Source: Candidatus Saccharimonadales bacterium
Lineage (GTDB): Bacteria; Patescibacteriota; Saccharimonadia; Saccharimonadales; Saccharimonadaceae
Direction of reading: 5' to 3'
Length of the DNA stretch: 64,000 nt
Assembly (NCBI GenBank): GCA_039928925.1
Contig: JBDSSF010000003.1
Location: forward strand, 186,001 to 250,000
A program made the translations under genes and the position numbers. The stretch's first letter is position 1, and each line of letters opens with the position of its first letter. This document shows, one piece after another, positions 1 to 64,000 of this stretch. The notes beneath the pieces are model-generated. The model saw only the letters and a program-made list of their open reading frames with translations. It did not search any database and was not told the DNA's origin.

Positions 1-2
1 TG

Positions 3-365
3 GTCCCAGTTATCGCCCTTGGTGTTAGCTTGGCACTTCCGGCATTTGCACCAACAACAGCAAACGCAGCATTCAATGGTGGTATCGAAAACGGCGCCAG
101 CGAAGCAAAAGGAACAGGTCAGCAAAATAATCTTGATGGCACAGACGGTGTATTTAAAACAGTAACAAACGTAATGCTTTACATCATCGGTGCTGTATCA
201 GTCATCATGTTGATTATCGGTGGCATCCGATACGTTGTATCTGGTGGTGAAAGTAGTGCTGTATCTGGTGCGAAGAATACAATTCTTTACGCTGTTATCG
301 GTATTATCGTTGCGCTGATTGCATATGCTCTTGTTAACTTCGTTATCACAAGCTTCAAACAATAA
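3..365 (+). CDS. TrbC/VirB2-like two-helix membrane protein (5' end outside window)
   Basis: The reading frame is open from the window edge, so the true start lies upstream; the first visible residues (VPVIALGVSLALPAFA) read as the hydrophobic end of a signal peptide ending in an Ala-rich cleavage region. A short soluble stretch is followed by two membrane helices, the first beginning at VMLYIIGAVSVIM and the second at TILYAVIGIIVAL, joined by a Gly-rich turn (VVSGGES). This is the pilin-like TrbC/VirB2 layout common in Saccharibacteria. A close paralogue lies on the other strand at 2952-3359. The family suggests a small exported subunit of a secretion or pilus apparatus, but no partner genes are in the window, so the role is inferred. 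A strong terminator follows. Confidence 0.75.
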   Translation, partial: VPVIALGVSLALPAFAPTTANAAFNGGIENGASEAKGTGQQNNLDGTDGVFKTVTNVMLYIIGAVSVIMLIIGGIRYVVSGGESSAVSGAKNTILYAVIGIIVALIAYALVNFVITSFKQ

Positions 366-389
366 TAGAACTCAGTATAATTAACACTC

Positions 390-420
390 AATAGCCCCCT
401 CTTTACTATAGGGGGCTATT
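390..420 (+). terminator. Rho-independent terminator after the pilin-like gene
   Basis: The arms AATAGCCCCCT and AGGGGGCTATT pair perfectly around a short AT loop, 25 nt after the stop codon. Confidence 0.8.
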
Positions 421-448
421 CTAGTATTAAAATCTACATATGTGCTTG

Positions 449-489
449 CATATAAAATAGCCTGCAATTGATGCAGGCTATTTTATATG
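449..489. terminator. Bidirectional terminator between converging genes
   Basis: An 18-bp perfect inverted repeat (arms 449-466 and 472-489, loop ATTGA) has A-rich and T-rich outer ends, so it can terminate transcription both ways. It lies just past the 3' end of the minus-strand hsp20 gene. Confidence 0.75.
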
Positions 490-499
490 AGCTAGATGA

Positions 500-973
500 T
501 TACTGAATTGTAATCTTTTTAGCTTGTTCTTGTTTTACTTTACTAAAGCTAATGGTGAGGACGCCGTCTTTAAGGACTGCTTCAACTTCATCTTCTTTAA
601 CGGCAACAGGAAGTGCTAGTGTACGGCTAAACTCGCCCCAATAACATTCTTGGATGTGCCAATTAGTTGCATCAGTGTCATCACCACTACTAAGAGTACC
701 GCTAATTGTCAAAATACCATCGCTGATACTAACATCAAGTTCCTCTTTATTCACACCTGCGGTGCGGGCTTTAACGACTAATCGTTCATCTGTTTCATAT
801 ACATCAACTGCGAGTTGACCTGGGAAATCATCTTCTGATTCTTCCCATGTGTTGTTATCAGCTACGGGTGCGGCTGACGGGCTATTCTGTTGTACTGTTA
901 GATCATCATCGGATAAAAACGCGGCTGCGAGTTCATCTTCGATCAAGAGATCATCATTTTGTTTCCGGGCCAT
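500..973 (-). CDS. hsp20: Hsp20/alpha-crystallin small heat-shock protein
   Basis: A 157-residue ATP-independent holdase that keeps unfolding proteins soluble in the cytoplasm. The N-terminal part is acidic and low-complexity (LLIEDELAAAFLSDDDL). The alpha-crystallin domain follows, with AVDVYETDERLVVKA, the loop GVNKEELDVSISDGILTISG, and the late signature LKDGVLTISFSK. The start is the ATG of MARKQND, because GGAGG lies 5 nt upstream; an upstream in-frame GTG would overlap that ribosome binding site. A promoter with TTGATT and TATACT boxes 17 bp apart sits upstream. No CIRCE element is seen here, unlike at groES. Family assignment is secure; clients are unknown. Confidence 0.92.
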   Translation of the reverse strand: MARKQNDDLLIEDELAAAFLSDDDLTVQQNSPSAAPVADNNTWEESEDDFPGQLAVDVYETDERLVVKARTAGVNKEELDVSISDGILTISGTLSSGDDTDATNWHIQECYWGEFSRTLALPVAVKEDEVEAVLKDGVLTISFSKVKQEQAKKITIQ

Positions 974-1019
974 GATATCCTCCACTTTCTCTAGGCACTA
1001 TTGACAAGTAGTCTCTTAC

Positions 1020-1048
1020 AGTATAACGGAGCTATGCAGTATAATCAA
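1020..1048 (-). promoter_or_regulatory. Promoter of hsp20
   Basis: On the minus strand TTGATT (rc of 1043-1048) and TATACT (rc of 1020-1025) are separated by 17 nt, about 45 nt upstream of the ATG. Confidence 0.6.
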
Positions 1049-1412
1049 TGAAACAGGGTGCTTAAACGTAAAAAACACAATGGTAGAGTGGCTATTGTTG
1101 ATTACTGCCTTACACTACTGTTGTTTAGACCATAAAAATGGTCCTGAAGATATGATAATTGTAAACATAACATCATTTGGAAGTTTTTTGCTTATGTATT
1201 TTCTAAATATAATCCACAGATCAGAAAAGTGTTTGATATAGATTTATAAATCATTATTACTGAACATATACTCCTTACTGCAAATGTAGAAGAAAAATAG
1301 ATTATCCATAGCTTATGAATAAGTAGTGGTTTTATTGATCTACGCACACCGTCAATATAGGCGGTACTATATACCGTTACAATTGTGGTACAATTTATGT
1401 TGTACCTTCTTT
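1049..1412. other. Intergenic region upstream of tRNA-Ser
   Basis: AT-rich with no convincing ORF. A short frame at 1326-1544 runs through the tRNA and is rejected. A TACAAT box at 1389-1394 is the likely -10 of the tRNA-Ser promoter. I see no other structured element. Confidence 0.5.
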
Positions 1413-1500
1413 GGAGAGGTGACCGAGCGGTTTAAGGTACTTGTCTTGAAAACAAGCGTGGGGCAACTCACCGCGAGTTCGAATCTCGCCCTCTCCGCCA
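1413..1500 (+). tRNA. tRNA-Ser (anticodon UGA)
   Basis: The acceptor GGAGAGG pairs with CCTCTCC, followed by discriminator G and an encoded CCA. The anticodon loop CTTGAAA presents TGA. A long variable arm typical of class II tRNA is present, and the T loop reads TTCGAAT. Confidence 0.95.
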
Positions 1501-1503
1501 GAA

Positions 1504-1536
1504 TTAGTATACGACCATCAAATGGTCGTATACTAA
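1504..1536. terminator. Inverted-repeat terminator between tRNA-Ser and a converging gene
   Basis: A 15-bp perfect inverted repeat (1504-1518 and 1522-1536, loop CAA) sits directly after the tRNA and just beyond the 3' end of the converging membrane-protein gene. Confidence 0.65.
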
Positions 1537-1550
1537 TACGTTGATATTAT

Positions 1551-2924
1551 TTATTTCTCAAGAAGAACATAGCCATTTGCATCGCTGACAACTTTCCACC
1601 CAGATTTCTTCAGCTGGTAAGGCACGCCAATTATCCTGTCATCGTGCGCGACAAGTGCACAGGTTATATTATAAGTTCGAAACTGTTCATTACGAAATAC
1701 TGAGTCGTTGAGTATTTTTAAGTAGTCAGTCATATATTTATGCCCGTTACCTTCCCAGCTTGGCATACGGCCATCAATGTATACTTTTTGTGTTGGTAGT
1801 TTCCAGATGAAATATCCACCAGACTCGTATGTGTTAAAAAGATTACCTGAGCAAGGGTGCGCGGTCAAATATGCAACCGCACTACGCGGGTATGCCTCTT
1901 CTCTATCGAGAGGACCATTATATATGTCATAAAGACTCCAGGCTGATATAAGAGAAATGATACCAATGATAAGCCAAATAACCTTACGCTTAGGAAGATC
2001 AAGTTGCCTTGGGATTTTTGTCAGAAAGTGTTTGATATATTTTGCTGTGAATGGCAGTGATAAAACGATAAATAATGGGTAGTGACGGATGCTCGACATG
2101 GCTGCTAAAAATAATAGAAAGTCTACTTGAAGGTATGATCGCCACTTTTTACCTAAAAGAAGGAGGAAACCTGCGGCCCAGATCGCAACGTAGCATAAGG
2201 TCTGCCAGACACTTCCTATAGGCACCCATTCGGAAATTACCCATCGAAGAGACCCGTCAAATGTTGTTCTAAATATCTCAACATAGAGATCAATACCATA
2301 TGGATTAATAAAAGTCACTGCGAAAGATAGAATGAGTAAAACAAGAAGCCTCTTTGAACGTTCGGAAATAGTCCAATATGCAATCAGTGCAAGACCAATA
2401 GCAAAACCTCCATGTATATTTGCCCATAGGAGAAAGAGTAACGGGAGTAAGAACCTCCACTGCTTGTTACTGGTCTTCACGATAATATATACGAGCACTA
2501 CTCCAAGGACCGTCCAGGTGACTGCACGCACTCCAGCGAATGGTAAGACTGCTATAGTACCAAGAAGTACAAGCGGCCCGTACACGCGTCTTCCTATGAT
2601 GAAGAATGAAAGTGTCCAGAGTGCGGCGTATACAGCCGCTAGGAGTGTATACCCCCCAATTGAGTGCAATAGGAAAAGTAAACAGTCACTGAGCCATTCA
2701 TGGTCGACCCATGGAAAATCTGCAGCTGTGTAGGTAAAAATATCTGTTTTAGGTATGCCGTGATGGAGGAAGTAGTCACCTGCTGCGAGATGCCAGCCAA
2801 AGTCAGGATCAAGTCTCAGATAAGATAAAACAAAAATAAGAATGAAAACAATACTAAAAGTGAGCATCGGTGACCAGTTTAGCCACCAAAATTGCCTCTT
2901 TTCCTTTGATTTTGTCCCTACCAT
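1551..2924 (-). CDS. Polytopic membrane protein, GT-C glycosyltransferase-like
   Basis: About 457 residues with roughly ten hydrophobic helices spread along the length. After the first helix comes a loop reading LRLDPDFGWHLAAGDYFLHH and then DIFTYT and VDHEWLSD. An acidic-aromatic first external loop of this kind is typical of GT-C fold lipid-sugar transferases and related uncharacterised membrane proteins; that link is inference. The C-terminal 120 residues are soluble (YESGGYFIWKLPTQKVYIDG). The start is uncertain: a GTG at 2933 and an ATG at 2924 are both in frame and neither has a ribosome binding site; a TATGCT/TATAGT stretch lies immediately upstream, so the message may be leaderless. 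No operon partner. Confidence 0.65.
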   Translation of the reverse strand: MVGTKSKEKRQFWWLNWSPMLTFSIVFILIFVLSYLRLDPDFGWHLAAGDYFLHHGIPKTDIFTYTAADFPWVDHEWLSDCLLFLLHSIGGYTLLAAVYAALWTLSFFIIGRRVYGPLVLLGTIAVLPFAGVRAVTWTVLGVVLVYIIVKTSNKQWRFLLPLLFLLWANIHGGFAIGLALIAYWTISERSKRLLVLLILSFAVTFINPYGIDLYVEIFRTTFDGSLRWVISEWVPIGSVWQTLCYVAIWAAGFLLLLGKKWRSYLQVDFLLFLAAMSSIRHYPLFIVLSLPFTAKYIKHFLTKIPRQLDLPKRKVIWLIIGIISLISAWSLYDIYNGPLDREEAYPRSAVAYLTAHPCSGNLFNTYESGGYFIWKLPTQKVYIDGRMPSWEGNGHKYMTDYLKILNDSVFRNEQFRTYNITCALVAHDDRIIGVPYQLKKSGWKVVSDANGYVLLEK

Positions 2925-2951
2925 TGGGACCACTATAGCATAACTATAAGA

Positions 2952-3359
2952 CTAGACGTTTGTGCCGCCAGCCACATTACCCGGAGTAAAGCTACCGATG
3001 ACGAAGTTGATCATTGCATAAGCAAATAGCGCTACGAGGATACCAATTACGGCGTATAGGATTGTGTTTTTAGCAGCCGTAATGGCTGTTGAATTTCCTC
3101 CAGAGACTACGTAGCGTAGACCACCAACGATAATCATAATAACTGACACAGCACCAATAATGTACAACATAACATTACTGATTGTCGTAAACACGCCGGC
3201 TGCACCAAATAGGTCAGTAACTTGATCGGTGCCCTTTGCAGCGTCTGCACCATCAGAAATACTACCACCTAGAGCCTGGCTAGTTGGAACAACAATAACA
3301 CTCACAGCAAGTGAGGCTATGATAGAAATACTGGCGATTATATTTTTTAGTGATTTCAT
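2952..3359 (-). CDS. TrbC/VirB2-like two-helix membrane protein with signal peptide
   Basis: A 135-residue complete paralogue of the gene at the left window edge. MKSLKN plus a hydrophobic run to TSQALGG forms a signal peptide; residues 27-60 are soluble (DAAKGTDQVTDLFGAAG); two membrane helices follow (VMLYIIGAVSVIMIIVGG and TILYAVIGILVALFAYAM) separated by VVSGGNS. The tail is short and Gly-rich. The ATG has AGGAG 8 nt upstream. It is likely an exported pilin-like subunit; the presence of two copies flanking one 3-kb stretch on opposite strands suggests duplication and inversion. Function in a secretion machine is inferred from the family only. Confidence 0.75.
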   Translation of the reverse strand: MKSLKNIIASISIIASLAVSVIVVPTSQALGGSISDGADAAKGTDQVTDLFGAAGVFTTISNVMLYIIGAVSVIMIIVGGLRYVVSGGNSTAITAAKNTILYAVIGILVALFAYAMINFVIGSFTPGNVAGGTNV

Positions 3360-3512
3360 ACATTGCTCCTTTCACAATTTACACCATATATATTCTATTA
3401 TAGCAATAATACTCAAAAAGTCTACCCCCCGCCTCTGTAGTGTGCTACAATAATTCGAGCACGGGAGAGTATTTAGTAGTAATATTAATCATCGAACGTG
3501 AGCATATCATAC

Positions 3513-3605
3513 GGAGGGGTACCCAAGTGGCTTAAGGGGATGGTTTGCTAAATCATTAGTCTGGGGAGACCTGGAGCGGGAGTTCGAATCTCCCCTCCTC
3601 CGCCA
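3513..3605 (+). tRNA. tRNA-Ser (anticodon GCU)
   Basis: Acceptor GGAGGGG pairs with CTCCTCC (one G-U), then G and an encoded CCA. The anticodon loop TTGCTAA gives GCT. A long variable arm and the T loop TTCGAAT are present. Confidence 0.95.
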
Positions 3606-3613
3606 AGCATAAG

Positions 3614-3638
3614 CACTCTGCACTCGCAGGGTGTTTTT
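3614..3638 (+). terminator. Terminator of tRNA-Ser(GCU)
   Basis: CACTCTGC and GCAGGGTG pair (one G-T) around ACTC, followed by TTTTT. Confidence 0.75.
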
Positions 3639-3660
3639 GTTTGTATTTTTTTGAGAACTA

Positions 3661-3689
3661 TTGACAAATTATAAATAATTATGTATAAT
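3661..3689 (+). promoter_or_regulatory. Consensus promoter of GC-rich cassette A
   Basis: TTGACA (3661-3666) and TATAAT (3684-3689) are perfect consensus boxes with a 17-bp spacer. The leader carries a small stem-loop (TGTCT-ATTTG-AGACA) shortly after the expected start of transcription. Confidence 0.85.
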
Positions 3690-3756
3690 ATACATCGATG
3701 TCTATTTGAGACACCGAGCTTTCTCCACTCGACAAAGGAGACTAGGAGTTAACAAC

Positions 3757-4203
3757 ATGAACGCTGTGATGGAGAAGGTCACGTTCAATGAGACGCTGTC
3801 CCAGTCCTACCTGCCGCACCGTGTGGTGAAGCAGGCCGTACTGGTTCCCGTTCCCGAGGGCGTGGAGGCCATCATCAATGCCGAGTGGGGCTCACCCCAG
3901 TCGTTCGTCGGCCCGTGGTACGCCATCTACACCGACGGCAACGTCATCTACGGGTCGGGCAAGCAGGAGTTCGAGGAGACCCACGGAACCACCGACGAGG
4001 TGGAGAACGGGTACTTCAAGAACACGCCCATCGAGGGCTACTGCTACGAAGGCCACACTGCTCGCGTCGTCACCGTCCTGTCCAGCGGCACTGTCGAGAC
4101 CGAGAACTCGGTCAACAACGGTGACTGGCTCGTGCGGTGGCCTCACGGTGAGGTCGGCGTCATGACGGACGAGAAGTTCCGCAAGCTGTACCAGGTCGGC
4201 TGA
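3757..4203 (+). CDS. GC-rich PGDYG-like hypothetical protein
   Basis: A 148-residue soluble protein with strongly GC-ending codons (ACC GAC GGC AAC GTC ATC TAC), unlike the AT-leaning genes around it. The middle reads VGPWYAIYTDGNVIYGSGKQ. The C-terminal part, SVNNGDWLVRW then GEVGVMTDEKFRKLYQ, resembles the PGDYG module (GD, aromatic or hydrophobic, PGGE, F..RY) seen more clearly in the AT-rich gene at 4511. The start is the ATG preceded by AGGAG; an earlier in-frame start has no support. It is preceded by a consensus promoter and followed after 5 nt by a second GC-rich ORF. Function unknown; foreign origin is inferred from codon use. Confidence 0.75.
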   Translation: MNAVMEKVTFNETLSQSYLPHRVVKQAVLVPVPEGVEAIINAEWGSPQSFVGPWYAIYTDGNVIYGSGKQEFEETHGTTDEVENGYFKNTPIEGYCYEGHTARVVTVLSSGTVETENSVNNGDWLVRWPHGEVGVMTDEKFRKLYQVG

Positions 4204-4208
4204 GTCTC

Positions 4209-4349
4209 GTGAAGCGTATGCTCAGGAGGCTCAAGCACGAGATTTTCGGACACCCCCGCGAAGATATGATCTTCGGCGACATGGTCGAAGGCAACACCTG
4301 CACATCTTGCGGGTTGAACTTCAAGAGGGCCGACATCACGATCGGCTAG
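4209..4349 (+). CDS. Small GC-rich protein with one CxxC motif
   Basis: A 46-residue ORF starting at GTG, 5 nt after the previous stop. It begins KRMLRRLKHEIFGH, which is basic and helical, and ends NTCTSCGLNFKRADITIG with one CxxC, so a zinc-binding or redox role is possible but unproven. Codon third positions are mostly G or C, matching the upstream gene, and this supports real coding in this frame. The two ORFs share one promoter and one terminator (4362-4413). No recognised family. Confidence 0.6.
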   Translation: MKRMLRRLKHEIFGHPREDMIFGDMVEGNTCTSCGLNFKRADITIG

Positions 4350-4361
4350 CCAACTCAAACA

Positions 4362-4413
4362 CACCCTCCGGAGAGGAGAGCACTCAGTAATGAGAGCCCC
4401 TCGAAGGAGGGTG
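4362..4413 (+). terminator. Terminator of GC-rich cassette A
   Basis: CACCCTCC (4362-4369) pairs with GGAGGGTG (4406-4413); a second partial stem fills the loop, and a short T-rich stretch follows. Confidence 0.65.
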
Positions 4414-4442
4414 CTTTCATATCTTTACAGTAGATGTATCAC

Positions 4443-4471
4443 TTGACATATTGATCAAAATAAAGTATGAT
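4443..4471 (+). promoter_or_regulatory. Promoter of the PGDYG gene
   Basis: TTGACA (4443-4448), a 17-bp spacer and TATGAT (4466-4471). Confidence 0.8.
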
Positions 4472-4510
4472 TATGTTAAGTTCAATCAAAAACAAAAAGA
4501 GGATTAAACA

Positions 4511-5035
4511 ATGGAACCAAAACCAAAAAACGAACCAGTAGTAGCCTACGAAAAACTAGATCTATCAACAGAAGAGTACACGGCTAAACTTGCCGAAGCT
4601 CCAGTATTTGCTAAGAAAGCGGAAGTACATGCAGTTGTCGCGGTCGGCGGGGAGAAAATCGAGACGGTACTTGCGAATGGTATTGTAGAGACAGTCAACA
4701 TAGCTAATTCTGGTGATGCCATTATTACCAACCCTGGTGGTGAACAATATATCATTCCAGCTGAGACATTTACAAAACGCTATGAAGCGACAACTGAAGA
4801 AGGTGTTTTCCGTGCAAAAGGCATGGCACGTGCACTTAAGAATGATACAGGTGCACCAATTGAGATTACGGCTCCATGGGGAGAATCACAGTTTGGAGAC
4901 GAGAACTGTTTGATTGCTACAGTCTTTGATCCAGATAGCCCTGACCAAATTGGTTCTGACCGATACATCATTGGTGCGGACGAGTTTGCAGATACCTACG
5001 GTCCAATCGAAGAAGTATTGGCTGATGAAGTTTAA
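4511..5035 (+). CDS. PGDYG-domain protein
   Basis: A 174-residue acidic cytosolic protein in native AT-rich codons. Residues around 60-95 read GIVETVNIANSGDAIITN, PGGEQYIIP and ETFTKRYE, the hallmark of PGDYG proteins (GD, PGGE.Y, F..RY). A second, weaker copy follows: APIEITAPWGESQFGDENCL and SDRYIIGADEFADTYG, so the protein appears to be a tandem of two related halves. The ATG has AGAGGA upstream. It lies downstream of a GC-rich gene ending in a similar module, on its own promoter and with its own very strong terminator. The PGDYG family has no established biochemical function, so none is claimed. Confidence 0.75.
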   Translation: MEPKPKNEPVVAYEKLDLSTEEYTAKLAEAPVFAKKAEVHAVVAVGGEKIETVLANGIVETVNIANSGDAIITNPGGEQYIIPAETFTKRYEATTEEGVFRAKGMARALKNDTGAPIEITAPWGESQFGDENCLIATVFDPDSPDQIGSDRYIIGADEFADTYGPIEEVLADEV

Positions 5036-5088
5036 ATTCAACGAGCATAGTTTACTAATTCACTTCTAATCTCGTTAATTAACCCCCG

Positions 5089-5132
5089 CCAAATAAAGTA
5101 GACACTACGGCTGTAGTGTCTACTTTATTTGG
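5089..5132. terminator. Very strong bidirectional terminator
   Basis: A 20-bp perfect inverted repeat (5089-5108 and 5113-5132) with a 4-nt loop lies between the converging PGDYG and panD genes. Confidence 0.85.
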
Positions 5133-5198
5133 AAAAGTTGGCTCACGACAACTCGAATGCATGTTTTGCTAAAAGTACTATGTTTGAGATTGTAGGTG

Positions 5199-5573
5199 CT
5201 ATTGATCCACACGTTTAACGACAACGTTTGTTACCATATTTTTTTCATCAACAAACACCACCTTTTGCTCAATGTGGCTCGCTTCACTACGCTCAAGTTG
5301 CTCTAGTGAAAGCACGATAACTTCGTCACCTGGTTGGAAAATTCTTGCCGGGCACCCATTTAGACATATTTCGCCTTCGCCTTGAACACCGGGAATGACA
5401 TATGTCTCCCAGTGTGCGGCATTAGACATATTGTTGATGTGTACAAGCTGAAATGGAACTATTCCAGACGCTTCCATAAGTAAAGGATCGATAGTGACAC
5501 TTCCTTCGTAATCGAGTCTGGCTCCTGTTACATGAACGCGGTGTAATTTTCCTGTGCAAACTAGGATCGACAT
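5199..5573 (-). CDS. panD: Aspartate 1-decarboxylase (pyruvoyl enzyme)
   Basis: A 124-residue proenzyme that self-cleaves to form a pyruvoyl group and converts L-aspartate to beta-alanine. The N-terminus GKLHRVHVTGARLDYEGSV matches PanD: Lys9, Tyr22, the Gly24-Ser25 cleavage pair and Tyr58 are at the same numbers as in the E. coli enzyme. Residue 54, an Arg in E. coli that contacts the substrate carboxylate, is His here. NGCPARIFQPGDEVIVLS matches the conserved C-terminal strand. The ATG has AAGGAGG 4 nt upstream. It is the last gene of a three-gene unit (fibre, ATP-grasp, panD). No pantothenate pathway genes are nearby, so the beta-alanine may serve the neighbouring ligase rather than CoA; that is inference. 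Confidence 0.88.
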   Translation of the reverse strand: MSILVCTGKLHRVHVTGARLDYEGSVTIDPLLMEASGIVPFQLVHINNMSNAAHWETYVIPGVQGEGEICLNGCPARIFQPGDEVIVLSLEQLERSEASHIEQKVVFVDEKNMVTNVVVKRVDQ

Positions 5574-5584
5574 GCTACCTCCTT

Positions 5585-6748
5585 TTATCTGACTTGTTTT
5601 TCTTGTAGAACTAATTGTACCTTTTTATTACTCTCCGGTTCATAAAATTGGGGCTGAGAGTTCGCATAGCTCATCATTTTAGCATGCAGTAGCGGTAATG
5701 ATGTACGGAGACTATCGTGTACTATATGGGTTGTTTCTGGACTGACGGCTAAGTAATATGGTGGCTCACATATATCTTTATTCTTTTCCATGAAATCGCC
5801 TTCATCATCTACAGAAACTTTAGGTGTCTTCCAATATTCACCCAAAAAATGAACACCATGTTTATATTTGTTGTATGTTAGCAAAAAAGCGACACGCATC
5901 GTCGGCTGGTACGATCTATTTTCTAAATGTGGTAGCTTAATTAAATCTGACGTAACAAACTCTTCCACGATGAAACTATCAAAGGTATCGTTTTGCCAGG
6001 CACTATATGCGGCATCTTCAATATCTGCCAAGATACCTTTTTTTGTAATGATATAGTGAAGTACTTTATCTAGTTCTGGGAGTGTAACAATAATGACACC
6101 TTTGCCCATAAACTCACCTCTTGGTTTAATGACGAACGTATCGCACTGAAGGTCACTAGCAATTTTGGATGCGAGGTTTTTGGTGTACGCCTTTTTATAA
6201 TTGCCCCACTTTGGCTTAAGAGTCGAAAGCATTTCGTCGCCCGTAAATAAATCGGTCATAAGGTACTTATCGATCCAAAACGGGAAGCTCGATTTATCCA
6301 TAACAACCATTCCAGGTATTCGTGTTTCGAAATCTGTGATAACTGATAATTGTGACCAACTCGTATATAAAAATCCTTGATAAGAAGAAATATCATGAGA
6401 ATTTTTAGTAGACTGTTTGGACTTTTCTCTAAAAGTCACATCAGAAAATAGCTGAATGAGGTCTTTAGGGTTTTTCCATGACGGTGATCTGGCAAGCACA
6501 TCTATTAGGTTTTTATCTGCCATGCCATCACTAAGTATCCAACCATTTTTATTATATGTAGATAATACACTCAGTAGTTCTGTGTGTATTGAATCTTCAA
6601 GCGGGTTTCGGTAAGCATCACCATTAAACAACGAGAGACTTGCCTGTTGAATTTCGCAAATTTTCACGCCTTGCGTTGCACTATATTTTAGATCCGCAAC
6701 CATGTAGCAAACATCGACGGGAAATTTATCTAACAGGTCTGTCGACAT
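5585..6748 (-). CDS. ATP-grasp ligase-like protein
   Basis: 387 residues. The C-terminal half has ATP-grasp features: CDTFVIKPRGEFMGKGVIIV (a strand with Lys and a Gly-rich loop), SFIVEEFV (the E..V segment that clamps the adenine), and YQPTMRVAFLL with Arg for phosphate binding. The N-terminal half (VCYMVADLKYSATQGVKIC) is not recognised. ATP-grasp enzymes join a carboxylate to an amine or thiol through an acyl phosphate. The ATG overlaps the stop of the upstream fibre gene (TAATG), and panD follows after 11 nt, so the three are probably cotranslated. A ligase acting on beta-alanine is the natural guess but is unproven; it could equally modify a peptide. Confidence 0.6.
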   Translation of the reverse strand: MSTDLLDKFPVDVCYMVADLKYSATQGVKICEIQQASLSLFNGDAYRNPLEDSIHTELLSVLSTYNKNGWILSDGMADKNLIDVLARSPSWKNPKDLIQLFSDVTFREKSKQSTKNSHDISSYQGFLYTSWSQLSVITDFETRIPGMVVMDKSSFPFWIDKYLMTDLFTGDEMLSTLKPKWGNYKKAYTKNLASKIASDLQCDTFVIKPRGEFMGKGVIIVTLPELDKVLHYIITKKGILADIEDAAYSAWQNDTFDSFIVEEFVTSDLIKLPHLENRSYQPTMRVAFLLTYNKYKHGVHFLGEYWKTPKVSVDDEGDFMEKNKDICEPPYYLAVSPETTHIVHDSLRTSLPLLHAKMMSYANSQPQFYEPESNKKVQLVLQEKQVR

Positions 6749-7530
6749 TAGTCGAGTTTAATAACGTTTAGTATGGGGTTACTGACGGTGACATAATAAC
6801 TACTTGAACTATTGTTAATAAGCATATTAAACGTAACTGGTGCGTTCGTCACGGTAACCATCTGTGAAACGTTCAGTGAAGCCGAAACTGCAAAGCCATA
6901 TATAAAACCAGTTTGATCGGCAGGAGTCCATGAAGAGTGCGTCGTTGCCGGAAAAGGCTGTACCTGTTGCCATGAACTTGTTCCATGTTGCTGAGATTCA
7001 AAACCAGCCGTAAAAGATAACGAGGTTGGATCAGTAGTTTCAAAAATGTATTCCTGTACAATGCCAGAAACGCTCATTAGATATGTGCCATTGGTTGAAA
7101 TCGTTATCGTTGAACCACTTACTGTGATTGCAGATCCTACATTGACTGAAGCTGTATTAAAGCTAATAGCCGACTGACCACTTGGTACACTATTCGACGA
7201 TGGGTAATCATTTGAGTAATACGAGGCGTATGCGGGTGACTGTGCTGCTGGTACGGTGGGAGTTGCCCATGTACCATCACCTCTTAAAAAGGTTGTACTC
7301 GTTGCAGAGCCAGTTGCTAATTCATCTGTAGGCACGACACCTGAATTGTTTAGCCCAGCCACGCCCGATGGTTGCCCAATCTGGTTAGAGGTGATACCAC
7401 CCGCTTGAGTGACCGCGCCGGGCTTGATTTTACCAGTACTATCATGAGATACCTCAAGGTATTCATTGAGGATTTCTCCCCAGGTATTTGTATCTTCACC
7501 AGGAATCGGTAGTCGTTTATCAGTACTTAT
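6748..7530 (-). CDS. Fibre-like surface protein with apparent AUA start
   Basis: Read from an ATA at 7528-7530, the product is 260 residues. The N-terminus (STDKRLPIPGEDTNTWGEIL) matches the N-terminus of the gene at 17813-18523 (ATPQRLPI then VWGDILRQYL) position for position, which fixes the start. No in-frame ATG, GTG or TTG lies between the upstream TAA and residue 57; AAGG lies 7 nt before the ATA. Residues 60-80 carry the phage-fibre phrase STTFLRGDGTWATP. The C-terminal 150 residues (SVNVGSAITVSGSTITI, TNGTYLMSVSG) resemble a C1q/BclA-type beta-sandwich. Its TAA overlaps the ATG of the ATP-grasp gene. A likely cell-surface or secreted adhesin; ligand unknown. Confidence 0.65.
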   Translation of the reverse strand: MSTDKRLPIPGEDTNTWGEILNEYLEVSHDSTGKIKPGAVTQAGGITSNQIGQPSGVAGLNNSGVVPTDELATGSATSTTFLRGDGTWATPTVPAAQSPAYASYYSNDYPSSNSVPSGQSAISFNTASVNVGSAITVSGSTITISTNGTYLMSVSGIVQEYIFETTDPTSLSFTAGFESQQHGTSSWQQVQPFPATTHSSWTPADQTGFIYGFAVSASLNVSQMVTVTNAPVTFNMLINNSSSSYYVTVSNPILNVIKLD

Positions 7531-7732
7531 ATGTATACCTTATTGCATACATTAAATGTCGCTATGCTTATAGATATAATACTAAAGCTTTGTTATGAAG
7601 GCGTCAATTAAAAGCGTATTAAATTATTAATTTTGTAGTACTAACAAGTTCATAATCTAAGCTATGAGTTATCTACTTTTCATGACTGACAATAATTTTA
7701 AGCTATTTTCCATGCTCTGTTATTATTAGCTA

Positions 7733-8215
7733 ATGCAGGACAATATATTCCACGTAAAGCCTTGGTCGCCAGATGTGATAAAAGTTGCGGAAGGTCTTAT
7801 TCATAAGATCCATCAGTTTACCCCCGGTCTAAAAGTTCTTTTTATGGGTTCGGCCGCTCTTGGCCTTCCTGGTAAAAATGATATTGATCTTGATGTCCTG
7901 TGTAAATGGAAAGATCTCGTTATGTACACCGAGAAACTATCCGTAGTGCTTGGAGCTCCTAAAGAAATACACAAAAATTTAGTAGCGTGGGAATATATGC
8001 TTGATGGATTTGAAATAGACGTCATACTTTCAGACCCTCTATTTTCTCATGTTCCGGAGCAGCAAAAGACGTTTGAAACACTAAGAGATAGCCCACACTT
8101 ACTAACTGAGTACAGGCTACTGAAAGAATCTTGCGATGGTTTGCCGTATAAGGAATATGAAAAACGTAAAAAGGATTTTTTAAACTCCAGTGTCTATACG
8201 GATAGCCATTCATGA
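7733..8215 (+). CDS. GrpB/UPF0157-like nucleotidyltransferase-fold protein
   Basis: 160 residues. GSAALGLPGKNDIDLDVLC (around residue 38) has the GS...DxD pattern of the nucleotidyltransferase fold, with a third acidic residue in FEIDVILSD. The C-terminal helix-rich segment (FETLRDSPHLLTEYRLLKE, then KRKKDFLNSSV) is the ending seen in GrpB-family proteins. This family is thought to transfer nucleotides to small molecules or proteins, but substrates are not established. A TATTAT box ends 6 nt before the ATG and there is no ribosome binding site, so the message is probably leaderless. It stands alone between minus-strand units. Confidence 0.6.
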   Translation: MQDNIFHVKPWSPDVIKVAEGLIHKIHQFTPGLKVLFMGSAALGLPGKNDIDLDVLCKWKDLVMYTEKLSVVLGAPKEIHKNLVAWEYMLDGFEIDVILSDPLFSHVPEQQKTFETLRDSPHLLTEYRLLKESCDGLPYKEYEKRKKDFLNSSVYTDSHS

Positions 8216-8256
8216 GAACTAATTTACATGTAAGCAATGCGTTATAATACATGTAT

Positions 8257-8811
8257 ATGAACAGGTATTTGCGACTTCCGTCCCGGGCAATTATTATGCT
8301 TGTTGGCTTTGTAGTTGCATTTATTCCAACGACAGTTATGGCCTCGCCGTTTGGTCAGGGTGTTTTTGGTGCAAACGTTCCGTTTGGTTCCGTAACAAGT
8401 CTCGCCATTAACCTCGGTGGGAATGTATCACTTAGCCTTACGACAAGTGGCGCAAATCTTGCAGGTACGGGATCGCATGTTATCACGGTTACTTCAACAG
8501 ATGTTGTTGGGTACCAGTTGTTTGCACGAAGCAATGGTAGTACGAATATGACTGGTGCGAGTGCGACCATCCCAGCAAGTGCGAACAGTACACCAGCAGC
8601 ACTCAGTCTTAATTCGTGGGGATTTAATACTGACGGTAGTGCAAACTTTGTTGGCATGACGACAGTTCCTCGTCTTATTAAAGATACGAGTGGACCTGCA
8701 AAGACTGGTGATACAACAACGGTAACTTACAAAGCATTCACTGATTCGACGCAGGCCTCAGGCCAATACTCTACAGCTGTTATTTATACTGTTGTTGCCG
8801 AGAATCAGTAG
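8257..8811 (+). CDS. Secreted beta-rich surface protein
   Basis: 184 residues. RLPSRAIIMLVGFVVAFIPT followed by TVMASP forms a signal peptide. The mature part is Ser/Thr/Gly-rich beta sequence (VTSLAINLGGNVSLSLTTSG, HVITVTSTDVVGYQLFARS) ending YSTAVIYTVVAENQ, the closing strand found in WxL-like and related adhesin domains, though no W-x-L motif is visible. The start is the second ATG: TATAAT lies 8 nt before it, whereas the first ATG is too close to the -10. The 3' end overlaps the converging gene at 8780 by 32 nt. It probably belongs functionally with the surface locus on the other strand. Confidence 0.65.
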   Translation: MNRYLRLPSRAIIMLVGFVVAFIPTTVMASPFGQGVFGANVPFGSVTSLAINLGGNVSLSLTTSGANLAGTGSHVITVTSTDVVGYQLFARSNGSTNMTGASATIPASANSTPAALSLNSWGFNTDGSANFVGMTTVPRLIKDTSGPAKTGDTTTVTYKAFTDSTQASGQYSTAVIYTVVAENQ

Positions 8812-9682
8812 CCTGAGATAATTTCTTTTTTGCAGTATGTCGTCGTATGAGTATACTTAAGCCCCAGCTACCCAATATGACGACTGCGTAAAACCAAAGA
8901 GGCGTATAGACAACCAGTCCCTCGCTTATAATTGGTTTTGACGAGTCTGTACTATATCCATACGTTGCCTTGTATATGCCGGGTAATAAAGGTGACGGTA
9001 TGTCATCGGTGACTCTGCGAGTAGTTCCCGGTAGGAGAATGTGAGTTGCTGTAACGGTACTTTTGTCGGTCCATAAGCCGCTAATTGAGCCTGTAGTCGT
9101 TGCTGTGTAGTGAACGTTGCCGGTGTTATTGATATCGAGACTGAAAGGAATAACATTCCCAACCACAAATCCACTAATTGAGTGAGAAACCAGCTTATTT
9201 GTTTGAATCGTTGGGCCATTAACTGTAATGTATAGTGGAGTTGCGACCTGAACTTGGCTAGATATACTCCCCTGTTTTAATGTCGCGCTTGCAACGATTG
9301 TGTAGTACTTACCGCCCGGTGCTGTTTTACCAGGGGGTGTGACGCTATATGCAACCTGCGCACTTTTATTTGGCTGAAGCTGAACGACTGTCTGCGTAAA
9401 ATGTAGCCAATTTTCTTTAACATCACTAAAAATATAGTTATATGAGTAGTCGGCGACCGAAAACTGCTCAACAGATAATGTCACCGTAAGGGGTGCAGTT
9501 GTGAAGTTTGCAATTGTGACATTTCCTTGAACTGTTTTTCCCGCGTCAACTTCAAGAAATTGCTGTGGTGGGGATATTGCGAGGCCTTTATTTGTAGGTG
9601 TTTGCGCAAAAGTAGTACTAGGAAATAGGCTAACCAGTAGACTGGCGAGTAAAAACGTCATGAATAGCAAACGACGCTTCAC
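8780..9682 (-). CDS. DUF916-like exported protein with C-terminal anchor
   Basis: 300 residues. An N-terminal signal peptide ends near TTFAQTP. Two Ig-like beta domains follow: GLAISPPQQFLEVDAGKTV with a NVTIANFTTAPLTV strand, then QVATPLYITVNGP. A membrane helix (LWFYAVVILGSWGLSILI) and a basic tail (RRHTAKKK) end the protein. This layout, and the phrase 'SP..f.v.pG.t..g.v.i.N', resembles DUF916 proteins that pair with WxL surface proteins in Firmicutes. The start is GTG with GGAGGG 9 nt upstream. It is the last gene of the minus-strand surface operon and resembles the tandem pair at 18800-20946. Likely role: holding or displaying surface polymers; inferred. Confidence 0.65.
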   Translation of the reverse strand: MKRRLLFMTFLLASLLVSLFPSTTFAQTPTNKGLAISPPQQFLEVDAGKTVQGNVTIANFTTAPLTVTLSVEQFSVADYSYNYIFSDVKENWLHFTQTVVQLQPNKSAQVAYSVTPPGKTAPGGKYYTIVASATLKQGSISSQVQVATPLYITVNGPTIQTNKLVSHSISGFVVGNVIPFSLDINNTGNVHYTATTTGSISGLWTDKSTVTATHILLPGTTRRVTDDIPSPLLPGIYKATYGYSTDSSKPIISEGLVVYTPLWFYAVVILGSWGLSILIRRHTAKKKLSQATDSRQQQYK

Positions 9683-9694
9683 AAAGTTACCCTC

Positions 9695-10294
9695 CTAACT
9701 ACGTTTAACGAGCTGAACTTGGATGTCAGTAACGACATTATTGTAATGTTTAATGGCAAAAGCTTGAGTTTCCTGATTACGGGTTTGCCATTCTGGCGCA
9801 ATAACGTAGCCATAGCCAAAGTCAAAATCACATGAAACTGGGTAGTGACCAAGTTGATTATCGATGCGCCACTGCTTGTTAACATATAGGAAACTAGCTT
9901 CAGATATAGCTCGCTGGTGCGTAGGGTCCTGCCATGCCCGCATACTTGAGTAGTATGGACAGACAATACGTGCAAAGCCCTTAATAGGAATATTTGGATT
10001 GCTTGGATCAAATTCTGCAGGTTTTAGTATTCGATAGATCTCGTCGAAGAATTGGAAGAATGGATCATTAAAACTATCACCATGTGGAATATGTTCAACA
10101 AAGTTAGAACATTCGATTTCATCGACTGAATTATCTGCAAATTGTGTCCATGGGAATTTCAAGAGGTCCTGTACATAATCGACACCATTTGTCTTGATAA
10201 GATCGACGCCTTTGAAACCTTCCGGTTTGTGCTCGCCTGAACCAAGCGATAATCTTAACGGTTCATTACTTGTCTCAATTTTTTTAGTAGCCAT
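9695..10294 (-). CDS. Class I SAM-dependent methyltransferase
   Basis: 199 residues. The SAM-binding motif LRLSLGSGEHKPEGFKGVDL (glycine-rich loop then acidic residue) lies near residue 15-35. DNSVDEIECSNFVEHIPHG is the usual post-motif segment in small-molecule and glycan methyltransferases, and FDEIYRILKP is the helix before the final sheet. The start is the ATG with AAGGAG 7 nt before it, directly after the stop of the glycosyltransferase, so the two are an operon. Given its place among fibre genes, a surface glycan or fibre protein is a likely substrate; that is inference. Confidence 0.75.
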   Translation of the reverse strand: MATKKIETSNEPLRLSLGSGEHKPEGFKGVDLIKTNGVDYVQDLLKFPWTQFADNSVDEIECSNFVEHIPHGDSFNDPFFQFFDEIYRILKPAEFDPSNPNIPIKGFARIVCPYYSSMRAWQDPTHQRAISEASFLYVNKQWRIDNQLGHYPVSCDFDFGYGYVIAPEWQTRNQETQAFAIKHYNNVVTDIQVQLVKRS

Positions 10295-10305
10295 ATATAG
10301 TCTCC

Positions 10306-11031
10306 TTACCACATAATCTGATTAGTTGCATCGTAATGTCCCACACGTACACGACTGTCGCAGGCAAATTTATAGCCAAGTTCTCGGGCACGTTGGAAAA
10401 ACCACAAATCCTGTGTAAATACCTGGACGCCACCTTGCGGCGTAATCTCTTGTTTTGTTTTAAACCACTCACCATAGGTAAATCGTTTGTCTTTTAGCAT
10501 CTCTGTCCTAAAAAGTGTAAAGCCCATACCAAGACCATTACATGGTGTGACGGCATCCGGAGCTGGAATTTGTGGAATGAAGTTTAAGGGCATTTCATTT
10601 GGGTTACCGTAACACATTGGCTGTCCAGCTTCACCTTTTGTCCAGTAGAGTCCACCAACGGCGTCGTACTCATCAATGGATTCATATAATTTTACGAGCC
10701 CATCAGCTGGCGGCGCATTATCTTCTTCTAACGTAAGAATGAATTTAAAGCTGCTAAGATCAGGGTTTTCAAGAATCATCTTAATAACCTGATTATATGC
10801 TTCACCTACCTCCATACCCTCCATGAAGAGAGGGCCTAGGACTTTTTGATTCATCGGACGTATCATTCCCTGCCAACTCTGTACGATACGAGCTGAAATC
10901 ATGCCGCGAGTTGGGCAGATGATAATTGTCGATAAGTCTCGGTATGTCTTTTCTTTTTCGAGGCGTGTCGAATAATCACTTGAGTTGTGGATGCCAGAAT
11001 TATCGGGGACGAGTATTTGTGGTTTTGTCAT
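10306..11031 (-). CDS. GT-A type glycosyltransferase-like protein
   Basis: 241 residues. LSTIIICPTRGMISARIV is the first Rossmann strand and loop of a GT-A fold; FKFILTLEEDNAPPADGLVK supplies the acidic metal-binding cluster (EEDN in place of DxD). AVGGLYWTKGE and CNGLGMGFTLFRTEML resemble the acceptor loop and the 'G.n.lfRr' segment of family 2 enzymes; FACDSRVRVGHYD supplies a late His-Asp. There is no membrane segment. It precedes the methyltransferase by 11 nt and follows fibre genes, so glycosylation of the surface proteins is plausible. Exact sugar and acceptor are unknown. Confidence 0.7.
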   Translation of the reverse strand: MTKPQILVPDNSGIHNSSDYSTRLEKEKTYRDLSTIIICPTRGMISARIVQSWQGMIRPMNQKVLGPLFMEGMEVGEAYNQVIKMILENPDLSSFKFILTLEEDNAPPADGLVKLYESIDEYDAVGGLYWTKGEAGQPMCYGNPNEMPLNFIPQIPAPDAVTPCNGLGMGFTLFRTEMLKDKRFTYGEWFKTKQEITPQGGVQVFTQDLWFFQRARELGYKFACDSRVRVGHYDATNQIMW

Positions 11032-11058
11032 AAGGCTGTCTTAACATTATACTTGTAT

Positions 11059-11733
11059 CTAGAATTTATACCATCCCAAGGTGTTAGAAATTGGAGCTGC
11101 CGCCTGAATTTCTATAGCTGCCATTGTTGGTTTTTGACCACTTGGTGAAGTTAAGCCATATGTTTGTGATCCGGGTGTGTTTGCTCCTTGATAGGCTGAA
11201 TATGTGACATAGCTTCCAGTACCTGACTTATCAAAAAAGTCCTCCTGGACTGCACTTGACCTGTAGGCTGGGGCTCCAGGTGCTACTGCGTTCCAGTCAG
11301 CACTTATCCAAGACAGGATACTATTTGTACCAGTAGTTGTTAGCGTACTTGACGGAGCTGTACCTCCTGTTATATTCTCATTTGCAGCAGGGGTTCCCGC
11401 AAGTACCGCACCCGACCATCGCTCTACTGTGAGGTTATGCCACCCCGATGTACCTGAAAAAGTGACCGCAATAGTCATTGATCCCGGCGAGCCAGATATG
11501 TTAGCTGTAAATAAAGATACCGGTGTTTGACTGCTCGATGCATTACTTGCACGGAGTGTATAGGATTGGCTACCGCCCGAGGCAGTTCCGATAGTTGGCG
11601 TAGCCAGAGACTCACTGGCCACTTTAATAACATTGACCTCGCCGTTAGATGGAGTAAATGAAGGGGTAGTTAGTGTTGAAAGATCACTTGCGGTTGAGCG
11701 AACTGCATAAGATGTGATAAGTGTTGGATTTAT
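11059..11733 (-). CDS. Surface fibre/adhesin domain protein with apparent AUA start
   Basis: Read from the ATA at 11731-11733 the product is 224 residues starting with NPTLITSYAVRSTASDL. The first conventional in-frame start is a GTG (11622), 37 codons in, without a ribosome binding site; GAAAGGG lies 8 nt before the ATA and the upstream stop lies 10 codons before it. The body is Ser/Thr/Gly-rich beta sequence (GGSQSYTLRASNASS, MTIAVTFSGTSGWHNLTVER) ending GQKPTMAAIEIQA, as in carbohydrate-binding or fibre beta-sandwich domains. It sits between a LamG-like gene and the glycosyltransferase. Function as an adhesin is inferred from context. Confidence 0.6.
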   Translation of the reverse strand: MNPTLITSYAVRSTASDLSTLTTPSFTPSNGEVNVIKVASESLATPTIGTASGGSQSYTLRASNASSSQTPVSLFTANISGSPGSMTIAVTFSGTSGWHNLTVERWSGAVLAGTPAANENITGGTAPSSTLTTTGTNSILSWISADWNAVAPGAPAYRSSAVQEDFFDKSGTGSYVTYSAYQGANTPGSQTYGLTSPSGQKPTMAAIEIQAAAPISNTLGWYKF

Positions 11734-11789
11734 ATACTTTACCCTTTCAGCTTTATGATATTAAAAATCTGTCCATACTGGCGTTAACA

Positions 11790-13160
11790 CTATGGCCCGC
11801 TAACCCAGCTAGTCGTTGCTTGAACTGACGCAGGCCCAATTGGATACATGTTGCCGCTAGTAAACGCAATATCGTCCCAGTATGCATTCATCGTACCCTG
11901 GGTGCTACTAATTTTACCAAATCGACAATCGATAATGGGCGTCGTACCCGTATTTACATTGGACACGCTATAACTATCTAGGGGTGTTAAGGAATCACCA
12001 AGGAAATACTGGGTGTTGATTGTTCCATTTGTTGTAGAAGTTCCTACGGTACACTGTTGCTCAATTCTATACCACGTCGCTGTAGTGAGTGGTGTAGTTG
12101 AAAAGGCTTTTATGGCTGCTCCAGTCGAGTCGCATACTGACAGTATTCCAGTGTTACCTATTTGGACTTTAGCCACGGAACTAGTGGCGCTCCTCGTGTA
12201 AGCGATGTCTGTCGTTGCGCTTGACATTGAATTTAGATAAACATAGAATCTGTATGCGCCGGTCATATCATTGACCTGATTGTTGAATGCGAGAACAAAC
12301 CAGTCAGTAGAAGTGGAACAAAATGAATAATATGATCTGTTACCATGCATAGTAGGAAAGTTACTATAAATGACAGAAGCACTACCATTGAGCGAAACAA
12401 TATCAAACGCCGTACCAGACCCGCCGCCCGAGTTTGCCCTCGTTAAACCTGTTGAGTTTGGCTGACCTTCGGCTGTATTTTGATGGTACTTTGATATATA
12501 TGGATTCGGCCCAATATAGCCAATATCTTGGAGCGACATATCATCTAAGTAGTAATCTATATTGGCAGTTGAAGCAACATTTCCCCAGATACCTGCATTT
12601 ATATCATCTCCACGTGTGTTAATTGTGGCAGGAGTAGTGATGGTTTCGGTAGGCGTTTTACCGTCTTTTGTTAAATATATCTTAAGAACGATCTGGCCTG
12701 CGCTGACGTTTGAAAAAAGCATCATCTCAGTCCTGAACCACTGACCGAGTGGAATACTCGTCGACGACGTTGAGACAGTTGTTCCTGAAGAGTCCTTAAC
12801 AATAAGCTTATTACCGCCAATACCAAATCCTCCAATAGTTTGTATTGATGCATTAGTATATTCAAAAATGAAAGGAGTGTTGACTGGCGTGGTTGAAAAA
12901 TACCAATATGACTGCATGTACATGGTTTTTCCAGGCTGGCTGACAGCAGTACTCCAATACATGTAAGCATTCGACCCAGTACTACCAGTTGTAATATGGT
13001 ATGAGAGTGACCCATGAGCAGAAGTAAGAGACGAATATGTCATTGTAGTAGCACCGCCACCTGTGACGTTATTCCAGGGCTGACCACTATCGCCACCAGA
13101 GTTAGCTGTCGTGATCGTGGTACCATCAGTTCCACCCTCTGCGGTATTAATTAAAATCAT
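11790..13160 (-). CDS. Two-repeat LamG-like surface protein
   Basis: 456 residues with two tandem repeats of about 220 residues, each opening with the phrase NTAEG(G/Q)..GT..T.ANSGG.SG and closing with a 'YYLDD.SLQDI' or 'YWDDIAF' strand. The pattern of beta strands and the late Asp-Asp pair fit a concanavalin/LamG-like jelly roll that binds glycans. No signal peptide or membrane segment is seen, so export would rely on a dedicated route or assembly on a phage-like fibre. A TATAAT in the 68-nt gap upstream could be an internal promoter; no clear ribosome binding site precedes the ATG. The same repeat appears twice in the next gene. Confidence 0.65.
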   Translation of the reverse strand: MILINTAEGGTDGTTITTANSGGDSGQPWNNVTGGGATTMTYSSLTSAHGSLSYHITTGSTGSNAYMYWSTAVSQPGKTMYMQSYWYFSTTPVNTPFIFEYTNASIQTIGGFGIGGNKLIVKDSSGTTVSTSSTSIPLGQWFRTEMMLFSNVSAGQIVLKIYLTKDGKTPTETITTPATINTRGDDINAGIWGNVASTANIDYYLDDMSLQDIGYIGPNPYISKYHQNTAEGQPNSTGLTRANSGGGSGTAFDIVSLNGSASVIYSNFPTMHGNRSYYSFCSTSTDWFVLAFNNQVNDMTGAYRFYVYLNSMSSATTDIAYTRSATSSVAKVQIGNTGILSVCDSTGAAIKAFSTTPLTTATWYRIEQQCTVGTSTTNGTINTQYFLGDSLTPLDSYSVSNVNTGTTPIIDCRFGKISSTQGTMNAYWDDIAFTSGNMYPIGPASVQATTSWVSGP

Positions 13161-13228
13161 ATACAGTTTTTCTATTTAAGACAATCATTTCAGTATTAAT
13201 TATATCTTGTCTGAACTTTGGAAAAGTA

Positions 13229-15220
13229 TTAAATTCCACCACGGATTACTCCTATAAGCGCACTCAGGTTACCGGCTGCACTGGCAGTAAATGTAAAACT
13301 AGCTGTTGCACCTGTATTAACTTGTGATGTACTCCCTATGCTACCAAAAGATGTTGGCGCACTGGTCCATCCAGCTGGGTATGTAAATGCTGAAAAGCCT
13401 GTATTACATACACCAGCTAAAATGAGCGAGTTAGTCCCGGTAAGACTAAGACTCGGAACCGTCACACTTGCTCCTGAGCTATTTGTAGCGGTTTGGAACG
13501 TATCAACAAACGGGTTACCAGAGCTAGGTCCGCCAGTGATACGTATGGCATTAGACCATGTACTAGTCGCTGCCACACCACCAACTGTAGCGGCAGTTGG
13601 GCTATAGGTACCTGTATCGCTTCCTGCCGCATACTTATAGAGCCATGCACCTACTGTTACTGCCGACCCTGTGTTTGAAACAACAAAACTGGCAGTTGTA
13701 AATGAGGGTGCGCTAAATGGAGACGAAACGGGACTTGTACCTGTACTATACGATGCCCATACGTACATCAAAACAAGTGACCCTGCAACAACTCCGGACG
13801 GCACTACTCCATTGAGACTTGGTGTACCGCCACCGTTAGAAGCAACGATCGGTACTGCATATGCAGTGTTTAGCCATGAGTTTGTAGAATTTGCTGGTCC
13901 AATATACGATGTATCCTGTACGGAGTAGTCATCGATATAAAAGGTTGCCCAATCTCCGGTATTAGATAGCTTACCGACTGCAACGCTCGTTGAGTTTGAG
14001 GTTGTCGTATTGAGTGTACCGCTTGAAAAATCGTAAACAGGGTTAGTCGTCGTATCTTCTATGTAGACGCTATTGTGAACGTAGCCATTTGAGGTCGTCG
14101 TACCGGTAATAACAGTTTGTTCCACGCGAAGCCAGGTATTTAGAGGGAGAGTATTTACTGCAGTACTACCGGTAACAGTACCAGAATTATCTTGGGTAAA
14201 AAATTTACCTGCAGTTGTAACTGCTATGTTACACATTAATATACTGGAGTAGGTTCGGATGAATTGAGTTGCTGCCGTAGGATAATCAGTGAAGCATACA
14301 TACACACGCTGTGAAATGACCGAGGTATCACTGGTGTACCATGTAAATGATGAGCCTGTTGCACTAGCGGATGTGAAATTATATGCCATCATTCCAGTAT
14401 TGGTCGGAGCATTTGAAAAAGTAATGGAGCCACCCGTCCCCGGTGTGACAAGATCGAATGGCAGACCAGATGCACCGCCGCTATTGAGGCTCGTTACGGC
14501 TACGCCATGCGTCCCACCCTCGGCTGTATTGTATGTATTTACCTTGCGTGGTGTCGCTGAATATGAGCCGATCGCATCACTACTTTCATCACTAAAAGCA
14601 ATATCGTCATAGTAAGCATTTAAGGTTCCAGCAGTATTATACTTACCAAATGCTACTCGGTATAACCAAGTCGTTCCATTGTTAGCAGTCGTACTCGAAA
14701 GTGCTTGAATAGCTGTTTTTGAATCACTGAGATAGTACTGTAACTTAGTTGTGCCAGTTGTGGCCGTGGCAACAACAGCCTGACACTCTATGCGGTACCA
14801 AGTATTAGCAGTTAGTGCACTGGTTGCAGTAAAAAGCACCGTGCTTGCTGAATCTCTAACGACTAACTTATTCGTTGCATCAAGACCGATCGTAATCACC
14901 ACTGCGAACGCAGTGCTTTGGATAGCCGCCAGATCGACTGCGGCCCCAGGAAGTGTTGGCATGAATAGGTAAAATCGAGTCGCTATAGTTGCATTGCCAA
15001 CAGCCCCAAGATAACATCGCACTGAATCCCCTGAACCACCGACCACATTATATGAAAGCGTACCATGTGCGCGGTTTGAACTTGAAAATGCTACTGTACC
15101 CGCACCGACAAGTCCGACGGCAGAGGTAAATGCATCTCCGGAAGCACCACCACTGTTTGCCTGGGTCACAGCCGTACCATTCGTCCCGCCCTCAGCCGTA
15201 TTGATTTTGATCATTGGCAT
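13229..15220 (-). CDS. LamG-like repeat surface protein with C-terminal adhesin domain
   Basis: 663 residues. Two LamG-like repeats (MIKINTAEGGTNGTAVTQAN and, near residue 225, KVNTYNTAEGGTHGVAVTSL) each end in YYDDIAF or FYIDDYSVQD. A third, different beta domain covers the last 220 residues (SLNGVVPSGVVAGSLVLMYV, WLYKYAAGSDTG, SLSLTGTNSLILAGVC). There is no signal peptide. GGAG lies 11 nt before the first ATG, within the gap after the upstream fibre gene. The shared opening phrase makes this and the neighbouring gene products of internal duplication. Likely a large fibre or adhesin; glycan binding is inferred from the fold guess. Confidence 0.65.
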   Translation of the reverse strand: MPMIKINTAEGGTNGTAVTQANSGGASGDAFTSAVGLVGAGTVAFSSSNRAHGTLSYNVVGGSGDSVRCYLGAVGNATIATRFYLFMPTLPGAAVDLAAIQSTAFAVVITIGLDATNKLVVRDSASTVLFTATSALTANTWYRIECQAVVATATTGTTKLQYYLSDSKTAIQALSSTTANNGTTWLYRVAFGKYNTAGTLNAYYDDIAFSDESSDAIGSYSATPRKVNTYNTAEGGTHGVAVTSLNSGGASGLPFDLVTPGTGGSITFSNAPTNTGMMAYNFTSASATGSSFTWYTSDTSVISQRVYVCFTDYPTAATQFIRTYSSILMCNIAVTTAGKFFTQDNSGTVTGSTAVNTLPLNTWLRVEQTVITGTTTSNGYVHNSVYIEDTTTNPVYDFSSGTLNTTTSNSTSVAVGKLSNTGDWATFYIDDYSVQDTSYIGPANSTNSWLNTAYAVPIVASNGGGTPSLNGVVPSGVVAGSLVLMYVWASYSTGTSPVSSPFSAPSFTTASFVVSNTGSAVTVGAWLYKYAAGSDTGTYSPTAATVGGVAATSTWSNAIRITGGPSSGNPFVDTFQTATNSSGASVTVPSLSLTGTNSLILAGVCNTGFSAFTYPAGWTSAPTSFGSIGSTSQVNTGATASFTFTASAAGNLSALIGVIRGGI

Positions 15221-15238
15221 ACTAGCTAGATCTCCAGC

Positions 15239-17806
15239 CTAGTACGTCGCACTATAAATTGCATGATAAAAAGCAGCTCTCATTGCATTGGATGCTTGCG
15301 TGTTATTAATTGCAGTAAGGGGTATAGTTGCTGGTAATCCTGCCGTGTTTGCACTGTATATACCCTGACCGAGATACACGTCGCGACCCGCACTCGTACT
15401 GCTGCCGATGACACCAAGAACGCCAGTTGCTATGATTTGGTTATTCCCCATCATTGTCATGCCCGTAGATGCAAATGTTGAAGCACTTGAAATAAGTGCT
15501 CCGACCCAGTATTCTCCAGGTGTAATATTAACGTTCATCGGAACGGTCATTTGCCTGATACCAGTTATGGTTTGAGTGTACTGCGCATTGGCTGTATTGC
15601 CATAAGAAAAGCCGTTATTCGCAGTACCAGAAGACATAAGAGAAAGAGTTGAGCCGTTTAGTGTATACACGCCCATAGATAGTGAATAGTTTGCAGAAGC
15701 CGTGGTTGCTGACGTAAAAGTCGATACTGTCAGTGAAACAGCGATCTTTGCTGCAGTACCCTGTACATTGTATGGAATATATTGGTGCTGGAGGGATAGA
15801 GAGCCGTTAGCCATAGTTCCGATAGATGAGAAAACAGCATTTGGTGCTTCCCATCTTGCAGCTAAGGCCCCCGTGCCATTATTGCCTGATATCGATATAG
15901 TATTTCCGCTCGTAAGGAGCGTTATGCCATTGAGTCCTACGAGGTTTGAAAGTTGAGGAACTGCAACACTAAATGCCTGGGCTGTTCCTGTTCCTGAGTT
16001 AATAGTGATTGCACCACCACCTTCAACAATATTAACAGTACCACTGGTATAGGTTGTATTTGAATTTGCTAGGGCAACCCCGCCGCTGCTTGTTCCTGCA
16101 CCTGGAAGTGACCAACCACTAACGTAGCTACTGTCAAAAATACCCCATTGATCAAGGTAGAACGTGTCATTAACAGGCACGCTCGTTGCAGTTAACCACT
16201 GTGGGACAGCATAGGCAGCGGTTGCAGGTGCAGCACCAGTCACAGTTAGTAATGTAAACGTCGTACTGTTTACGTTTACTGGACTACCGGTGATGTTTGA
16301 AATGTATGCACCAGCTGATGTGTAGAAAGATATTTGCGCCTGACATTGTGCAGTGTTACCAATACCACGTTTTACAGATACAGTTGCCGTATATGTTTGG
16401 CCAGGAGTGACAGATGCACCATCAGTCGCGTTATTGGTTATAAATACATACGGGAAGCCTACAGACAGGTTAGTTACAAGAAGGCTTGTCGTGCCTTCAG
16501 CTGCAGTCGTATTGTCTATTGCAAGTGACGGGTTAGGAGCAACACTTGAGTTAGCCGTGTACTGACTTGTCGTGCCTGTGACACCTGCTGCTGATGCGCT
16601 CTTCATAAAGTTAGTAGGCGCCGCCGCGCTACCACCAGCAGAGATGGTAATAATATTACCACTACCAGCCGTTGCCTGGCTTAGGGTAACGTTGCTACCA
16701 CCAGCAAAAATGAGTTGGTTAGAGGCAAAACCACTCACACCACTCGTGTTACCGTTTGTGCTCATACCAGCACTAAAGCCACCACCTGCACCGCCAGAAA
16801 CGGTGATTGTTGCACCAATACTATTTGTACTTTGGCTAAGTGTGATATTGTTACCACCGACGAGGACAAGTCCATTGGTATTCTGGCCACTAACGCCACT
16901 CGTATTTCCTATAGTAGAAATACCTGCATTAAACATTGCCGGCGCACCGATACTGATCGTATTACCGTTTGTAGAGATACTGATAGCACCTGTTCCAGAG
17001 AAGACAGAGGTTTGTGGTACTGAGAAATTAAACGATTGTCCTGTTGTTGATGCGATTGTCATTGCACCACCTGCGACAACGAGGTTCGCGTTTCCACTGT
17101 TATAGGTAGTTTGAGAGTTTGCTATGCCAATACCACCACTTGCACCAGATAGAATTATTGAGCCGTTAGTATAGCCAACGCTGACACCACCATAGCCGTT
17201 AATGCTAAGCGAACGAGCATCTAGGGTGGCGGTACTGTTAAAGAAAGTATTGTTTCCAGCGAACATTCCCAGGGTTTGGTTTGTCTGGACGGGCACACCC
17301 ATACTAACGGTATTACCGTTAGTTGAAATACTAAGGGCACCTGTTGCGGATATGCTTGAAGTTTGCGGTACAGAGAAGTTAAGTGACTGTCCGACACCAC
17401 TTGCGATGGTGAGTGCACCACTTGCGTTGAAGTTAGCTGAGCCTGTTGAGTAGGTTGTGCCACCTCCGACGATCGCAACACCACCACCAGCCCCACCAGA
17501 GATCGTAATTGCGTTACCGGCCTGAGATAGTGTAATGTTGTTTCCGCCGGCCAATGTCAGCGTGCCGGAGCTAACTTGTGCCATTGCACCAGCGGTATTT
17601 CCCGAGAGAGTGATGTTATGGACATTTGATGTCTGAAGAGTTTGATTTGCCGCTGAGATACTGACAGTTGCAGATGCACCATTAATGCTTTGTGACAGTG
17701 TGACGTTATTTCCACCGGCAAAGACAATCCCACGAGAAACAGTTCCGGTTGTACCCGAAGTGTTCCCGATGTTGCTCATGCCAAATTTAGGAGGAATGTA
17801 CGTCAT
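15239..17806 (-). CDS. Large phage-tail-fibre-like repeat protein
   Basis: 855 residues. The first 400 are a degenerate repeat built around 'GGNN(I/V)TLSQ' (at least four copies) and 'FNFSVPQTS' (several copies), the low-complexity beta-helix style of phage tail fibres. Residues near 400-560 form a carbohydrate-binding-like domain (ASVTPGQTYTATVSVKRGIG, TFYLDQWGIFDSSYV). The C-terminal 200 residues (YSLSMGVYTLNGSTLSLMSS, NITPGEYWVGALIS) resemble a receptor-binding beta domain. No signal peptide or membrane helix. It follows the 236-residue fibre gene after 6 nt. Best read as the shaft and tip of a surface fibre; the organism's use of it is not known. Confidence 0.7.
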   Translation of the reverse strand: MTYIPPKFGMSNIGNTSGTTGTVSRGIVFAGGNNVTLSQSINGASATVSISAANQTLQTSNVHNITLSGNTAGAMAQVSSGTLTLAGGNNITLSQAGNAITISGGAGGGVAIVGGGTTYSTGSANFNASGALTIASGVGQSLNFSVPQTSSISATGALSISTNGNTVSMGVPVQTNQTLGMFAGNNTFFNSTATLDARSLSINGYGGVSVGYTNGSIILSGASGGIGIANSQTTYNSGNANLVVAGGAMTIASTTGQSFNFSVPQTSVFSGTGAISISTNGNTISIGAPAMFNAGISTIGNTSGVSGQNTNGLVLVGGNNITLSQSTNSIGATITVSGGAGGGFSAGMSTNGNTSGVSGFASNQLIFAGGSNVTLSQATAGSGNIITISAGGSAAAPTNFMKSASAAGVTGTTSQYTANSSVAPNPSLAIDNTTAAEGTTSLLVTNLSVGFPYVFITNNATDGASVTPGQTYTATVSVKRGIGNTAQCQAQISFYTSAGAYISNITGSPVNVNSTTFTLLTVTGAAPATAAYAVPQWLTATSVPVNDTFYLDQWGIFDSSYVSGWSLPGAGTSSGGVALANSNTTYTSGTVNIVEGGGAITINSGTGTAQAFSVAVPQLSNLVGLNGITLLTSGNTISISGNNGTGALAARWEAPNAVFSSIGTMANGSLSLQHQYIPYNVQGTAAKIAVSLTVSTFTSATTASANYSLSMGVYTLNGSTLSLMSSGTANNGFSYGNTANAQYTQTITGIRQMTVPMNVNITPGEYWVGALISSASTFASTGMTMMGNNQIIATGVLGVIGSSTSAGRDVYLGQGIYSANTAGLPATIPLTAINNTQASNAMRAAFYHAIYSATY

Positions 17807-17812
17807 GCTTCT

Positions 17813-18523
17813 TTAGATTATATACCAGTTACTACCGTTTGAGACGACGCGGACAGCAAAATATTGACTATCGAGCGAGAATGTCGTTGCACCATCAATC
17901 GTGTCACTAGCAGATCGGCCAACAACACATGTATTGGCCGAAGTATCAATGCGCTTGACGTAAAAATTATATCCAGTAAAAGACGCGGCGAGTGGAAGAG
18001 TTATTGTTGTATTGCCACTAGCAGCATCGGCAAAAATAATAACGTCGCTTCCTGTGATTGTGTAGTTACTAATCTTTGTAACTGTCGCAGTTGTAGCGTC
18101 AGCATCGGTCCATGAAGGTAGTCCTCCAGCGACACGGAGCGTCTTTCCGGTTGCTCCAACCGGTAAGCGTACGAAGTTACCACTACTGTCTCTATAGTGT
18201 AGGTCACCCGTTGCGCCGGAACTATCATCATAAAGTGCTACTTTTTTACGGACAGCTCCAGTTGTAATTGTAAAGTAAAGTGAATCTGTGTTAAATTCAG
18301 CTGCACCAACTTCTGCTGTTGTCATGAGCGTACCAGACGTGAGCTTTAGCGGCGCAGTACCTGCAGCTGCAGTACCTGCACGAACAGTAATTGTTTTGTG
18401 GCCACCATTTATGGCATTATCGGTGCCATCATCGTAGTGCTCTTTCAAGAGATACTGGCGAAGTATGTCACCCCATACGCCATCATCGTTATTAACGATT
18501 GGTAATCGCTGCGGAGTAGCCAC
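17813..18523 (-). CDS. Fibre base protein with RLPI...WGDIL module
   Basis: 236 residues starting at GTG (ATPQRLPIVNNDDGVWGDIL). The first 30 residues are the same module found at the AUA-start gene at 6748-7530, suggesting an attachment domain shared by fibres. The middle (HYRDSSGNFVRLPVGATGKT, GGLPSWTDA) is typical of phage tail proteins. The end is a Thr/Ser-rich beta domain (IFADAASGNTTITLP, DTIDGATTFSLDS) like tail-fibre tips. It begins 2 nt after the small gene at 18526 and is followed by the large fibre, so they are one operon. Function as fibre base is inference from position and the shared module. Confidence 0.65.
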   Translation of the reverse strand: MATPQRLPIVNNDDGVWGDILRQYLLKEHYDDGTDNAINGGHKTITVRAGTAAAGTAPLKLTSGTLMTTAEVGAAEFNTDSLYFTITTGAVRKKVALYDDSSGATGDLHYRDSSGNFVRLPVGATGKTLRVAGGLPSWTDADATTATVTKISNYTITGSDVIIFADAASGNTTITLPLAASFTGYNFYVKRIDTSANTCVVGRSASDTIDGATTFSLDSQYFAVRVVSNGSNWYII

Positions 18524-18525
18524 GG

Positions 18526-18735
18526 CTACACCCCGAACTTACTTGAGCCAAAGCCGTGAGGCTTTGTTGTTGGTTTTACCTGAGTCATAGCACCTGGTGC
18601 AGCTTTCCATTTTTGGAGATTAGAAATTAAATTATTAATACCAATTATGGCAACTGCAAAACCTAAAACGTATCGCAAGAACTGCTTACGAGTTACCTCT
18701 TCCTTTAGAATTTGCGGGTTTAAAAATCTCTCCAT
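18526..18735 (-). CDS. Small membrane protein at the head of the fibre genes
   Basis: 69 residues: a charged N-terminus (MERFLNPQILKEEVTRKQFL), one hydrophobic helix (RYVLGFAVAIIGINNLI), and a short soluble tail rich in Lys, Pro and Gly. The helix after 'TRKQFLRY' looks like an uncleaved signal-anchor. A TTG one codon upstream is an alternative start. No ribosome binding site is close; AGAGG lies about 15 nt upstream. Its stop is 2 nt from the GTG of the fibre base gene, so it may anchor or export the fibre. No recognised family. Confidence 0.55.
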   Translation of the reverse strand: MERFLNPQILKEEVTRKQFLRYVLGFAVAIIGINNLISNLQKWKAAPGAMTQVKPTTKPHGFGSSKFGV

Positions 18736-18799
18736 CAACGAACACCGATTGCCTCTTATTATAAAAGTATAAGATACCGCTAGTGGTATGTCAAAATGA

Positions 18800-19861
18800 T
18801 TATGGCTTCAGAGAGACTTTTGGAGTCTTTTTGCGTCTAAAAAGGTGTATTATCTTACGAATAATTGACCAAAGTGCGAACACTACGAGTGCTAACACAA
18901 CGATACCACCAAGAATGATTTTCCATGGAATGACCCAGAATGTTACTTCACTTTCGATTGGGACATCACGGACACCGTCGTTATACACACCGACGAGTTT
19001 AGCGGTGTATTGTCCAATTCTAAAATCTGCAATTTTTGACCAGTCCCAACTCTCGCTCGTATTACCTGCATCATTTGTTTTAAACGTAGGAAATCCAGCC
19101 TCCCAGTTTGTTTTTAGTGTTCTACTACTACCAGGGAGGATATACCCTTTTGTTTCGTTAACGGGCAGCGTTGCAAGTGGACTAGGGCTCGAACTTGATC
19201 GTTGAATAAATATATTACCATAGGGCTGTACGATCGTGTTACCACTATTCTTAAAGCGAACACTAATTTGGCTCGGAAGATATTCGTATACCTGTTTGTC
19301 GGTTTCTAGCTCAACAACATCAAGTTTGCGCGTTGCGCCTGGCCTATCGACATTGAGTAGTGTGAAGACCGCGAGCGACCCTTTGATAAGGCGGCCACCC
19401 TCAGTTGGTTTTGGTGTATTTTGGCGGCTCACGATTAAAGCGAATGAATAGCTAAATCCTGCATCCTTTGGAAGGGCCACGTGGATTTTCTGTGTGAACC
19501 ACTGCCCTGGCTGTACGGTGAAGGACGGTTCACTGAAACTAATCCACTGATTAACATCTGGTGGTGCTGTATCGTTTAAGACAACACTACCATCGGTATC
19601 ATTTAACTTAAAGCTTCGTGGTTCAATCTTGAGGTCTTCTGCTGTTGTTCCTGCGTTTCTGATCTTTAGCTCGAGATCGGTTGTCTGCCCAGGCTTAACC
19701 GTTGCGACGAGTGGCGATGGGCTAACTTGTAGTGAAAACTCACCAGGTGCTTGGGCGGAAACTGTCGGAGGATGGAGAACAATAGCTGCTATTGATGCTG
19801 TTAACATAAGTAGTGCAGCCGGTAGCCAAATCAATAGGGGTCGTTTAAAGATTGTACGCAT
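18800..19861 (-). CDS. DUF916-like anchored surface protein (copy 2)
   Basis: 353 residues: a signal peptide ending near TVSAQAP; an Ig-like domain (EFSLQVSPSPLVATVKPGQT, DLELKIRNAGTTAEDL); a second domain (WFTQKIHVALPKDAGFSYSF); a third (YLPSQISVRFKNSGNTIVQP); and a final membrane helix (IILGGIVVLALVVFALWSI) with a basic tail. Its ATG shares the A of the TAA of the upstream copy (TAATG), so translation is coupled. It is a tandem duplicate of 19861-20946 with near-identical motifs (NETKGYILPG, RIGQYTAKLVGVYNDG). DUF916-type proteins in Firmicutes bind WxL proteins to peptidoglycan; a similar display role here is inferred. Confidence 0.7.
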   Translation of the reverse strand: MRTIFKRPLLIWLPAALLMLTASIAAIVLHPPTVSAQAPGEFSLQVSPSPLVATVKPGQTTDLELKIRNAGTTAEDLKIEPRSFKLNDTDGSVVLNDTAPPDVNQWISFSEPSFTVQPGQWFTQKIHVALPKDAGFSYSFALIVSRQNTPKPTEGGRLIKGSLAVFTLLNVDRPGATRKLDVVELETDKQVYEYLPSQISVRFKNSGNTIVQPYGNIFIQRSSSSPSPLATLPVNETKGYILPGSSRTLKTNWEAGFPTFKTNDAGNTSESWDWSKIADFRIGQYTAKLVGVYNDGVRDVPIESEVTFWVIPWKIILGGIVVLALVVFALWSIIRKIIHLFRRKKTPKVSLKP

Positions 19862-20946
19862 TACTGCTGTCCCTTTCCGTTCGCACCGCTATCTTTATTA
19901 TTCGCAGCTTGCTTCTCCAGTGCCTTCTTGACCGCTTTTCGTGTTCTTCGTTGGCCTATCTTACGGCCAATAAACCATACGGCTATAATAAATCCAATGA
20001 GCATCAGGATTGCTTTCCATGGAATGACCCAGAAAGTTATCTCGCTTTCGATAGGAACATCCCTCTGGCCGTCGTTATAGACACCTACAAGCTTTGCGGT
20101 GTACTGCCCGATACGAAACTTGGCTATATCGGCAAAGTTCCACGTGAGGCTCTTATTTTGGACACCTGCAGTATCGACACTTACTTTATAGTAAGGAAAA
20201 CCATCATTCCATGATGCCTGAAGGGTTCGTTCCTTGCCTGGAAGAATATACCCTTTTGTTTCATTAACCGGTAGGGTTGCGATTGGTGAGCCACTGCCAC
20301 TCCCCTGTTGAATAAATATATTACCGTACGGCTGGACGATCGTGTTACCACTATTTTTAAAGCGAATACTTAGTTCAGTCGGTAGATACTCGTATATATT
20401 TTGTGAAGCGACGAATTCGGTTGTTTCAAGTTTTCGTACTGCACCCGGTCGATCAATATTAATGAGTGTAAAAACAGCCACTGATCCTTTGATAAGGCGG
20501 CCACCTTCGGTAGGCTGTGGGTTATTCTTACGATTAATGACCAGCGCGAATGAATAGCTAAATCCGGAATCTTTCGGTACAGCTACTCGGACTTTCTGTG
20601 TAAACCACTCTCCAGGCTGTACGGTAAAGGACGGGTTAGAGAATGTAATCCACCCATCGATATCTGAGGGTGCAGTATCATTAAGTTTTACAGTGCCATC
20701 GCTATCGTTAAGGCTAAAGCCTCGAGGTGCAATGGTGAGTTCTTCTGGTGCGGTTCCACTGTTACGTATTTTGAGCTCAAGATCAGTCGTCTGGCCTGGT
20801 TTGAGTGTCGTAACAAGTGGTGATGGGCTCACTTGTAGTGAAAATTCACCTGGTGCTTGAGCAAGAACTGGTGTTGATACAACGAGGAGCAATATCCCAA
20901 GGACAATGCCCAGGCTTCCCCCAATAATCCATCTCCACGTTTTCAT
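19861..20946 (-). CDS. DUF916-like anchored surface protein (copy 1)
   Basis: 361 residues with the same architecture as the downstream copy: signal peptide ending near PVLAQAP, three beta-sandwich domains with the same key phrases (EFSLQVSPSPLVTTLKPGQT, WFTQKVRVAVPKDSGFSYSF, RFKNSGNTIVQPYGNIF), a membrane helix (AILMLIGFIIAVWFIG) and a longer basic cytoplasmic tail (KIGQRRTRKAVKKALEKQ). It follows the secreted protein at 21022 and is probably cotranscribed with it from the promoter at 22153. The pair may bind that protein, as WxL-binding proteins do. Paralogy is seen directly; the binding role is inference. Confidence 0.7.
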   Translation of the reverse strand: MKTWRWIIGGSLGIVLGILLLVVSTPVLAQAPGEFSLQVSPSPLVTTLKPGQTTDLELKIRNSGTAPEELTIAPRGFSLNDSDGTVKLNDTAPSDIDGWITFSNPSFTVQPGEWFTQKVRVAVPKDSGFSYSFALVINRKNNPQPTEGGRLIKGSVAVFTLINIDRPGAVRKLETTEFVASQNIYEYLPTELSIRFKNSGNTIVQPYGNIFIQQGSGSGSPIATLPVNETKGYILPGKERTLQASWNDGFPYYKVSVDTAGVQNKSLTWNFADIAKFRIGQYTAKLVGVYNDGQRDVPIESEITFWVIPWKAILMLIGFIIAVWFIGRKIGQRRTRKAVKKALEKQAANNKDSGANGKGQQ

Positions 20947-21021
20947 CTGTGTCTTAGTATAGCAATAGTCGCCGGATATCGGCGACTATTAATTGCTGTT
21001 ATCTTGTGATTGTACTGACTC

Positions 21022-22068
21022 TTAGAATAGACCTGCACCGATGACAGTGATCGTGTCGGTATAGTCAGATGCGGCCGCAGTAGTTGCATTAATTGCCGCG
21101 TTGTTTTTAAGCGTTAGGACTGCTGTATTTGCTGTACCTGTTGATGTTGCAAGTGCACGAAGTGACGTATCAAGACCTCCACCTTGCCCTGCGACAGCAC
21201 CAGCAAATGGTGTAGCAACAGTAATTGCTCCTGAGCCACCAACTTGACTTGAAGTAACACCAGTGTTGTATCCAAGTGTTCCGGCTACAAGTGTACTGTT
21301 GGTACCCGGCGTTGTTGATGCGATAGTGCTAGCTGCAGATGCAGAGCTAAGGCCTGTATTTGCGTCTTTAGCCCAGACCATCCATCCATTTTTAGCATTC
21401 GTATTTACAGTAGCAGTTCGAGGTGTTGGACTTGTACTAACTGATGCAGTATTTAGTGCGCCGAGTGCATCGTTGTTTCCACTTAGTGCGAAAGAGAAGA
21501 TAGAAGGAACTGTAGCTGAAACAATAATTTGATCATCAGTGATGCTTGCAGTAGCATATGACTCTGTATCAATGGCCGTTGGTCCAGTAGCTCTTGTTGT
21601 AATGCTACCTAGGTTTGAGCTAGTAGCAGCGGCACTCACAGTGACAGCTGCACTATTAGTCCAATTAAAGCAATACAGTGTTCCAACGGTGAGATCACCA
21701 CTAGGGAATGTGACAACCTGACCGGTTACGTTTGTTGCAGTACCAATAGTTGGCCATGCAGTACCACCCGTTGGCCACGCTGTGTTTGTCGTGTTGACTG
21801 TAAAGTTGGCTGCAGTACCAAGTGTATAGCCAGTAGGGAATGTTACTTGAACGTCAGTTTCGGTTGCCGTGCTTGCAGGATTAGCACATACAGTACCTGT
21901 TGTTGCTGTACTTACTTTCATACGATCAAATCGAACGAAGAGCTTCGAAAGAGAAGCCGCTCCAGATGTCTGTGCAAACACGATTTGTGTGATAACAGTG
22001 AGTGCTAAGACTGCTGCAATCAGCACTAAGCGGTAGTTTACTGTGGTCCGATGATATGTGGTGTTCAT
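21022..22068 (-). CDS. Secreted Ser/Thr-rich surface protein
   Basis: 348 residues. A signal peptide (RLVLIAAVLALTVITQIVFA) is followed by mature sequence rich in Ala, Thr and Ser, with a middle segment CFNWTNSAAVTVSAAATS and a C-terminal beta domain ending DYTDTITVIGAGLF. That ending is the last-strand signature of WxL-type and similar adhesins, although W-x-L itself is missing. A strong promoter (TTGCAA, 17 bp, TATAAT) lies about 85 nt upstream, giving a long leader; GGGG precedes the ATG by 11 nt. Strong promoter plus simple composition suggest an abundant envelope protein; this is inference. Confidence 0.65.
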   Translation of the reverse strand: MNTTYHRTTVNYRLVLIAAVLALTVITQIVFAQTSGAASLSKLFVRFDRMKVSTATTGTVCANPASTATETDVQVTFPTGYTLGTAANFTVNTTNTAWPTGGTAWPTIGTATNVTGQVVTFPSGDLTVGTLYCFNWTNSAAVTVSAAATSSNLGSITTRATGPTAIDTESYATASITDDQIIVSATVPSIFSFALSGNNDALGALNTASVSTSPTPRTATVNTNAKNGWMVWAKDANTGLSSASAASTIASTTPGTNSTLVAGTLGYNTGVTSSQVGGSGAITVATPFAGAVAGQGGGLDTSLRALATSTGTANTAVLTLKNNAAINATTAAASDYTDTITVIGAGLF

Positions 22069-22152
22069 TGTACTGTTTACCCCTATTGTTTTTTTGTATA
22101 TTTTTTCTGCATAAGAACATACTATTTTATATAGTAACTATCTTTGGGGTGT

Positions 22153-22181
22153 ATTATAACGCTAGTGTTTACATATTGCAA
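22153..22181 (-). promoter_or_regulatory. Promoter of the surface operon
   Basis: On the minus strand TTGCAA (rc of 22176-22181) and perfect TATAAT (rc of 22153-22158) are 17 bp apart. Confidence 0.75.
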
Positions 22182-22216
22182 CTATTTTTCCACAACGTTT
22201 TTTAATCAATAAATTT

Positions 22217-22777
22217 TCACATCCATCGCCAGTTTTTAGCGACAATTGTAAGCACGTCCCGAAGAGATTGATCGTCACCCGAACCCCCCGTTATTGATAT
22301 AGATGCATAGCGATTATTTTGTATGAGAAAGCTTGTTATTTCCGTGCCCTCCTTTATTTTATGGAACGTCGGCGTCCCTACGGGAAAAACAATTGGTGTT
22401 ATTTGTTCATATGTATCTTTTGACTTTAAACGGTAGAGATAGTCCGCTACACCCTTAATGCCCTCAGCTGTGAGTGTCCCGGTCGTAATACCAACTTGAA
22501 TATCTGCTCCCTTGGATTTAAAGGCTGTGAGCTGTATTACTGCGCTATCAGTTGGGCTTTCTTTTGTTTGAACCTCAAAATCAGAGGGAAGACTCGTCAT
22601 GAATAATGCCGTACTAACTGTTTTTTCAGTTGGCTCAGAGGGGGTATCTACCTGACTTTCTAGAGTGATTGTTTTAGTCGATGGACTATTTGCCCACTTC
22701 ACAAGTAAAATAGTACATATAGCTAATAGAATAACTGCGACAATACCAATAATAAGTAACTTGCTTTTTCTGCTCAT
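22217..22777 (-). CDS. Membrane-anchored extracytoplasmic protein
   Basis: 186 residues: one N-terminal membrane helix (LLIIGIVAVILLAICTILLV) then a soluble domain with SLPSDFEVQTKESPTDSAVI and LIQNNRYASISITGGSGDD. The domain looks like the small alpha/beta exported domain common in Saccharibacteria, for which I know no function. Its ATG overlaps the TGA of the upstream gene (ATGA), so it is cotranslated with the Ig/PKD protein. Confidence 0.6.
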   Translation of the reverse strand: MSRKSKLLIIGIVAVILLAICTILLVKWANSPSTKTITLESQVDTPSEPTEKTVSTALFMTSLPSDFEVQTKESPTDSAVIQLTAFKSKGADIQVGITTGTLTAEGIKGVADYLYRLKSKDTYEQITPIVFPVGTPTFHKIKEGTEITSFLIQNNRYASISITGGSGDDQSLRDVLTIVAKNWRWM

Positions 22778-23814
22778 CTTTTTCTTACAGATCTCTTCTT
22801 TATATTCCTTGGTACCCTACCACTTCCATGAGCACCAGCAATAAGGACTGGTACAGAATGAGCCGCCTCAAACCATACTATGGCTGCGAGCCCGGCAAGA
22901 ACAGTAAGGCTAGCGTAAATACCAGCCGTAAGTGTGTGTTCGTCAAGAAGAGGTAGGTCTGTTGTGGTTGTCGTTGTCGATGTGGGCGGAATGTATGGGG
23001 TAACTGCTGCAAATTGACGACTAAGTGTCCGTCCATCAATATCGGTAACTGTCAGAGTAATGAAGTACGTAACATAGTGGTCATAGTGATGATTCATACT
23101 GAACTCGTCACCTTTCACATTTCGTTGCTCTGTCGTATGGTTATCTCCCCAGTCTATAGTGACGACGTAAGGTTGCCTACCACCGGTGAACGTTCCAGCC
23201 CATTCAGCATCTTTATTTGGTCCATAGGTTAAATATGTGTATTTACTAAGTATCTGAATTGGTGCAATGCCATCATTTGTAGTGATGGTGTTTTGGGATG
23301 AATTTTTTGGTAATGTGATACCGTCTGCAGTTCCTGCGACTGTTCCGCTAACGGGCTCTATATATGTAACAGTGATTGGTGCGCTGTCTGGCCCATAGTC
23401 ACCAGTACGGTTAACACTTCTTGCAATAAGCGTATTACCTCCTGGTTGGAGTACGACTGAAACGGAAAATGTACCATCAGCCCCGCATTGGGTTGATCCT
23501 AGGAATGTTGCACCAGAATATATAGATATGAGGATAGGAGGATCTATCACTTCGCAGGTACCAGTGAGCGTAATTATCGGTGTTGTCGTGGTACTTCCAT
23601 CAGCGACAGAAGTAATAACAGCTGGCTGTGTTGAGACACGAGCGGCAATCTTGGCACTAATAACTATCTCATCGGCACCAGCAGCTTTTTGAATACCAGC
23701 AAGCGTAACACAGAAGAAGGCAACGACTAAAAAGAGTGACCTATACGACGTATGGCGATGAGTGAGTACTTTACCTGTGTGTTTGTGATGTTGAAGCCGT
23801 AGCAATCGAAGCAT
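22774..23814 (-). CDS. Ig/PKD-domain surface protein with C-terminal anchor
   Basis: 346 residues. A signal sequence (SLFLVVAFFCVTLAGIQKAA) is preceded by a basic His-rich stretch. The first domain (ITSVADGSTTTTPIITLTGT, GGNTLIARSVNRTGDYG) is a bacterial Ig-like fold; the second (YVVTIDWGDNHTTEQ, FITLTVTDIDGR) is a PKD domain with the WGDG-like turn. A membrane helix (YASLTVLAGLAAIVWFE) and an Arg/Lys-rich tail end the protein. A TATACT box lies 24 nt upstream of the ATG and AGGGAA 9 nt upstream. It starts divergently from the gene at 23908. PKD domains usually act as spacers in adhesion proteins. Confidence 0.7.
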   Translation of the reverse strand: MLRLLRLQHHKHTGKVLTHRHTSYRSLFLVVAFFCVTLAGIQKAAGADEIVISAKIAARVSTQPAVITSVADGSTTTTPIITLTGTCEVIDPPILISIYSGATFLGSTQCGADGTFSVSVVLQPGGNTLIARSVNRTGDYGPDSAPITVTYIEPVSGTVAGTADGITLPKNSSQNTITTNDGIAPIQILSKYTYLTYGPNKDAEWAGTFTGGRQPYVVTIDWGDNHTTEQRNVKGDEFSMNHHYDHYVTYFITLTVTDIDGRTLSRQFAAVTPYIPPTSTTTTTTDLPLLDEHTLTAGIYASLTVLAGLAAIVWFEAAHSVPVLIAGAHGSGRVPRNIKKRSVRKR

Positions 23815-23907
23815 ATGATCAGTTCCCTAATGGGATAAAGTATAGCACTTTGTCGCCTGCTCTGTAATGTCTGTCGAGGCGAATACTGCTCATGATATAC
23901 TAATGCT

Positions 23908-24444
23908 ATGCAACCAAACAGTGATGAGAATGACGCACCCGACCAGTATGAAGAAGACGATGAACAGCTGCAGGTAAATAATGCATCACAGCCTGTTCAC
24001 TGGCAGGCAAATGAATATATTCATCACGATAAGTCAACGGGGTGGTTCGTTGTATTTGGTCTTATTATTTTAGGGCTTGTTCTATTCGCAATCTTTGTCC
24101 TCCAGTCCATTACGTTTGCTTTTCTTATACCAGTTATGGGGGCAGCACTCTTTGTGTATACGAAGCGGCCACCAAGAGTTTTAGACTACACGCTCAGCGC
24201 TAAGGGGCTCTATATTAACGATCAACTCTATGCATTTAACGAGTTTAAAGGCTTTGGCATTATCAAAGATGGTGGTGAATATTCCATTATGCTGATTCCT
24301 GTGAAACGATTTCGTTTAGGAGTATCTGTATACTTTCCAGAAGAAGCAGGAGAAGCGATTGTTGACATGCTTGGTCTGAGACTTCCTATACAAGAATTAA
24401 GTCTTGATATTGTTGATCGTGTGACGCGAAAACTGCGCATCTAA
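23908..24444 (+). CDS. Conserved-type two-helix membrane protein
   Basis: 178 residues. An acidic N-terminus (DENDAPDQYEEDDEQLQ), two adjacent membrane helices (WFVVFGLIILGLVLFAIFV and TFAFLIPVMGAALFVY), and a soluble C-terminal domain (LYINDQLYAFNEFKGFGII, VDMLGLRLPIQELSLD). The soluble part resembles a small PH-like fold, which is a guess. TATACT lies 6 nt before the ATG with no ribosome binding site, so it is probably leaderless. It stands alone before tRNA-Arg. Confidence 0.6.
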   Translation: MQPNSDENDAPDQYEEDDEQLQVNNASQPVHWQANEYIHHDKSTGWFVVFGLIILGLVLFAIFVLQSITFAFLIPVMGAALFVYTKRPPRVLDYTLSAKGLYINDQLYAFNEFKGFGIIKDGGEYSIMLIPVKRFRLGVSVYFPEEAGEAIVDMLGLRLPIQELSLDIVDRVTRKLRI

Positions 24445-24571
24445 CTTGCCTACCATCAGGGGCACGTGGTACAATAACCGATGTTCGCTACAGTAATGTA
24501 GCTGGAAGCACCTTCTAGTTACACGAAAAGCGTGATCATGTATGTTACACCATGTGTGGTCGCGCAATTTT

Positions 24572-24648
24572 GCACCCGTAGCTCAGCTGGATAGAGCGTC
24601 GGCTTGCGGAGCCGAAGGTCATAGGTTCAAATCCTGTCGGGTGTACCA
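24572..24648 (+). tRNA. tRNA-Arg (anticodon GCG)
   Basis: Acceptor GCACCCG pairs with CGGGTGT (one G-U), with encoded CCA. The anticodon loop TTGCGGA gives GCG, which reads CGC and CGU. Most bacteria use ACG (modified to inosine) for this box. Confidence 0.9.
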
Positions 24649-24685
24649 AGAAAATAGACTCATCATTTGATGAGTCTATTTTCTT
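24649..24685 (+). terminator. Terminator after tRNA-Arg
   Basis: A near-perfect 17-bp inverted repeat with a TT loop (arms ending 24665 and starting 24668), followed by TTTT. Confidence 0.75.
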
Positions 24686-24733
24686 TTAAATGCATAGAAA
24701 TAACTCCAGTTCTGAATTATACTCATGTTTAAT

Positions 24734-25558
24734 ATGGTTAAACACAAAAATACATTCAGTGCACAAAATAAAGTAACAATCAATTTTGGCTATGCCCTAT
24801 TTGCGCTGACAGTACTGTCCTTTCTTTTATCAACTGCCATTCCTTTTGGCTCAATCCTCTTTGTGCCAACTGCCAAGCATTTCAATATTTTTATTATAAT
24901 AATTGCATTTGCAGTAGCTGCAATTTTCCCAGCGCTCATTTCATATTTAATCGGTGATAGAGCAACTCATGCAAAAAATAAGTTGATACATCACTATAAT
25001 GGTGTATTGTTTGGTGTTGCGGCATTTTGGATCGCACAACTGTTTGCTGTTAGCGGACTTTATGAAGGTCTATCTATGAGTGGACTGCCCGTGCCTATAT
25101 CACTACTTGTCAGTAATATCGTACCTGTTGTTTTAACTATCCTCTTGATTACCGGTATTGCAGTCTCATATGCAAAAAGCAATAAAAATACATCCGTGCT
25201 GCTGCACAGACCCTACCAGGTTCTTTTAATAGCTACAGTAATCGGCTTGTTGTTTTATCTCGTTTTGAATCAAAAATACGAAACTGGGCTCAGTACTCTG
25301 CTAGGTATTGCTTCAATTGCTGTGCCAATACTTTTAGTGGGCATTTCCTATAAAGTTCTGTCGAGCTACAAAACAAGCCAATTAACTAGGCTTACGGATG
25401 CTATCGTGGCAATGAGTATGGGGTGGATTACGATATATCTGGCTTACTCACTGACCTCATTAATTCAATTATCATATGAACTTACAAGCCTATTTTCTTA
25501 CGCGGCTGGGCTGACTGTACTCAGCATGTATCTGTACTTGCGAAGACGTAACTTTTGA
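24734..25558 (+). CDS. Polytopic membrane protein of unknown family
   Basis: About 274 residues with seven to eight hydrophobic helices (for example FGYALFALTVLSFLLSTAI, VAAFWIAQLFAVSGLYEGL, LLIATVIGLLFYLVLN) and few polar loops. It resembles DUF998-type integral membrane proteins, but I cannot assign it. The start is ambiguous: TATACT lies 1 nt before the first ATG and 10 nt before the second (MVKHKN); the second fits a leaderless transcript and is used here. Confidence 0.55.
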   Translation: MVKHKNTFSAQNKVTINFGYALFALTVLSFLLSTAIPFGSILFVPTAKHFNIFIIIIAFAVAAIFPALISYLIGDRATHAKNKLIHHYNGVLFGVAAFWIAQLFAVSGLYEGLSMSGLPVPISLLVSNIVPVVLTILLITGIAVSYAKSNKNTSVLLHRPYQVLLIATVIGLLFYLVLNQKYETGLSTLLGIASIAVPILLVGISYKVLSSYKTSQLTRLTDAIVAMSMGWITIYLAYSLTSLIQLSYELTSLFSYAAGLTVLSMYLYLRRRNF

Positions 25559-25591
25559 TCTTTAGCGCATCTACGGATGTTGTCACTATTT

Positions 25592-26014
25592 TTAAGTTTG
25601 GAAAGGTTCAATATGCATCTGGGTTGAACCTTGATCGATTGAATTTGGGTTATAGTCGTGTGTTTGGGGGTGGTTGATGGCAAAAATAACAATCACAACC
25701 CAAAGCCCAATAAATAGAATTGAGAGAAGTGAGCTAATGGCACCGGTGATAACGCCAGCAAGGCTCATGCCATGGCCAGGGTATTTTCTTTTTAACGCAA
25801 TCGAGCCTGTGATAATTGCAGGTATACCGAGTAACAGACCGAATCCAAAAAAGGACACGATCCCCAGAACCATCGATACGGTAGCGAGGGTTGTATCCTC
25901 TTTCACGGTTATTACTGATGCGGGTGCTTGTGGGGATTGAGCTGCAGTCGGAGTCGGTACTTTAGCAACTGGTGACACTGGAATATTTTTAAGATCGTCG
26001 GTCTTTTTGGTCAT
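25592..26014 (-). CDS. DUF4190-domain membrane protein
   Basis: 140 residues: a Pro-rich soluble N-terminus (PVAKVPTPTAAQSPQAP), then a DUF4190 pattern (TLATVSMVLGIVSFFGFGLL, LGIPAIITGSIALKRKYPGH, GMSLAGVITGAISSLLSILF) with two helices around a Gly-rich turn and a third helix. The family is a common small bacterial membrane module of unknown function. The ATG has AGGAGA 7 nt upstream. Confidence 0.75.
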   Translation of the reverse strand: MTKKTDDLKNIPVSPVAKVPTPTAAQSPQAPASVITVKEDTTLATVSMVLGIVSFFGFGLLLGIPAIITGSIALKRKYPGHGMSLAGVITGAISSLLSILFIGLWVVIVIFAINHPQTHDYNPNSIDQGSTQMHIEPFQT

Positions 26015-26193
26015 GTAAGTCTCCTGATGATATATCTGATATCTATTTTACAGTGGAAACGAGTAAGTCGCTACCCAATAAAATATATCTACCAAAGAGT
26101 AGATATATTATTGGCGGAGAGGGATCAGCGAAGTTAGAGGTTAGCTTATTATGTAACTAATTCAGTCCATCTCTGATTGATGGTTTCATCTCG

Positions 26194-26499
26194 CTAATTC
26201 TTATCGTCCAGATACTTAGCACATACCGATTCTGCTCCACCTTGATTCTCTATCAAATTACTCAGATCTTTAAATGCACTTTCAAATTGCGTATGATCGG
26301 CTATGCCAGTTGCAGCTCGCCATAATTTTTCGACATTATCACGAAATCGATAGTCGCTATCGGTTGAGCCAAACCCACTACATACCCCATTATTTTTAAG
26401 TTCAGCTATAAGCTTTAAGCGAGCCATTTCGGGCAGTATAGCCATCACCTCAGGGGATAAAGGAGGTACCTCTGCTCTAATAGTAGGAAATTCGTGCAT
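26194..26499 (-). CDS. Small soluble hypothetical protein
   Basis: 101 residues (MHEFPTIRAEVPPLSPEVMA) with a helical N-terminal half (LPEMARLKLIAELKNNGVC) and a second helical segment (FRDNVEKLWRAATGIADHTQ). The frame stays open upstream through the tRNA-Ser gene, but that extension is an artefact. On the minus strand TATAAT ends 7 nt before this ATG, so a leaderless start is the best choice. No family recognised. Confidence 0.55.
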   Translation of the reverse strand: MHEFPTIRAEVPPLSPEVMAILPEMARLKLIAELKNNGVCSGFGSTDSDYRFRDNVEKLWRAATGIADHTQFESAFKDLSNLIENQGGAESVCAKYLDDKN

Positions 26500-26546
26500 A
26501 AAAATAATTATATCATGATATTGCATTATATGCAAACATAAACATG

Positions 26547-26635
<89 letters not shown>

Positions 26636-26675
26636 ATGCAGTGCCCTATTGTAACAAAAATGGTAACATAGCCCT

Positions 26676-27071
26676 ATGGAAGACTCAATCTTTACGAAAA
26701 TTATCAAAGGTGAAATTCCTTGCCACAAAGTATATGAAGACGATAGAGTTATCGCATTTTTGACAATCAATCCCGTTGCCGAAGGTCATACGCTTGTTAT
26801 TCCAAAAAAGCAGATTAATCAGCTCTGGGACCTTGAAAGTGAAGATTATGTCTATCTCCTTGATGTTACGAAAAAAATTGCGCTTCATCTTAGGCAGGTT
26901 ATGAAAGTTGATAGAGTAGGTGTTGTCGTAAAAGGGTTTGAAGTTCCTCATGTGCACATCCATCTTATCCCAGTAAACGAGGGGAGTAATGTAATTTTTG
27001 ATCACACTGTACCACCCGATAGTCCATCAAATGATGAATTAGCTGCAATCGCAGAGCGTATTCGATTTTAG
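26676..27071 (+). CDS. HIT-family nucleotide hydrolase/transferase
   Basis: 131 residues. SIFTKIIKGEIPCHKVYED is the standard N-terminus of HIT proteins (FCKII.GEIP), followed by AEGHTLVIPKKQ. The catalytic His triad reads PHVHIHLIP near residue 92. The family hydrolyses AMP-lysine, ADP-ribose and similar phosphoramidates; the exact substrate here is not known. TAACAT lies 6 nt before the ATG, suggesting a leaderless transcript. rlmH follows after 2 nt, so the pair is an operon. Confidence 0.88.
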   Translation: MEDSIFTKIIKGEIPCHKVYEDDRVIAFLTINPVAEGHTLVIPKKQINQLWDLESEDYVYLLDVTKKIALHLRQVMKVDRVGVVVKGFEVPHVHIHLIPVNEGSNVIFDHTVPPDSPSNDELAAIAERIRF

Positions 27072-27073
27072 TT

Positions 27074-27532
27074 ATGCCAATTCGTATTCTTGTGGTTGGT
27101 AAAAAGCATGAGACTTGGGTACTCGATGGTATCGAGCGCTACCAAAAACGTCTAGGACGTCCCTTTGATATAGAATGGGTTCTATTGCCACATTCTAGTT
27201 TGGATGAGTCTAGAGCTCGCCAGGAAGAATCAGAACGCATACTTCCTCGTCTTCGAGATGCTGAGTTCGTTATACTACTCGATGAACGAGGTAAGATGAT
27301 TGACTCCCCTGCTTTATCAAAGTTACTGCTGGTCCCACTCGAATCTTCTCGGCCTACGACGATTGTTATTGGTGGCGCCTATGGGGTTGATGGATCCGTC
27401 CATAGCCGTGCAGACTTTATTTGGTCACTTTCACCTCTTGTATTTCCACACCAACTCGTACGACTCATGCTCGTTGAACAGGTCTATCGTGCACAGGAGA
27501 TAGCTGGCGGTAAACCGTATCATCACAGCTAA
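27074..27532 (+). CDS. rlmH: 23S rRNA pseudouridine-1915 N3-methyltransferase RlmH
   Basis: 152 residues of the SPOUT methyltransferase fold. The family acts on helix 69 of 23S rRNA in the assembled 70S ribosome. FVILLDERGKMIDSPALS matches the first conserved block; PTTIVIGGAYGVDGSVH is the SAM-binding knot region; FIWSLSPLVFPHQLVRLMLV and EQVYRAQEIAGGKPYHH are the C-terminal signature (PH..R....EQ.YRA..i..g.pYHh). Full length. It is cotranscribed with the HIT gene. Confidence 0.95.
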   Translation: MPIRILVVGKKHETWVLDGIERYQKRLGRPFDIEWVLLPHSSLDESRARQEESERILPRLRDAEFVILLDERGKMIDSPALSKLLLVPLESSRPTTIVIGGAYGVDGSVHSRADFIWSLSPLVFPHQLVRLMLVEQVYRAQEIAGGKPYHHS

Positions 27533-27561
27533 TTGACATTGCATACAACTTATGCTATATT
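27533..27561 (+). promoter_or_regulatory. Promoter of small gene at 27588
   Basis: TTGACA (27533-27538), 17-bp spacer, TATATT (27556-27561), overlapping the end of rlmH's stop region. Confidence 0.7.
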
Positions 27562-27587
27562 TGTACATGTAAACCTAAAAAATAAAC

Positions 27588-27929
27588 ATGTTAGCATCAA
27601 CTCTATTCAATCAATTCGCAGTGATCCTCAGTCTGTTTACCGCAACAGGCATTGCCCTTCATGATACGAAAATCGATAAAGCATTTGTCACTACGACAAA
27701 TATACCGAGTATCTCAAGGGTCAATGTTGAGTCGGCTATGACTGCTGTTGTCCGCGCGTCTGAACCTCATACTCATGTTGAGCGTGCGTCAGTTGCGCAG
27801 GCTATTCACGAAATTCAGGGTGGTGCACCGCGTATCCATCCCCGTGAGGATAGTAGAAAGCATGTGACACCGAAGAATGTACCACGCGGCCATCACGCGT
27901 TTGATAACTACAATTTACCTTTAGTCTAA
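27588..27929 (+). CDS. Small hypothetical protein with N-terminal hydrophobic stretch
   Basis: 113 residues. The N-terminus (LFNQFAVILSLFTATGIAL) could be a signal peptide or anchor; the rest is basic and His-rich (HTHVERASVAQAIHEIQGG, RIHPREDSRKHVTP). A good promoter supports expression, but no ribosome binding site is seen. Its stop shares bases with the stop of the converging valS (27926-27929). No family recognised. Confidence 0.5.
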   Translation: MLASTLFNQFAVILSLFTATGIALHDTKIDKAFVTTTNIPSISRVNVESAMTAVVRASEPHTHVERASVAQAIHEIQGGAPRIHPREDSRKHVTPKNVPRGHHAFDNYNLPLV

Positions 27930-30481
27930 TCAGTACGAAGGACGTTCAACTCGTTCTCAAGACGTTCAACGAGTAACTTCTTACTTTCAAGCTGTTCGCG
28001 ACTTTCTTCAACGAGACGTGTTGGCGCTTTTGAAACGTAAGTTTCATTTCCAAGGCGAGATTCAAGTGTTGCAATAAACGCTTTTGTTTCCGCCAGGCGA
28101 ACCTCTAGATTCGTTTGGTGCTCGTAGAGAATATCTGGGCTTACGTCTAACCATGCATCACGGCCACTTGATGCGAGACGTAGTCCCCTTGCTTGGTCAA
28201 TTTCTGTCACATCTTTTAATTTTGCAAGATGCTTAATGAGGTCGGCGTTATCTGCAATTAAGCTATCATCTTGAAATAGAAGAGCGTACCTTTCGTTACC
28301 AGGTAATTCAGCGGTAACGAAGCGAGCTTCGACGACAAGTTTTTGAAGTCGACTAAATTCAGCGGCAGCGATATCGTCATATGGTATTTCTGTTGGCCAA
28401 GGAGTTGTCACGAGAAGATCGGTGTGCCATGGGAGTGTTTGCCAGATAGTCTCCGTCACAAATGGTGCAAAAGGATGGGCGAGTGTGAGACATGCGTCAA
28501 GTACCCACGCGAGCATCGCATTGTCAGGTTGTTTCTTACTTGACTCGACGTACCAGTCTGCAACATTATCCCAGATCGCATGGTAGACGCTATCACCTGC
28601 TTCTGCGAATCTATATGCCGCAAGCTGCTTATCAATATCGGCAACTGACCTATTCAGTTCTCGTATAATCCAATGATCAGCGAGTGTTGTCGGTTCTGGT
28701 GGACCCGGTTGGTAGCTTTCGCCAAGAGCGTCTTCAGTAAAGCGTGCAATGTTCCATAATTTATTACAGAAGTTACGGCCTGAAACGACGTTACCTGTTG
28801 AGAATGCTTGGTTTTGGCCAGCGCTACGACTTGCAACGATACCTAGTCGGAGAGCATCAGATCCATACTTTGCAACGATTTCCATCGGATTTACGACGTT
28901 ACCTTTACTTTTGCTCATCTTCTGACCGTGCTCGTCAAGAATTAGCCCATGAAGATAGACATCACGAAATGGGACTTGGTCAGTTGCATAGAGGCCAAGC
29001 ATAATCATACGGGCTATCCATGGATATAGAATGTCGACACCGGTTTCTAGGACACTGGTTGGGTAAAATCTCGATAATCTTCCATTTTCGAGGAAATCAG
29101 TTGTAACAAATGGCCACTGACCACTGCTGAACCAGGTATCAAATGTATCCTCTTCACGCCTATATGTTGTACCATTTACATCAATTAGCTCTTCGTCTAC
29201 ACGATCATAAAAAATCCAGTCATCAGGATCGTTTACATTTTGGAAAGCTGGGATTGGAATGCCCCATGGGATTTGGCGGCTAAGATTCCAGTCATGAAGA
29301 TTATCATAGTACTGAATAAGCGCTTGTTTTTTACTTGCTGGATGAAACTTAATCTCACCTGACTCAATCACCTGTTTAGCTCGGTCTGCAAGTGGACGAA
29401 CCTTTAAGAACCATTGTTCTTTTACAAGTGGCTGGATTGGCTCACCACTTTTGTAGTCATAGCCAACACTGTGTTCGATTGTATCTTCACCACGTCGAAA
29501 TTCATTCGCTTCTAGTTCGGCCAAGATCCTTTTACGTGCTGACATGACATCAAGTCCAACATACTGCGGAGGAACGTTTATCATGCGGCCATCAAAATCA
29601 ATAACCTGAATACGTTCCAGATTGTGACGGTTACCAATATCAAAGTCATTTGGATCGTGAGCCGGAGTGACCTTTACTGCACCAGTCCCGAAGGCGGGAT
29701 CAACATGTTCGTCGCCAATGATTGGAATTTCACGATCAGTAAGCGGCAGTTGAACGCGTGTACCAATAAGATTCTTGTACCTTTCATCGTCTGGGTGAAC
29801 TGCGATTGCAGTATCGCCAAGCATTGTCTCCGGCCTGGTTGTTGCGACGACTATCTCACCAATTTTATCCAGAGTTGGATAGGCGATTTTCCACAGAGTC
29901 CCCTTCTCAGTTTTGTGATCAACTTCAATGTCAGCATAGCTAGTCTGGTACTTCGTACTGTAGTTCACAATACGCTCACCTCTGTAAATAAGTCCTTCGT
30001 CCCATAATCTTTTGAATGTTCCGTAGACTGTTTTTATCACCTTCTCATCAAGTGTAAAGACAAGATCTTCCCATGAACTACTAACACCGAGTGCTCGAAG
30101 TTGTAACTCCATGTTACCGCGCTGCCTTTCAACAAAACTCCATACCTGGGAGTAAAGTTGCTCACGAGTAAAGTCAAATCGTGATTGTCCTTTTGCAGTT
30201 AATTCTCTTTCGTAGACAACCCATGTTTCAAATCCTGCATGATCTGCGCCGGGAATATAAGCAACATCCCTTCCCTTCATGCGGTAGTAGCGGGCAAGAA
30301 TATCCTCTAGCTGAACTGTAAGCGCATGGCCGGTGTGGAGGTTGCCGTTTGCGTTCGGCGGCGGCATGACGATGCTGTAGGGTTCACCCTTCCCTGTTGG
30401 AGCAAATGCACCAGACGTTTCCCACATTGCATAGATATTTGGTTCGTACTGATTCGGATCATAGGTTTTTGCTAGATTCAT
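27926..30481 (-). CDS. valS: Valyl-tRNA synthetase
   Basis: 851 residues; class Ia synthetase that charges tRNA-Val in the cytoplasm. The HIGH motif appears as HTGH (residues 49-52, in PPPNANGNLHTGHAL). The editing domain shows TTRPETMLGDTAIAVHPDD, and the KMSKS loop reads EHGQKMSKSKGNVVNP. DTWFSSGQWPF is the usual ValS segment. The anticodon-binding domain (LDACLTLAHPFAPFVTETIW) and a C-terminal coiled coil are present, so it is full length. Conventional start ATG at 30481; no clear ribosome binding site. Confidence 0.97.
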   Translation of the reverse strand: MNLAKTYDPNQYEPNIYAMWETSGAFAPTGKGEPYSIVMPPPNANGNLHTGHALTVQLEDILARYYRMKGRDVAYIPGADHAGFETWVVYERELTAKGQSRFDFTREQLYSQVWSFVERQRGNMELQLRALGVSSSWEDLVFTLDEKVIKTVYGTFKRLWDEGLIYRGERIVNYSTKYQTSYADIEVDHKTEKGTLWKIAYPTLDKIGEIVVATTRPETMLGDTAIAVHPDDERYKNLIGTRVQLPLTDREIPIIGDEHVDPAFGTGAVKVTPAHDPNDFDIGNRHNLERIQVIDFDGRMINVPPQYVGLDVMSARKRILAELEANEFRRGEDTIEHSVGYDYKSGEPIQPLVKEQWFLKVRPLADRAKQVIESGEIKFHPASKKQALIQYYDNLHDWNLSRQIPWGIPIPAFQNVNDPDDWIFYDRVDEELIDVNGTTYRREEDTFDTWFSSGQWPFVTTDFLENGRLSRFYPTSVLETGVDILYPWIARMIMLGLYATDQVPFRDVYLHGLILDEHGQKMSKSKGNVVNPMEIVAKYGSDALRLGIVASRSAGQNQAFSTGNVVSGRNFCNKLWNIARFTEDALGESYQPGPPEPTTLADHWIIRELNRSVADIDKQLAAYRFAEAGDSVYHAIWDNVADWYVESSKKQPDNAMLAWVLDACLTLAHPFAPFVTETIWQTLPWHTDLLVTTPWPTEIPYDDIAAAEFSRLQKLVVEARFVTAELPGNERYALLFQDDSLIADNADLIKHLAKLKDVTEIDQARGLRLASSGRDAWLDVSPDILYEHQTNLEVRLAETKAFIATLESRLGNETYVSKAPTRLVEESREQLESKKLLVERLENELNVLRTD

Positions 30482-30639
30482 CTTGTAAAAAATTCCAGGT
30501 TTATTTCTTCACGTGAAAAAATGACACAAAGTACCACAGGCATTTTCATTTGAAAACACCGCAACACTGCATTCCTCTGTTTCACGTGTTTGTTTTCACC
30601 TACTATTATACCACATTCAAGGCAGTGTATAATTGGCCT

Positions 30640-31623
30640 ATGATAAGCGTGAACGTAAGTAACGATAGGGAAGAGTGGGATGAGTATGTCCTTGCGCACA
30701 AGGGTCATCCACTGCAGCTATGGAGCTGGGGAGAAGTAAAAGCTGCACATAATTGGCAGGTAGCACGTGCTTTTGTAGCCGATAACGGTGAGATTATTGG
30801 TGCAGCTCAAATTTTAATTCGGCATCTTCCTGGGCCGTTTCGTTCACTTGCATATATTCCCAGAGGACCAGTCACATCGCTTGAGAAAAGGGAAGCGGTG
30901 CTTGATGAAATTGCGTCGTACGTAAAAGACACCTTTAAATCAGTTGCGCTCAGTGTTGAACCAGATGATGAAGCTACTTTTGATATCTCTGGATGGCAAC
31001 AAACAGATAATACAATCTTAATTCCAAGAACTATCATTTTAGATCTTGACCAAAGTGTCGATTCTCTTATGGATTCTATGAGCAAGAAGACAAGACAGTA
31101 CATCCGTAAATCTGGCGGTGAAGAGATGACGATACGGCGGGTAAAAACAAAAGAAGATTTGGAACTTTGTCTTGAGATATATAGACTAACATCAAAACGT
31201 GCACATTTTGCTCTTCACGACGACGAATACTACGAAGATATATTTCACATGATGGGTGATTACTCGCCGGTATTTGCGGCATTCGTTGACGATAGACCCG
31301 TCGCGTTTTTGTGGCTTGCTATTAGTCGCCATACAGCCTTTGAGCTATATGGAGGCGTCAGTGATGAAGGTCAACAACTTAGAGCAAACTATGCACTCAA
31401 GTGGTATGCCATCACGAAGATGCGTGAGTGGGGGATTAGCCGTTACGACTTAAACGGGCTCCTTAACGATGGCATTAGCACCTTTAAGCAAGGTTTTGCC
31501 GGGCACGAGAATCAGTTGGCGGGAACGTACGATAAGCCGCTTTCACCTCTCTATATCGTGTGGCAGCGTGGATTGCCTGCGATGAAGCATGTCGTACGTA
31601 AAGTGAAGTCGTTGCGTAAATAA
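30640..31623 (+). CDS. FemAB/FmhB-type aminoacyl transferase (copy 1)
   Basis: 327 residues. The FemABX pattern is clear: HPLQLWSWGEVKAAHNW, PFRSLAYIPRGPVT, IILDLDQSVDSLMDSMSKKT, RQYIRKS, DRPVAFLWLAI and YALKWYAITKMREWGISRYD. These enzymes add amino acids from tRNA to lipid II or peptidoglycan stem peptides to build interpeptide bridges. The start is the ATG at 30640, where TATAAT ends 7 nt upstream; a long in-frame extension upstream lacks support. A second homologue lies at 37895. Abundance of tRNA-Ser genes nearby might hint at a serine bridge, but that is speculation. Confidence 0.85.
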   Translation: MISVNVSNDREEWDEYVLAHKGHPLQLWSWGEVKAAHNWQVARAFVADNGEIIGAAQILIRHLPGPFRSLAYIPRGPVTSLEKREAVLDEIASYVKDTFKSVALSVEPDDEATFDISGWQQTDNTILIPRTIILDLDQSVDSLMDSMSKKTRQYIRKSGGEEMTIRRVKTKEDLELCLEIYRLTSKRAHFALHDDEYYEDIFHMMGDYSPVFAAFVDDRPVAFLWLAISRHTAFELYGGVSDEGQQLRANYALKWYAITKMREWGISRYDLNGLLNDGISTFKQGFAGHENQLAGTYDKPLSPLYIVWQRGLPAMKHVVRKVKSLRK

Positions 31624-31647
31624 CAACGATTGGATTTTAAATGTATA

Positions 31648-31690
31648 TCACGCCCTAAAATATCAAAGAATTTGATACCTTGGGGCGTGA
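31648..31690. terminator. Hairpin between FemAB gene and XRE regulator
   Basis: TCACGCCC pairs with GGGGCGTGA, and TATCAAA with TTTGATA, in one long interrupted stem between two converging genes. Confidence 0.6.
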
Positions 31691-31720
31691 GACAGGAGAA
31701 AAGACTGCTCACGCTTTACA

Positions 31721-32203
31721 TCAGATGATGATGTTCTCTGCTCGAAGTAGCTCGAGTAGCTCCTCGAGGGTGACGCCGACGAATGTCGCCAGCGCGAGCA
31801 TGTCAGCATCACCGAAGATCATTTTGTTCTTCCGGCTAGAGGTGGCCTGTAGCGGTGTGAACCAACGCACGACTGCTTGAAGTCGAGAATTACCGCTCTT
31901 CTTCAAGCTGGGAATATCAAGCGCGTAGAATTTCAGTTGCATGCCTTGAGTGTTGAGCTCGGCGATGTTCAACAGAGACCCTGCGTCGACACCAAGAGCT
32001 TCAGCGATCACGTGAAGTGTGAGCACTGTGAACGAACGGGCACCATTCTCGTAGCTAAGGATCTGAATTGCGGAAATCTCTCCGCCCGTTCGGGCTGAAA
32101 GCTCATTTCTGCTCATATTTATACCAGTGCGGGTCCTCTTGATCATGAGACCAACTTCTTTTTCGAAGTCGTGATTCCCAAGTCTTCTTGCTGGATCGAC
32201 CAC
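31721..32203 (-). CDS. XRE-family transcriptional regulator
   Basis: 160 residues. An HTH_3 domain spans residues 12-75: VGLMIKRTRTGINMSRNELS, ARTGGEISAIQILSYENGAR, LHVIAEALGVDAGSLLNIA. The C-terminal half is unlike known regulators but ends with another helix-rich stretch (DADMLALATFVGVTLEELLE) that looks like a second, incomplete HTH. Start is GTG with AGGAGA 6-8 nt upstream. GC content is somewhat higher than in neighbours. It has its own promoter and a hairpin in the leader (TCTGGC-GGC-GCCAGA), the design shared by other orphan genes in this window. Targets unknown. Confidence 0.75.
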   Translation of the reverse strand: MVDPARRLGNHDFEKEVGLMIKRTRTGINMSRNELSARTGGEISAIQILSYENGARSFTVLTLHVIAEALGVDAGSLLNIAELNTQGMQLKFYALDIPSLKKSGNSRLQAVVRWFTPLQATSSRKNKMIFGDADMLALATFVGVTLEELLELLRAENIII

Positions 32204-32296
32204 GAGTCATTCTCCTGTCTGTTAAATCTGGCGCCGCCAGACGATTTGTGGTCACAGAAACATAACGCCTCTATGTAAACCTCAAAATTTATGGTT

Positions 32297-32325
32297 ACTA
32301 TATAACCAGTATTGATTAAAGTCAA
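32297..32325 (-). promoter_or_regulatory. Promoter of XRE regulator
   Basis: On the minus strand TTGACT (rc of 32320-32325), 17-bp spacer, TATAGT (rc of 32297-32302). Confidence 0.75.
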
Positions 32326-32339
32326 TTAAGTATTTTTGT

Positions 32340-33386
32340 CTATGACCAGGTAGTTTTTGTCATCGAGAGACTAGGAACCACCTTTAGCTCAAAGGGGCTT
32401 GTAGGTGTGTTCTTCTGTGCATAGTAGTATCCGAGTGTTGCGATCATTGCGGCATTATCGGTACATAGATTCATCGGTGCGTAATCGATATGAAGAGGGA
32501 GGCGCTCGGATAGTTCACGCCGTAATTCACTGTTTGCTGCAACACCGCCTGCAATGACGACAGATTTTGGAGAATAGTGGAGAAATGCTTTCTCAGCTTT
32601 ATCTACTAATGTTTCAACTGCAGTTTGCTGGAAGCTAGCAGCAAAATCTGCTCTCTGGACATCATCTAAGCGTACTGCAAGCTCGCCTGAGGGAAAAGTG
32701 AAGTCAACACCTGTTTCGCGCTGCACTGACCGTAGAACGGCTGTTTTAAGGCCAGAGAAACTAAAGTCATATGGATTCTTTAATTTTGCTTTTGGGAGTA
32801 GGTATCGTTTTGGATCACCAGTAAGCGCAGTCTTACTGATTGACGGGCCGCCAGGGTAGGGGAGACCGAGAATTTTTGCTACCTTATCGAAGGCTTCGCC
32901 GACGGCATCATCTTGGGTTTGGCCGAGTAGCTCGTAGTCACCGTGACCTCGAAATAGTACCAGCTGTGAGTGACCTCCGCTGACAATAAGGGCAAGCATC
33001 GGAAATTCCGGTACTGTGTCATTGAGGAAGTTAGCGTAGACATGGGCTTCAACATGATGGATAGGGAAGAGTGGCTTGTTTTTGAGAAGTGCAAGCGTTC
33101 TTGCGGCAAGCGTTCCAACAAGAAGGGATCCAATAAGGCCAGGTGCATACGTCACGGCAATCGCGTCGATGTCTTCCCATGTCATATTGGCATCAGATAA
33201 TGCCTGATTGATTACGGGGTTGATGACTTCTATATGGCTACGAGCTGCCACTTCAGGGACAACGCCTCCGTAGAGGGCATGAATGTCGATCTGCGAGTGA
33301 ACGACATTACTAACTAGAACACGACCATCATGCACGATTGCGGCGGCGGTTTCATCACAACTACTTTCTATACCAAGGATATTCAT
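32340..33386 (-). CDS. tsaD: tRNA threonylcarbamoyladenosine synthase subunit TsaD
   Basis: 348 residues of the Kae1/Qri7 ASKHA family; transfers threonylcarbamoyl to A37 of ANN-decoding tRNAs. Motifs: GIESSCDETAAAIV at the N-terminus, the metal-binding pair in HHVEAHVYANF (HxxxH), LIVSGGHSQLVLF, YPGGPSISK, YDFSFSGLKTAV, and VIAGGVAANSELR. Full length. TAAAAT lies 8 nt before the ATG, so the message may be leaderless. TsaB, TsaC and TsaE are not in the window. Confidence 0.97.
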   Translation of the reverse strand: MNILGIESSCDETAAAIVHDGRVLVSNVVHSQIDIHALYGGVVPEVAARSHIEVINPVINQALSDANMTWEDIDAIAVTYAPGLIGSLLVGTLAARTLALLKNKPLFPIHHVEAHVYANFLNDTVPEFPMLALIVSGGHSQLVLFRGHGDYELLGQTQDDAVGEAFDKVAKILGLPYPGGPSISKTALTGDPKRYLLPKAKLKNPYDFSFSGLKTAVLRSVQRETGVDFTFPSGELAVRLDDVQRADFAASFQQTAVETLVDKAEKAFLHYSPKSVVIAGGVAANSELRRELSERLPLHIDYAPMNLCTDNAAMIATLGYYYAQKNTPTSPFELKVVPSLSMTKTTWS

Positions 33387-33452
33387 CACGGCCTATTTTA
33401 CCATGACATTCATCTACCCCCGTTAAAAATAGTGATAAAATGACCATATATA

Positions 33453-33481
33453 TTGACTTATATATACTAAACTTGTATAGT
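33453..33481 (+). promoter_or_regulatory. Promoter of GC-rich cassette C
   Basis: TTGACT (33453-33458), 17-bp spacer, TATAGT (33476-33481). The leader then folds into CTATTCT-loop-AGAATAG. Confidence 0.75.
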
Positions 33482-33532
33482 ATCTATCGAGTCTATTCTT
33501 ATTCCGAGAATAGCGAGACCACTGGAGGAACG

Positions 33533-34033
33533 ATGTTGTCGAAGACCGCGCGAGTTTTCACGATTTTGGCATCAGGTTGGTACCTCGGAGAGCGGCTCTA
33601 CAAGGCCGCTCTCGTCCTGAAGTACAACCAGAGGATCAAGCCGGTCAAGGCTGCGCGTCGCAAGCTGGCAGAGGCCACCAAGCAGTCGCACATGACGGCG
33701 GAGCTCGAATGGGAAGAGAACGGCAAGCCCATCGCTCAGGCGCATCTGAATGATGCCGGCGTGCCACGCTTCCTATTTCAGGCCGGTTCGTCCGACCTGA
33801 TGCTGGAGTCGATCAAGGCTCAGTATGTTCAGTTCCTGGTGTGTTGCATAACCCGGAAGGAGTCCGCAGCGCTCGTCGAAGTACTCAAGAAGACAGCACC
33901 CGATGCTGATCTGCGAGATCAGTTCGACGAACTGATCGATGGTCAAGATGAGCACTACGCTAATCACCGCGCTCTTCTGACCGAGTTCGGCTTCAACGTC
34001 GATGAGATCGAGAAGAAGTTCGTAGCGGCCTGA
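33533..34033 (+). CDS. GC-rich hypothetical protein
   Basis: 166 residues in GC-ending codons. The N-terminus (KTARVFTILASGWYLGERLY) is mildly hydrophobic; the body is helical and charged (IKPVKAARRKLAEATKQSHM, ESAALVEVLKKTAPDADLRD, HRALLTEFGFNVDEIEKKFV). GGAGG lies 5 nt before the ATG, which replaces an earlier in-frame start near 33440 that lacks a site. A strong terminator follows at 34062. I do not recognise the family. Codon use and the insulated promoter-terminator arrangement set it apart from tsaD and the Mur ligase genes on either side. Confidence 0.7.
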   Translation: MLSKTARVFTILASGWYLGERLYKAALVLKYNQRIKPVKAARRKLAEATKQSHMTAELEWEENGKPIAQAHLNDAGVPRFLFQAGSSDLMLESIKAQYVQFLVCCITRKESAALVEVLKKTAPDADLRDQFDELIDGQDEHYANHRALLTEFGFNVDEIEKKFVAA

Positions 34034-34061
34034 TTCACCACTGTCCAACACCCCTCTAGTT

Positions 34062-34116
34062 ACCCGTAGGTTTTTTGTCCCGTCTCCCAAGGCGTGTGAT
34101 CGAAAAACCTACGGGT
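34062..34116 (+). terminator. Terminator of GC-rich cassette C
   Basis: A 14-bp stem (34062-34075 and 34103-34116) closes a 27-nt loop and is followed by TTTTC. Confidence 0.8.
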
Positions 34117-34204
34117 TTTTCAATTCTTAAGGTTTATTTCCGTATCAGTAGGATTGGCTTCAAACAATAGCAGTATCTCGCGATACGAATGGTAGAATAG
34201 ATAC

Positions 34205-35362
34205 ATGGAACGAGAGTCTGGGACAAAACAGGTTGTGACACCTGATATGGTGAAACAAAAAGTCAACACTGTTTTCTATGCAACTCGCTCAAAACTTGTC
34301 GCCGCTCGCTACGGTAATCCTTCTAAAAACATTCGTGTCATTGCAGTTATGGGTATAAGTGGTAAAACGACAACCGCCTGTTTTATCGCAGAGCTTTTAA
34401 AAGAGTCTGATCACACCGTAGCGCTTTTAACGAACAGGGGTATTGAAATCAAGGGCAATTACGCCGAAAAAGATTATGGTAAAGATGTTGCAACGCTTCA
34501 GAACATCCTAAAATCTGCAAAACAAAAGCAGATAGAATTTCTCGTGATTGAAGTAACTCCACGCATGGTTGACCGACATATTATTGACGGTATCCAGATT
34601 GATACAGTCGTTGTGACAAATTGTGATGCTCGTGTTGAGCCCTCTATTCGTAAGATGATTGAAAAGCAGATTAATTACGTTGTACTTCCTCATTACAACA
34701 CGACACTGCTTCAAGGTATGTTGATGTCTGAGCATAAAATTATATCCTTTGGTGATTCAATAGACGCAGATTCAACAATCGACAAAGTGATGCTGTACCG
34801 CAAAGGTACTGAGGTCAGGTTGGTGATAGATAATCAAACGACAATTGACGTTGCGACTCATCTTGTTGGACAAGCGAATGCATACAATGTATCGGCAGCT
34901 GTTGCAACGGCCTATGTACTCGGAGTTGATCTTGACCTTGTCGCAAACGGTATCGCAAGACTTCAATCTGTTACAAGTAACTATGAGTATGTTTCGACAG
35001 ATCAAACGTATGACATTATTGTTGATGGTGCGGATAATAATGAATCTCTCCTTTCAGTCATTACATCAGCGAGAGAATTATCGAAGCGCCGCCTGATTGC
35101 TGTTGTAGCATCTGACGGTATGTCAGACGATGCTTTAAGTGCTGCAACAAAACTAACTGATCGGTTAATTGTTATTGATACGCCCGATCAAACAACGACA
35201 ATTACCGGCGCAGAAGCAGTATTGAGTGCGAAGGATGCAACCGCAAAAGCACTTCGTGGTGCAAAGAAAGGGGACACTGTTCTTTTAATTGGTGGTATGT
35301 TCTCCGTTCGCCAAAGTTCAGGTAAGACACTTGCCGATGTGTTAATCCAGGGAGCAGAGTAG
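34205..35362 (+). CDS. Mur ligase-like protein (divergent MurE paralogue)
   Basis: 385 residues. The P-loop reads VIAVMGISGKTTTACFIAEL (GISGKTTT at residues 50-57, against GTNGKTTT in MurE). EFLVIEVTPRMVDRH and TVVVTNCDARVEP correspond to the central Mur ligase strands, and DGADNNESLLSVI to the C-terminal domain opening. Many conserved Mur residues are changed, including the usual His/Asn around 'tNi..DHld'. It starts at an ATG 6 nt after TAGAAT, so it is probably leaderless, and murE follows after 2 nt. P-loop spacing is identical in both genes, which points to tandem duplication. Substrate unknown. Confidence 0.7.
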   Translation: MERESGTKQVVTPDMVKQKVNTVFYATRSKLVAARYGNPSKNIRVIAVMGISGKTTTACFIAELLKESDHTVALLTNRGIEIKGNYAEKDYGKDVATLQNILKSAKQKQIEFLVIEVTPRMVDRHIIDGIQIDTVVVTNCDARVEPSIRKMIEKQINYVVLPHYNTTLLQGMLMSEHKIISFGDSIDADSTIDKVMLYRKGTEVRLVIDNQTTIDVATHLVGQANAYNVSAAVATAYVLGVDLDLVANGIARLQSVTSNYEYVSTDQTYDIIVDGADNNESLLSVITSARELSKRRLIAVVASDGMSDDALSAATKLTDRLIVIDTPDQTTTITGAEAVLSAKDATAKALRGAKKGDTVLLIGGMFSVRQSSGKTLADVLIQGAE

Positions 35363-35364
35363 CG

Positions 35365-36666
35365 ATGCCAAATCTTCGAAAAATTGTTAAAAAAGCTCTG
35401 CCTAAAAATATCTTTCGGGCAATCGAGCCTACTGGTCACCTTGCAGAAGCGGTTATAAGCAACATCAGCCAAGGTTTTCCTGCTCAGTCGATGCGCATTA
35501 TTGGCGTAACAGGGACGAATGGTAAAACGACGACATCATTCATGATTCATAAAATGCTCGTTGATGCAGGATATAAAACCGCACTCATGACAACAGTGGC
35601 ATATGGTGTTAACAATGACGTAAAGTCACAAATTGCACATATGACAACTGTTTCGTCACTACCGCTTCAAAAAAGACTACGAGAGTTCAAGAATCAGGGT
35701 GTTGATTGGGTTGTACTCGAAACGACAAGCCATGCCTTAGCACAGCACAGGGTGTGGGGTGTGCCATATGAAATTGCTGTCATGACTAATATTACTCATG
35801 AGCATTTAGACTATCACGGTACATTTGCGAGGTACGTTGAAGCAAAGGTTCGGCTATTTAAGATTGCCGGTAGGCACGGATATAAGTTTGGCGTCGTAAA
35901 TGCCGATGATCCGAGTGCGAAAAAATTCATTGATGCAATACCAGAATCAACAACCTATGGTCTAAAAAGCGGTGATTTGCTTGCAGAAAATGTATTACTC
36001 GAACCAGATGGTTGCCGCTATTCTGTGAGAATTGGCGAGGATCACTACAACATTCATTGCCGTATCCCTGGTGAATTCAACGTCTATAATAGTTTGGCTG
36101 CAGTCGCAGTTGGGCGCAAACTAGGCCTGAGTGTGTCACAAATTGAGCGTGGCATTGCTGCGCTTGAGGGTGTTGAAGGCCGTATGACGGTTGTTTCAGC
36201 AGGTCAGGTATTTAACGTTGTCGTTGATTTTGCTCATACGCCTGATTCGTTTGAACGACTACTCCGAGATCTACGGACTGCTACAAAAGGGAAACTAATT
36301 GTCGTATTTGGCTCCGCTGGTCGGAGAGACGAAGTAAAAAGAGCTATCCAAGGCGAAATCGCTGGAAAATATGGTGATGAAGTGATTCTCACTGAGGAAG
36401 ATGACCGAGATATTGACGGTAATCTTATTCTCGGTCAAATAGCGAGTGGTGCGGAAAAGTCAGGTAAGACCATTGGGAAAGATTTATTTCTCGAGCTTGA
36501 CCGTACAAAGGCGATTGAATTTGCAATGACCCGTGCAGGTGATAAAACTGATATAGTCATTCTTCTTGGCAAAGGTCACGAAAAAACAATCGAGCGCATA
36601 GATGGTGAACATCCCTGGAATGAAGTTGCCACTGCCAAAGCTGCAATTAAAAAGTTGGAACAATAG
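35365..36666 (+). CDS. murE: UDP-MurNAc-tripeptide synthetase MurE
   Basis: 433 residues; adds the third amino acid to UDP-MurNAc-L-Ala-D-Glu in peptidoglycan synthesis. GVTGTNGKTTTSFMI (P-loop at 50-57), ETTSHALAQHRVWG, MTNITHEHLDYHGT (the His-Asp motif), VDFAHTPDSFERLL and FGSAGRRDEVKR match MurE. The region that normally carries the amino-acid-selecting motif DNPR or DNPA reads EEDDRDIDGN here, so the third residue cannot be predicted. The N-terminal domain is short relative to the typical 480-500 residues. It is cotranscribed with the paralogue just upstream. Confidence 0.9.
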   Translation: MPNLRKIVKKALPKNIFRAIEPTGHLAEAVISNISQGFPAQSMRIIGVTGTNGKTTTSFMIHKMLVDAGYKTALMTTVAYGVNNDVKSQIAHMTTVSSLPLQKRLREFKNQGVDWVVLETTSHALAQHRVWGVPYEIAVMTNITHEHLDYHGTFARYVEAKVRLFKIAGRHGYKFGVVNADDPSAKKFIDAIPESTTYGLKSGDLLAENVLLEPDGCRYSVRIGEDHYNIHCRIPGEFNVYNSLAAVAVGRKLGLSVSQIERGIAALEGVEGRMTVVSAGQVFNVVVDFAHTPDSFERLLRDLRTATKGKLIVVFGSAGRRDEVKRAIQGEIAGKYGDEVILTEEDDRDIDGNLILGQIASGAEKSGKTIGKDLFLELDRTKAIEFAMTRAGDKTDIVILLGKGHEKTIERIDGEHPWNEVATAKAAIKKLEQ

Positions 36667-37009
36667 AACGTCTATTTTCGAAGTTCATTCGTTATGAAGC
36701 TAATTAGCTCTATATTTACTGCTTAGAGACTGAAATTTTATTTTATTTATTGATATTTGTTTTTTACTTTTTTTACTTTAGTTTTTTATTTTTGTTGATA
36801 CTTTCTATATTTAGAATTTTTTAACATGTTGTTTACTTGCTAGCTTACGACTACTTTATCCTTATATGTATATATAATAAGAGGGAGAATAAAAGAGAAG
36901 AATTAACAGTAGTAGAAGATGTCAAAAAGATTGTCTACCGATAGACAATCTTTTTATGTGATATTTAGGTTGAAAAATTGCTTTAAAAAACCAAGGAGGT
37001 GCACATTAT
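36667..37009. other. AT-rich intergenic region with possible small RNA
   Basis: Very AT-rich, with no ORF. A TATAAT at 36873-36878 is followed by a purine-rich stretch and the terminator at 36924-36955, which could make a transcript of about 75 nt. No -35 box of quality is seen, so this is weak. Confidence 0.35.
36924..36955. terminator. Bidirectional terminator downstream of murE
   Basis: A 14-bp perfect stem (36924-36937 and 36942-36955) with loop CCGA has five A at the left and five T at the right, between converging genes. Confidence 0.8.
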
Positions 37010-37885
37010 TTAGTCCAAGCAGAGGCTTGTGCAGCGGATGTATCCACCGCCCTTAACGAGTTCGGTGATTGATGGGCTTACGACAGTTAGACCATGAGAT
37101 TCCAGCGCGGCACGGAGATTCGGAGCGTTTTCACTCATGACGATCGTTTCGCCAGTCGAAACAAGATTACAGGCAAAAGCCTCATCGGCCTCCTCAATAG
37201 AAACTTCTATTTTATCAACCATATCTAAGTTAGCGATAATACGCTGACTGTCTTTAGTAAAAGCATCGCGGCAGTATGCAATCAAACCTTTTTGTGAATC
37301 AGTAACCGGTCTAATAATGGATAGTGCGAGGTCGATATCATAAAAGAAACTATCAGCCCAGCCGGATGCACTGTTAATCACTGGGCTCCCCTGATCATCA
37401 AGCTCTGGAACTGTCTGTAGTTGTATACGTTCATAACCAAGTGTATCAGCTGCAAATTTCTGCGCCTGCTCATCTGAACGGTAGCCTTGGCCACAGAAGA
37501 GGTAATTACCACATGCCAGCGCATCACCTTGACCGCTGAATTTTAATCCATCAGGTACACGAAGAACGGTAATTCCTAGTTCAGTCAGTACTTTCTCGGC
37601 CCAGTTTTCCTCCGTTTTTCTGGCATCAGGTAAGCGTGCAAGGATAGCCGTGTCTCCGCGGACTAAGGCCCAGTTTGCTGTATAGACACCATCCTGTGAG
37701 CCAGCAGGCGAGGCGACACTTACGACTTCAACACCAGCGCTTGATAGTAGTTGTCTGATTGCACTTAATTCATTGCTAGCTTTAGCTATATTGATCGCTT
37801 CGTCGTGATAATAGGGATTAATATGCTGATCATTACTAAAATGGGTAGTATCAGACATGAGAACTCGGCGATTGGTTAATGGCAT
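37010..37885 (-). CDS. Amidinotransferase/DDAH-superfamily protein
   Basis: 291 residues of the arginine-modifying pentein fold. DGVYTANWALV (65-75), LKFSGQGDALACG (114-126, acidic substrate-binding loop) and KGGGYIRCTSLCLD at the C-terminus with the candidate nucleophile Cys285 are conserved. Where the family usually has a catalytic His in 'fYHlD', this protein has FYDID (Asp183). AGGAG lies 8 nt before the first ATG. It follows a FemAB gene by 9 nt and is cotranscribed. Without the His, normal hydrolase or transferase chemistry is uncertain; it may use another residue or have a changed function. Confidence 0.75.
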   Translation of the reverse strand: MPLTNRRVLMSDTTHFSNDQHINPYYHDEAINIAKASNELSAIRQLLSSAGVEVVSVASPAGSQDGVYTANWALVRGDTAILARLPDARKTEENWAEKVLTELGITVLRVPDGLKFSGQGDALACGNYLFCGQGYRSDEQAQKFAADTLGYERIQLQTVPELDDQGSPVINSASGWADSFFYDIDLALSIIRPVTDSQKGLIAYCRDAFTKDSQRIIANLDMVDKIEVSIEEADEAFACNLVSTGETIVMSENAPNLRAALESHGLTVVSPSITELVKGGGYIRCTSLCLD

Positions 37886-37894
37886 TGTAGGCTC

Positions 37895-38926
37895 CTAGTA
37901 ATATGATTCGTGATGTTTTTTGTAATATAGTCGGCGGACTATCTTTTCAATATACTGAGTCCATAGTTTCGATTTGAGAGACCTGATTGGTATTTCGTAT
38001 GCACCGACATACTGTGTCACTTCCTTGTTAAAGCTCGTTTTAAATAGCCCAATACCGTAATGAGGATGATCGGGGTTTTTTATTTGATCAATTGGTGGTG
38101 CGCCGCAAAGATCATGGATCTCAACATCTTTCGTTTTAAGCCATTCAATGACTCTCCACTGCAGCAAGTGACTTGCCCCATAGGCGGTTCGCTTACGGAT
38201 ACTTGCCCCGTCTTTGTACGTTCCTTTTGTACCAAATGCGAGTGCATAAGCACCTGCAACCATTTCTCCTTCAAAATAGGCAAAAAACAGCTGACCAATT
38301 CCGACCTTTTCGTATCGCTGCCAGTATGTCATGTAGTAATCCGCTGAACGGATACCAAATTCGTGGTCTTCGGCAGTTTCTTTTAGTAGATTATACATAA
38401 TTAGACAGTTCTTGGGCGAAGCTTGAACAAGTTTAACGCTCACTCCATCACGCTCAGCTCGCCGTATGGCATGACGGCCTTTTTGTGGTAAATCCATCAA
38501 GATACTGTCGAGATCCTTGCTGATATCAAGCAGAACGGTTGAAAAGTTCGGTTGAACTGCGCGAGTTGGAGTAAAGTGCAGGCTGCTCATATCAGTGCCA
38601 AGTGCCAATTCTGGTTCAATTTTGATGGTAAATACGCCTTGCTTAGCAGCAAACTCCCAAAGGATTGGCGTAAGATCGAATAGCATTTTAAATGAATTAA
38701 CTCCTGGGCCTTTAGGTATATACCAAAGCTTTCCAAGTATTGGGACGTTTTTTTCGATAGCAAGCAGGGAAGTGCCCCCAATGATAATATATTTGGGTGT
38801 CCATCCAGCCATCTGTTTTTGTGCAGCAAATTCAGAGCCTTGAAAGATATTTCCTTTATCTGGATTAGAAAGAATATGGTCGTTCCAGCTTGTGATTTCA
38901 TCTGGTGTTGCAAAACGAGCAGTCAT
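37895..38926 (-). CDS. FemAB/FmhB-type aminoacyl transferase (copy 2)
   Basis: 343 residues. NIFQGSEFAAQKQMAGWTPK, LWYIPKGPGVN, TVLLDISKDLDSILMDLPQK, GRHAIRRAERDGV, GEMVAGAYALAFG and SHLLQWRVIEWLKTKDVEIH match the FemABX family, as in the gene at 30640. Such enzymes extend the peptidoglycan stem peptide using aminoacyl-tRNA. TACAAT lies 7 nt before the ATG, so it is likely leaderless. The amidinotransferase-like gene is its operon partner; a link between stem-peptide amino acid and guanidino chemistry is a possibility only. Confidence 0.85.
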   Translation of the reverse strand: MTARFATPDEITSWNDHILSNPDKGNIFQGSEFAAQKQMAGWTPKYIIIGGTSLLAIEKNVPILGKLWYIPKGPGVNSFKMLFDLTPILWEFAAKQGVFTIKIEPELALGTDMSSLHFTPTRAVQPNFSTVLLDISKDLDSILMDLPQKGRHAIRRAERDGVSVKLVQASPKNCLIMYNLLKETAEDHEFGIRSADYYMTYWQRYEKVGIGQLFFAYFEGEMVAGAYALAFGTKGTYKDGASIRKRTAYGASHLLQWRVIEWLKTKDVEIHDLCGAPPIDQIKNPDHPHYGIGLFKTSFNKEVTQYVGAYEIPIRSLKSKLWTQYIEKIVRRLYYKKHHESYY

Positions 38927-38956
38927 TCATTCTATTGTACGCGATTAGGTCAAGAA

Positions 38957-39004
38957 ATAAAAAAGCCCCGGGGCATCCGCCGACAAATTGTCAGCGGATG
39001 CCTC
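38957..39004 (-). terminator. Terminator of GC-rich cassette D
   Basis: On the minus strand a stem of GGCATCCGC with GCGGATGCC, extended by an inner stem, is followed by CCCCGGGGC and TTTTTT. Confidence 0.75.
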
Positions 39005-39036
39005 ACGGGTAATACTCTGCGCGAATAGACATAGGC

Positions 39037-39333
39037 CTAAACCGCCATACTTAGAGTGATGATGCTGGCACTGAGACTCTCAACGGTGACGTTGTCACCG
39101 GTGATTCTGTCCTGTGCATTGAAGAAAATCACTTCCCCGACATGAATAACGAAGCTGTTGAGCATGAAGGTTCGCACCTCCGCTTCATCACCCCGCTGTC
39201 GGCTGAGCTCATCCAGAACCTCTACGGCACTGATGATGAGTTCGGACTTGGTACCCTCGACAACCGTAGACAATTCCTTCCGGAGAATGTTGACGGATGC
39301 AAAGTTGACGATACGAAAACGATGGATTGCCAC
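39037..39333 (-). CDS. GC-rich hypothetical protein
   Basis: 98 residues (MAIHRFRIVNFASVNILRKE) in GC-ending codons. The first half is helical and charged; the second is beta-like (TFMLNSFVIHVGEVIFFNA, DNVTVESLSASIITLS). Start is GTG with AGAGGAG 6 nt upstream. It has its own promoter (39366-39394), whose -35 reaches into the 3' end of the upstream gene, and a strong terminator. No family recognised. It shares the architecture of the other GC-rich single-gene units in the window. Confidence 0.65.
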   Translation of the reverse strand: MAIHRFRIVNFASVNILRKELSTVVEGTKSELIISAVEVLDELSRQRGDEAEVRTFMLNSFVIHVGEVIFFNAQDRITGDNVTVESLSASIITLSMAV

Positions 39334-39365
39334 CGATCGCTCCTCTCACTAAGTTGAGCTATATT

Positions 39366-39394
39366 ACTATAGCACAAATATATAAATAAAGCAA
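39366..39394 (-). promoter_or_regulatory. Promoter of GC-rich cassette D
   Basis: On the minus strand TTGCTT (rc of 39389-39394), 17-bp spacer, TATAGT (rc of 39366-39371). Confidence 0.65.
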
Positions 39395-39395
39395 G

Positions 39396-40238
39396 TTAAC
39401 TTACGCGGCTCATCGCATCGCTGCCAATTGCAGTTTCTATTGCGGGAAGTAAGTGGGCTGCAACTCGATCATATTTATCTGAAGGTAAGATTAACTTACC
39501 TTCGTAATCTTCACTTTGAATACCTGCCCAGATAATACGATCTGGATTATGTCCACGCTTACGTGCAATTTCTTTTGCATTTTTGGCACTCAATTCGCTT
39601 GTTTTCAAATCAAGACCAATACCCGCAATAATTATGTCACCACCTTTAATATCCTGGGCTTCACTACCTAGGTCGTATTCAATACCTCTATCAATTAGTA
39701 TTTGCTCAACTGATATTTCAGTTCGCATTCCAATAACTGTACTAACAGCCAGCTGATGGAAGTGTTCTGCAGATGATGATCCTCCACCATTGACATGAAT
39801 ATTCGTCATAAAATTGGCTAGCTCATTAAAACCAAACTTTGAGGCACCTGCATTGATAATCTCATGTACAGTGTGGTTATATGCAGTAACCATTTTACGG
39901 TTCTGCTCAAAGTCCTCTATTTTTGTTTCCGGAATATTACGCCAATTAATCTCTCGATTCTCATATCGAAAACTATCAAGATCGCACTGTGCTTGATAAA
40001 ACCCTTCAGTCTGACCTATTAGCTGGTAAAGATGCGAATCGAGGTCGTAAGGTCCTCGCTCTGCTTCGTGGCGTTTTGCCAAATAGATTGCACTAGCCGC
40101 GAGTGCTTTTCGCCTAACACTGCGTCGCTCATCTTCGTCCATGTCAAACAATCTATCATGAGGAAGCGCACCTACGTAAGCCATATTGCGGTGGATAGTT
40201 TCATTTAAACGCGTAAGATCTAGGGGTTTTTTGTGCAT
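39396..40238 (-). CDS. Hypothetical protein, possible PD-(D/E)XK-like fold
   Basis: 280 residues. The N-terminal two-thirds are helical (RRKALAASAIYLAKRHEAER, LYQLIGQTEGFYQAQCD). Toward the end GSEAQDIKGGDIIIAGIG followed directly by LDLKTSEL gives an acidic...D...xLK arrangement reminiscent of restriction-endonuclease-like nucleases. RIIWAGIQSEDYEGKLILPS follows as the closing strands. The catalytic set is incomplete to the eye, so this is only a suggestion. No ribosome binding site is seen before the ATG; a TAGAAT box lies about 30 nt upstream. Standalone gene. Confidence 0.5.
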   Translation of the reverse strand: MHKKPLDLTRLNETIHRNMAYVGALPHDRLFDMDEDERRSVRRKALAASAIYLAKRHEAERGPYDLDSHLYQLIGQTEGFYQAQCDLDSFRYENREINWRNIPETKIEDFEQNRKMVTAYNHTVHEIINAGASKFGFNELANFMTNIHVNGGGSSSAEHFHQLAVSTVIGMRTEISVEQILIDRGIEYDLGSEAQDIKGGDIIIAGIGLDLKTSELSAKNAKEIARKRGHNPDRIIWAGIQSEDYEGKLILPSDKYDRVAAHLLPAIETAIGSDAMSRVS

Positions 40239-40413
40239 GTTTATTTATTCGTTTATTATTACTAAATTCTATCATAATTACAATAAAATGTCAATAGACT
40301 CTATAAGAATATATGTTTTAATAAGTACCTAAAATTTAAACATTACTCTCTTCTAAGCATATATGCCTGCTGTGCTGTCTTCAATGTAAAACGAGGTGGT
40401 ATAATAGACAGTA

Positions 40414-40848
40414 ATGAGTGAAGAACTAATTTCTAAATTTGATATTCGAGGGACTGAACAGACAGGCCTTACTGTTGAATGTGCATGGAATGTTGGAAAA
40501 GCGGTGGCTGACTGGTTGCCCGTCTCGGGTCCTGTCGTTGTTGTCTATACTGGTGACAAAATAGAGCTTGCAAATGCGTCAATTGAAGGTCTAAGACTTC
40601 AAGGTCGTGATGTGACCGATGCTGGACTTGGTGATAGAAATCTTGCTATGAACCTTATTGTGACGAAGGGATTTGCAGGTGCAGTAGTTGTAGGATTTGA
40701 CGCTACTGAACAAATGACAACTATTGAGTTATATCAAAATGAAGCAAAATTAATCGATAGCGAATCTGGCTTAGAAGAAATACGATTACTCGTCGAGGCT
40801 GGGAATTTTGTCCCCGCAGTAGTAAAGGGCAACCTAACAGTTTCTTAA
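40414..40848 (+). CDS. Stand-alone, degenerate phosphomannomutase domain I
   Basis: 144 residues. KFDIRGTEQTGLTVECAWNV is the opening of alpha-D-phosphohexomutases (FDIRGT), followed by the domain I order: VVVVYTGDKIELANASIEGL in place of the usual 'vviGrD.R', LRLQGRDVTDAGLGDRNLAM, and KGFAGAVVVGFDATEQM in place of the catalytic TASHNP loop. The phosphoserine loop and the Arg-Ser pair are missing, and domains II-IV are absent. It is therefore not an active mutase. TATAAT lies 8 nt before the ATG (leaderless). It sits next to groES. A sugar-phosphate-binding or structural role is possible. Confidence 0.6.
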   Translation: MSEELISKFDIRGTEQTGLTVECAWNVGKAVADWLPVSGPVVVVYTGDKIELANASIEGLRLQGRDVTDAGLGDRNLAMNLIVTKGFAGAVVVGFDATEQMTTIELYQNEAKLIDSESGLEEIRLLVEAGNFVPAVVKGNLTVS

Positions 40849-40867
40849 AACAATTTGTTGTTGTGAA

Positions 40868-40894
40868 TTAGCACTCGCACCTTGCAAGTGCTAA
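40868..40894. promoter_or_regulatory. CIRCE operator of groESL
   Basis: TTAGCACTC, a 9-nt spacer and AAGTGCTAA match the HrcA operator (TTAGCACTC-N9-GAGTGCTAA) with one mismatch. It overlaps the -35 of the promoter. Confidence 0.92.
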
Positions 40895-40910
40895 TTTTTT
40901 TACGTACAAT
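40882..40910 (+). promoter_or_regulatory. Promoter of groESL
   Basis: TTGCAA (40882-40887), 17-bp spacer, TACAAT (40905-40910); the CIRCE right arm lies within it. Confidence 0.75.
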
Positions 40911-40941
40911 TATTACATACAGTTAATTTATGGAGGAAGAT

Positions 40942-41205
40942 ATGAACACACCTATTACACCTCTTGCCGATAGAGTCGTTGCAACGCGGCAAATTGCGAG
41001 CACGAAAACAGCAAGTGGTATTTATTTACCAGATAATGCTAAAGAAAAACCAGTTGTCGCTGTTGTTGTTGCGGTTGGACCAGACGTTAAACAACTTAAA
41101 AATGGCGACAAAATTGTCTATAAAGAATACTCGACAACTGAGCTAAAAATTGATGGTACTGAATATTTGATTGTCAAAGAAGAAGACGTCCTCGCGACAG
41201 TCTAA
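40942..41205 (+). CDS. groES: Co-chaperonin GroES
   Basis: 87 residues; the heptameric lid of the GroEL cage. ITPLADRVVATRQIAS is the first strand block; SGIYLPDNAKEKP contains the mobile loop, and GDKIVYKEYSTTELKIDGTE and YLIVKEEDVLATV end the protein as usual. The start is the ATG of MNTPIT with GGAGG 5 nt upstream; an earlier in-frame ATG would overlap that site. groEL follows after 11 nt. CIRCE upstream implies HrcA repression, with hrcA outside the window. Confidence 0.97.
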   Translation: MNTPITPLADRVVATRQIASTKTASGIYLPDNAKEKPVVAVVVAVGPDVKQLKNGDKIVYKEYSTTELKIDGTEYLIVKEEDVLATV

Positions 41206-41216
41206 AGGAGAATACA

Positions 41217-42854
41217 ATGGCTAAGAAAGTTTTTTATGATGATAATGCCCGCGCCCGAGTACTTGGTGGAGCAAAAGCACTATATGATGCAGTGAAAGTA
41301 ACCTACGGACCAAAAGGTCATAATGTAGTTATCGCAAAAGGATACGGCGGGCCAACAGTAACTCACGATGGTGTTACCGTCGCCGAGTCAATTGACCTTC
41401 CAGAAAACGACGATGAAACACTTGGATACAAGGTTGGCGCCGAGCTTATTAAACAAGCAGCAAGTAAGCTTAATAAAGTAGCCGGTGATGGCACGACAAC
41501 CGTTACAGTTCTTACATACCATATTCTAAAAGAAGCCAATCGTCTAATTGCAGCTGGTCACAATCCACAAGAACTTCGTCGTGGTATTGAAGCGGCTGGT
41601 GCCGAAGTTATTAAGTCTCTTGGTACACTGAGCGAATCAGTTGAGGGCAAAAGTGCCCGTGTTGCTGAAGTCGCTACGATCAGTGCAGGAGATCAAACAA
41701 TTGGAAAACTTATTGCTGATGTTATTCAAAAAGTTGGTAAAGAAGGTGTTGTGACAGTTGAGGCAAGCCAGGGACTCGAACTAGAAGCAGAAGTTGTTGA
41801 AGGTTTCTCGCTTGACCGAGGTTTTGTAAGCCAATTCTTTGTGACTGACGCTGCTCGTCAAGAAGCTGTTTATGAAAAACCTGCAATCGTGATTACTGAT
41901 AGAAAAATCAGCAGCGTCGCCGAATTTTTGCCGATGCTTGAAAAATTAGCATCAGCTGGTAAAAAGGATGTCGTCTTGATCGCTGACGAAGTCGAAGGTG
42001 AGGCGCTCAGTATTCTCGTTCTCAATAAATTAAAAGGTGTCTTTAATACAGTCGCTGTCAAAGCTCCAGCTTTTGGTGATCGTCGTAAAGAAATCTTGCA
42101 AGATATCGCAACCCTCACAGGTGCGACAGTTGTCAGTGAAGATCAGGCGCTATCGTTTGAAACCGTCGGACTAGAAGTTGTTGGCTCCGCTCGTAAAGTG
42201 ATCGTTGGCAAGGACGAAACAACAATTATTGAAGGTGCCGGCAAAGCAGCAAGTGTCAAAGCTCGTATTGCCCAGATTGTTGCCCAAGCTGATAATGCAA
42301 CCGGTAACTACGATAAGGAACAATACCAGAAGCGTGCCGCTGCACTTTCTGGTAAGGTTGCCGTCATTAAGGTTGGTGGTGCAACCGAAACCGAGATCGA
42401 TGAGAAGAAATTCCGTGTCGATGATGCTGTTGCTGCAACGAAGGCTGCTCTTGCTGAAGGGATTGTTGCCGGTGGCGGTGTGACGTTAGTTAATTTAGCG
42501 GCAACGATCAAGATAAGTGGAAGTGATAGTATTAGCGCTGGTCGTCAAATTCTTAAAAATGCACTCAAGCAGCCATTTCTCCAGATTACAGGTAATGCCG
42601 GTCTAAACAGTGAGGCACTCCTTGCACAGGTAGAAGCGAGTAAGCCTGGTTTTGGTGTTGATGTCAATAAGCCAGAAGCAGGCCTCATCGATGTGAAAAA
42701 AGCAGGCGTCATTGACCCAACCCGTGTTACAAAGGAGGCTGTTCAAAATGCCGTCTCGATTGCCTCGACTGCGGCAACTATGGGAGCACTTGTTGTTGAT
42801 ATTCCTGAACCAGAGGCTCAAGCACCAGCCGGTGGTGGCATGGGGATGATGTAG
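41217..42854 (+). CDS. groEL: Chaperonin GroEL
   Basis: 545 residues; 14-mer ATP-driven folding chamber. VTYGPKGHNVVIAKGYGGPT and GDGTTTVTVLTYHI form the nucleotide-binding site; DEVEGEALSILVLNKLKG and APAFGDRRKEILQDIATLTG are in the apical and intermediate domains; VGGATETEIDEKK and EGIVAGGGVTLVNLA complete the equatorial domain. The Gly-Met tail (GGGMGMM) is intact. Full length, cotranscribed with groES. Confidence 0.98.
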   Translation: MAKKVFYDDNARARVLGGAKALYDAVKVTYGPKGHNVVIAKGYGGPTVTHDGVTVAESIDLPENDDETLGYKVGAELIKQAASKLNKVAGDGTTTVTVLTYHILKEANRLIAAGHNPQELRRGIEAAGAEVIKSLGTLSESVEGKSARVAEVATISAGDQTIGKLIADVIQKVGKEGVVTVEASQGLELEAEVVEGFSLDRGFVSQFFVTDAARQEAVYEKPAIVITDRKISSVAEFLPMLEKLASAGKKDVVLIADEVEGEALSILVLNKLKGVFNTVAVKAPAFGDRRKEILQDIATLTGATVVSEDQALSFETVGLEVVGSARKVIVGKDETTIIEGAGKAASVKARIAQIVAQADNATGNYDKEQYQKRAAALSGKVAVIKVGGATETEIDEKKFRVDDAVAATKAALAEGIVAGGGVTLVNLAATIKISGSDSISAGRQILKNALKQPFLQITGNAGLNSEALLAQVEASKPGFGVDVNKPEAGLIDVKKAGVIDPTRVTKEAVQNAVSIASTAATMGALVVDIPEPEAQAPAGGGMGMM

Positions 42855-42947
42855 TCGGATACTGGGCGACTATCCCCTCACGGCAATTCAAACTAACTAC
42901 ACTTCAGGCGACGGGCAGCGTTCAATGACAATGCATAAGGTGTAGTG

Positions 42948-43820
42948 CTATTTCCAGTAGCCAACACTCCTATCGTGGGCAAAGAGAGCACCTACGCCAC
43001 TGGCGGCAGCGATTGCAATTCCACCAAGAGCTTGTGCACAACTATCTGATAGCGCAGAGTAGAATGTTTCTACAGCTGCTCCGCCGCTAATTGCAATAAG
43101 GCCATACGACGCAAGTTTCGATACCAGACGGATTCTACGTTCTTTAGGCGCTAACACGACTTGAGGGCTACTCTCTGCTATAACGTGCGGAATCTCTTGT
43201 TTCGGAGGTAAGGGTACAGGACTTGGGGCAGGAGTGATAACTCCCACTGGGATTATTGCTGGTTTTGTAACTGGCGGTGCAAGGACTCGCTGAAACAAGG
43301 TGAGAAGCTGTTGCTTGTATTGACCATCTAGCACCATAACACCACTTGGATAATATTTTTCACCCTTCGGTATCTGTGTATAAGCCGCGTTAACTATAGC
43401 GGTTACATTAGGAATCGCATTGAGTTTGATACCAATCGGCTGCGCATAAGTGGCAGATGCAGTACTTCCTTGACTTGGCTTTTGAGCCGGAAAAACTAAA
43501 TATTCTTCTGGTAACTCTGACATTAGGCGTCTCAAGGGAGTATACTGGGTATAGTCAGCTCGTAAGGAACTGTAAGTTGTGACGGCTTTTTCTATGCCAC
43601 CATTACGATCCAGAATATCCTCTACGAAATCCGAACTATGCTCAATAGGGTCCAGTGCGAACTCTGGCAGCACACGCGACACGTCGTAGCTACCGTCGAC
43701 GTGTTGTACGTCACTGCTATAGGTAAAAACAGAACCACTGCGTGCGGCTGTATCACATAATTCACCCAATACATCTTCAAAATAGGGTGCTTGGGTGTCG
43801 TGGCTGGGCATAGAATTCAT
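42948..43820 (-). CDS. Hypothetical protein with Pro-rich linker and C-terminal membrane helices
   Basis: 290 residues. Residues 1-190 look like a soluble alpha/beta region (LPEFALDPIEHSSDFVEDIL, VLDGQYKQQLLTLFQRVLAP). A Pro-rich linker (ITPAPSPVPLPPKQEIPHVI) leads to two C-terminal hydrophobic segments (ASYGLIAISGGAAVETF, CAQALGGIAIAAASGVGALF). No family recognised. TATTAT lies 7 nt before the ATG, so it is probably leaderless. Confidence 0.55.
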   Translation of the reverse strand: MNSMPSHDTQAPYFEDVLGELCDTAARSGSVFTYSSDVQHVDGSYDVSRVLPEFALDPIEHSSDFVEDILDRNGGIEKAVTTYSSLRADYTQYTPLRRLMSELPEEYLVFPAQKPSQGSTASATYAQPIGIKLNAIPNVTAIVNAAYTQIPKGEKYYPSGVMVLDGQYKQQLLTLFQRVLAPPVTKPAIIPVGVITPAPSPVPLPPKQEIPHVIAESSPQVVLAPKERRIRLVSKLASYGLIAISGGAAVETFYSALSDSCAQALGGIAIAAASGVGALFAHDRSVGYWK

Positions 43821-43910
43821 ATAACTTATAATACACTATTAACTATATACTGTCAATTTATGTTAAAGGGCACTAAATCTAATTAGTGATCTACGCTAGT
43901 TCATAACGGT

Positions 43911-43974
43911 GCCCGCGAGCAATCGCGGGCCTTTCCATTTGAGTATATGAAACCCCCGATATAATCGGGGGTTT
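43911..43974 (-). terminator. Two tandem terminator hairpins
   Basis: GCCCGCGA/TCGCGGGC (43911-43930) and AAACCCCCGAT/ATCGGGGGTTT (43950-43974) follow the minus-strand gene at 43997. Confidence 0.7.
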
Positions 43975-43996
43975 CAATAAATACGGGGGATCTATG

Positions 43997-44482
43997 TTAG
44001 GTAATTGGCTGTGCTGCGGTACCTGATAAGTAGTCAATTTCTTTTATGATATCAAGTAGTGCTTGTGCGCGACGTGCCTCGTCAGTAATAGCTCGTGCAG
44101 AAGCATATGCTGATGGAATCAAGGCTTTATCGTCAGTTGATCGTATAAGGAGAAGGTAAGTGTCAAACTTTTCTTCTGGTGAAACATCAAGTTTATCGAC
44201 AAGTGGTCGTAACTCGTTTAAAGCTTCTTTTTTAATACTATCAAGAGATCCGTCAGCTGGCGGCATTGGGATAACTGGCTCCGGCATTGTTGGAGCCATG
44301 ATTGGCTCCGCAATTGGATCTGGCATTACAACTGGCGCTGGGCTCATAAGAGGTGTTTCCTCAAGTTGTAGGCCACTACTTCCGAGCTGTGACTCGTCGG
44401 TTTGCTGGCTGACCCCAGCTAATACTTTAGCTAGTTCTTGATCGTCGCTGATTGATTGCTGCTCTACTGGTTTAATATCCAT
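43997..44482 (-). CDS. Hypothetical protein, Saccharibacteria-type
   Basis: 161 residues. The first 75 are low-complexity and Pro/Met-rich (PAPVVMPDPIAEPIMAPTMP). The C-terminal half is helical and looks conserved (LNELRPLVDKLDVSPEEKFD, TYLLLIRSTDDKALIPSAYA, RRAQALLDIIKEIDYL). I recall similar proteins throughout this phylum but know of no function. AGGTGGG precedes the ATG. Two terminators follow. Confidence 0.65.
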   Translation of the reverse strand: MDIKPVEQQSISDDQELAKVLAGVSQQTDESQLGSSGLQLEETPLMSPAPVVMPDPIAEPIMAPTMPEPVIPMPPADGSLDSIKKEALNELRPLVDKLDVSPEEKFDTYLLLIRSTDDKALIPSAYASARAITDEARRAQALLDIIKEIDYLSGTAAQPIT

Positions 44483-44574
44483 GACCCACCTCTGACATTA
44501 GTACTTATGCTTCTTTACTAAATACTGTATCATAGTAGTAGTCGGGCTCGCAAGTAGTCTAGGTGGGAGAAAAT

Positions 44575-45615
44575 ATGTTAGATGATGCAAATGTACTAAA
44601 GTCGAGAGACCCTGAGGATACACTTCAGGTCGCCTCAAGCCAGTTCCAGCAATCAAGTTATCCGATGCAGGTTATTCATGGAGAAAACGATGGAAGGGAT
44701 ATTACTCGAGTCGTGGTTGCTGGTATGGGCGGATCAGCTTTGGCAGCCCTACTCCTTAAGACTTGGCTTAAAAATGAGCTTCAAGTCCCTTTTGAAATCG
44801 TAAGAACCTATGACTTACCAGACTATGTTGATTACAATACACTTGTCATCGCAAGCAGCTACTCAGGCAATACTGAAGAAACATTGCGAGCACTTAACGA
44901 TGCCCGCGGTCGAAATGCTCAAGTTGCGATTATTACATCTGGTGGTAAACTTCAGGAACTTTCAGAAGAACACTCAATCGCTGCCGTATTAACGCCGGGC
45001 CATCTGCAGCCTCGAATGGCTGTTATATACGGGTTACGAGCTCTTGTTGCTGTATTGGCTCGATTTAATGTTGTGAGATATGATCATTTTGGCGAAATAG
45101 CTGATCTTGCTGATTGGTTGCACGACGAATCTAGTCAGTGGGGAAGTGAGATTAGCACTGATAAGAATTACGCAAAACAATTAGCATTACTTTCTGTTGG
45201 CAAAACACCTGTATTTTATGGTGGTGCATTAACTGCGCCGGTCGCGTATAAATGGAAAATTAGTTGGAATGAGAATGCAAAGAATCTTGCATTTTGGAAT
45301 GAGTATCCAGAGTTTAATCACAACGAATTCATAGGGTGGACGTCTCATCCCATCGAAAAGCCATTTGTTATTTTTGACCTTATTTCCCACCTAGAAGATA
45401 GTCAGATCTTAAAACGTTTTGCAATCAGTGATAAGCTACTTAGTGGGCTACGTCCAAAAGCAAATACCGTATCACTCAAGGGAGATACGCTTATTGCACA
45501 ACTACTATGGGCAAGTATCCTCGCGGACTTTGTTAGTATTTATGTCGCCATCTTAAATGCTGTTGATCCTGCTCCGGTAGTGATTATTGAGAAACTTAAA
45601 GCCGAACTAGCTTAA
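44575..45615 (+). CDS. Bifunctional phosphoglucose/phosphomannose isomerase-type SIS protein
   Basis: About 346 residues. The SIS domain opens with VVVAGMGGSALAALLLKTWL and TLVIASSYSGNTEETLRAL, and AVIYGLRALVAVLARFNVVR leads to the second half (VFYGGALTAPVAYKWKISWN, NEYPEFNHNEFIGWT). This Glu-His-Asn arrangement is that of the archaeal and CPR PGI/PMI family, which interconverts fructose-6-P with glucose-6-P and mannose-6-P. GGGAG lies 5 nt before the ATG; an upstream in-frame GTG would overlap that site. It stands alone and would feed zwf at 53381. Confidence 0.85.
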   Translation: MLDDANVLKSRDPEDTLQVASSQFQQSSYPMQVIHGENDGRDITRVVVAGMGGSALAALLLKTWLKNELQVPFEIVRTYDLPDYVDYNTLVIASSYSGNTEETLRALNDARGRNAQVAIITSGGKLQELSEEHSIAAVLTPGHLQPRMAVIYGLRALVAVLARFNVVRYDHFGEIADLADWLHDESSQWGSEISTDKNYAKQLALLSVGKTPVFYGGALTAPVAYKWKISWNENAKNLAFWNEYPEFNHNEFIGWTSHPIEKPFVIFDLISHLEDSQILKRFAISDKLLSGLRPKANTVSLKGDTLIAQLLWASILADFVSIYVAILNAVDPAPVVIIEKLKAELA

Positions 45616-45625
45616 GTCAGTTTCG

Positions 45626-46207
45626 TTAAAAACTTTTAGGGCTGACTTTGAGCCATTTTGTCAGTCCTATTTGTATGAGTAGCAGTGTGAACGAAAAAAT
45701 ACCAAGACTTGCAGCAATGAGCATCACGATATCATAAGGCAGGCCTGGTCCAACAAGAAAGCAAAGAGCTGCAATGACTATTGGGATAATAGACAGTGCT
45801 ATCTTCACATCGAGCATAATGCGAGCTGTCAGCCACTGCCGTTTTTTAGGTGTGAGCTTTACGTGATGGCTAATAACGGGAACTATATATTCAGTCGCGC
45901 TTTTCGTCATTTTTTCACCTACACTCCCAACTGTCGCCGGTAGCTTTAAAAGTAAATAAACTGTTGCAGCGATAATAAAGATTGTCACGCCAATCACAAT
46001 AGCTATGAGAATAACTGAAGGTGGTCCGGTTGCGGGCACGTGCTGAATTGGTTGAGTATTTTGAGGAGTGGTCTGGAGTGTCCCAGCAAATTGAACAATT
46101 CCAGGTAGGTAGGGAAGTGATGACCATAGCCACTGAATCATGATAGCAATATAAAATAGCGCACCAGTAATGCTAACGAGGATATGTTTTTCACGCTGAA
46201 CGGGCAT
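45626..46207 (-). CDS. Four-helix membrane protein
   Basis: 193 residues: helices near LVSITGALFYIAIMIQWLW, VILIAIVIGVTIFIIAATVY, ALSIIPIVIAALCFLVGP and LIAASLGIFSFTLLLIQIGL, with a basic loop (HHVKLTPKKRQW) between the second and third. TATTCT lies 6 nt upstream of the ATG. It precedes no obvious operon partner, although a MacB-type transporter is encoded just upstream on the same strand. No family recognised. Confidence 0.55.
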   Translation of the reverse strand: MPVQREKHILVSITGALFYIAIMIQWLWSSLPYLPGIVQFAGTLQTTPQNTQPIQHVPATGPPSVILIAIVIGVTIFIIAATVYLLLKLPATVGSVGEKMTKSATEYIVPVISHHVKLTPKKRQWLTARIMLDVKIALSIIPIVIAALCFLVGPGLPYDIVMLIAASLGIFSFTLLLIQIGLTKWLKVSPKSF

Positions 46208-46234
46208 AGCTATAGAATACCAGAAGCACAGCTA

Positions 46235-47467
46235 TTAGTGATACTGCCTAAGAGATTCAATCGGATCTTTACGAGCAGCCCGAATAGCTGGGTATAGACC
46301 AAAGATTCCACCAATAATAACCGATATACCAAGTGCTATAGCAGCTATCTGCCATGTAAATGCAGGATCAAAGGTCAAAAGACTGCTACTTATGACGAAT
46401 GCTAAAATATATCCAAAAATATATCCAATCACTCCGCCAAGAAGGCTCATGATGAGTGCTTCAATCATAAATTGGCCGATAATATTACTATTACTTGCTC
46501 CGACTGCTTTACGTAGTCCGATTTCACGGGTTCTTTCGGCGACATTTACTAACATTATATTCATAATTCCAATACCACCTACAACGAGTGAGATGCTAGC
46601 AATTGCGGTCGTGACACTACTTATCATAAAAAATAGCTGGCTTGTCGGCTCGGCAATTTCTTTGCCAGATAGAATTGTGTAATCGTTTTGACCAGCATGA
46701 TTCTTAGCAAGTGATTGATTTATTTCATGAAGTGCAGCTGGTAGGTCTCCGACGGTCTTAGCACGAATGTTGATCTGCTGTATCTGAGCAGTGCCACGAT
46801 TTAAAGACTTGCCACTTTCAAGACTGATGATAGCAGCATGGTCAAAATCAATATTATTGAAATTGATTGGATCATTTGCACGCTTTAGAATGCCAATAAC
46901 AGTGAATGTTTGATCTCGAATAGTAAAACTACGCCCAATAGAGTTATCAGTACCAAATAGATCAATTGAAAGTTGATTGCCAATAACTGCAGTATCACGA
47001 TTTGTCACACTATCTATAAATTGACCATCTCGCATAGAAATATTCGCTATTGAAATAAGCTGAGGATTTGAGGCTATGATTGGCGTATTGGTGGGTGCCG
47101 TCTTGTCAGCTTTGACTGTGCCATTAATAATCATGATAGGGGAGGCAGCTGCAACATGTGGCAGTTCGCTCATATCCTGGACGTCACGCTCAGTAATTGT
47201 ACTGGTTGCAAAACCCTGGTAGGGACTCGGATTAGTGAGATCACTCACATCCTTATTAGGCGTGCCTGGACGAACAACTGCGACATTGCCACCAAGAGCA
47301 TCAACCTGGTTTGTCACAACTTTTGTTATACCATCACTGAGTGACAGTATGAGCGTCATGCTTGCAATACCAATGCTAATGCCGAGTATAGTAAGGATTG
47401 TACGCATTCTAGTTGCGCGGAGTGATTGTTTCGCATTACGTATATGATCAATAAGAAGAAAACGCAT
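46235..47467 (-). CDS. MacB/LolC-type ABC transporter permease
   Basis: 410 residues. One N-terminal helix after RMRTILTILGISIGIASMTL, a large extracytoplasmic MacB-PCD domain (VAVVRPGTPNKDVSD, RDTAVIGNQLSIDLFG), then the FtsX module with three helices (SISLVVGGIGIMNIMLVNVA, ERTREIGLRKAVGASNSNII). The 'TREIGLRKAVGA' coupling segment is characteristic. Its ATG shares the A of the ATPase stop (TAATG), so the two are cotranslated. Such transporters use mechanotransmission to drive export of peptides or lipoproteins; substrate unknown. Confidence 0.92.
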   Translation of the reverse strand: MRFLLIDHIRNAKQSLRATRMRTILTILGISIGIASMTLILSLSDGITKVVTNQVDALGGNVAVVRPGTPNKDVSDLTNPSPYQGFATSTITERDVQDMSELPHVAAASPIMIINGTVKADKTAPTNTPIIASNPQLISIANISMRDGQFIDSVTNRDTAVIGNQLSIDLFGTDNSIGRSFTIRDQTFTVIGILKRANDPINFNNIDFDHAAIISLESGKSLNRGTAQIQQINIRAKTVGDLPAALHEINQSLAKNHAGQNDYTILSGKEIAEPTSQLFFMISSVTTAIASISLVVGGIGIMNIMLVNVAERTREIGLRKAVGASNSNIIGQFMIEALIMSLLGGVIGYIFGYILAFVISSSLLTFDPAFTWQIAAIALGISVIIGGIFGLYPAIRAARKDPIESLRQYH

Positions 47468-48315
47468 TATTTTTTTGTCCTCTGTTTGCGTTTTTTTGCT
47501 GCTTTTTTCTTCGGCTTCGTTACTTTTACGGGTGCAACAACTTGAGTTAGTTCGACAGGTGCTTGATGTTGATGGGCTCCGAGAGGAATCTTCTCAGTTT
47601 TTGACTCAAATCGAACAGTTATTTTCGTGTCACTGTCTATTTTACCGTCGAGCATTTTGATTACTCGACTTGCATATGTCGTAAGGGCGGGGTTGTGCGT
47701 CACCATAATAATCGTATTACCACGTTTATGTAGCTCCGACAGCTCTTCCATGATAACGTGACTCGACCTGGAGTCAAGGTTACCGGTTGGCTCATCAGCC
47801 AAAATAATCGAAGGATTATTTACAAGCGCGCGGGCAATAGCCACACGCTGGGTTTGTCCTCCAGATAGTTGCCATGGCATGTAGTATTCACGCTCACCTA
47901 AATGAAACGTTTTTAATATATCACTTGCCATTTTAAGTCGTTTTGTACGGTGAATACCTTTATATGTCAGTGGAAGGGCAACATTTTCTATAACATTAAG
48001 CCTTGAGACAAGGTTGAAGCTTTGAAAAACAATGCCTATTTGCTGACTACGAATACGGGCATGGCGGTTTGTACTAAGGTTTTCAATCGATGTTCCATCT
48101 AGTAAGTAGTCGCCTTCATTAGAACGATCGAGTAATCCGAGGATATTAAGCAGTGTTGTTTTGCCGCATCCGCTAGGACCCATTACAGCAATAAATTCAC
48201 CCTTTTCGATCGTAAGATCAATTGATTCAAGTACAACATTCTCCGCATCACCTACACCAAAGCGCTTTGTGAGCGCACGCAGTTCTATAACTGGTGTGGT
48301 AGGCGTAGTTGGCAT
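47467..48315 (-). CDS. MacB/LolD-type ABC transporter ATPase
   Basis: 282 residues. Walker A GPSGCGKT at 46-53, Q-loop in [13 protein letters not shown], signature [15 protein letters not shown], Walker [14 protein letters not shown] and the switch His in [10 protein letters not shown] Lys/Arg-rich tail ([19 protein letters not shown]) is an unusual extension of about 60 residues. The start is the ATG with TATAAT 7 nt before it; the frame extends upstream through tRNA-Ser on the other strand, which is an artefact. Cotranslated with the permease. Confidence 0.93.
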
Positions 48316-48398
48316 TTCATCTATTATAATGACCTTGTATGCATTCCCGCAACCTCTAAGCTGGAGTGTTATATACAACTGGTATAATAGATCGTACT

Positions 48399-48488
48399 GG
48401 AGAGATGGCCGAGTGGTTGAAGGCGCACGCTTGGAAAGCGTGTATGGCAGCAATGTTATCGCAGGTTCGAATCCTGTTCTCTCCGCCA
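48399..48488 (+). tRNA. tRNA-Ser (anticodon GGA)
   Basis: Acceptor GGAGAGA pairs with TCTCTCC, with encoded CCA. The anticodon loop TTGGAAA gives GGA. Long variable arm. A TATAAT at about 48383 is the -10. Confidence 0.95.
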
Positions 48489-48583
48489 ATTTGAATTTAT
48501 ACTTCCAAACAGTCTTATGTTATATGATACTTCGGTTTTTATAATGTACTACTTCAGTGCAGTAAAACCGGATATAACTCTTA

Positions 48584-49243
48584 TTATTTCAATCTACTTT
48601 TTAGTACTTTTGAACCTTCTCCTTGAAGATTGTTTATTCTAGCCATTCTTCCAACTGCGGCAAGTAATATGTCTTCGGCTGTACCAATAACCTCCTTTCC
48701 AGCACCCTTAGACATATTCAAATCCGTTAATACGAACTTTAACCCACTTAGTCTTGCGGCAAGCCCTGTTATTTTTTCACCAAAATTATACTCACTCGGC
48801 TCCCAGTGTGAGAAAACTAATTGAAGTGAGTTGGGATTCATCGCTTTAGTTTGGCCGAGCGCTATGCGGATATCTTGTTCATGAACAAGTAGGTCGACTA
48901 AAACATTCATAGTAGGCACAGAAGAGGGCTTAATTCGTTCATCGATCATTAGCCGGAACTGGTCCAGTAGACTCTCTGTTGAACTTCTGCCCAGGCTTAA
49001 TGCTGTCCGTTTCATAAATTCATTAACCCTGAAACCACTCCGTACAAAGTCTTTCCATGAAGTGCGAGCGGTATAATGGTACTCGAGTATAAGATGAGCA
49101 AGCACATCTCTGACTTTCCAACCTACACATAAAGATTCTTGATTCCATTGTTCGTTGGTTAGAGTCTCTAAATAGGCAAGTAGTTGAATTCTAGACTGCT
49201 TGACGTGATTCCAAACAATTGCATCTTTTGATGTAGTAAACAT
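48584..49243 (-). CDS. DinB/mycothiol-dependent maleylpyruvate isomerase-type protein
   Basis: About 219 residues. WNHVKQSRIQLLAYLETLTN, EQWNQESLCVGWKVRDVLAH and LIL.EYH are the N-terminal motif of the MDMPI/DinB family (W...R..L...L...W...S.C.GW.vrDvlaHl). FVLTDLNMSKGAGKE and the ending are typical of the same group. The family includes actinobacterial thiol-dependent enzymes. TATACT sits 6 nt before the second of two adjacent ATGs, chosen here. Whether this organism makes a suitable thiol is unknown. Confidence 0.65.
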   Translation of the reverse strand: MFTTSKDAIVWNHVKQSRIQLLAYLETLTNEQWNQESLCVGWKVRDVLAHLILEYHYTARTSWKDFVRSGFRVNEFMKRTALSLGRSSTESLLDQFRLMIDERIKPSSVPTMNVLVDLLVHEQDIRIALGQTKAMNPNSLQLVFSHWEPSEYNFGEKITGLAARLSGLKFVLTDLNMSKGAGKEVIGTAEDILLAAVGRMARINNLQGEGSKVLKSRLK

Positions 49244-49642
49244 CATATAAGTATATAGGAAATGACAATACGTAATGAAGCACTGTAGCATTACTTATTA
49301 ATAACTCCTTGAAACGAATACTAATGATAAATAGTGTATTTTATACAAAATAACACCACATGTAGCGTTGTAAATAAGAAACACGACACTATCATGGTTG
49401 TCTAAAGTGTTACATGATAGCAATTATGCTTGTAGTTAAAAAAACATGAGTAAAATGCTTGAAAACCACACATATAGGGTTTATTATTCTATACAGACAC
49501 TACATACGTAGTAGTTCAACAAAAACACACATTTAGCAAGGAGGGTATCCAGTCAGCTATGCTGATATTTTTCTTGCACCACTTTGGGAGGTGGTTGTGA
49601 TACATAAATAACTTCATTAAAAAGTAGCATAGGGGAATCAGG
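49244..49642. other. nrd regulatory region
   Basis: No ORF. It holds a promoter (TTGAAA at 49459-49464, TATTAT at 49482-49487), two NrdR-like boxes (below), and a leader of about 140 nt with a hairpin at about 49577-49594 (ACCAC/GGTGGT). Confidence 0.6.
49465..49512. promoter_or_regulatory. Tandem NrdR-like boxes
   Basis: Boxes at 49465-49480 and 49497-49512 each match the NrdR consensus ACACWATATATWGTGT at roughly 11 of 16 positions, and their starts are 32 bp apart, the three-helical-turn spacing usual for NrdR. The first box lies between the -35 and -10. Confidence 0.65.
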
Positions 49643-52048
49643 ATGAGTCAAATACAAGTGGTAAAACGCGACGGCACCCGCGAACCATTCGACGCCAACA
49701 AGATTAACTTGGCACTCGTTAAGGCAAGTGAAGGTCTTCCGGACCAGATTAGCAAAGTTGTTCAAGTGGCAACTGAGCTGCAGCTTACACTATTCGATGG
49801 TATTACAAGTGAGCAACTCGATGAAGCTGTTATTCACACCGCTCTTCAAAATGTTAAAGACGATCCAGATTTTGACACAATCGCTGCGCGTCTTCTTCTT
49901 AAGAATATTTATAAAAATATTCTTGGTAATTATGAGACCGAAGCAGAACTTAAAAAATTACATGAGCAAAAATTCGCTGAGTATATCAAAAAAGGCGTAA
50001 AAGATGGCCTTCTTGATATTCGTATGGGAAGCAAACTATATGATCTCAAAAAACTTGCTGCTGCCCTTGATCCATCACGGGATAACCTTAGTAAGTATCT
50101 TGGTGTTATTACCAATAAGAACCGCTATGCACTCCGTAAGCAAAGTGGTGGGCCTATCGAAGTTCCACAGTTCACTCACATGCGTATTGCAATGGGTTTG
50201 AGCTTCAATGAAAAAGATCCTACTGCTGCGGCGATCGATTTTTACCGTCATATGTCAAACCTCGATTACGTTCCTGGTGGTTCAACTCGAGTTAATGCTG
50301 GAGGATCTTTTCCGCAGCTCTCTAATTGCTTTCTTCTTGAAGTCCAGGATGATATGGAGTCTATTGCAAAAGGTGTTCGTGATGTTATGTGGATTGCAAA
50401 GGGAACTGGTGGTATCGGTATTAGCCTTAATAAACTTCGCGCCGCTGGTAGCCCAGTTAAAACAACAAATACTGAATCAACTGGTCCAATTCCATTCATG
50501 AAAATGATAGATACTGCACTTTTTGCAGTTAGTCGCAAAGGTAAAAAAGCTGGTGCTGCTGCGCTTTACATGGAAAACTGGCACCTTAACTTCCCACAGT
50601 TTCTTGATCTTAAGCAAAACTCTGGCGATCCATATCTTCGTACTCGCTTAGCTAATACGGCTGTATTCCTCAGCGACGAATTTATGAAACGAGTTCAAAA
50701 AGATCAAGATTGGTATATGTTTGATCCAGCTGAAGTGTCTGATCTTCCTGAACTATACGGTATGGAGTTTAGTAAACGTTTTGCTGAATACATTAAAAAA
50801 GCTGAAGCAGGTGAGATGCGTGAATTTAATAAAATCAGTGCACGTGAACAGTTCCGCCAGATTTTGACAGTTCTTCAAGCAACATCACACCCATGGTTAA
50901 CATGGAAAGACACAATTAATGTTCGTGCGCTAAACAATAACACATCAACAATTCATCTTAGTAATCTTTGTACTGAAATTACACTTCCACAAGATGCTGA
51001 CAACACCGCCGTTTGCAACCTTGTCAGTATTAACTTATCAGCACACTTAAAAGCAGATAAAACGTGGGACTGGGATCGTTTATCATCAAGTACTCGTAGT
51101 GCGATTCGTCAGCTCGATAACCTATGTGATATTACAAATACACCAATCCCTGAAGCTATGTTTTCGAACCAACAAAACCGTGCGCTTGGGCTAGGTATAA
51201 TGGGCTTTACGGATGTTATCGAAAAGCTCGGTCATAGTTACGAATCAGAAGAATCATACGATCTTATGGATCAATTAACTGAGTTCATTAGTTTCAATGC
51301 GATCGATGAGTCAGCAGATATGGCAAAAGAATTAGGAAGTTACCCACGCTTCAAGGGAAGTGGGTGGAGCAAGGGTATTCTCCCTATCGATACTGTCGAT
51401 GAACTCGCAGCTGACCGTAAAGTAAAAGTCGATGTTACTCGTAAGACTCGACTCGATTGGGAAAAACTGCGCGCAAAAGTTAAAAAAGGCATGCGAAATG
51501 CAACACTTATGGCTATCGCACCAACAGCAAACATTGCTCACATTGCTGGAACAACACCAGGTATTGATCCTCAGTTTGCACAGATCTTCAGCAGATCGAC
51601 ACTAAACGGAAAATTTCTTGAAGTGAATACAAACTTAGTTCGGGATCTTCGTGAACTTGGACTCTGGGATGAAGTCAAAGAAGATGTTCTGCGACTTCAG
51701 GGAGATCTAACAGAGATCGCCGTCATTCCGCAGCACGTAAAAGATGTCTATAAAACTAGTTTTCAGCTCAGCCCATACGCATTTATCGAAGTCGCAGCTC
51801 GGGCACAAAAATGGGTTGACCAAGCGATTTCACGCAATATGTACCTTGAAACCCGAAACATTGACGACATGGTAGAGGTTTATACGACCGCATGGAAAAA
51901 AGGGTTGAAGACGACATACTATCTGCACGTAAAGCCTCGGCATCAAGCCGAACAAAGTACAGTCAAGGTGAATAAAGCCGAGACGAGTAGCGGGGGAGCG
52001 CGCAGAGCAGGATTCGGATTTGCAAAGAAACAAACAACTAACGTATAG
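49643..52048 (+). CDS. nrdA: Class I ribonucleotide reductase alpha subunit, lacking C-terminal Cys tail
   Basis: 801 residues. An ATP-cone begins the protein (VVKRDGTREPFDANKINLAL). Active-site residues are present: Cys229 (SNC), Asn441, Cys443, Glu445 (NLCTE) and Cys458 (AVCNL); the radical-transfer Tyr pair is Tyr759-Tyr760 (TTYYL). The C-terminus is AGFGFAKKQTTNV with no Cys, whereas class I alpha subunits normally end with a CxxC or CxxxxC pair that re-reduces the active site. A separate in-frame ORF with such a pair follows. GGGGA lies upstream of the ATG. First gene of the nrd operon. Confidence 0.95.
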   Translation: MSQIQVVKRDGTREPFDANKINLALVKASEGLPDQISKVVQVATELQLTLFDGITSEQLDEAVIHTALQNVKDDPDFDTIAARLLLKNIYKNILGNYETEAELKKLHEQKFAEYIKKGVKDGLLDIRMGSKLYDLKKLAAALDPSRDNLSKYLGVITNKNRYALRKQSGGPIEVPQFTHMRIAMGLSFNEKDPTAAAIDFYRHMSNLDYVPGGSTRVNAGGSFPQLSNCFLLEVQDDMESIAKGVRDVMWIAKGTGGIGISLNKLRAAGSPVKTTNTESTGPIPFMKMIDTALFAVSRKGKKAGAAALYMENWHLNFPQFLDLKQNSGDPYLRTRLANTAVFLSDEFMKRVQKDQDWYMFDPAEVSDLPELYGMEFSKRFAEYIKKAEAGEMREFNKISAREQFRQILTVLQATSHPWLTWKDTINVRALNNNTSTIHLSNLCTEITLPQDADNTAVCNLVSINLSAHLKADKTWDWDRLSSSTRSAIRQLDNLCDITNTPIPEAMFSNQQNRALGLGIMGFTDVIEKLGHSYESEESYDLMDQLTEFISFNAIDESADMAKELGSYPRFKGSGWSKGILPIDTVDELAADRKVKVDVTRKTRLDWEKLRAKVKKGMRNATLMAIAPTANIAHIAGTTPGIDPQFAQIFSRSTLNGKFLEVNTNLVRDLRELGLWDEVKEDVLRLQGDLTEIAVIPQHVKDVYKTSFQLSPYAFIEVAARAQKWVDQAISRNMYLETRNIDDMVEVYTTAWKKGLKTTYYLHVKPRHQAEQSTVKVNKAETSSGGARRAGFGFAKKQTTNV

Positions 52049-52072
52049 CAATCAAAATAGGGGGATAACACA

Positions 52073-52246
52073 ATGAACGCATCACAAATCATCACAGAAG
52101 ATATGACACTTGAAGAAAAATTAGCTGCAATTGATCAGGCTATGGCAAATGCTCAGGAGCAAGCCAACGAAGAAGCCGCATCTCGTGGTACATTCGCCGC
52201 ACCACTCGATCCAGCAGATTTAACAATGTGTGAAGGTTGCCAGTAA
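52073..52246 (+). CDS. 57-residue protein ending MCEGCQ, likely split NrdA redox tail
   Basis: 57 residues: helical, acidic N-terminus (ASQIITEDMTLEEKLAAIDQ), linker rich in Ala/Glu, and the end PLDPADLTMCEGCQ with Cys53 and Cys56. CEGCQ/CEACQ-type endings are typical of the C-terminal swinging tail of class I NrdA. The ORF has its own AGGGGG 9 nt before the ATG, and is in the same frame as nrdA, separated by two UAG codons (52046 and 52058). It lies between nrdA and nrdB, so it is cotranscribed. Too short for many gene callers. The trans role is inference. Confidence 0.7.
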   Translation: MNASQIITEDMTLEEKLAAIDQAMANAQEQANEEAASRGTFAAPLDPADLTMCEGCQ

Positions 52247-52265
52247 TTTTAATAAGGAGAACATT

Positions 52266-53306
52266 ATGCCAGGAATTTTAGGAACAGGTATCCAAGACGG
52301 ACTTTTACTTAAACCAATCCATTACCAGTGGGCAATGGATCTCTATGATCAAGCAGTAGCAAACACGTGGTTTCCAAACGAAATTCAGTTAGGACAGGAT
52401 CTTGCTGACTGGAAGAAGATGAGTGATGAAGAGCGACATGCACTAACGTTTCTTATGAGTTACTTTAATCCAAATGAACTACTAGTTAATAAGGCGTTAG
52501 CTTTTGGTGTCTATCCATATGTTAATGCTGCAGAGTGTCACCTTTACCTCGCAAAGCAAATGTGGGAAGAAGCAAACCACTGTATGTCATTTGAGTATGT
52601 ACTTGAGACATTCCCAATTGATCGTGAAATGGCTTACGCTGCACACGTAGAGACCCCTTCAATGGCGAGAAAAGAAGAGTTTGAGACGAAGTTCATCCGA
52701 CGTATGACGGAAGATACACTCGATATCGCGACAACCGAAGGTAAGAAAGACTTTGTCCGTAACCTGGTCGCATACAATATTATCCTTGAGGGTATTTGGT
52801 TCTACAGTGGATTCATGGTGGCTTTATCATTCCGCCAGCGTAACTTACTGCGTAACTTCGGAAGTCTCATCGACTGGGTTGTACGTGATGAATCACTTCA
52901 CCTTAAGTTTGGTATCAATTTGATTCTCACTGTTCTTGAAGAGAACGAAGATCTTCAAACAGAAGAATTTGCAAATGAGATCAAACAGATGATTCTTGAT
53001 GGCGTCGAAATGGAAGAAGCATACAATCGTGATCTTCTACCAAACGGCATCCTTGGACTTAACAGTGACTACATTAACCAGTACGTAAGGTATTTAGCCG
53101 ATCGTCGCCTAGAAGAGCTTGGCTTTGAAGCGCACTATAAAGTTTCCAATCCAGCTAAGTGGATGGCAGCAGCAAATGACACACTCGAGCTTGTTAACTT
53201 TTTTGAAAGCACTAACACGAGCTACGAAGTTAATTCAGGTGGTGGCTCAAGTTCAAAGGCGCCAAGTCTTACTCCAGCCGGACATCACGAAGAAGAAAAA
53301 TTCTAG
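52266..53306 (+). CDS. nrdB: Class I ribonucleotide reductase beta subunit, class Ic-like
   Basis: 346 residues; ferritin-like fold that generates the radical used by NrdA. Metal ligands: Glu71 (FNPNELL), Glu102 and His105 (WEEANH), Glu175, Glu209 and His212 (RDESLHL). The radical Tyr position (His105 plus 4) is Phe109, and the first ligand is Glu instead of Asp: both are the class Ic pattern of Chlamydia, which uses a Mn/Fe cofactor. A C-terminal Tyr (TNTSYEV) fits radical transfer. AAGGAG lies 6 nt before the ATG. Last gene of the operon. Confidence 0.93.
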   Translation: MPGILGTGIQDGLLLKPIHYQWAMDLYDQAVANTWFPNEIQLGQDLADWKKMSDEERHALTFLMSYFNPNELLVNKALAFGVYPYVNAAECHLYLAKQMWEEANHCMSFEYVLETFPIDREMAYAAHVETPSMARKEEFETKFIRRMTEDTLDIATTEGKKDFVRNLVAYNIILEGIWFYSGFMVALSFRQRNLLRNFGSLIDWVVRDESLHLKFGINLILTVLEENEDLQTEEFANEIKQMILDGVEMEEAYNRDLLPNGILGLNSDYINQYVRYLADRRLEELGFEAHYKVSNPAKWMAAANDTLELVNFFESTNTSYEVNSGGGSSSKAPSLTPAGHHEEEKF

Positions 53307-53380
53307 AATACTTTCAAGAAGAGCTATGCATTTCAAAGATTACTATACATACTATAGTAATTAAGGTGTATACTTAGTAT

Positions 53381-54670
53381 ATGAAAACAAAACTTCTCAT
53401 TTTTGGAATTACAGGTGATCTCAGTACCCGTAAGCTACTTCCAGCCCTTGAGCAAATTATCAGTACAGGTGATTTTGATGACCTATCTGTCATAGGTGTT
53501 TCACGTAGGGAAGTAAATATTCCAGAACTACTCCAGGGCTCACTTGGCAAAACCGATCTTGTAGATAAAATCTCTATTTTTTCGATGGATCTTGCTAAGA
53601 AGTCTGATTACTTACGTTTAAATGAATTTGTTAATCTTGGTGATGATGAACAACTCATAACGTATCTGTCAGTTCCGCCTTCGGCAGCAACAGCGATAGT
53701 GGATTTTATGGGTGAAGCTGGGATGAATACCCCTAATGTGAAGATTCTTTTCGAAAAACCCTTTGGCGTTGACCTTAGCTCTGCAAAAGATGTTATTGCA
53801 CGAACCGAGCGTTTCTATAAAGAAGATCAGCTTTACCGTATTGATCACTATCTTGCAAAAGAAATGGCCCAAAATATAATTGCATTTCGAGGTGGTAACG
53901 CACTCTTTAGCCATATTTGGAATAATAATTTCATAGAGTCAATTGAAATTATAGCCAGCGAAAAAATTGGCATTGAAGGGCGGACCCAGTTTTACGAACA
54001 AACCGGTGCACTGCGGGATGTTTTACAAGGCCATCTGATGCAACTTCTTGCGCTGACACTTATGGATATAACTAAAGAATTTAAATGGGATAGTGTACCC
54101 GAGCATCGGCTTGCGGCATTGTCACAGCTACAACTTGCTGATCCAGCCAAGGCTACTCGTGCTCAATACGAAACTTATCAAAAAGAAGTTGAGAATCCAG
54201 GTAGTACTACTGAGACGTTTGTTTCTGTCCAACTGACGTCCACTCAACCACGATGGCTTGATGTCCCAATAACTCTCACAACTGGTAAAGCACTTTCTGA
54301 AAAGACAACTGAAGTTCGGATTCATCTCAAGAAGATGCACGATGCTCAAAGCAACTGTATTATTTTTCGCATCCAACCTAATGAAGGCATAGACATTGAG
54401 TTGTTTACGAAAAAGCCAGGTTATGATCGACAATTTGAAACGCGTAATCTGAGCTTTGACTACGCTGCAGACGTCAAGCTTCCCGATGCTTATGAACAGG
54501 TGTTAGTTGATGCGATTAATTCACGAAAGAGTCTTTTCACAAGTAGTGGTGAAGTTATTCGAAGTTGGGAAATTCTCGAGCCTGTTCAACAAGCCTGGAT
54601 GATGGATGACCATATGATTGTATATAAGAATGGTGCAGAGTATCTCGGAAACGGGAAGTTTAACAAGTAA
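53381..54670 (+). CDS. zwf: Glucose-6-phosphate 1-dehydrogenase
   Basis: 429 residues; oxidises glucose-6-P to 6-phosphogluconolactone with NAD(P). IFGITGDLSTRKLLPALEQI is the cofactor-binding loop, VKILFEKPFGVDLSSA the central strand, and RIDHYLAKEM the active-site signature (DHYLGKE). EQTGALRDVLQGHLMQLLAL matches the substrate domain. Slightly shorter than the typical 480-500. TATACT lies 6 nt before the ATG, so probably leaderless. Downstream of the nrd operon, not obviously cotranscribed. Confidence 0.93.
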   Translation: MKTKLLIFGITGDLSTRKLLPALEQIISTGDFDDLSVIGVSRREVNIPELLQGSLGKTDLVDKISIFSMDLAKKSDYLRLNEFVNLGDDEQLITYLSVPPSAATAIVDFMGEAGMNTPNVKILFEKPFGVDLSSAKDVIARTERFYKEDQLYRIDHYLAKEMAQNIIAFRGGNALFSHIWNNNFIESIEIIASEKIGIEGRTQFYEQTGALRDVLQGHLMQLLALTLMDITKEFKWDSVPEHRLAALSQLQLADPAKATRAQYETYQKEVENPGSTTETFVSVQLTSTQPRWLDVPITLTTGKALSEKTTEVRIHLKKMHDAQSNCIIFRIQPNEGIDIELFTKKPGYDRQFETRNLSFDYAADVKLPDAYEQVLVDAINSRKSLFTSSGEVIRSWEILEPVQQAWMMDDHMIVYKNGAEYLGNGKFNK

Positions 54671-54766
54671 GCGAAGTTCCGCATATTGCTATATGTAGGA
54701 TAGTGAAAATACTACAACACTCCATATATAGCGTTTTAGGCCTATATGATGCTACAATGAAGTTCC

Positions 54767-56374
54767 ATGGAGACATTGCATCACATGGATAAAAAACAGA
54801 AATATATATTTGTAACTGGGGGTGTCCTTTCTGGGGTAGGAAAGGGAATCACAGCAGCTAGTATCGGGGCAGTACTACAATCTCAAGGTGCCGATGTTTC
54901 GGTTCAAAAATGTGACCCGTATCTTAACGTAGATGCGGGCCTTTTGAATCCTGCAGAGCACGGTGAATGCTTTGTCACAAAAGACGGAGCGGAGACCGAT
55001 CTTGATCTTGGACATTATGAACGATTTCTTGATATTGAACTAACTCAAAAATCTGCAACTCTTTCAGGACGTCTGCTCCGCGATCTTATCGCCGACGAGC
55101 GAGCGGGCAAGTTCGGTGGTAAGACTGTCCAGTTAGTTCCCCATCTGACAGCTGCTATTCAAAGAGATATTGAAAAGGCTGCAAAAGGTAGCGATGTTCA
55201 TTTTGTCGAAATCGGAGGAACAGTTGGTGATTATGAAGCGCTTAGTTTTATTGAAGCAATTCGTGAGTTTAGTCGAAAAGTAGGACGGAGCAACTGTTTA
55301 TTTATTCATGTAGTTTACGTGCCTTTTATTGGTTCAAGTAAAGAATTTAAAACAAAACCTGCTCAAAACGCACTTAATGATCTTCGTGGGTTTGGCATTG
55401 TACCTGATGTCGTTGTTGTTCGTACCGACGCTGTTGCGCCAAAAAGTATTGCAGCTAAGATTGCAATGTTTGGCGGAGTTGCGGACGAGGCAGTTATTTT
55501 GATGCCAAATGTTGATACAGTTTTTCGGATTCCAATGATCATAGCTGAGTCTGGTCTCCAGCAAGTTCTTGATAATTTTACTGGTTTTACAAAAAAACCA
55601 AATCTTAAAAAATGGGAAAGAATGATCGAAGCACAGAATAAGAAACACGATCAAATTGTCAGAATTGGAATGGTTGCAAAGTATCTCGACAATGAAGATA
55701 CGTATATATCTGTTATTGAAGCACTTAAGGCCGCCGCTTGGCAGGAGAGTGTCGGGCTGAATCTTGTTTGGATCAATGCTGAGACGGCCACGAATGAAGA
55801 GTTTGCTGCCGTTGACGGTATCGTGGTTCCTGGTGGTTTTGGCAGCAGAGGGATCGAGGGTAAGGTAGCAGCAGCAACGTATGCTTTAGAGACGGGCTCA
55901 CCTTATCTAGGACTCTGCTTAGGTCTTCAAGTTGCAGTTATTGCGGCTGCACGTAGGAGTGGTCTTAAAAGAGCTAATAGCACTGAGTTTGATCCATTGA
56001 CTAAACAAAACGTTGTTTATTTGATGAATGGCCAAGAAGGTATGGAGTCTACTGGAGGCACGATGCGCCTAGGTGATTATCCAGCAAAGCTAAAAAAAGA
56101 CTCAAAAGTAGCAAAAATTTACGGCGAGACATCAATTACTGAACGACATCGTCATCGCTACGAAGTGAACCAAGCCTTTAAAGAATCAATTGAAGACGGT
56201 GGACTTGTTATAAGCGGTACATCACCAGACAGTAAATTAGTTGAATTCGTTGAAACAGCTGGTAAGGGTTATTTTACAGCAACGCAGGCTCACCCAGAGT
56301 TTCGTTCACGTCCAACTAAAGCACATCCACTTTTCGTAGGTTTACTTCGAGCTGCAAAAAAAGCTATACGATAG
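54767..56374 (+). CDS. pyrG: CTP synthase
   Basis: 535 residues; converts UTP to CTP with glutamine. Synthase domain: FVTGGVLSGVGKGITAASIG, KCDPYLNVDAGLLNPAEHGE, FVTKDGAETDLDLGHYERFL. Glutaminase domain: GIVVPGGFGSRGIEGK, SPYLGLCLGLQVAVIAA with the nucleophile Cys, and AHPEFRSRP with the catalytic His-Glu. TACAAT lies 8 nt before the first ATG, favouring it as a leaderless start; an internal ATG six codons on is possible. Confidence 0.97.
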   Translation: METLHHMDKKQKYIFVTGGVLSGVGKGITAASIGAVLQSQGADVSVQKCDPYLNVDAGLLNPAEHGECFVTKDGAETDLDLGHYERFLDIELTQKSATLSGRLLRDLIADERAGKFGGKTVQLVPHLTAAIQRDIEKAAKGSDVHFVEIGGTVGDYEALSFIEAIREFSRKVGRSNCLFIHVVYVPFIGSSKEFKTKPAQNALNDLRGFGIVPDVVVVRTDAVAPKSIAAKIAMFGGVADEAVILMPNVDTVFRIPMIIAESGLQQVLDNFTGFTKKPNLKKWERMIEAQNKKHDQIVRIGMVAKYLDNEDTYISVIEALKAAAWQESVGLNLVWINAETATNEEFAAVDGIVVPGGFGSRGIEGKVAAATYALETGSPYLGLCLGLQVAVIAAARRSGLKRANSTEFDPLTKQNVVYLMNGQEGMESTGGTMRLGDYPAKLKKDSKVAKIYGETSITERHRHRYEVNQAFKESIEDGGLVISGTSPDSKLVEFVETAGKGYFTATQAHPEFRSRPTKAHPLFVGLLRAAKKAIR

Positions 56375-56445
56375 TAAACTCTTGCTTTTTTGTTAAACTT
56401 ATGCTTAAATATGTTATAAGTAACATAAAATTATAAAACAAAAAA

Positions 56446-57528
56446 ATGTCAGAAAAAATTTCAAAACCCCACCATGAATCGCTAGACACCTCATCAGAGT
56501 CCATTGAGACTATTGTTGAACGTGTTAGTCGCAACGATCTTAATGCACTTCACGAGCATTTTAAACGTCAGAACCAGGTAGAAATGGCCGCTAGACAGGA
56601 TGAGGTTAATAGTGTTCGTAACGAAATTGAAGCAATTTTTACCGATACAACTATTCCGTCTGATGAGATTGGTCATGAAGCACCTGATGTACCCTCCTTC
56701 TCGGATAATACGCTCGATGAGCATATTCGGAGTAATGACCTAAGAGCGCTACAGGAAAAGTTTACTCGTCAAAATGGCAATAAAGTTCCTGATACAAACC
56801 CGGAAGGGAAGCAAAGCGAAGTTCTCGTAAGTGATACTATTTCTGAACATGAACCTGAAGGGGATTCTGAAACTTACGAGAGTATACCTGTCCCTATCTC
56901 TCAGTCTGTTGAGGATATTCAAGGTAAAATAACTAAAGAAGTTTCACGCACACCAAAATCACAAGAGACTGAGCTCACGATTCAACTCAAGAATCAACTC
57001 GAGGATTTTATCGAAAAAGTAAATTCAGCCGAGAAAAAAACAGAGCGACATGTCGATGAAGCGATTGATGAAGTTAAGTTCTTAAATAGACAAGTACGCG
57101 AAATTGTACAAGCTGGATACTCTCGAATGCCGAATGACGACCTTATGCGAAAATTTGGGTGGAAAATTGACGGAATTGTAGGTGCTGTCCTACGGGTAAG
57201 TCTCGCTGAGCTAAATTCATCTCAATTGGCATCTGAGTCTGCAGCTGTTGTTGATGGACGAACGGTTAATACTACTGAAATTCAAGATGATTTGCGGGAT
57301 AAGCTACGTTTGGGTGCAATGAATTTACGACGTGATATTCAAACTAGTTCCGAGAATGCTTCTACGAGAGGAATTATCAATCGTCTTGATGCACTGCGAG
57401 CAGATGTCCGTACTGATGACCTTACGGATATAATGATGCAGTTAAATACGGTTGCTCGTTTGCTTGAAACTATTCAACCTTCATATGCTAAGAAAATTCG
57501 CACTCTACAAGAGAGTCTGGCTGCTTAA
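56446..57528 (+). CDS. Coiled-coil hypothetical protein with repeated motif
   Basis: 360 residues, highly charged and mostly helical. A short motif is repeated: IVERVSRNDLNALHEHFKRQ and LDEHIRSNDLRALQEKFTRQ, about 60 residues apart. The C-terminal half (LTIQLKNQLEDFIEKVNSAE, NEIDEVKFLNRQ-like spacing) is predicted coiled coil. No membrane segment. Not recognised; it may be a cytoskeletal or scaffold protein. It lies between pyrG and argS in its own unit. Confidence 0.6.
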   Translation: MSEKISKPHHESLDTSSESIETIVERVSRNDLNALHEHFKRQNQVEMAARQDEVNSVRNEIEAIFTDTTIPSDEIGHEAPDVPSFSDNTLDEHIRSNDLRALQEKFTRQNGNKVPDTNPEGKQSEVLVSDTISEHEPEGDSETYESIPVPISQSVEDIQGKITKEVSRTPKSQETELTIQLKNQLEDFIEKVNSAEKKTERHVDEAIDEVKFLNRQVREIVQAGYSRMPNDDLMRKFGWKIDGIVGAVLRVSLAELNSSQLASESAAVVDGRTVNTTEIQDDLRDKLRLGAMNLRRDIQTSSENASTRGIINRLDALRADVRTDDLTDIMMQLNTVARLLETIQPSYAKKIRTLQESLAA

Positions 57529-57575
57529 CACTAACCGGTTAGCTGCTCATCTTTACCTCTGGTATAATAAATCTG

Positions 57576-59264
57576 ATGGAACTCCAGATTGCACGTATAG
57601 TATCAGAATTATTTAACGTTGAAACGAACGTTGTTTTAACACGACCCGATATCCAGTTTGGGGATTATGCAACAAACGTTGCGTTACAGCTCGCAAAACC
57701 GCTTAACAAGAATCCACGTGAAGTAGCTGAAGAGCTTGCAGTAAAGCTTCGTGAAACCGGTACATTCACTGATGTTAGTGTCGCTGGTCCAGGATTTATT
57801 AATTTGCGCGTTACGTCTCGAAGTCTTGTGGACGTGCTAGAGAAAAACTGGAGCTCGACTTTTGGCGAGAATAACGATGGAGTAGGCAAAACTGTTGTTG
57901 TTGAATATCCTAGTCAGAACATGGCCAAGCCATATAGTATTGGCCACCTGCGGCCAGGCAATCAGGGTTGGGCTGCGAAGAAGCTGATGGAGGCGACTGG
58001 GTGGAACGTTATTACAGATAACCATCTTGGAGACTATGGGGCACCTTTTGGTATTTGGGTAGTTGGCTTTTTGAAGTTGAGTAGCGAAGCAGCACTGGAG
58101 AAAGATGGCGTATATGAACTAGGCCGTGTTTATATCTCAATGAAGAAGCTGCTTAAAGAAGAAGACGAAAAAGGTGAGTCTACGCTGCGCGATGAGGTGC
58201 AAAACTGGCTCTTAAAATTAGAAGCCAACGATATGGAAGCTGTTGAGTACAGTTCTAGGTTTAATTCTATTAGCCTTGATCATATTCATACTATTATGAA
58301 ACGTCTTAAGATCTCGACTGATCATGAGCTTGGTGAGGCCTTCTTTGCTCCAAAAGGTAAAGAAGCAGTTCAAAAGCTTCTGACAGAAGGTATTGCAACG
58401 CAAAATCAGGACGGTTCAATAATTGTCCCACTTGATGAATACGGATTTGATGTACCTATGTTAGTTCAAAAGTCTAACGGAGCAGCCCTATATGCAACGA
58501 CTGATCTTGCGACAATTTTGTACCGCGAGGACACCTGGCATCCGGATAGAGTTATCTATGTGGTTGGTTCTGAACAGCAGTTCCATTTTGCTCAGCTTTT
58601 TGCTGTAGCAAAAAAATTAAGTATTCACACTGAACTTATACACTTATGGTTTGGTATTATAGATCAAATTAATGATGATGGCACCCGCGAAAAAATGAGC
58701 AGTCGAAAAGGGGTAGTATTAATGGAAGAATTACTCGATACAGCTGAAGAAAAAGCCCGCGAAGTAGTATCTGGTCGAGAAATTTCTGATAGTGATATAA
58801 CAAAGATTGCACTTGGCGCCGTAAAGTTTACTGACTTTGCAGCGGACAGGCGAACAAATATCTTATTTGATTGGAATAGTATCTTTGCCCTGACAGGTTT
58901 TTCTGGACCATATATTCAATATGCAGCTGTACGTGTGAACAAGATATTACGAGACAACGTAGACGATTATTCTGAAAAAGCCGGTAGCTACGACTATGAG
59001 CCTGAAAAAGCAGTTGTTGCTAAAATATTAGATTACCCAAATATTGTTCGCTTGGCAGCTCGTGATATTGAGCCTCATAAAATAGCAACGTATCTTTATG
59101 AGTTAGCCCGCGAGCTAAACAGATATTATGAACAAACACCGGTCGCGACAGGCGATGTTACGGGTGATCAAAAAGCAGCTCGCCTCAATCTCCTCGGTAA
59201 AGTGAGTCATGTTTTTACACATGGGCTTGATCTACTAGGGATAGAAGTTCCGTCACAGATGTAA
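57576..59264 (+). CDS. argS: Arginyl-tRNA synthetase
   Basis: 562 residues. The N-terminal Add-1 domain (RPDIQFGDYATNVALQLAKP), the HIGH-type motif in SQNMAKPYSIGHLRPGNQGW (with IGHL), the catalytic core (VVGSEQQFHFAQLFAVAKKL), KMSSRKGVVLMEELL and the DALR anticodon-binding end are present. Full length. TATAAT lies 7 nt upstream of the ATG, so probably leaderless. Confidence 0.96.
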   Translation: MELQIARIVSELFNVETNVVLTRPDIQFGDYATNVALQLAKPLNKNPREVAEELAVKLRETGTFTDVSVAGPGFINLRVTSRSLVDVLEKNWSSTFGENNDGVGKTVVVEYPSQNMAKPYSIGHLRPGNQGWAAKKLMEATGWNVITDNHLGDYGAPFGIWVVGFLKLSSEAALEKDGVYELGRVYISMKKLLKEEDEKGESTLRDEVQNWLLKLEANDMEAVEYSSRFNSISLDHIHTIMKRLKISTDHELGEAFFAPKGKEAVQKLLTEGIATQNQDGSIIVPLDEYGFDVPMLVQKSNGAALYATTDLATILYREDTWHPDRVIYVVGSEQQFHFAQLFAVAKKLSIHTELIHLWFGIIDQINDDGTREKMSSRKGVVLMEELLDTAEEKAREVVSGREISDSDITKIALGAVKFTDFAADRRTNILFDWNSIFALTGFSGPYIQYAAVRVNKILRDNVDDYSEKAGSYDYEPEKAVVAKILDYPNIVRLAARDIEPHKIATYLYELARELNRYYEQTPVATGDVTGDQKAARLNLLGKVSHVFTHGLDLLGIEVPSQM

Positions 59265-59319
59265 TGATATAATTACATCAAAAGTATGATTATAATTGAT
59301 GTAAAAGGAGTATTTACTT

Positions 59320-59727
59320 ATGACAGTTTCAAAAAAAGCGGCTGATAAGGCAAAAGAAAAAGCTATAGCCTTAAGAGGTAAAAGCACACATCATCTAAGC
59401 GGTTTTTCAGATTTTGTTCGTGAACAGGGTATTGTTGGTCTTGCAATTGGTCTTGCAGTTGGTGGTGCGGCAACAGTACTTATTAAGTCGCTTCTCGATA
59501 ACGTTATTATGCCTCCAATCGGTTTATTACTTGGCTCCAGTGATGGACTAAAAGGTCTCGCATGGAAACTTGGTGAAAGTCGCAAAGACGGTAAGGTAGT
59601 TGATATTGTTCTTCACTACGGTTCTTTCCTTAATGATTTAATTAATTTTCTGATCATTGCTCTTGTTATTTATTTTGTTGTCCGAGTACTTGGCCTGGAC
59701 AAGAAATTTGATAAGAAAAAAGAGTAA
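59320..59727 (+). CDS. mscL: Large-conductance mechanosensitive channel
   Basis: 135 residues. SDFVREQGIVGLAIGLAVGG, then AATVLIKSLLDNVIMPPIGL, is the N-terminal helix and first membrane helix of MscL; FLNDLINFLIIALVIYFVVR is the second. The periplasmic loop is short. The N-terminus is longer and more basic than in E. coli. AGGAG precedes the ATG by 10 nt. Opens under osmotic downshock in this family. Confidence 0.9.
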   Translation: MTVSKKAADKAKEKAIALRGKSTHHLSGFSDFVREQGIVGLAIGLAVGGAATVLIKSLLDNVIMPPIGLLLGSSDGLKGLAWKLGESRKDGKVVDIVLHYGSFLNDLINFLIIALVIYFVVRVLGLDKKFDKKKE

Positions 59728-59736
59728 TATGCCCCA

Positions 59737-59765
59737 TTGTTATTATATAGTTAATGTTATATAAT
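59737..59765 (+). promoter_or_regulatory. Promoter of GC-rich cassette E
   Basis: TTGTTA (59737-59742), 17-bp spacer, TATAAT (59760-59765). A stem-loop GTTGCAC/GTGCAAC follows in the leader. Confidence 0.7.
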
Positions 59766-59824
59766 AATAAGGTTGCACGACTGTGTGCAACTTGGAGAGC
59801 TTATGCTCGGAACGGAGGACAGTG

Positions 59825-59962
59825 ATGTCCAACGAAGAACCAGCTGTTCAGTTGCTCGATCCGAATGAGGGTCGGAGAACTGATCGCGTGTGCGTGTCAC
59901 TCTTCCCTGAAGAGGGACCACGACGCGACCTCAGGCCGGGAAGTTTGAACCCGGACGACTGA
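59825..59962 (+). CDS. Small GC-rich hypothetical protein
   Basis: 45 residues (MSNEEPAVQLLDPNEGRRTD) in GC-ending codons, Pro/Arg/Asp-rich, with one Cys. GGAGG lies 7 nt before the ATG. Promoter, leader hairpin and a strong terminator (59972-60007) frame it, so it is a complete transcription unit. No family recognised; the ORF is too short for certainty. Confidence 0.5.
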   Translation: MSNEEPAVQLLDPNEGRRTDRVCVSLFPEEGPRRDLRPGSLNPDD

Positions 59963-59971
59963 TCTCTTCAA

Positions 59972-60007
59972 GGGACAGAGCTGGCGCCGTAGGCGCCGCT
60001 CTGTCCC
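59972..60007 (+). terminator. Terminator of GC-rich cassette E
   Basis: GGGACAGAGC and GCTCTGTCCC flank GGCGCC-GTA-GGCGCC, with one bulged T; ATTTTTG follows. Confidence 0.8.
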
Positions 60008-60080
60008 GACCAATTTTTGCATAATAACCCAGTAGTAGTATTGTTACGGGGTTTTATTATTAACGATTGATTATCTAAAG

Positions 60081-60109
60081 TTGACACCTGTTCACTTAAG
60101 TATTATGAT
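60081..60109 (+). promoter_or_regulatory. Promoter of GC-rich cassette F
   Basis: TTGACA (60081-60086), 17-bp spacer, TATGAT (60104-60109). The leader has GCCAA-CC-TTGGC. Confidence 0.8.
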
Positions 60110-60161
60110 ATATGCATCAGCGCCAACCTTGGCACTGTGATAGTTTTGGAGGCGATAACGT

Positions 60162-60710
60162 ATGGCCAAAAAAACATGGCTATATCGTGACGTACCGGTC
60201 CGTGTCAGTGCGACTGCGGATATCCCGCTGTTGTATCGATACGGCGCTCGGTTCAGCGATCATGTCCAGGCGGCAATCAACAGTGTTGATCTTTGGATCG
60301 ACGGTAGCACGCCGACCCACCTGATCGATAGTTCGAGTGGTCTGTCGAAAATGCGCCCAATGGTTGTCCCTGTCGGGGGTGGGCGTGTTATCTGGGGAAT
60401 CCACAAGGGCCACCATGCACGAACGGTACAGTTGTCACCATTCGTGCGCATGAGCAGCGTTCCGCTTACTTACAGCGTGACGTTGGAGCTGGCAGGGAAC
60501 AACGTTCAGCCCTGGATCGTGCGTGCATACCCTGGATCATTCGCGCCACCACTTCCTTGGCAGATCTCTGCCAAGGACGCAGTTGGTGGACTGGATGCAT
60601 GTAGGACTTTCTGGAGTCAGCACGCATACGTCTACTCCGCGAGTTTGGTCGCGGCCGAATCGGATCAAGCGCCGGCCTGGTATAGGAGAAGCCTCATGCG
60701 TCAGGCATGA
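60162..60710 (+). CDS. GC-rich hypothetical protein
   Basis: 182 residues in GC-ending codons (MAKKTWLYRDVPVRVSATAD). Mostly beta (VNSVDLWIDG-like strands, VVPVGGGRVIWGIHKGHH, VPLTYSVTLELAGNNVQPWI), ending with a helical, basic tail (WYRRSLMRQA). GGAGG lies 9 nt before the ATG. No family recognised. It forms its own transcription unit. Confidence 0.65.
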   Translation: MAKKTWLYRDVPVRVSATADIPLLYRYGARFSDHVQAAINSVDLWIDGSTPTHLIDSSSGLSKMRPMVVPVGGGRVIWGIHKGHHARTVQLSPFVRMSSVPLTYSVTLELAGNNVQPWIVRAYPGSFAPPLPWQISAKDAVGGLDACRTFWSQHAYVYSASLVAAESDQAPAWYRRSLMRQA

Positions 60711-60763
60711 GTCGACATCGGCCAGAACGCATCCTGTCATCCTTGTGACATAAAAATAAGGAC

Positions 60764-60800
60764 GGTTTTAGGGAGCTCCGTTAAAAAGTTCCCAAAAACC
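60764..60800 (+). terminator. Possible terminator of cassette F
   Basis: GGTTTTAGGGA can pair imperfectly with TTCCCAAAAACC; weak, without a clear T-run. Confidence 0.35.
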
Positions 60801-60888
60801 ATGAAGTCTTTGACACTATACGTTAATCGTATGATGAATTAATTTTTCATGGTATGTCATCTATAGGAAATAGTAGTAAAATAGGTAT

Positions 60889-61281
60889 ATGAATAAAACC
60901 GATCAAGAGTGGAAAGAAATTCTTACACCGGAGCAGTTTGCAGTTCTCCGTGATAAAGCGACAGAAGCACCGTTTAGTGGTGAGTATGATGGTCTTTTTG
61001 CTGACGGCGTGTATGCCTGTGCGGCATGCGGTCAGTTGTTGTTTGAAAGTGGAACAAAATTTGATGCACATTGTGGATGGCCAAGCTTTTACGATGCAAA
61101 ACCAGGTGCAGTAGATTTCCATACCGACGATACTCTTGGTATGGCTCGAACTGAAGTAACGTGCGCAAACTGCGGAGGACATCTCGGTCATATCTTTGAA
61201 GGTGAGGGTCTTGATACACCAACTGATAAAAGATTCTGTATCAATTCACTCAGTCTTAAATTTGACCCTACTACTCTATAG
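60889..61281 (+). CDS. msrB: Peptide methionine-(R)-sulfoxide reductase
   Basis: 130 residues; repairs oxidised Met-R-SO. YACAACGQLLFES and VTCANCGGHLGHIF are the two zinc-binding CxxC pairs, FDAHCGWPSFYDA the substrate strand, and RFCINSLSLKF holds the catalytic Cys. Typical length. TAAAAT lies 6 nt before the ATG, so probably leaderless. Confidence 0.96.
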   Translation: MNKTDQEWKEILTPEQFAVLRDKATEAPFSGEYDGLFADGVYACAACGQLLFESGTKFDAHCGWPSFYDAKPGAVDFHTDDTLGMARTEVTCANCGGHLGHIFEGEGLDTPTDKRFCINSLSLKFDPTTL

Positions 61282-61310
61282 GTAGAAGACTTCTCATGGT
61301 TATAAAAATA

Positions 61311-61340
61311 TAGCACTTGTAAAAACACAAATAAGTGCTA
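61311..61340. promoter_or_regulatory. Inverted repeat with CIRCE-like arms, 14-nt spacer
   Basis: TAGCACTT and AAGTGCTA flank 14 nt. The arms resemble CIRCE half-sites, but the spacing is wrong for HrcA. A TATTAT at 61339-61344 with TTGTAA at 61317-61322 makes this the likely promoter region of the next gene. Confidence 0.4.
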
Positions 61341-61420
61341 TTATAGCTTAGTTACCTTGAAGTATATGTTTTCCTTCTCAAGTCGTTATCGGATTGATAA
61401 CGCCTTTAAAGGGAAAGTAT

Positions 61421-61742
61421 ATGACTTTTCCGGACCCAACCGAAGGGACGTACATTGTCACGACAGACGGTCAAAGAAAACAAAACTCCGCAGGTAGAAA
61501 CCTACGAGGTCTGTGGTCATCAAGTCAGTGCAACGGAGCAGCGAGTCTTCAAAGCATTGAACTGCATGTCCACGGCCATGGCAGATGACATCGGGGGATG
61601 GTACGGAGCGAGGGTCGGCCTTCGCATGACGGACGTGGGTCCGGTGCAGTTCCGTGTAGCAGTTGAGAGGCTGCTCCAGCTCCAGATCATTGAGTTAAAG
61701 TACCGAGGGGTAGAACTCTGCGGCATGAAGATTCTGGTCTGA
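61421..61742 (+). CDS. GC-rich hypothetical protein with apparent +1 frameshift
   Basis: Two overlapping frames. The first starts at ATG 61421 with AAAGGG 7 nt upstream and reads MTFPDPTEGTYIVTTDGQRK; the second, open from 61425 to 61742, reads VKENKTPQVETYEVCGHQVS and then a helical, wHTH-like stretch (FRVAVERLLQLQIIELKYRG). The second has only a TTG start (61455). A +1 shift near AAAGAAAACAAAAC would join them into about 106 residues. This may be programmed, a mutation, or a sequencing error. GC-ending codons and the insulated layout match the other cassettes. Confidence 0.45.
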
Positions 61743-61928
61743 GCAGCCCGTGACACTGATCACTGCTTGTCTTTAACAAGACTGCTATATCGTCGAGATT
61801 GCGACATAAAACAATCCGGTCAAAATTCTTTCGACCGAAAATGGGTATCATACGCCCATAGCAAGAATCCCGCTAGAGGCGGGGAAGAAGTAGAAGCATA
61901 TGCTCCTTCTCCCTGCCTCGCGGATACT

Positions 61929-61953
61929 ACCCCTCTGATTAAGAGGGGTTTTC
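61929..61953 (+). terminator. Terminator before orn
   Basis: ACCCCTCT (61929-61936) and AGAGGGGT (61942-61949) around GATTA, then TTTT. Confidence 0.75.
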
Positions 61954-61988
61954 CATTTCCATACAGTATTGTTGTTACAATAGATATC

Positions 61989-62528
61989 ATGACTAAAAAA
62001 GCAAAAATTTTATGGATGGACCTAGAAATGACAGGCTTAGATCCAGTCAAGGATCGTATCTTAGAAGTAGCAGTTATTGCTACCGATTGGGATTTTAATG
62101 AAATCGCGACATATACGGCAGTCGTTAAGGTTGGACCGCGACTTATGGCTAAGCGCATGAAAGTAGGAGCTGCATTTTGGGATGCAAATCCGGAAGCGCG
62201 CGATGGATTAGTTGATCAAAACAAAAATGGACTATCTGGCCGTACGGTAGAAAATGAATTACTTGATTTCATAAACGAACATTTCGATTCTGAAAAACCT
62301 GTACTACTTGGGGGTAATTCTATTCATCAGGATAGACGGTTTATCGTGAATGAGTGGCATAGACTCGATGTTCGTCTACACTACCGTATGTTAGATGTTA
62401 CAGCATGGAAAGTGGTATTTGATGGTAAATTTGGAAAACGATTTACGAAACCCGAAGAACACCGTGCCCTTGAAGATATAAGAGGTAGTATCATGGAACT
62501 TAAGTATTATTTGACCAAGCTGAAATAA
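61989..62528 (+). CDS. orn: Oligoribonuclease
   Basis: 179 residues; DEDDh 3'-5' exonuclease that degrades 2-5 nt RNAs and pGpG. LWMDLEMTGLDPVKDRILEV carries the first Asp-Glu; GGNSIHQDRRFI the Asp; HRALEDIRGSIMEL the final His and Asp. Full length. TACAAT lies 7 nt before the ATG, so probably leaderless. Confidence 0.96.
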   Translation: MTKKAKILWMDLEMTGLDPVKDRILEVAVIATDWDFNEIATYTAVVKVGPRLMAKRMKVGAAFWDANPEARDGLVDQNKNGLSGRTVENELLDFINEHFDSEKPVLLGGNSIHQDRRFIVNEWHRLDVRLHYRMLDVTAWKVVFDGKFGKRFTKPEEHRALEDIRGSIMELKYYLTKLK

Positions 62529-62546
62529 TGCTACAATAGCAGTACT

Positions 62547-63776
62547 ATGCTACCAATAAGGGCGCGTCGAAATCATAAAAGACTTCTATGGTTTGTAGTA
62601 GCCGTACTAATGATTTTGATAGCAACCGCGTTTGTTGTTATATTCTTCAATCAAAGTGTTCACACGCCTGAACAAAAAACTGTTACATCAAAATCAGAAG
62701 TAGTATCAAAACCTGTAGCCATATCGTCTAATATGCTTTTCATGGGAGATGTTTTTTGGGGCAGATATATAAATGATTGGTCACAAGCGAGCTCACTAAA
62801 AACTAGCTATCCATTTTCAAGACTCAGTGAATTTAACCGTATGAAATACGATGCTTGGATTGCTGACTTAGAATGTCCGTCGGTTAATGGCGTCAACATG
62901 ACCAGCGCACAGGAAGACGCAACGCTGACATTTAATTGTTCGCCTGACTATCTTCCGGAAGCGGCTAAATGGTTCACTATTTTTGGTAACGCAAATAACC
63001 ATAGTGATAATCAAGGTGGGATGGCTGGGCTCATTGAAACTCGTCAGCATCTCGAGCAGAATAAAATTCAATATTTTGGTAACTTTGACCCTGAGGTTCT
63101 AAAAGATGTATGTGAAGTGACAGCAATGCCAGTGACTATTTCACTCGATGATAAAACCACAAAAAAAGGTAGTCTTCCAGTAGCGATGTGTGGCTATCAT
63201 GGAGTATTTAAGATTCCGTCTGCCGCTAGTCTTGCTGTTATGCAAGCATACGCAAAAGTGATGCCTGTGATCGCGTTTCCTCATTCAGGCCAGGAATACA
63301 AGACAGGGCCTGACCAAATTAAAACTGATCTATATAGATCCATGATAGATAACGGTGCGGATATGGTCATAGGAGATCATGCACACTGGATACAGAACAG
63401 TGAAAGCTATAAGGGACACCTCATTGTTTATTCCATGGGTAACTTTATATTCGACCAGCAGGACACGCCCGAAGTTGTACGCTCAGCTGCTATTAACGTT
63501 AATATGAAACTAGCAGCCAACGCCGACACTAGCCAACTTGATGCTTGGCTCAGAATCGGTAGCAGATGTGTAGCGTTCCAGGATGATTGTATGGCTCAAA
63601 TTGCTAGTCAGGGGCTTAAGAAATTACAAGTAACATATGGGTTTGGGGTCGTTGGCAGTAATGATTCGGGTAAGATCGTAAAACCCGCAACACCCGACCA
63701 GCAAGAGGCAATACTGCAGCGTCTAAACTGGCAAAAAACGATGACCCAGTTGCAAGCCCCCTATAGTAGCCTGTAG
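62547..63776 (+). CDS. CapA/PgsA-like membrane-anchored protein
   Basis: 409 residues. An N-terminal membrane helix (LLWFVVAVLMILIATAFVVI) is followed by the CapA metallophosphatase-like domain: NMLFMGDVFWGRYI, YDAWIADLECPSV, IFGNANNHSDNQGG (usual N.A.NH.D), VIAFPHSGQEY, GADMVIGDHAHWIQN and YSMGNFIFDQ. The family takes part in poly-gamma-glutamate capsule formation or related envelope work; no capB or capC is seen, so the role is open. TACAAT lies 9 nt before the ATG. Confidence 0.85.
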   Translation: MLPIRARRNHKRLLWFVVAVLMILIATAFVVIFFNQSVHTPEQKTVTSKSEVVSKPVAISSNMLFMGDVFWGRYINDWSQASSLKTSYPFSRLSEFNRMKYDAWIADLECPSVNGVNMTSAQEDATLTFNCSPDYLPEAAKWFTIFGNANNHSDNQGGMAGLIETRQHLEQNKIQYFGNFDPEVLKDVCEVTAMPVTISLDDKTTKKGSLPVAMCGYHGVFKIPSAASLAVMQAYAKVMPVIAFPHSGQEYKTGPDQIKTDLYRSMIDNGADMVIGDHAHWIQNSESYKGHLIVYSMGNFIFDQQDTPEVVRSAAINVNMKLAANADTSQLDAWLRIGSRCVAFQDDCMAQIASQGLKKLQVTYGFGVVGSNDSGKIVKPATPDQQEAILQRLNWQKTMTQLQAPYSSL

Positions 63777-63785
63777 ACTGAGTAT

Positions 63786-64000
63786 ATGACTCACAAAGAA
63801 CTCGAAGATTATCTCCTTAGCTTTCCTAACACATGGCTTGATTTTCCTTTTGGCGAATCCACATCAGTATATAAAATAGGCTATAAAGAAACAGGTGAGG
63901 GTAAGCTATTCGCAATCATTGCAAATGACAGTAAGCCACTCAAGGTGAGTTTAAAGTGCGACCCAAGTCTCGCTCTTGTTCTTCGCGATAAATATGAAAC
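63786..64000 (+). CDS. MmcQ/YjbR-family protein (3' end outside window)
   Basis: At least 71 residues visible. YLLSFPNTWLDFPFGESTSV, GEGKLFAIIANDSKPLKVSL and KCDPSLALVLRDKYE match the MmcQ/YjbR fold (cyclised beta-alpha DNA-binding-like domain of unclear function). TAGACT lies 6 nt before the ATG, so it is probably leaderless. The stop codon lies past the window. Confidence 0.85.
   Translation, partial: MTHKELEDYLLSFPNTWLDFPFGESTSVYKIGYKETGEGKLFAIIANDSKPLKVSLKCDPSLALVLRDKYE

Follow-up and report, generated by a model that had tools for sequence, protein, structure and literature searches.

Known Systems Closest to the Locus

The enzyme that gives its name to the gene described here is aspartate 1-decarboxylase (PanD). 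Its Arg54 binds the beta-carboxylate of the substrate (PMC6969166, PMC10743139), the amides of Ala74/Ala75 contact the ligand carboxylate (PMC6969166, PMC10743139, PMC3314653), and Mtb PanD carrying the R54A exchange is inactive (PMC6969166). Databases also give the name aspartate 1-decarboxylase to PanD proteins that lack Arg54, and a phage record of the type with His at this position is annotated as panD. If this Arg54-less branch uses another substrate, these names are incorrect, and a viral gene that recurs has a function that has so far been overlooked. Literature searches on a pairing of PanD with ATP-grasp proteins, and on PanD in phage DNA modification, returned no relevant report in the literature covered. 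The PanD family itself is known; as far as the searches and the literature covered show, its Arg54-less, mostly viral branch and the ligase partners of that branch are new.

A PanD-Containing Gene Unit

The window, that is, the whole stretch of 64,000 nucleotides that was analysed, contains a compact unit on the minus strand in which a fibre-like gene is followed by a probable ATP-grasp gene and a PanD gene:

6748..7530, minus strand: fibre-like protein, from a reading of motifs (N-terminal RLPIPGEDTNTWGEILNEYL and TTFLRGDGTWATP)
5585..6748, minus strand: probable ATP-grasp ligase of 387 aa, from a sub-threshold match to PF14397 (E 0.006) and the remote homologue L047
5574..5584, minus strand: 11-nt spacer AAGGAGGTAGC with AGGAGG, from the sequence
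5199..5573, minus strand: PanD-family pyruvoyl decarboxylase, 124 aa, of the His54/Trp55/Pro75 type (profile, alignment and AlphaFold model)
5089..5132, minus strand: terminator-like hairpin with a perfect 20-bp stem and a 4-nt loop (folding compared with shuffles)

The ATG of the 387-aa gene shares one base with the stop codon of the fibre gene (TAATG), and the 11 nt between its own stop and the ATG of PanD include a perfect Shine-Dalgarno sequence. The hairpin behind PanD (-36.5 kcal/mol, z -6.7; none of 200 shuffles equally stable) is terminator-like, probably for both strands; a stricter terminator scan did not have it among its calls, and a promoter scan gave no excess above shuffles. A divergent gene at 7733 is the first one upstream of the fibre, and together with the hairpin it sets the limits of a compact three-gene unit. 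Fibre, ATP-grasp and PanD genes form one transcription unit; the coupling and the coordinates reported in a preliminary description of this DNA were both confirmed.

That description had placed the start of the fibre gene at 7530, where the codon proved to be ATA. No ATG, GTG or TTG occurs in this frame from its upstream stop down to a GTG at 7362, and the 5' end may be an ATA start at 7530 or the product of a frameshift upstream. Sequence motifs suggest that the protein is a fibre; its sole domain match is C1q (E 0.048), and the phages and viral contigs searched contained no homologues of it.

Several other features of the window were recorded. A long series of fibre- or adhesin-like genes, almost all on the minus strand, occupies 8780-23814 and includes one glycosyltransferase-like and one methyltransferase-like gene with PHROGs family matches. 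At 27926-30481, an 851-aa protein matches PHROG 12710 (function unknown) very strongly (E 1e-206). A G+C-rich patch at 3500-4360 (0.52-0.53, compared with about 0.40 around it) holds a PGDYG-like gene (3706-4203), for which no match was found in phages, and an A+T-richer second PGDYG gene (4511-5035) adjoins it; this arrangement looks like separate acquisition.

The 387-aa protein is probably an ATP-grasp ligase. Residues 152-295 match PF14397 with 16.3 bits, below the curated threshold of 31.4 bits. The remote homologue, which is the only one and is 28% identical, matches the same region even more weakly. A PDB sequence search gave no meaningful match, and a single-sequence fold model was uninformative (pLDDT 32.8). 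Among 295 genomes of the family, one has a gene of this type; only weak matches were seen in the phylum sample, and no close relatives in phages, plasmids or viral contigs. The reading frame of the ligase proposed earlier is intact; its family assignment, with a sub-threshold profile match and one distant homologue, is weak.

An Arg54-Less Branch of the PanD Family

By both sequence and fold, the window protein is a member of the PanD family. It matches PF02261 over residues 1-114 (E 4.7e-39, 133 bits; cut-off 25) and misses the NCBIfam panD equivalog (TIGR00223) by one bit (105 bits; cut-off 106). This cut-off does not separate Arg54-less PanDs from others, since five further members of the clade score above it without having Arg54. 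An alignment-based AlphaFold model reached a pLDDT of 96.3, and its top matches among solved structures were 4crz, 4cs0 and 1pqe (TM 0.89-0.90). In the alignment, the positions needed for maturation and catalysis (Lys9, His11, Tyr22, Gly24-Ser25, Thr57, Tyr58 and Asn72) are all kept. His54 stands where Arg is usual, as had been noticed before, and is accompanied by Trp55 and Pro75.

The nearest cellular relatives of this protein were found in six genomes of one class (that of genome G540, here labelled Paceibacteria-type). Position 54 is F, L, S or T in these six proteins, and W55 and P75 are invariant. Together with the window protein they form one clade (support 97/85) whose members all lack Arg54 and have W55 and P75. 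When the clade alignment was used to scan IMG/VR, 39 contigs with PanD were obtained. The combination of H54 and W55, mostly with P75, occurs in about a dozen distinct IMG/VR loci and in Achromobacter phage 2-1. In a tree that included viral sequences, the window protein lies inside a 19-member set (98/89), 12 members of which are viral or phage proteins with H54 and W55; inner branching is uncertain, since the tree was built on 123 columns only. A chance mutation to His was ruled out, as His54 is conserved across the viral branch. The gene seems to have come to this genome from a viral or mobile pool.

Absence of a Pantothenate Setting

The genome of the window (G000) comprises 984,634 bases (0.98 Mb) in 5 contigs and is 98.6% complete; judged by size and gene content, it belongs to a tiny, host-dependent bacterium of the Patescibacteria, of Saccharibacteria type. 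PanD is rare in its surroundings: one of the 295 family genomes has it, as do 10 of the 380 genomes of a phylum sample. Profile searches for PanC (PF02569) and CoaB (PF04127), which gave matches in 9/14 and 14/14 reference genomes used as controls, detected neither in the window genome. PanC is likewise missing from all nine further genomes of the phylum sample that carry PanD, and CoaB is present in just one of the PanD-bearing genomes. A role in CoA synthesis is very unlikely because both genes are absent and PanD is confined to one family genome; the earlier suggestion that PanD does not work for CoA here is almost certainly correct. The family name and the nearest structures, which are canonical PanD folds, would fit the ordinary vitamin role, in which beta-alanine from PanD would go into pantothenate, whether of the cell or of its host. 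With so complete a genome devoid of PanC and CoaB, with Arg54 lost and with no pan genes in the unit, this role is extremely improbable. Pantothenate supply by the window PanD was rejected on the absence of PanC and CoaB.

Amide-Forming Neighbours of PanD

ATP-grasp genes are neighbours of PanD in the window, in L025/L040 (where the frames overlap), in L032/L043 and in L105. Other loci have a PP-loop gene (L094, and L097 with TAATG coupling), an Amidoligase_2 gene (L110) or a CofE-like gene of the F420-ligase family (L064, L066 and L070) in this position; L100, L128 and L125 resemble these loci, but the resemblance comes only from motifs or from matches that are weak or of another kind. Thus, the proposed amide-forming partner of a PanD outside CoA synthesis recurs in unrelated loci and with other ligase folds. 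The window ATP-grasp profile has no meaningful similarity to those of L032 and L025, so there is no ground for treating these partners as one family. The exact pair of the window was seen in this genome only, and three viral PanDs with H54 (L095, L096 and L099) have no ligase in their neighbourhood. An 'ATP binding protein' adjoining panD in phage Jace was rejected as an ATP-grasp candidate, being an ABC plus GNAT protein. Amide-forming genes account for 13 of the 130 genes near PanD, compared with at least 3 among 120 distant genes (p 0.02), in a rough, post hoc comparison counted by hand and partly by eye after the pattern had been noticed.

Statistics on the association of PanD with its partners are likewise post hoc for the CofE-like gene, which is present in 6/6 Arg54-less Paceibacteria-type genomes versus 1/11 with an Arg54 PanD (Fisher p 0.0006) and 5/20 classmates without PanD (Fisher p 0.002). 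In five of the six Arg54-less genomes, the sole PALP-family gene adjoins PanD. The window genome has neither a CofE-like nor a PALP gene, and the ATP-grasp gene is the partner there. The preliminary description had considered that a conserved panD without the ATP-grasp partner would speak against its reading; the nearest relatives indeed lack a window-type ATP-grasp gene, while all six cellular ones have a CofE-like gene, which is of amide-forming type, so that the comparison counts against that reading only by half.

Recurrent neighbourhoods were observed in other loci. Arg54-less PanD is repeatedly found near a divergent CysK/M-like PALP gene (L064, L065, L066, L070 and L041); four of these loci also have the CofE-like gene, which in L065 is a few genes away. 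PAP2 phosphatase genes are present in L041, L042 and L065. A neighbourhood of PanD, PALP and CofE-like genes might represent an unknown small-molecule pathway. In L110, PanD adjoins the Amidoligase_2 gene and a thymidylate-synthase-like gene. L125 has an amidoligase-like gene that is similar by motif, and probably a 5-hmdU DNA kinase domain (assigned by eye). These two neighbourhoods may point to DNA base hypermodification.

In three viral contigs (L102, L104 and L115), fibre genes immediately precede PanD or its radical-SAM partner, with an overlap of 4 nt between fibre and PanD in L102. The fibres of L102 and L115 have an S74 chaperone, weak Hint-like matches were seen in all three, and the cassettes of L104 and L115 contain radical SAM genes. 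This gene order lends independent support to a link between PanD and fibres, though not to any mechanism.

Possible Function of the Unit

Our preferred reading, held tentatively and at somewhat less than even confidence, is that a pyruvoyl decarboxylase of altered specificity supplies an amine to a partner ligase and not to pantothenate or CoA. PanD would cleave itself at Gly24-Ser25 and thereby become a pyruvoyl-dependent amino-acid decarboxylase; it is likely a working enzyme. Without Arg54 and with Trp55 and Pro75, the side-chain pocket appears rebuilt, so free aspartate is probably not the substrate and another amino acid or a conjugate would take its place, a proposal that we consider somewhat better than even. 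The neighbouring ATP-grasp ligase, which is reasonably likely to be the functional partner of PanD, would then join the amine by an amide bond to a small molecule or to the co-encoded fibre, and the product would not enter pantothenate or CoA. Counting against this reading are the sub-threshold ATP-grasp call, the presence of the pair in one genome and the lack of CofE-like and PALP genes in the window genome.

The preliminary description had taken beta-alanine to be the product, with the ligase making a beta-alanyl conjugate from it. In that case PanD would act on aspartate and His54 would replace Arg54. All remaining active-site residues are kept, the genes are coupled, and His54 is conserved in the viral members and able to carry a positive charge; this model retains some probability because His54 could still bind the carboxylate. 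Beta-alanine is nevertheless a doubtful product, since the Arg that binds the beta-carboxylate is gone, and aspartate may not be the substrate at all, because the branch as a whole has lost Arg54 and mostly has Pro for Ala75. In the relatives, position 54 is occupied by F, L, S or T, the corresponding Mtb variant R54A is inactive (PMC6969166), and with Pro75 the ligand carboxylate loses its contact to a backbone amide. The side-chain specificity of Arg54-less PanDs has likely changed or relaxed, and we regard the beta-alanyl model as unlikely. The preferred reading includes a narrower case, in which the ligase uses the PanD product to modify the upstream-encoded fibre, for example at a side chain or the C terminus with an amide-linked tag; confidence in the two therefore overlaps, and the fibre as target is plausible but clearly less likely than not. 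The TAATG coupling of fibre and ligase and the viral loci with PanD directly behind fibre genes speak for it; most other PanD loci lack a fibre, the protein is a candidate target with no modification site identified, and incidental cargo can also come to lie last in a block of fibre genes.

It is also conceivable, though distinctly improbable, that the genes are recently gained passengers from a phage or plasmid that are not, or no longer, useful. Presence in 1/295 family genomes and 0/4 congeners, together with the non-canonical fibre start codon, would agree with this. Both enzyme frames are intact with the catalytic residues retained, however, and the unit has a well-formed Shine-Dalgarno sequence before PanD and a well-formed terminator-like hairpin behind it. 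A broader extension of the preferred reading, which we consider rather unlikely as a whole, is that PanDs with His54/Trp55/Pro75 are a separate enzyme family that phages and host-dependent bacteria have spread. They would decarboxylate an amino acid other than aspartate, or a residue that another molecule already carries. Together with interchangeable partners that form amides (ATP-grasp, PP-loop, amidoligase and CofE-like), they would modify fibres, DNA bases or small molecules. The repeated pairing of PanD with amide-forming enzymes of differing folds leads to a testable prediction, namely, amide-linked modifications in phages and minimal host-dependent bacteria.

Comparison with Known Systems

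The window protein has the fold of aspartate 1-decarboxylase (PF02261, TIGR00223), with a TM of about 0.9 against E. coli PanD, and shares the Gly24-Ser25 self-cleavage site and the six other residues listed above. It differs in His for Arg54, Pro for Ala75 and Trp55, in its location outside any pantothenate setting and in an equivalog score one bit short. With the sugar-transfer-associated ATP-grasp family (PF14397), the 387-aa protein has in common an ATP-loop-like VIKPRGEFMGKGV motif and a FIVEE motif, but it scores far under the family cut-off and the C-terminal part of the profile is unmatched. The PanD module of Paceibacteria-type genomes (CysK/M-like PALP and CofE-like genes) also lacks Arg54, has a partner of amide-forming type and, in the two genomes tested (G410 and G540), is without PanC; unlike the window, it has F, L, S or T at position 54, and its CofE-like and PALP genes are missing from the window genome. 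Phage PanD-like proteins, encoded for example by panD of Achromobacter phage 2-1 and at 12 distinct loci on viral contigs, share H54, W55, N47 and mostly P75, and all except L126 fall within the supported clade of the window protein. Their surroundings differ from locus to locus, with genes for DNA polymerase, PP-loop enzymes, radical SAM enzymes or fibres but no window-type ATP-grasp gene. PanD is likewise found on mobile DNA in Enterococcus faecium plasmids, one of which (L036, NZ_CP041256.1) carries a complete panB-panC-panD operon between insertion sequences; these operons, however, are full panB-panC-panD sets with Arg54 and represent ordinary pantothenate synthesis.
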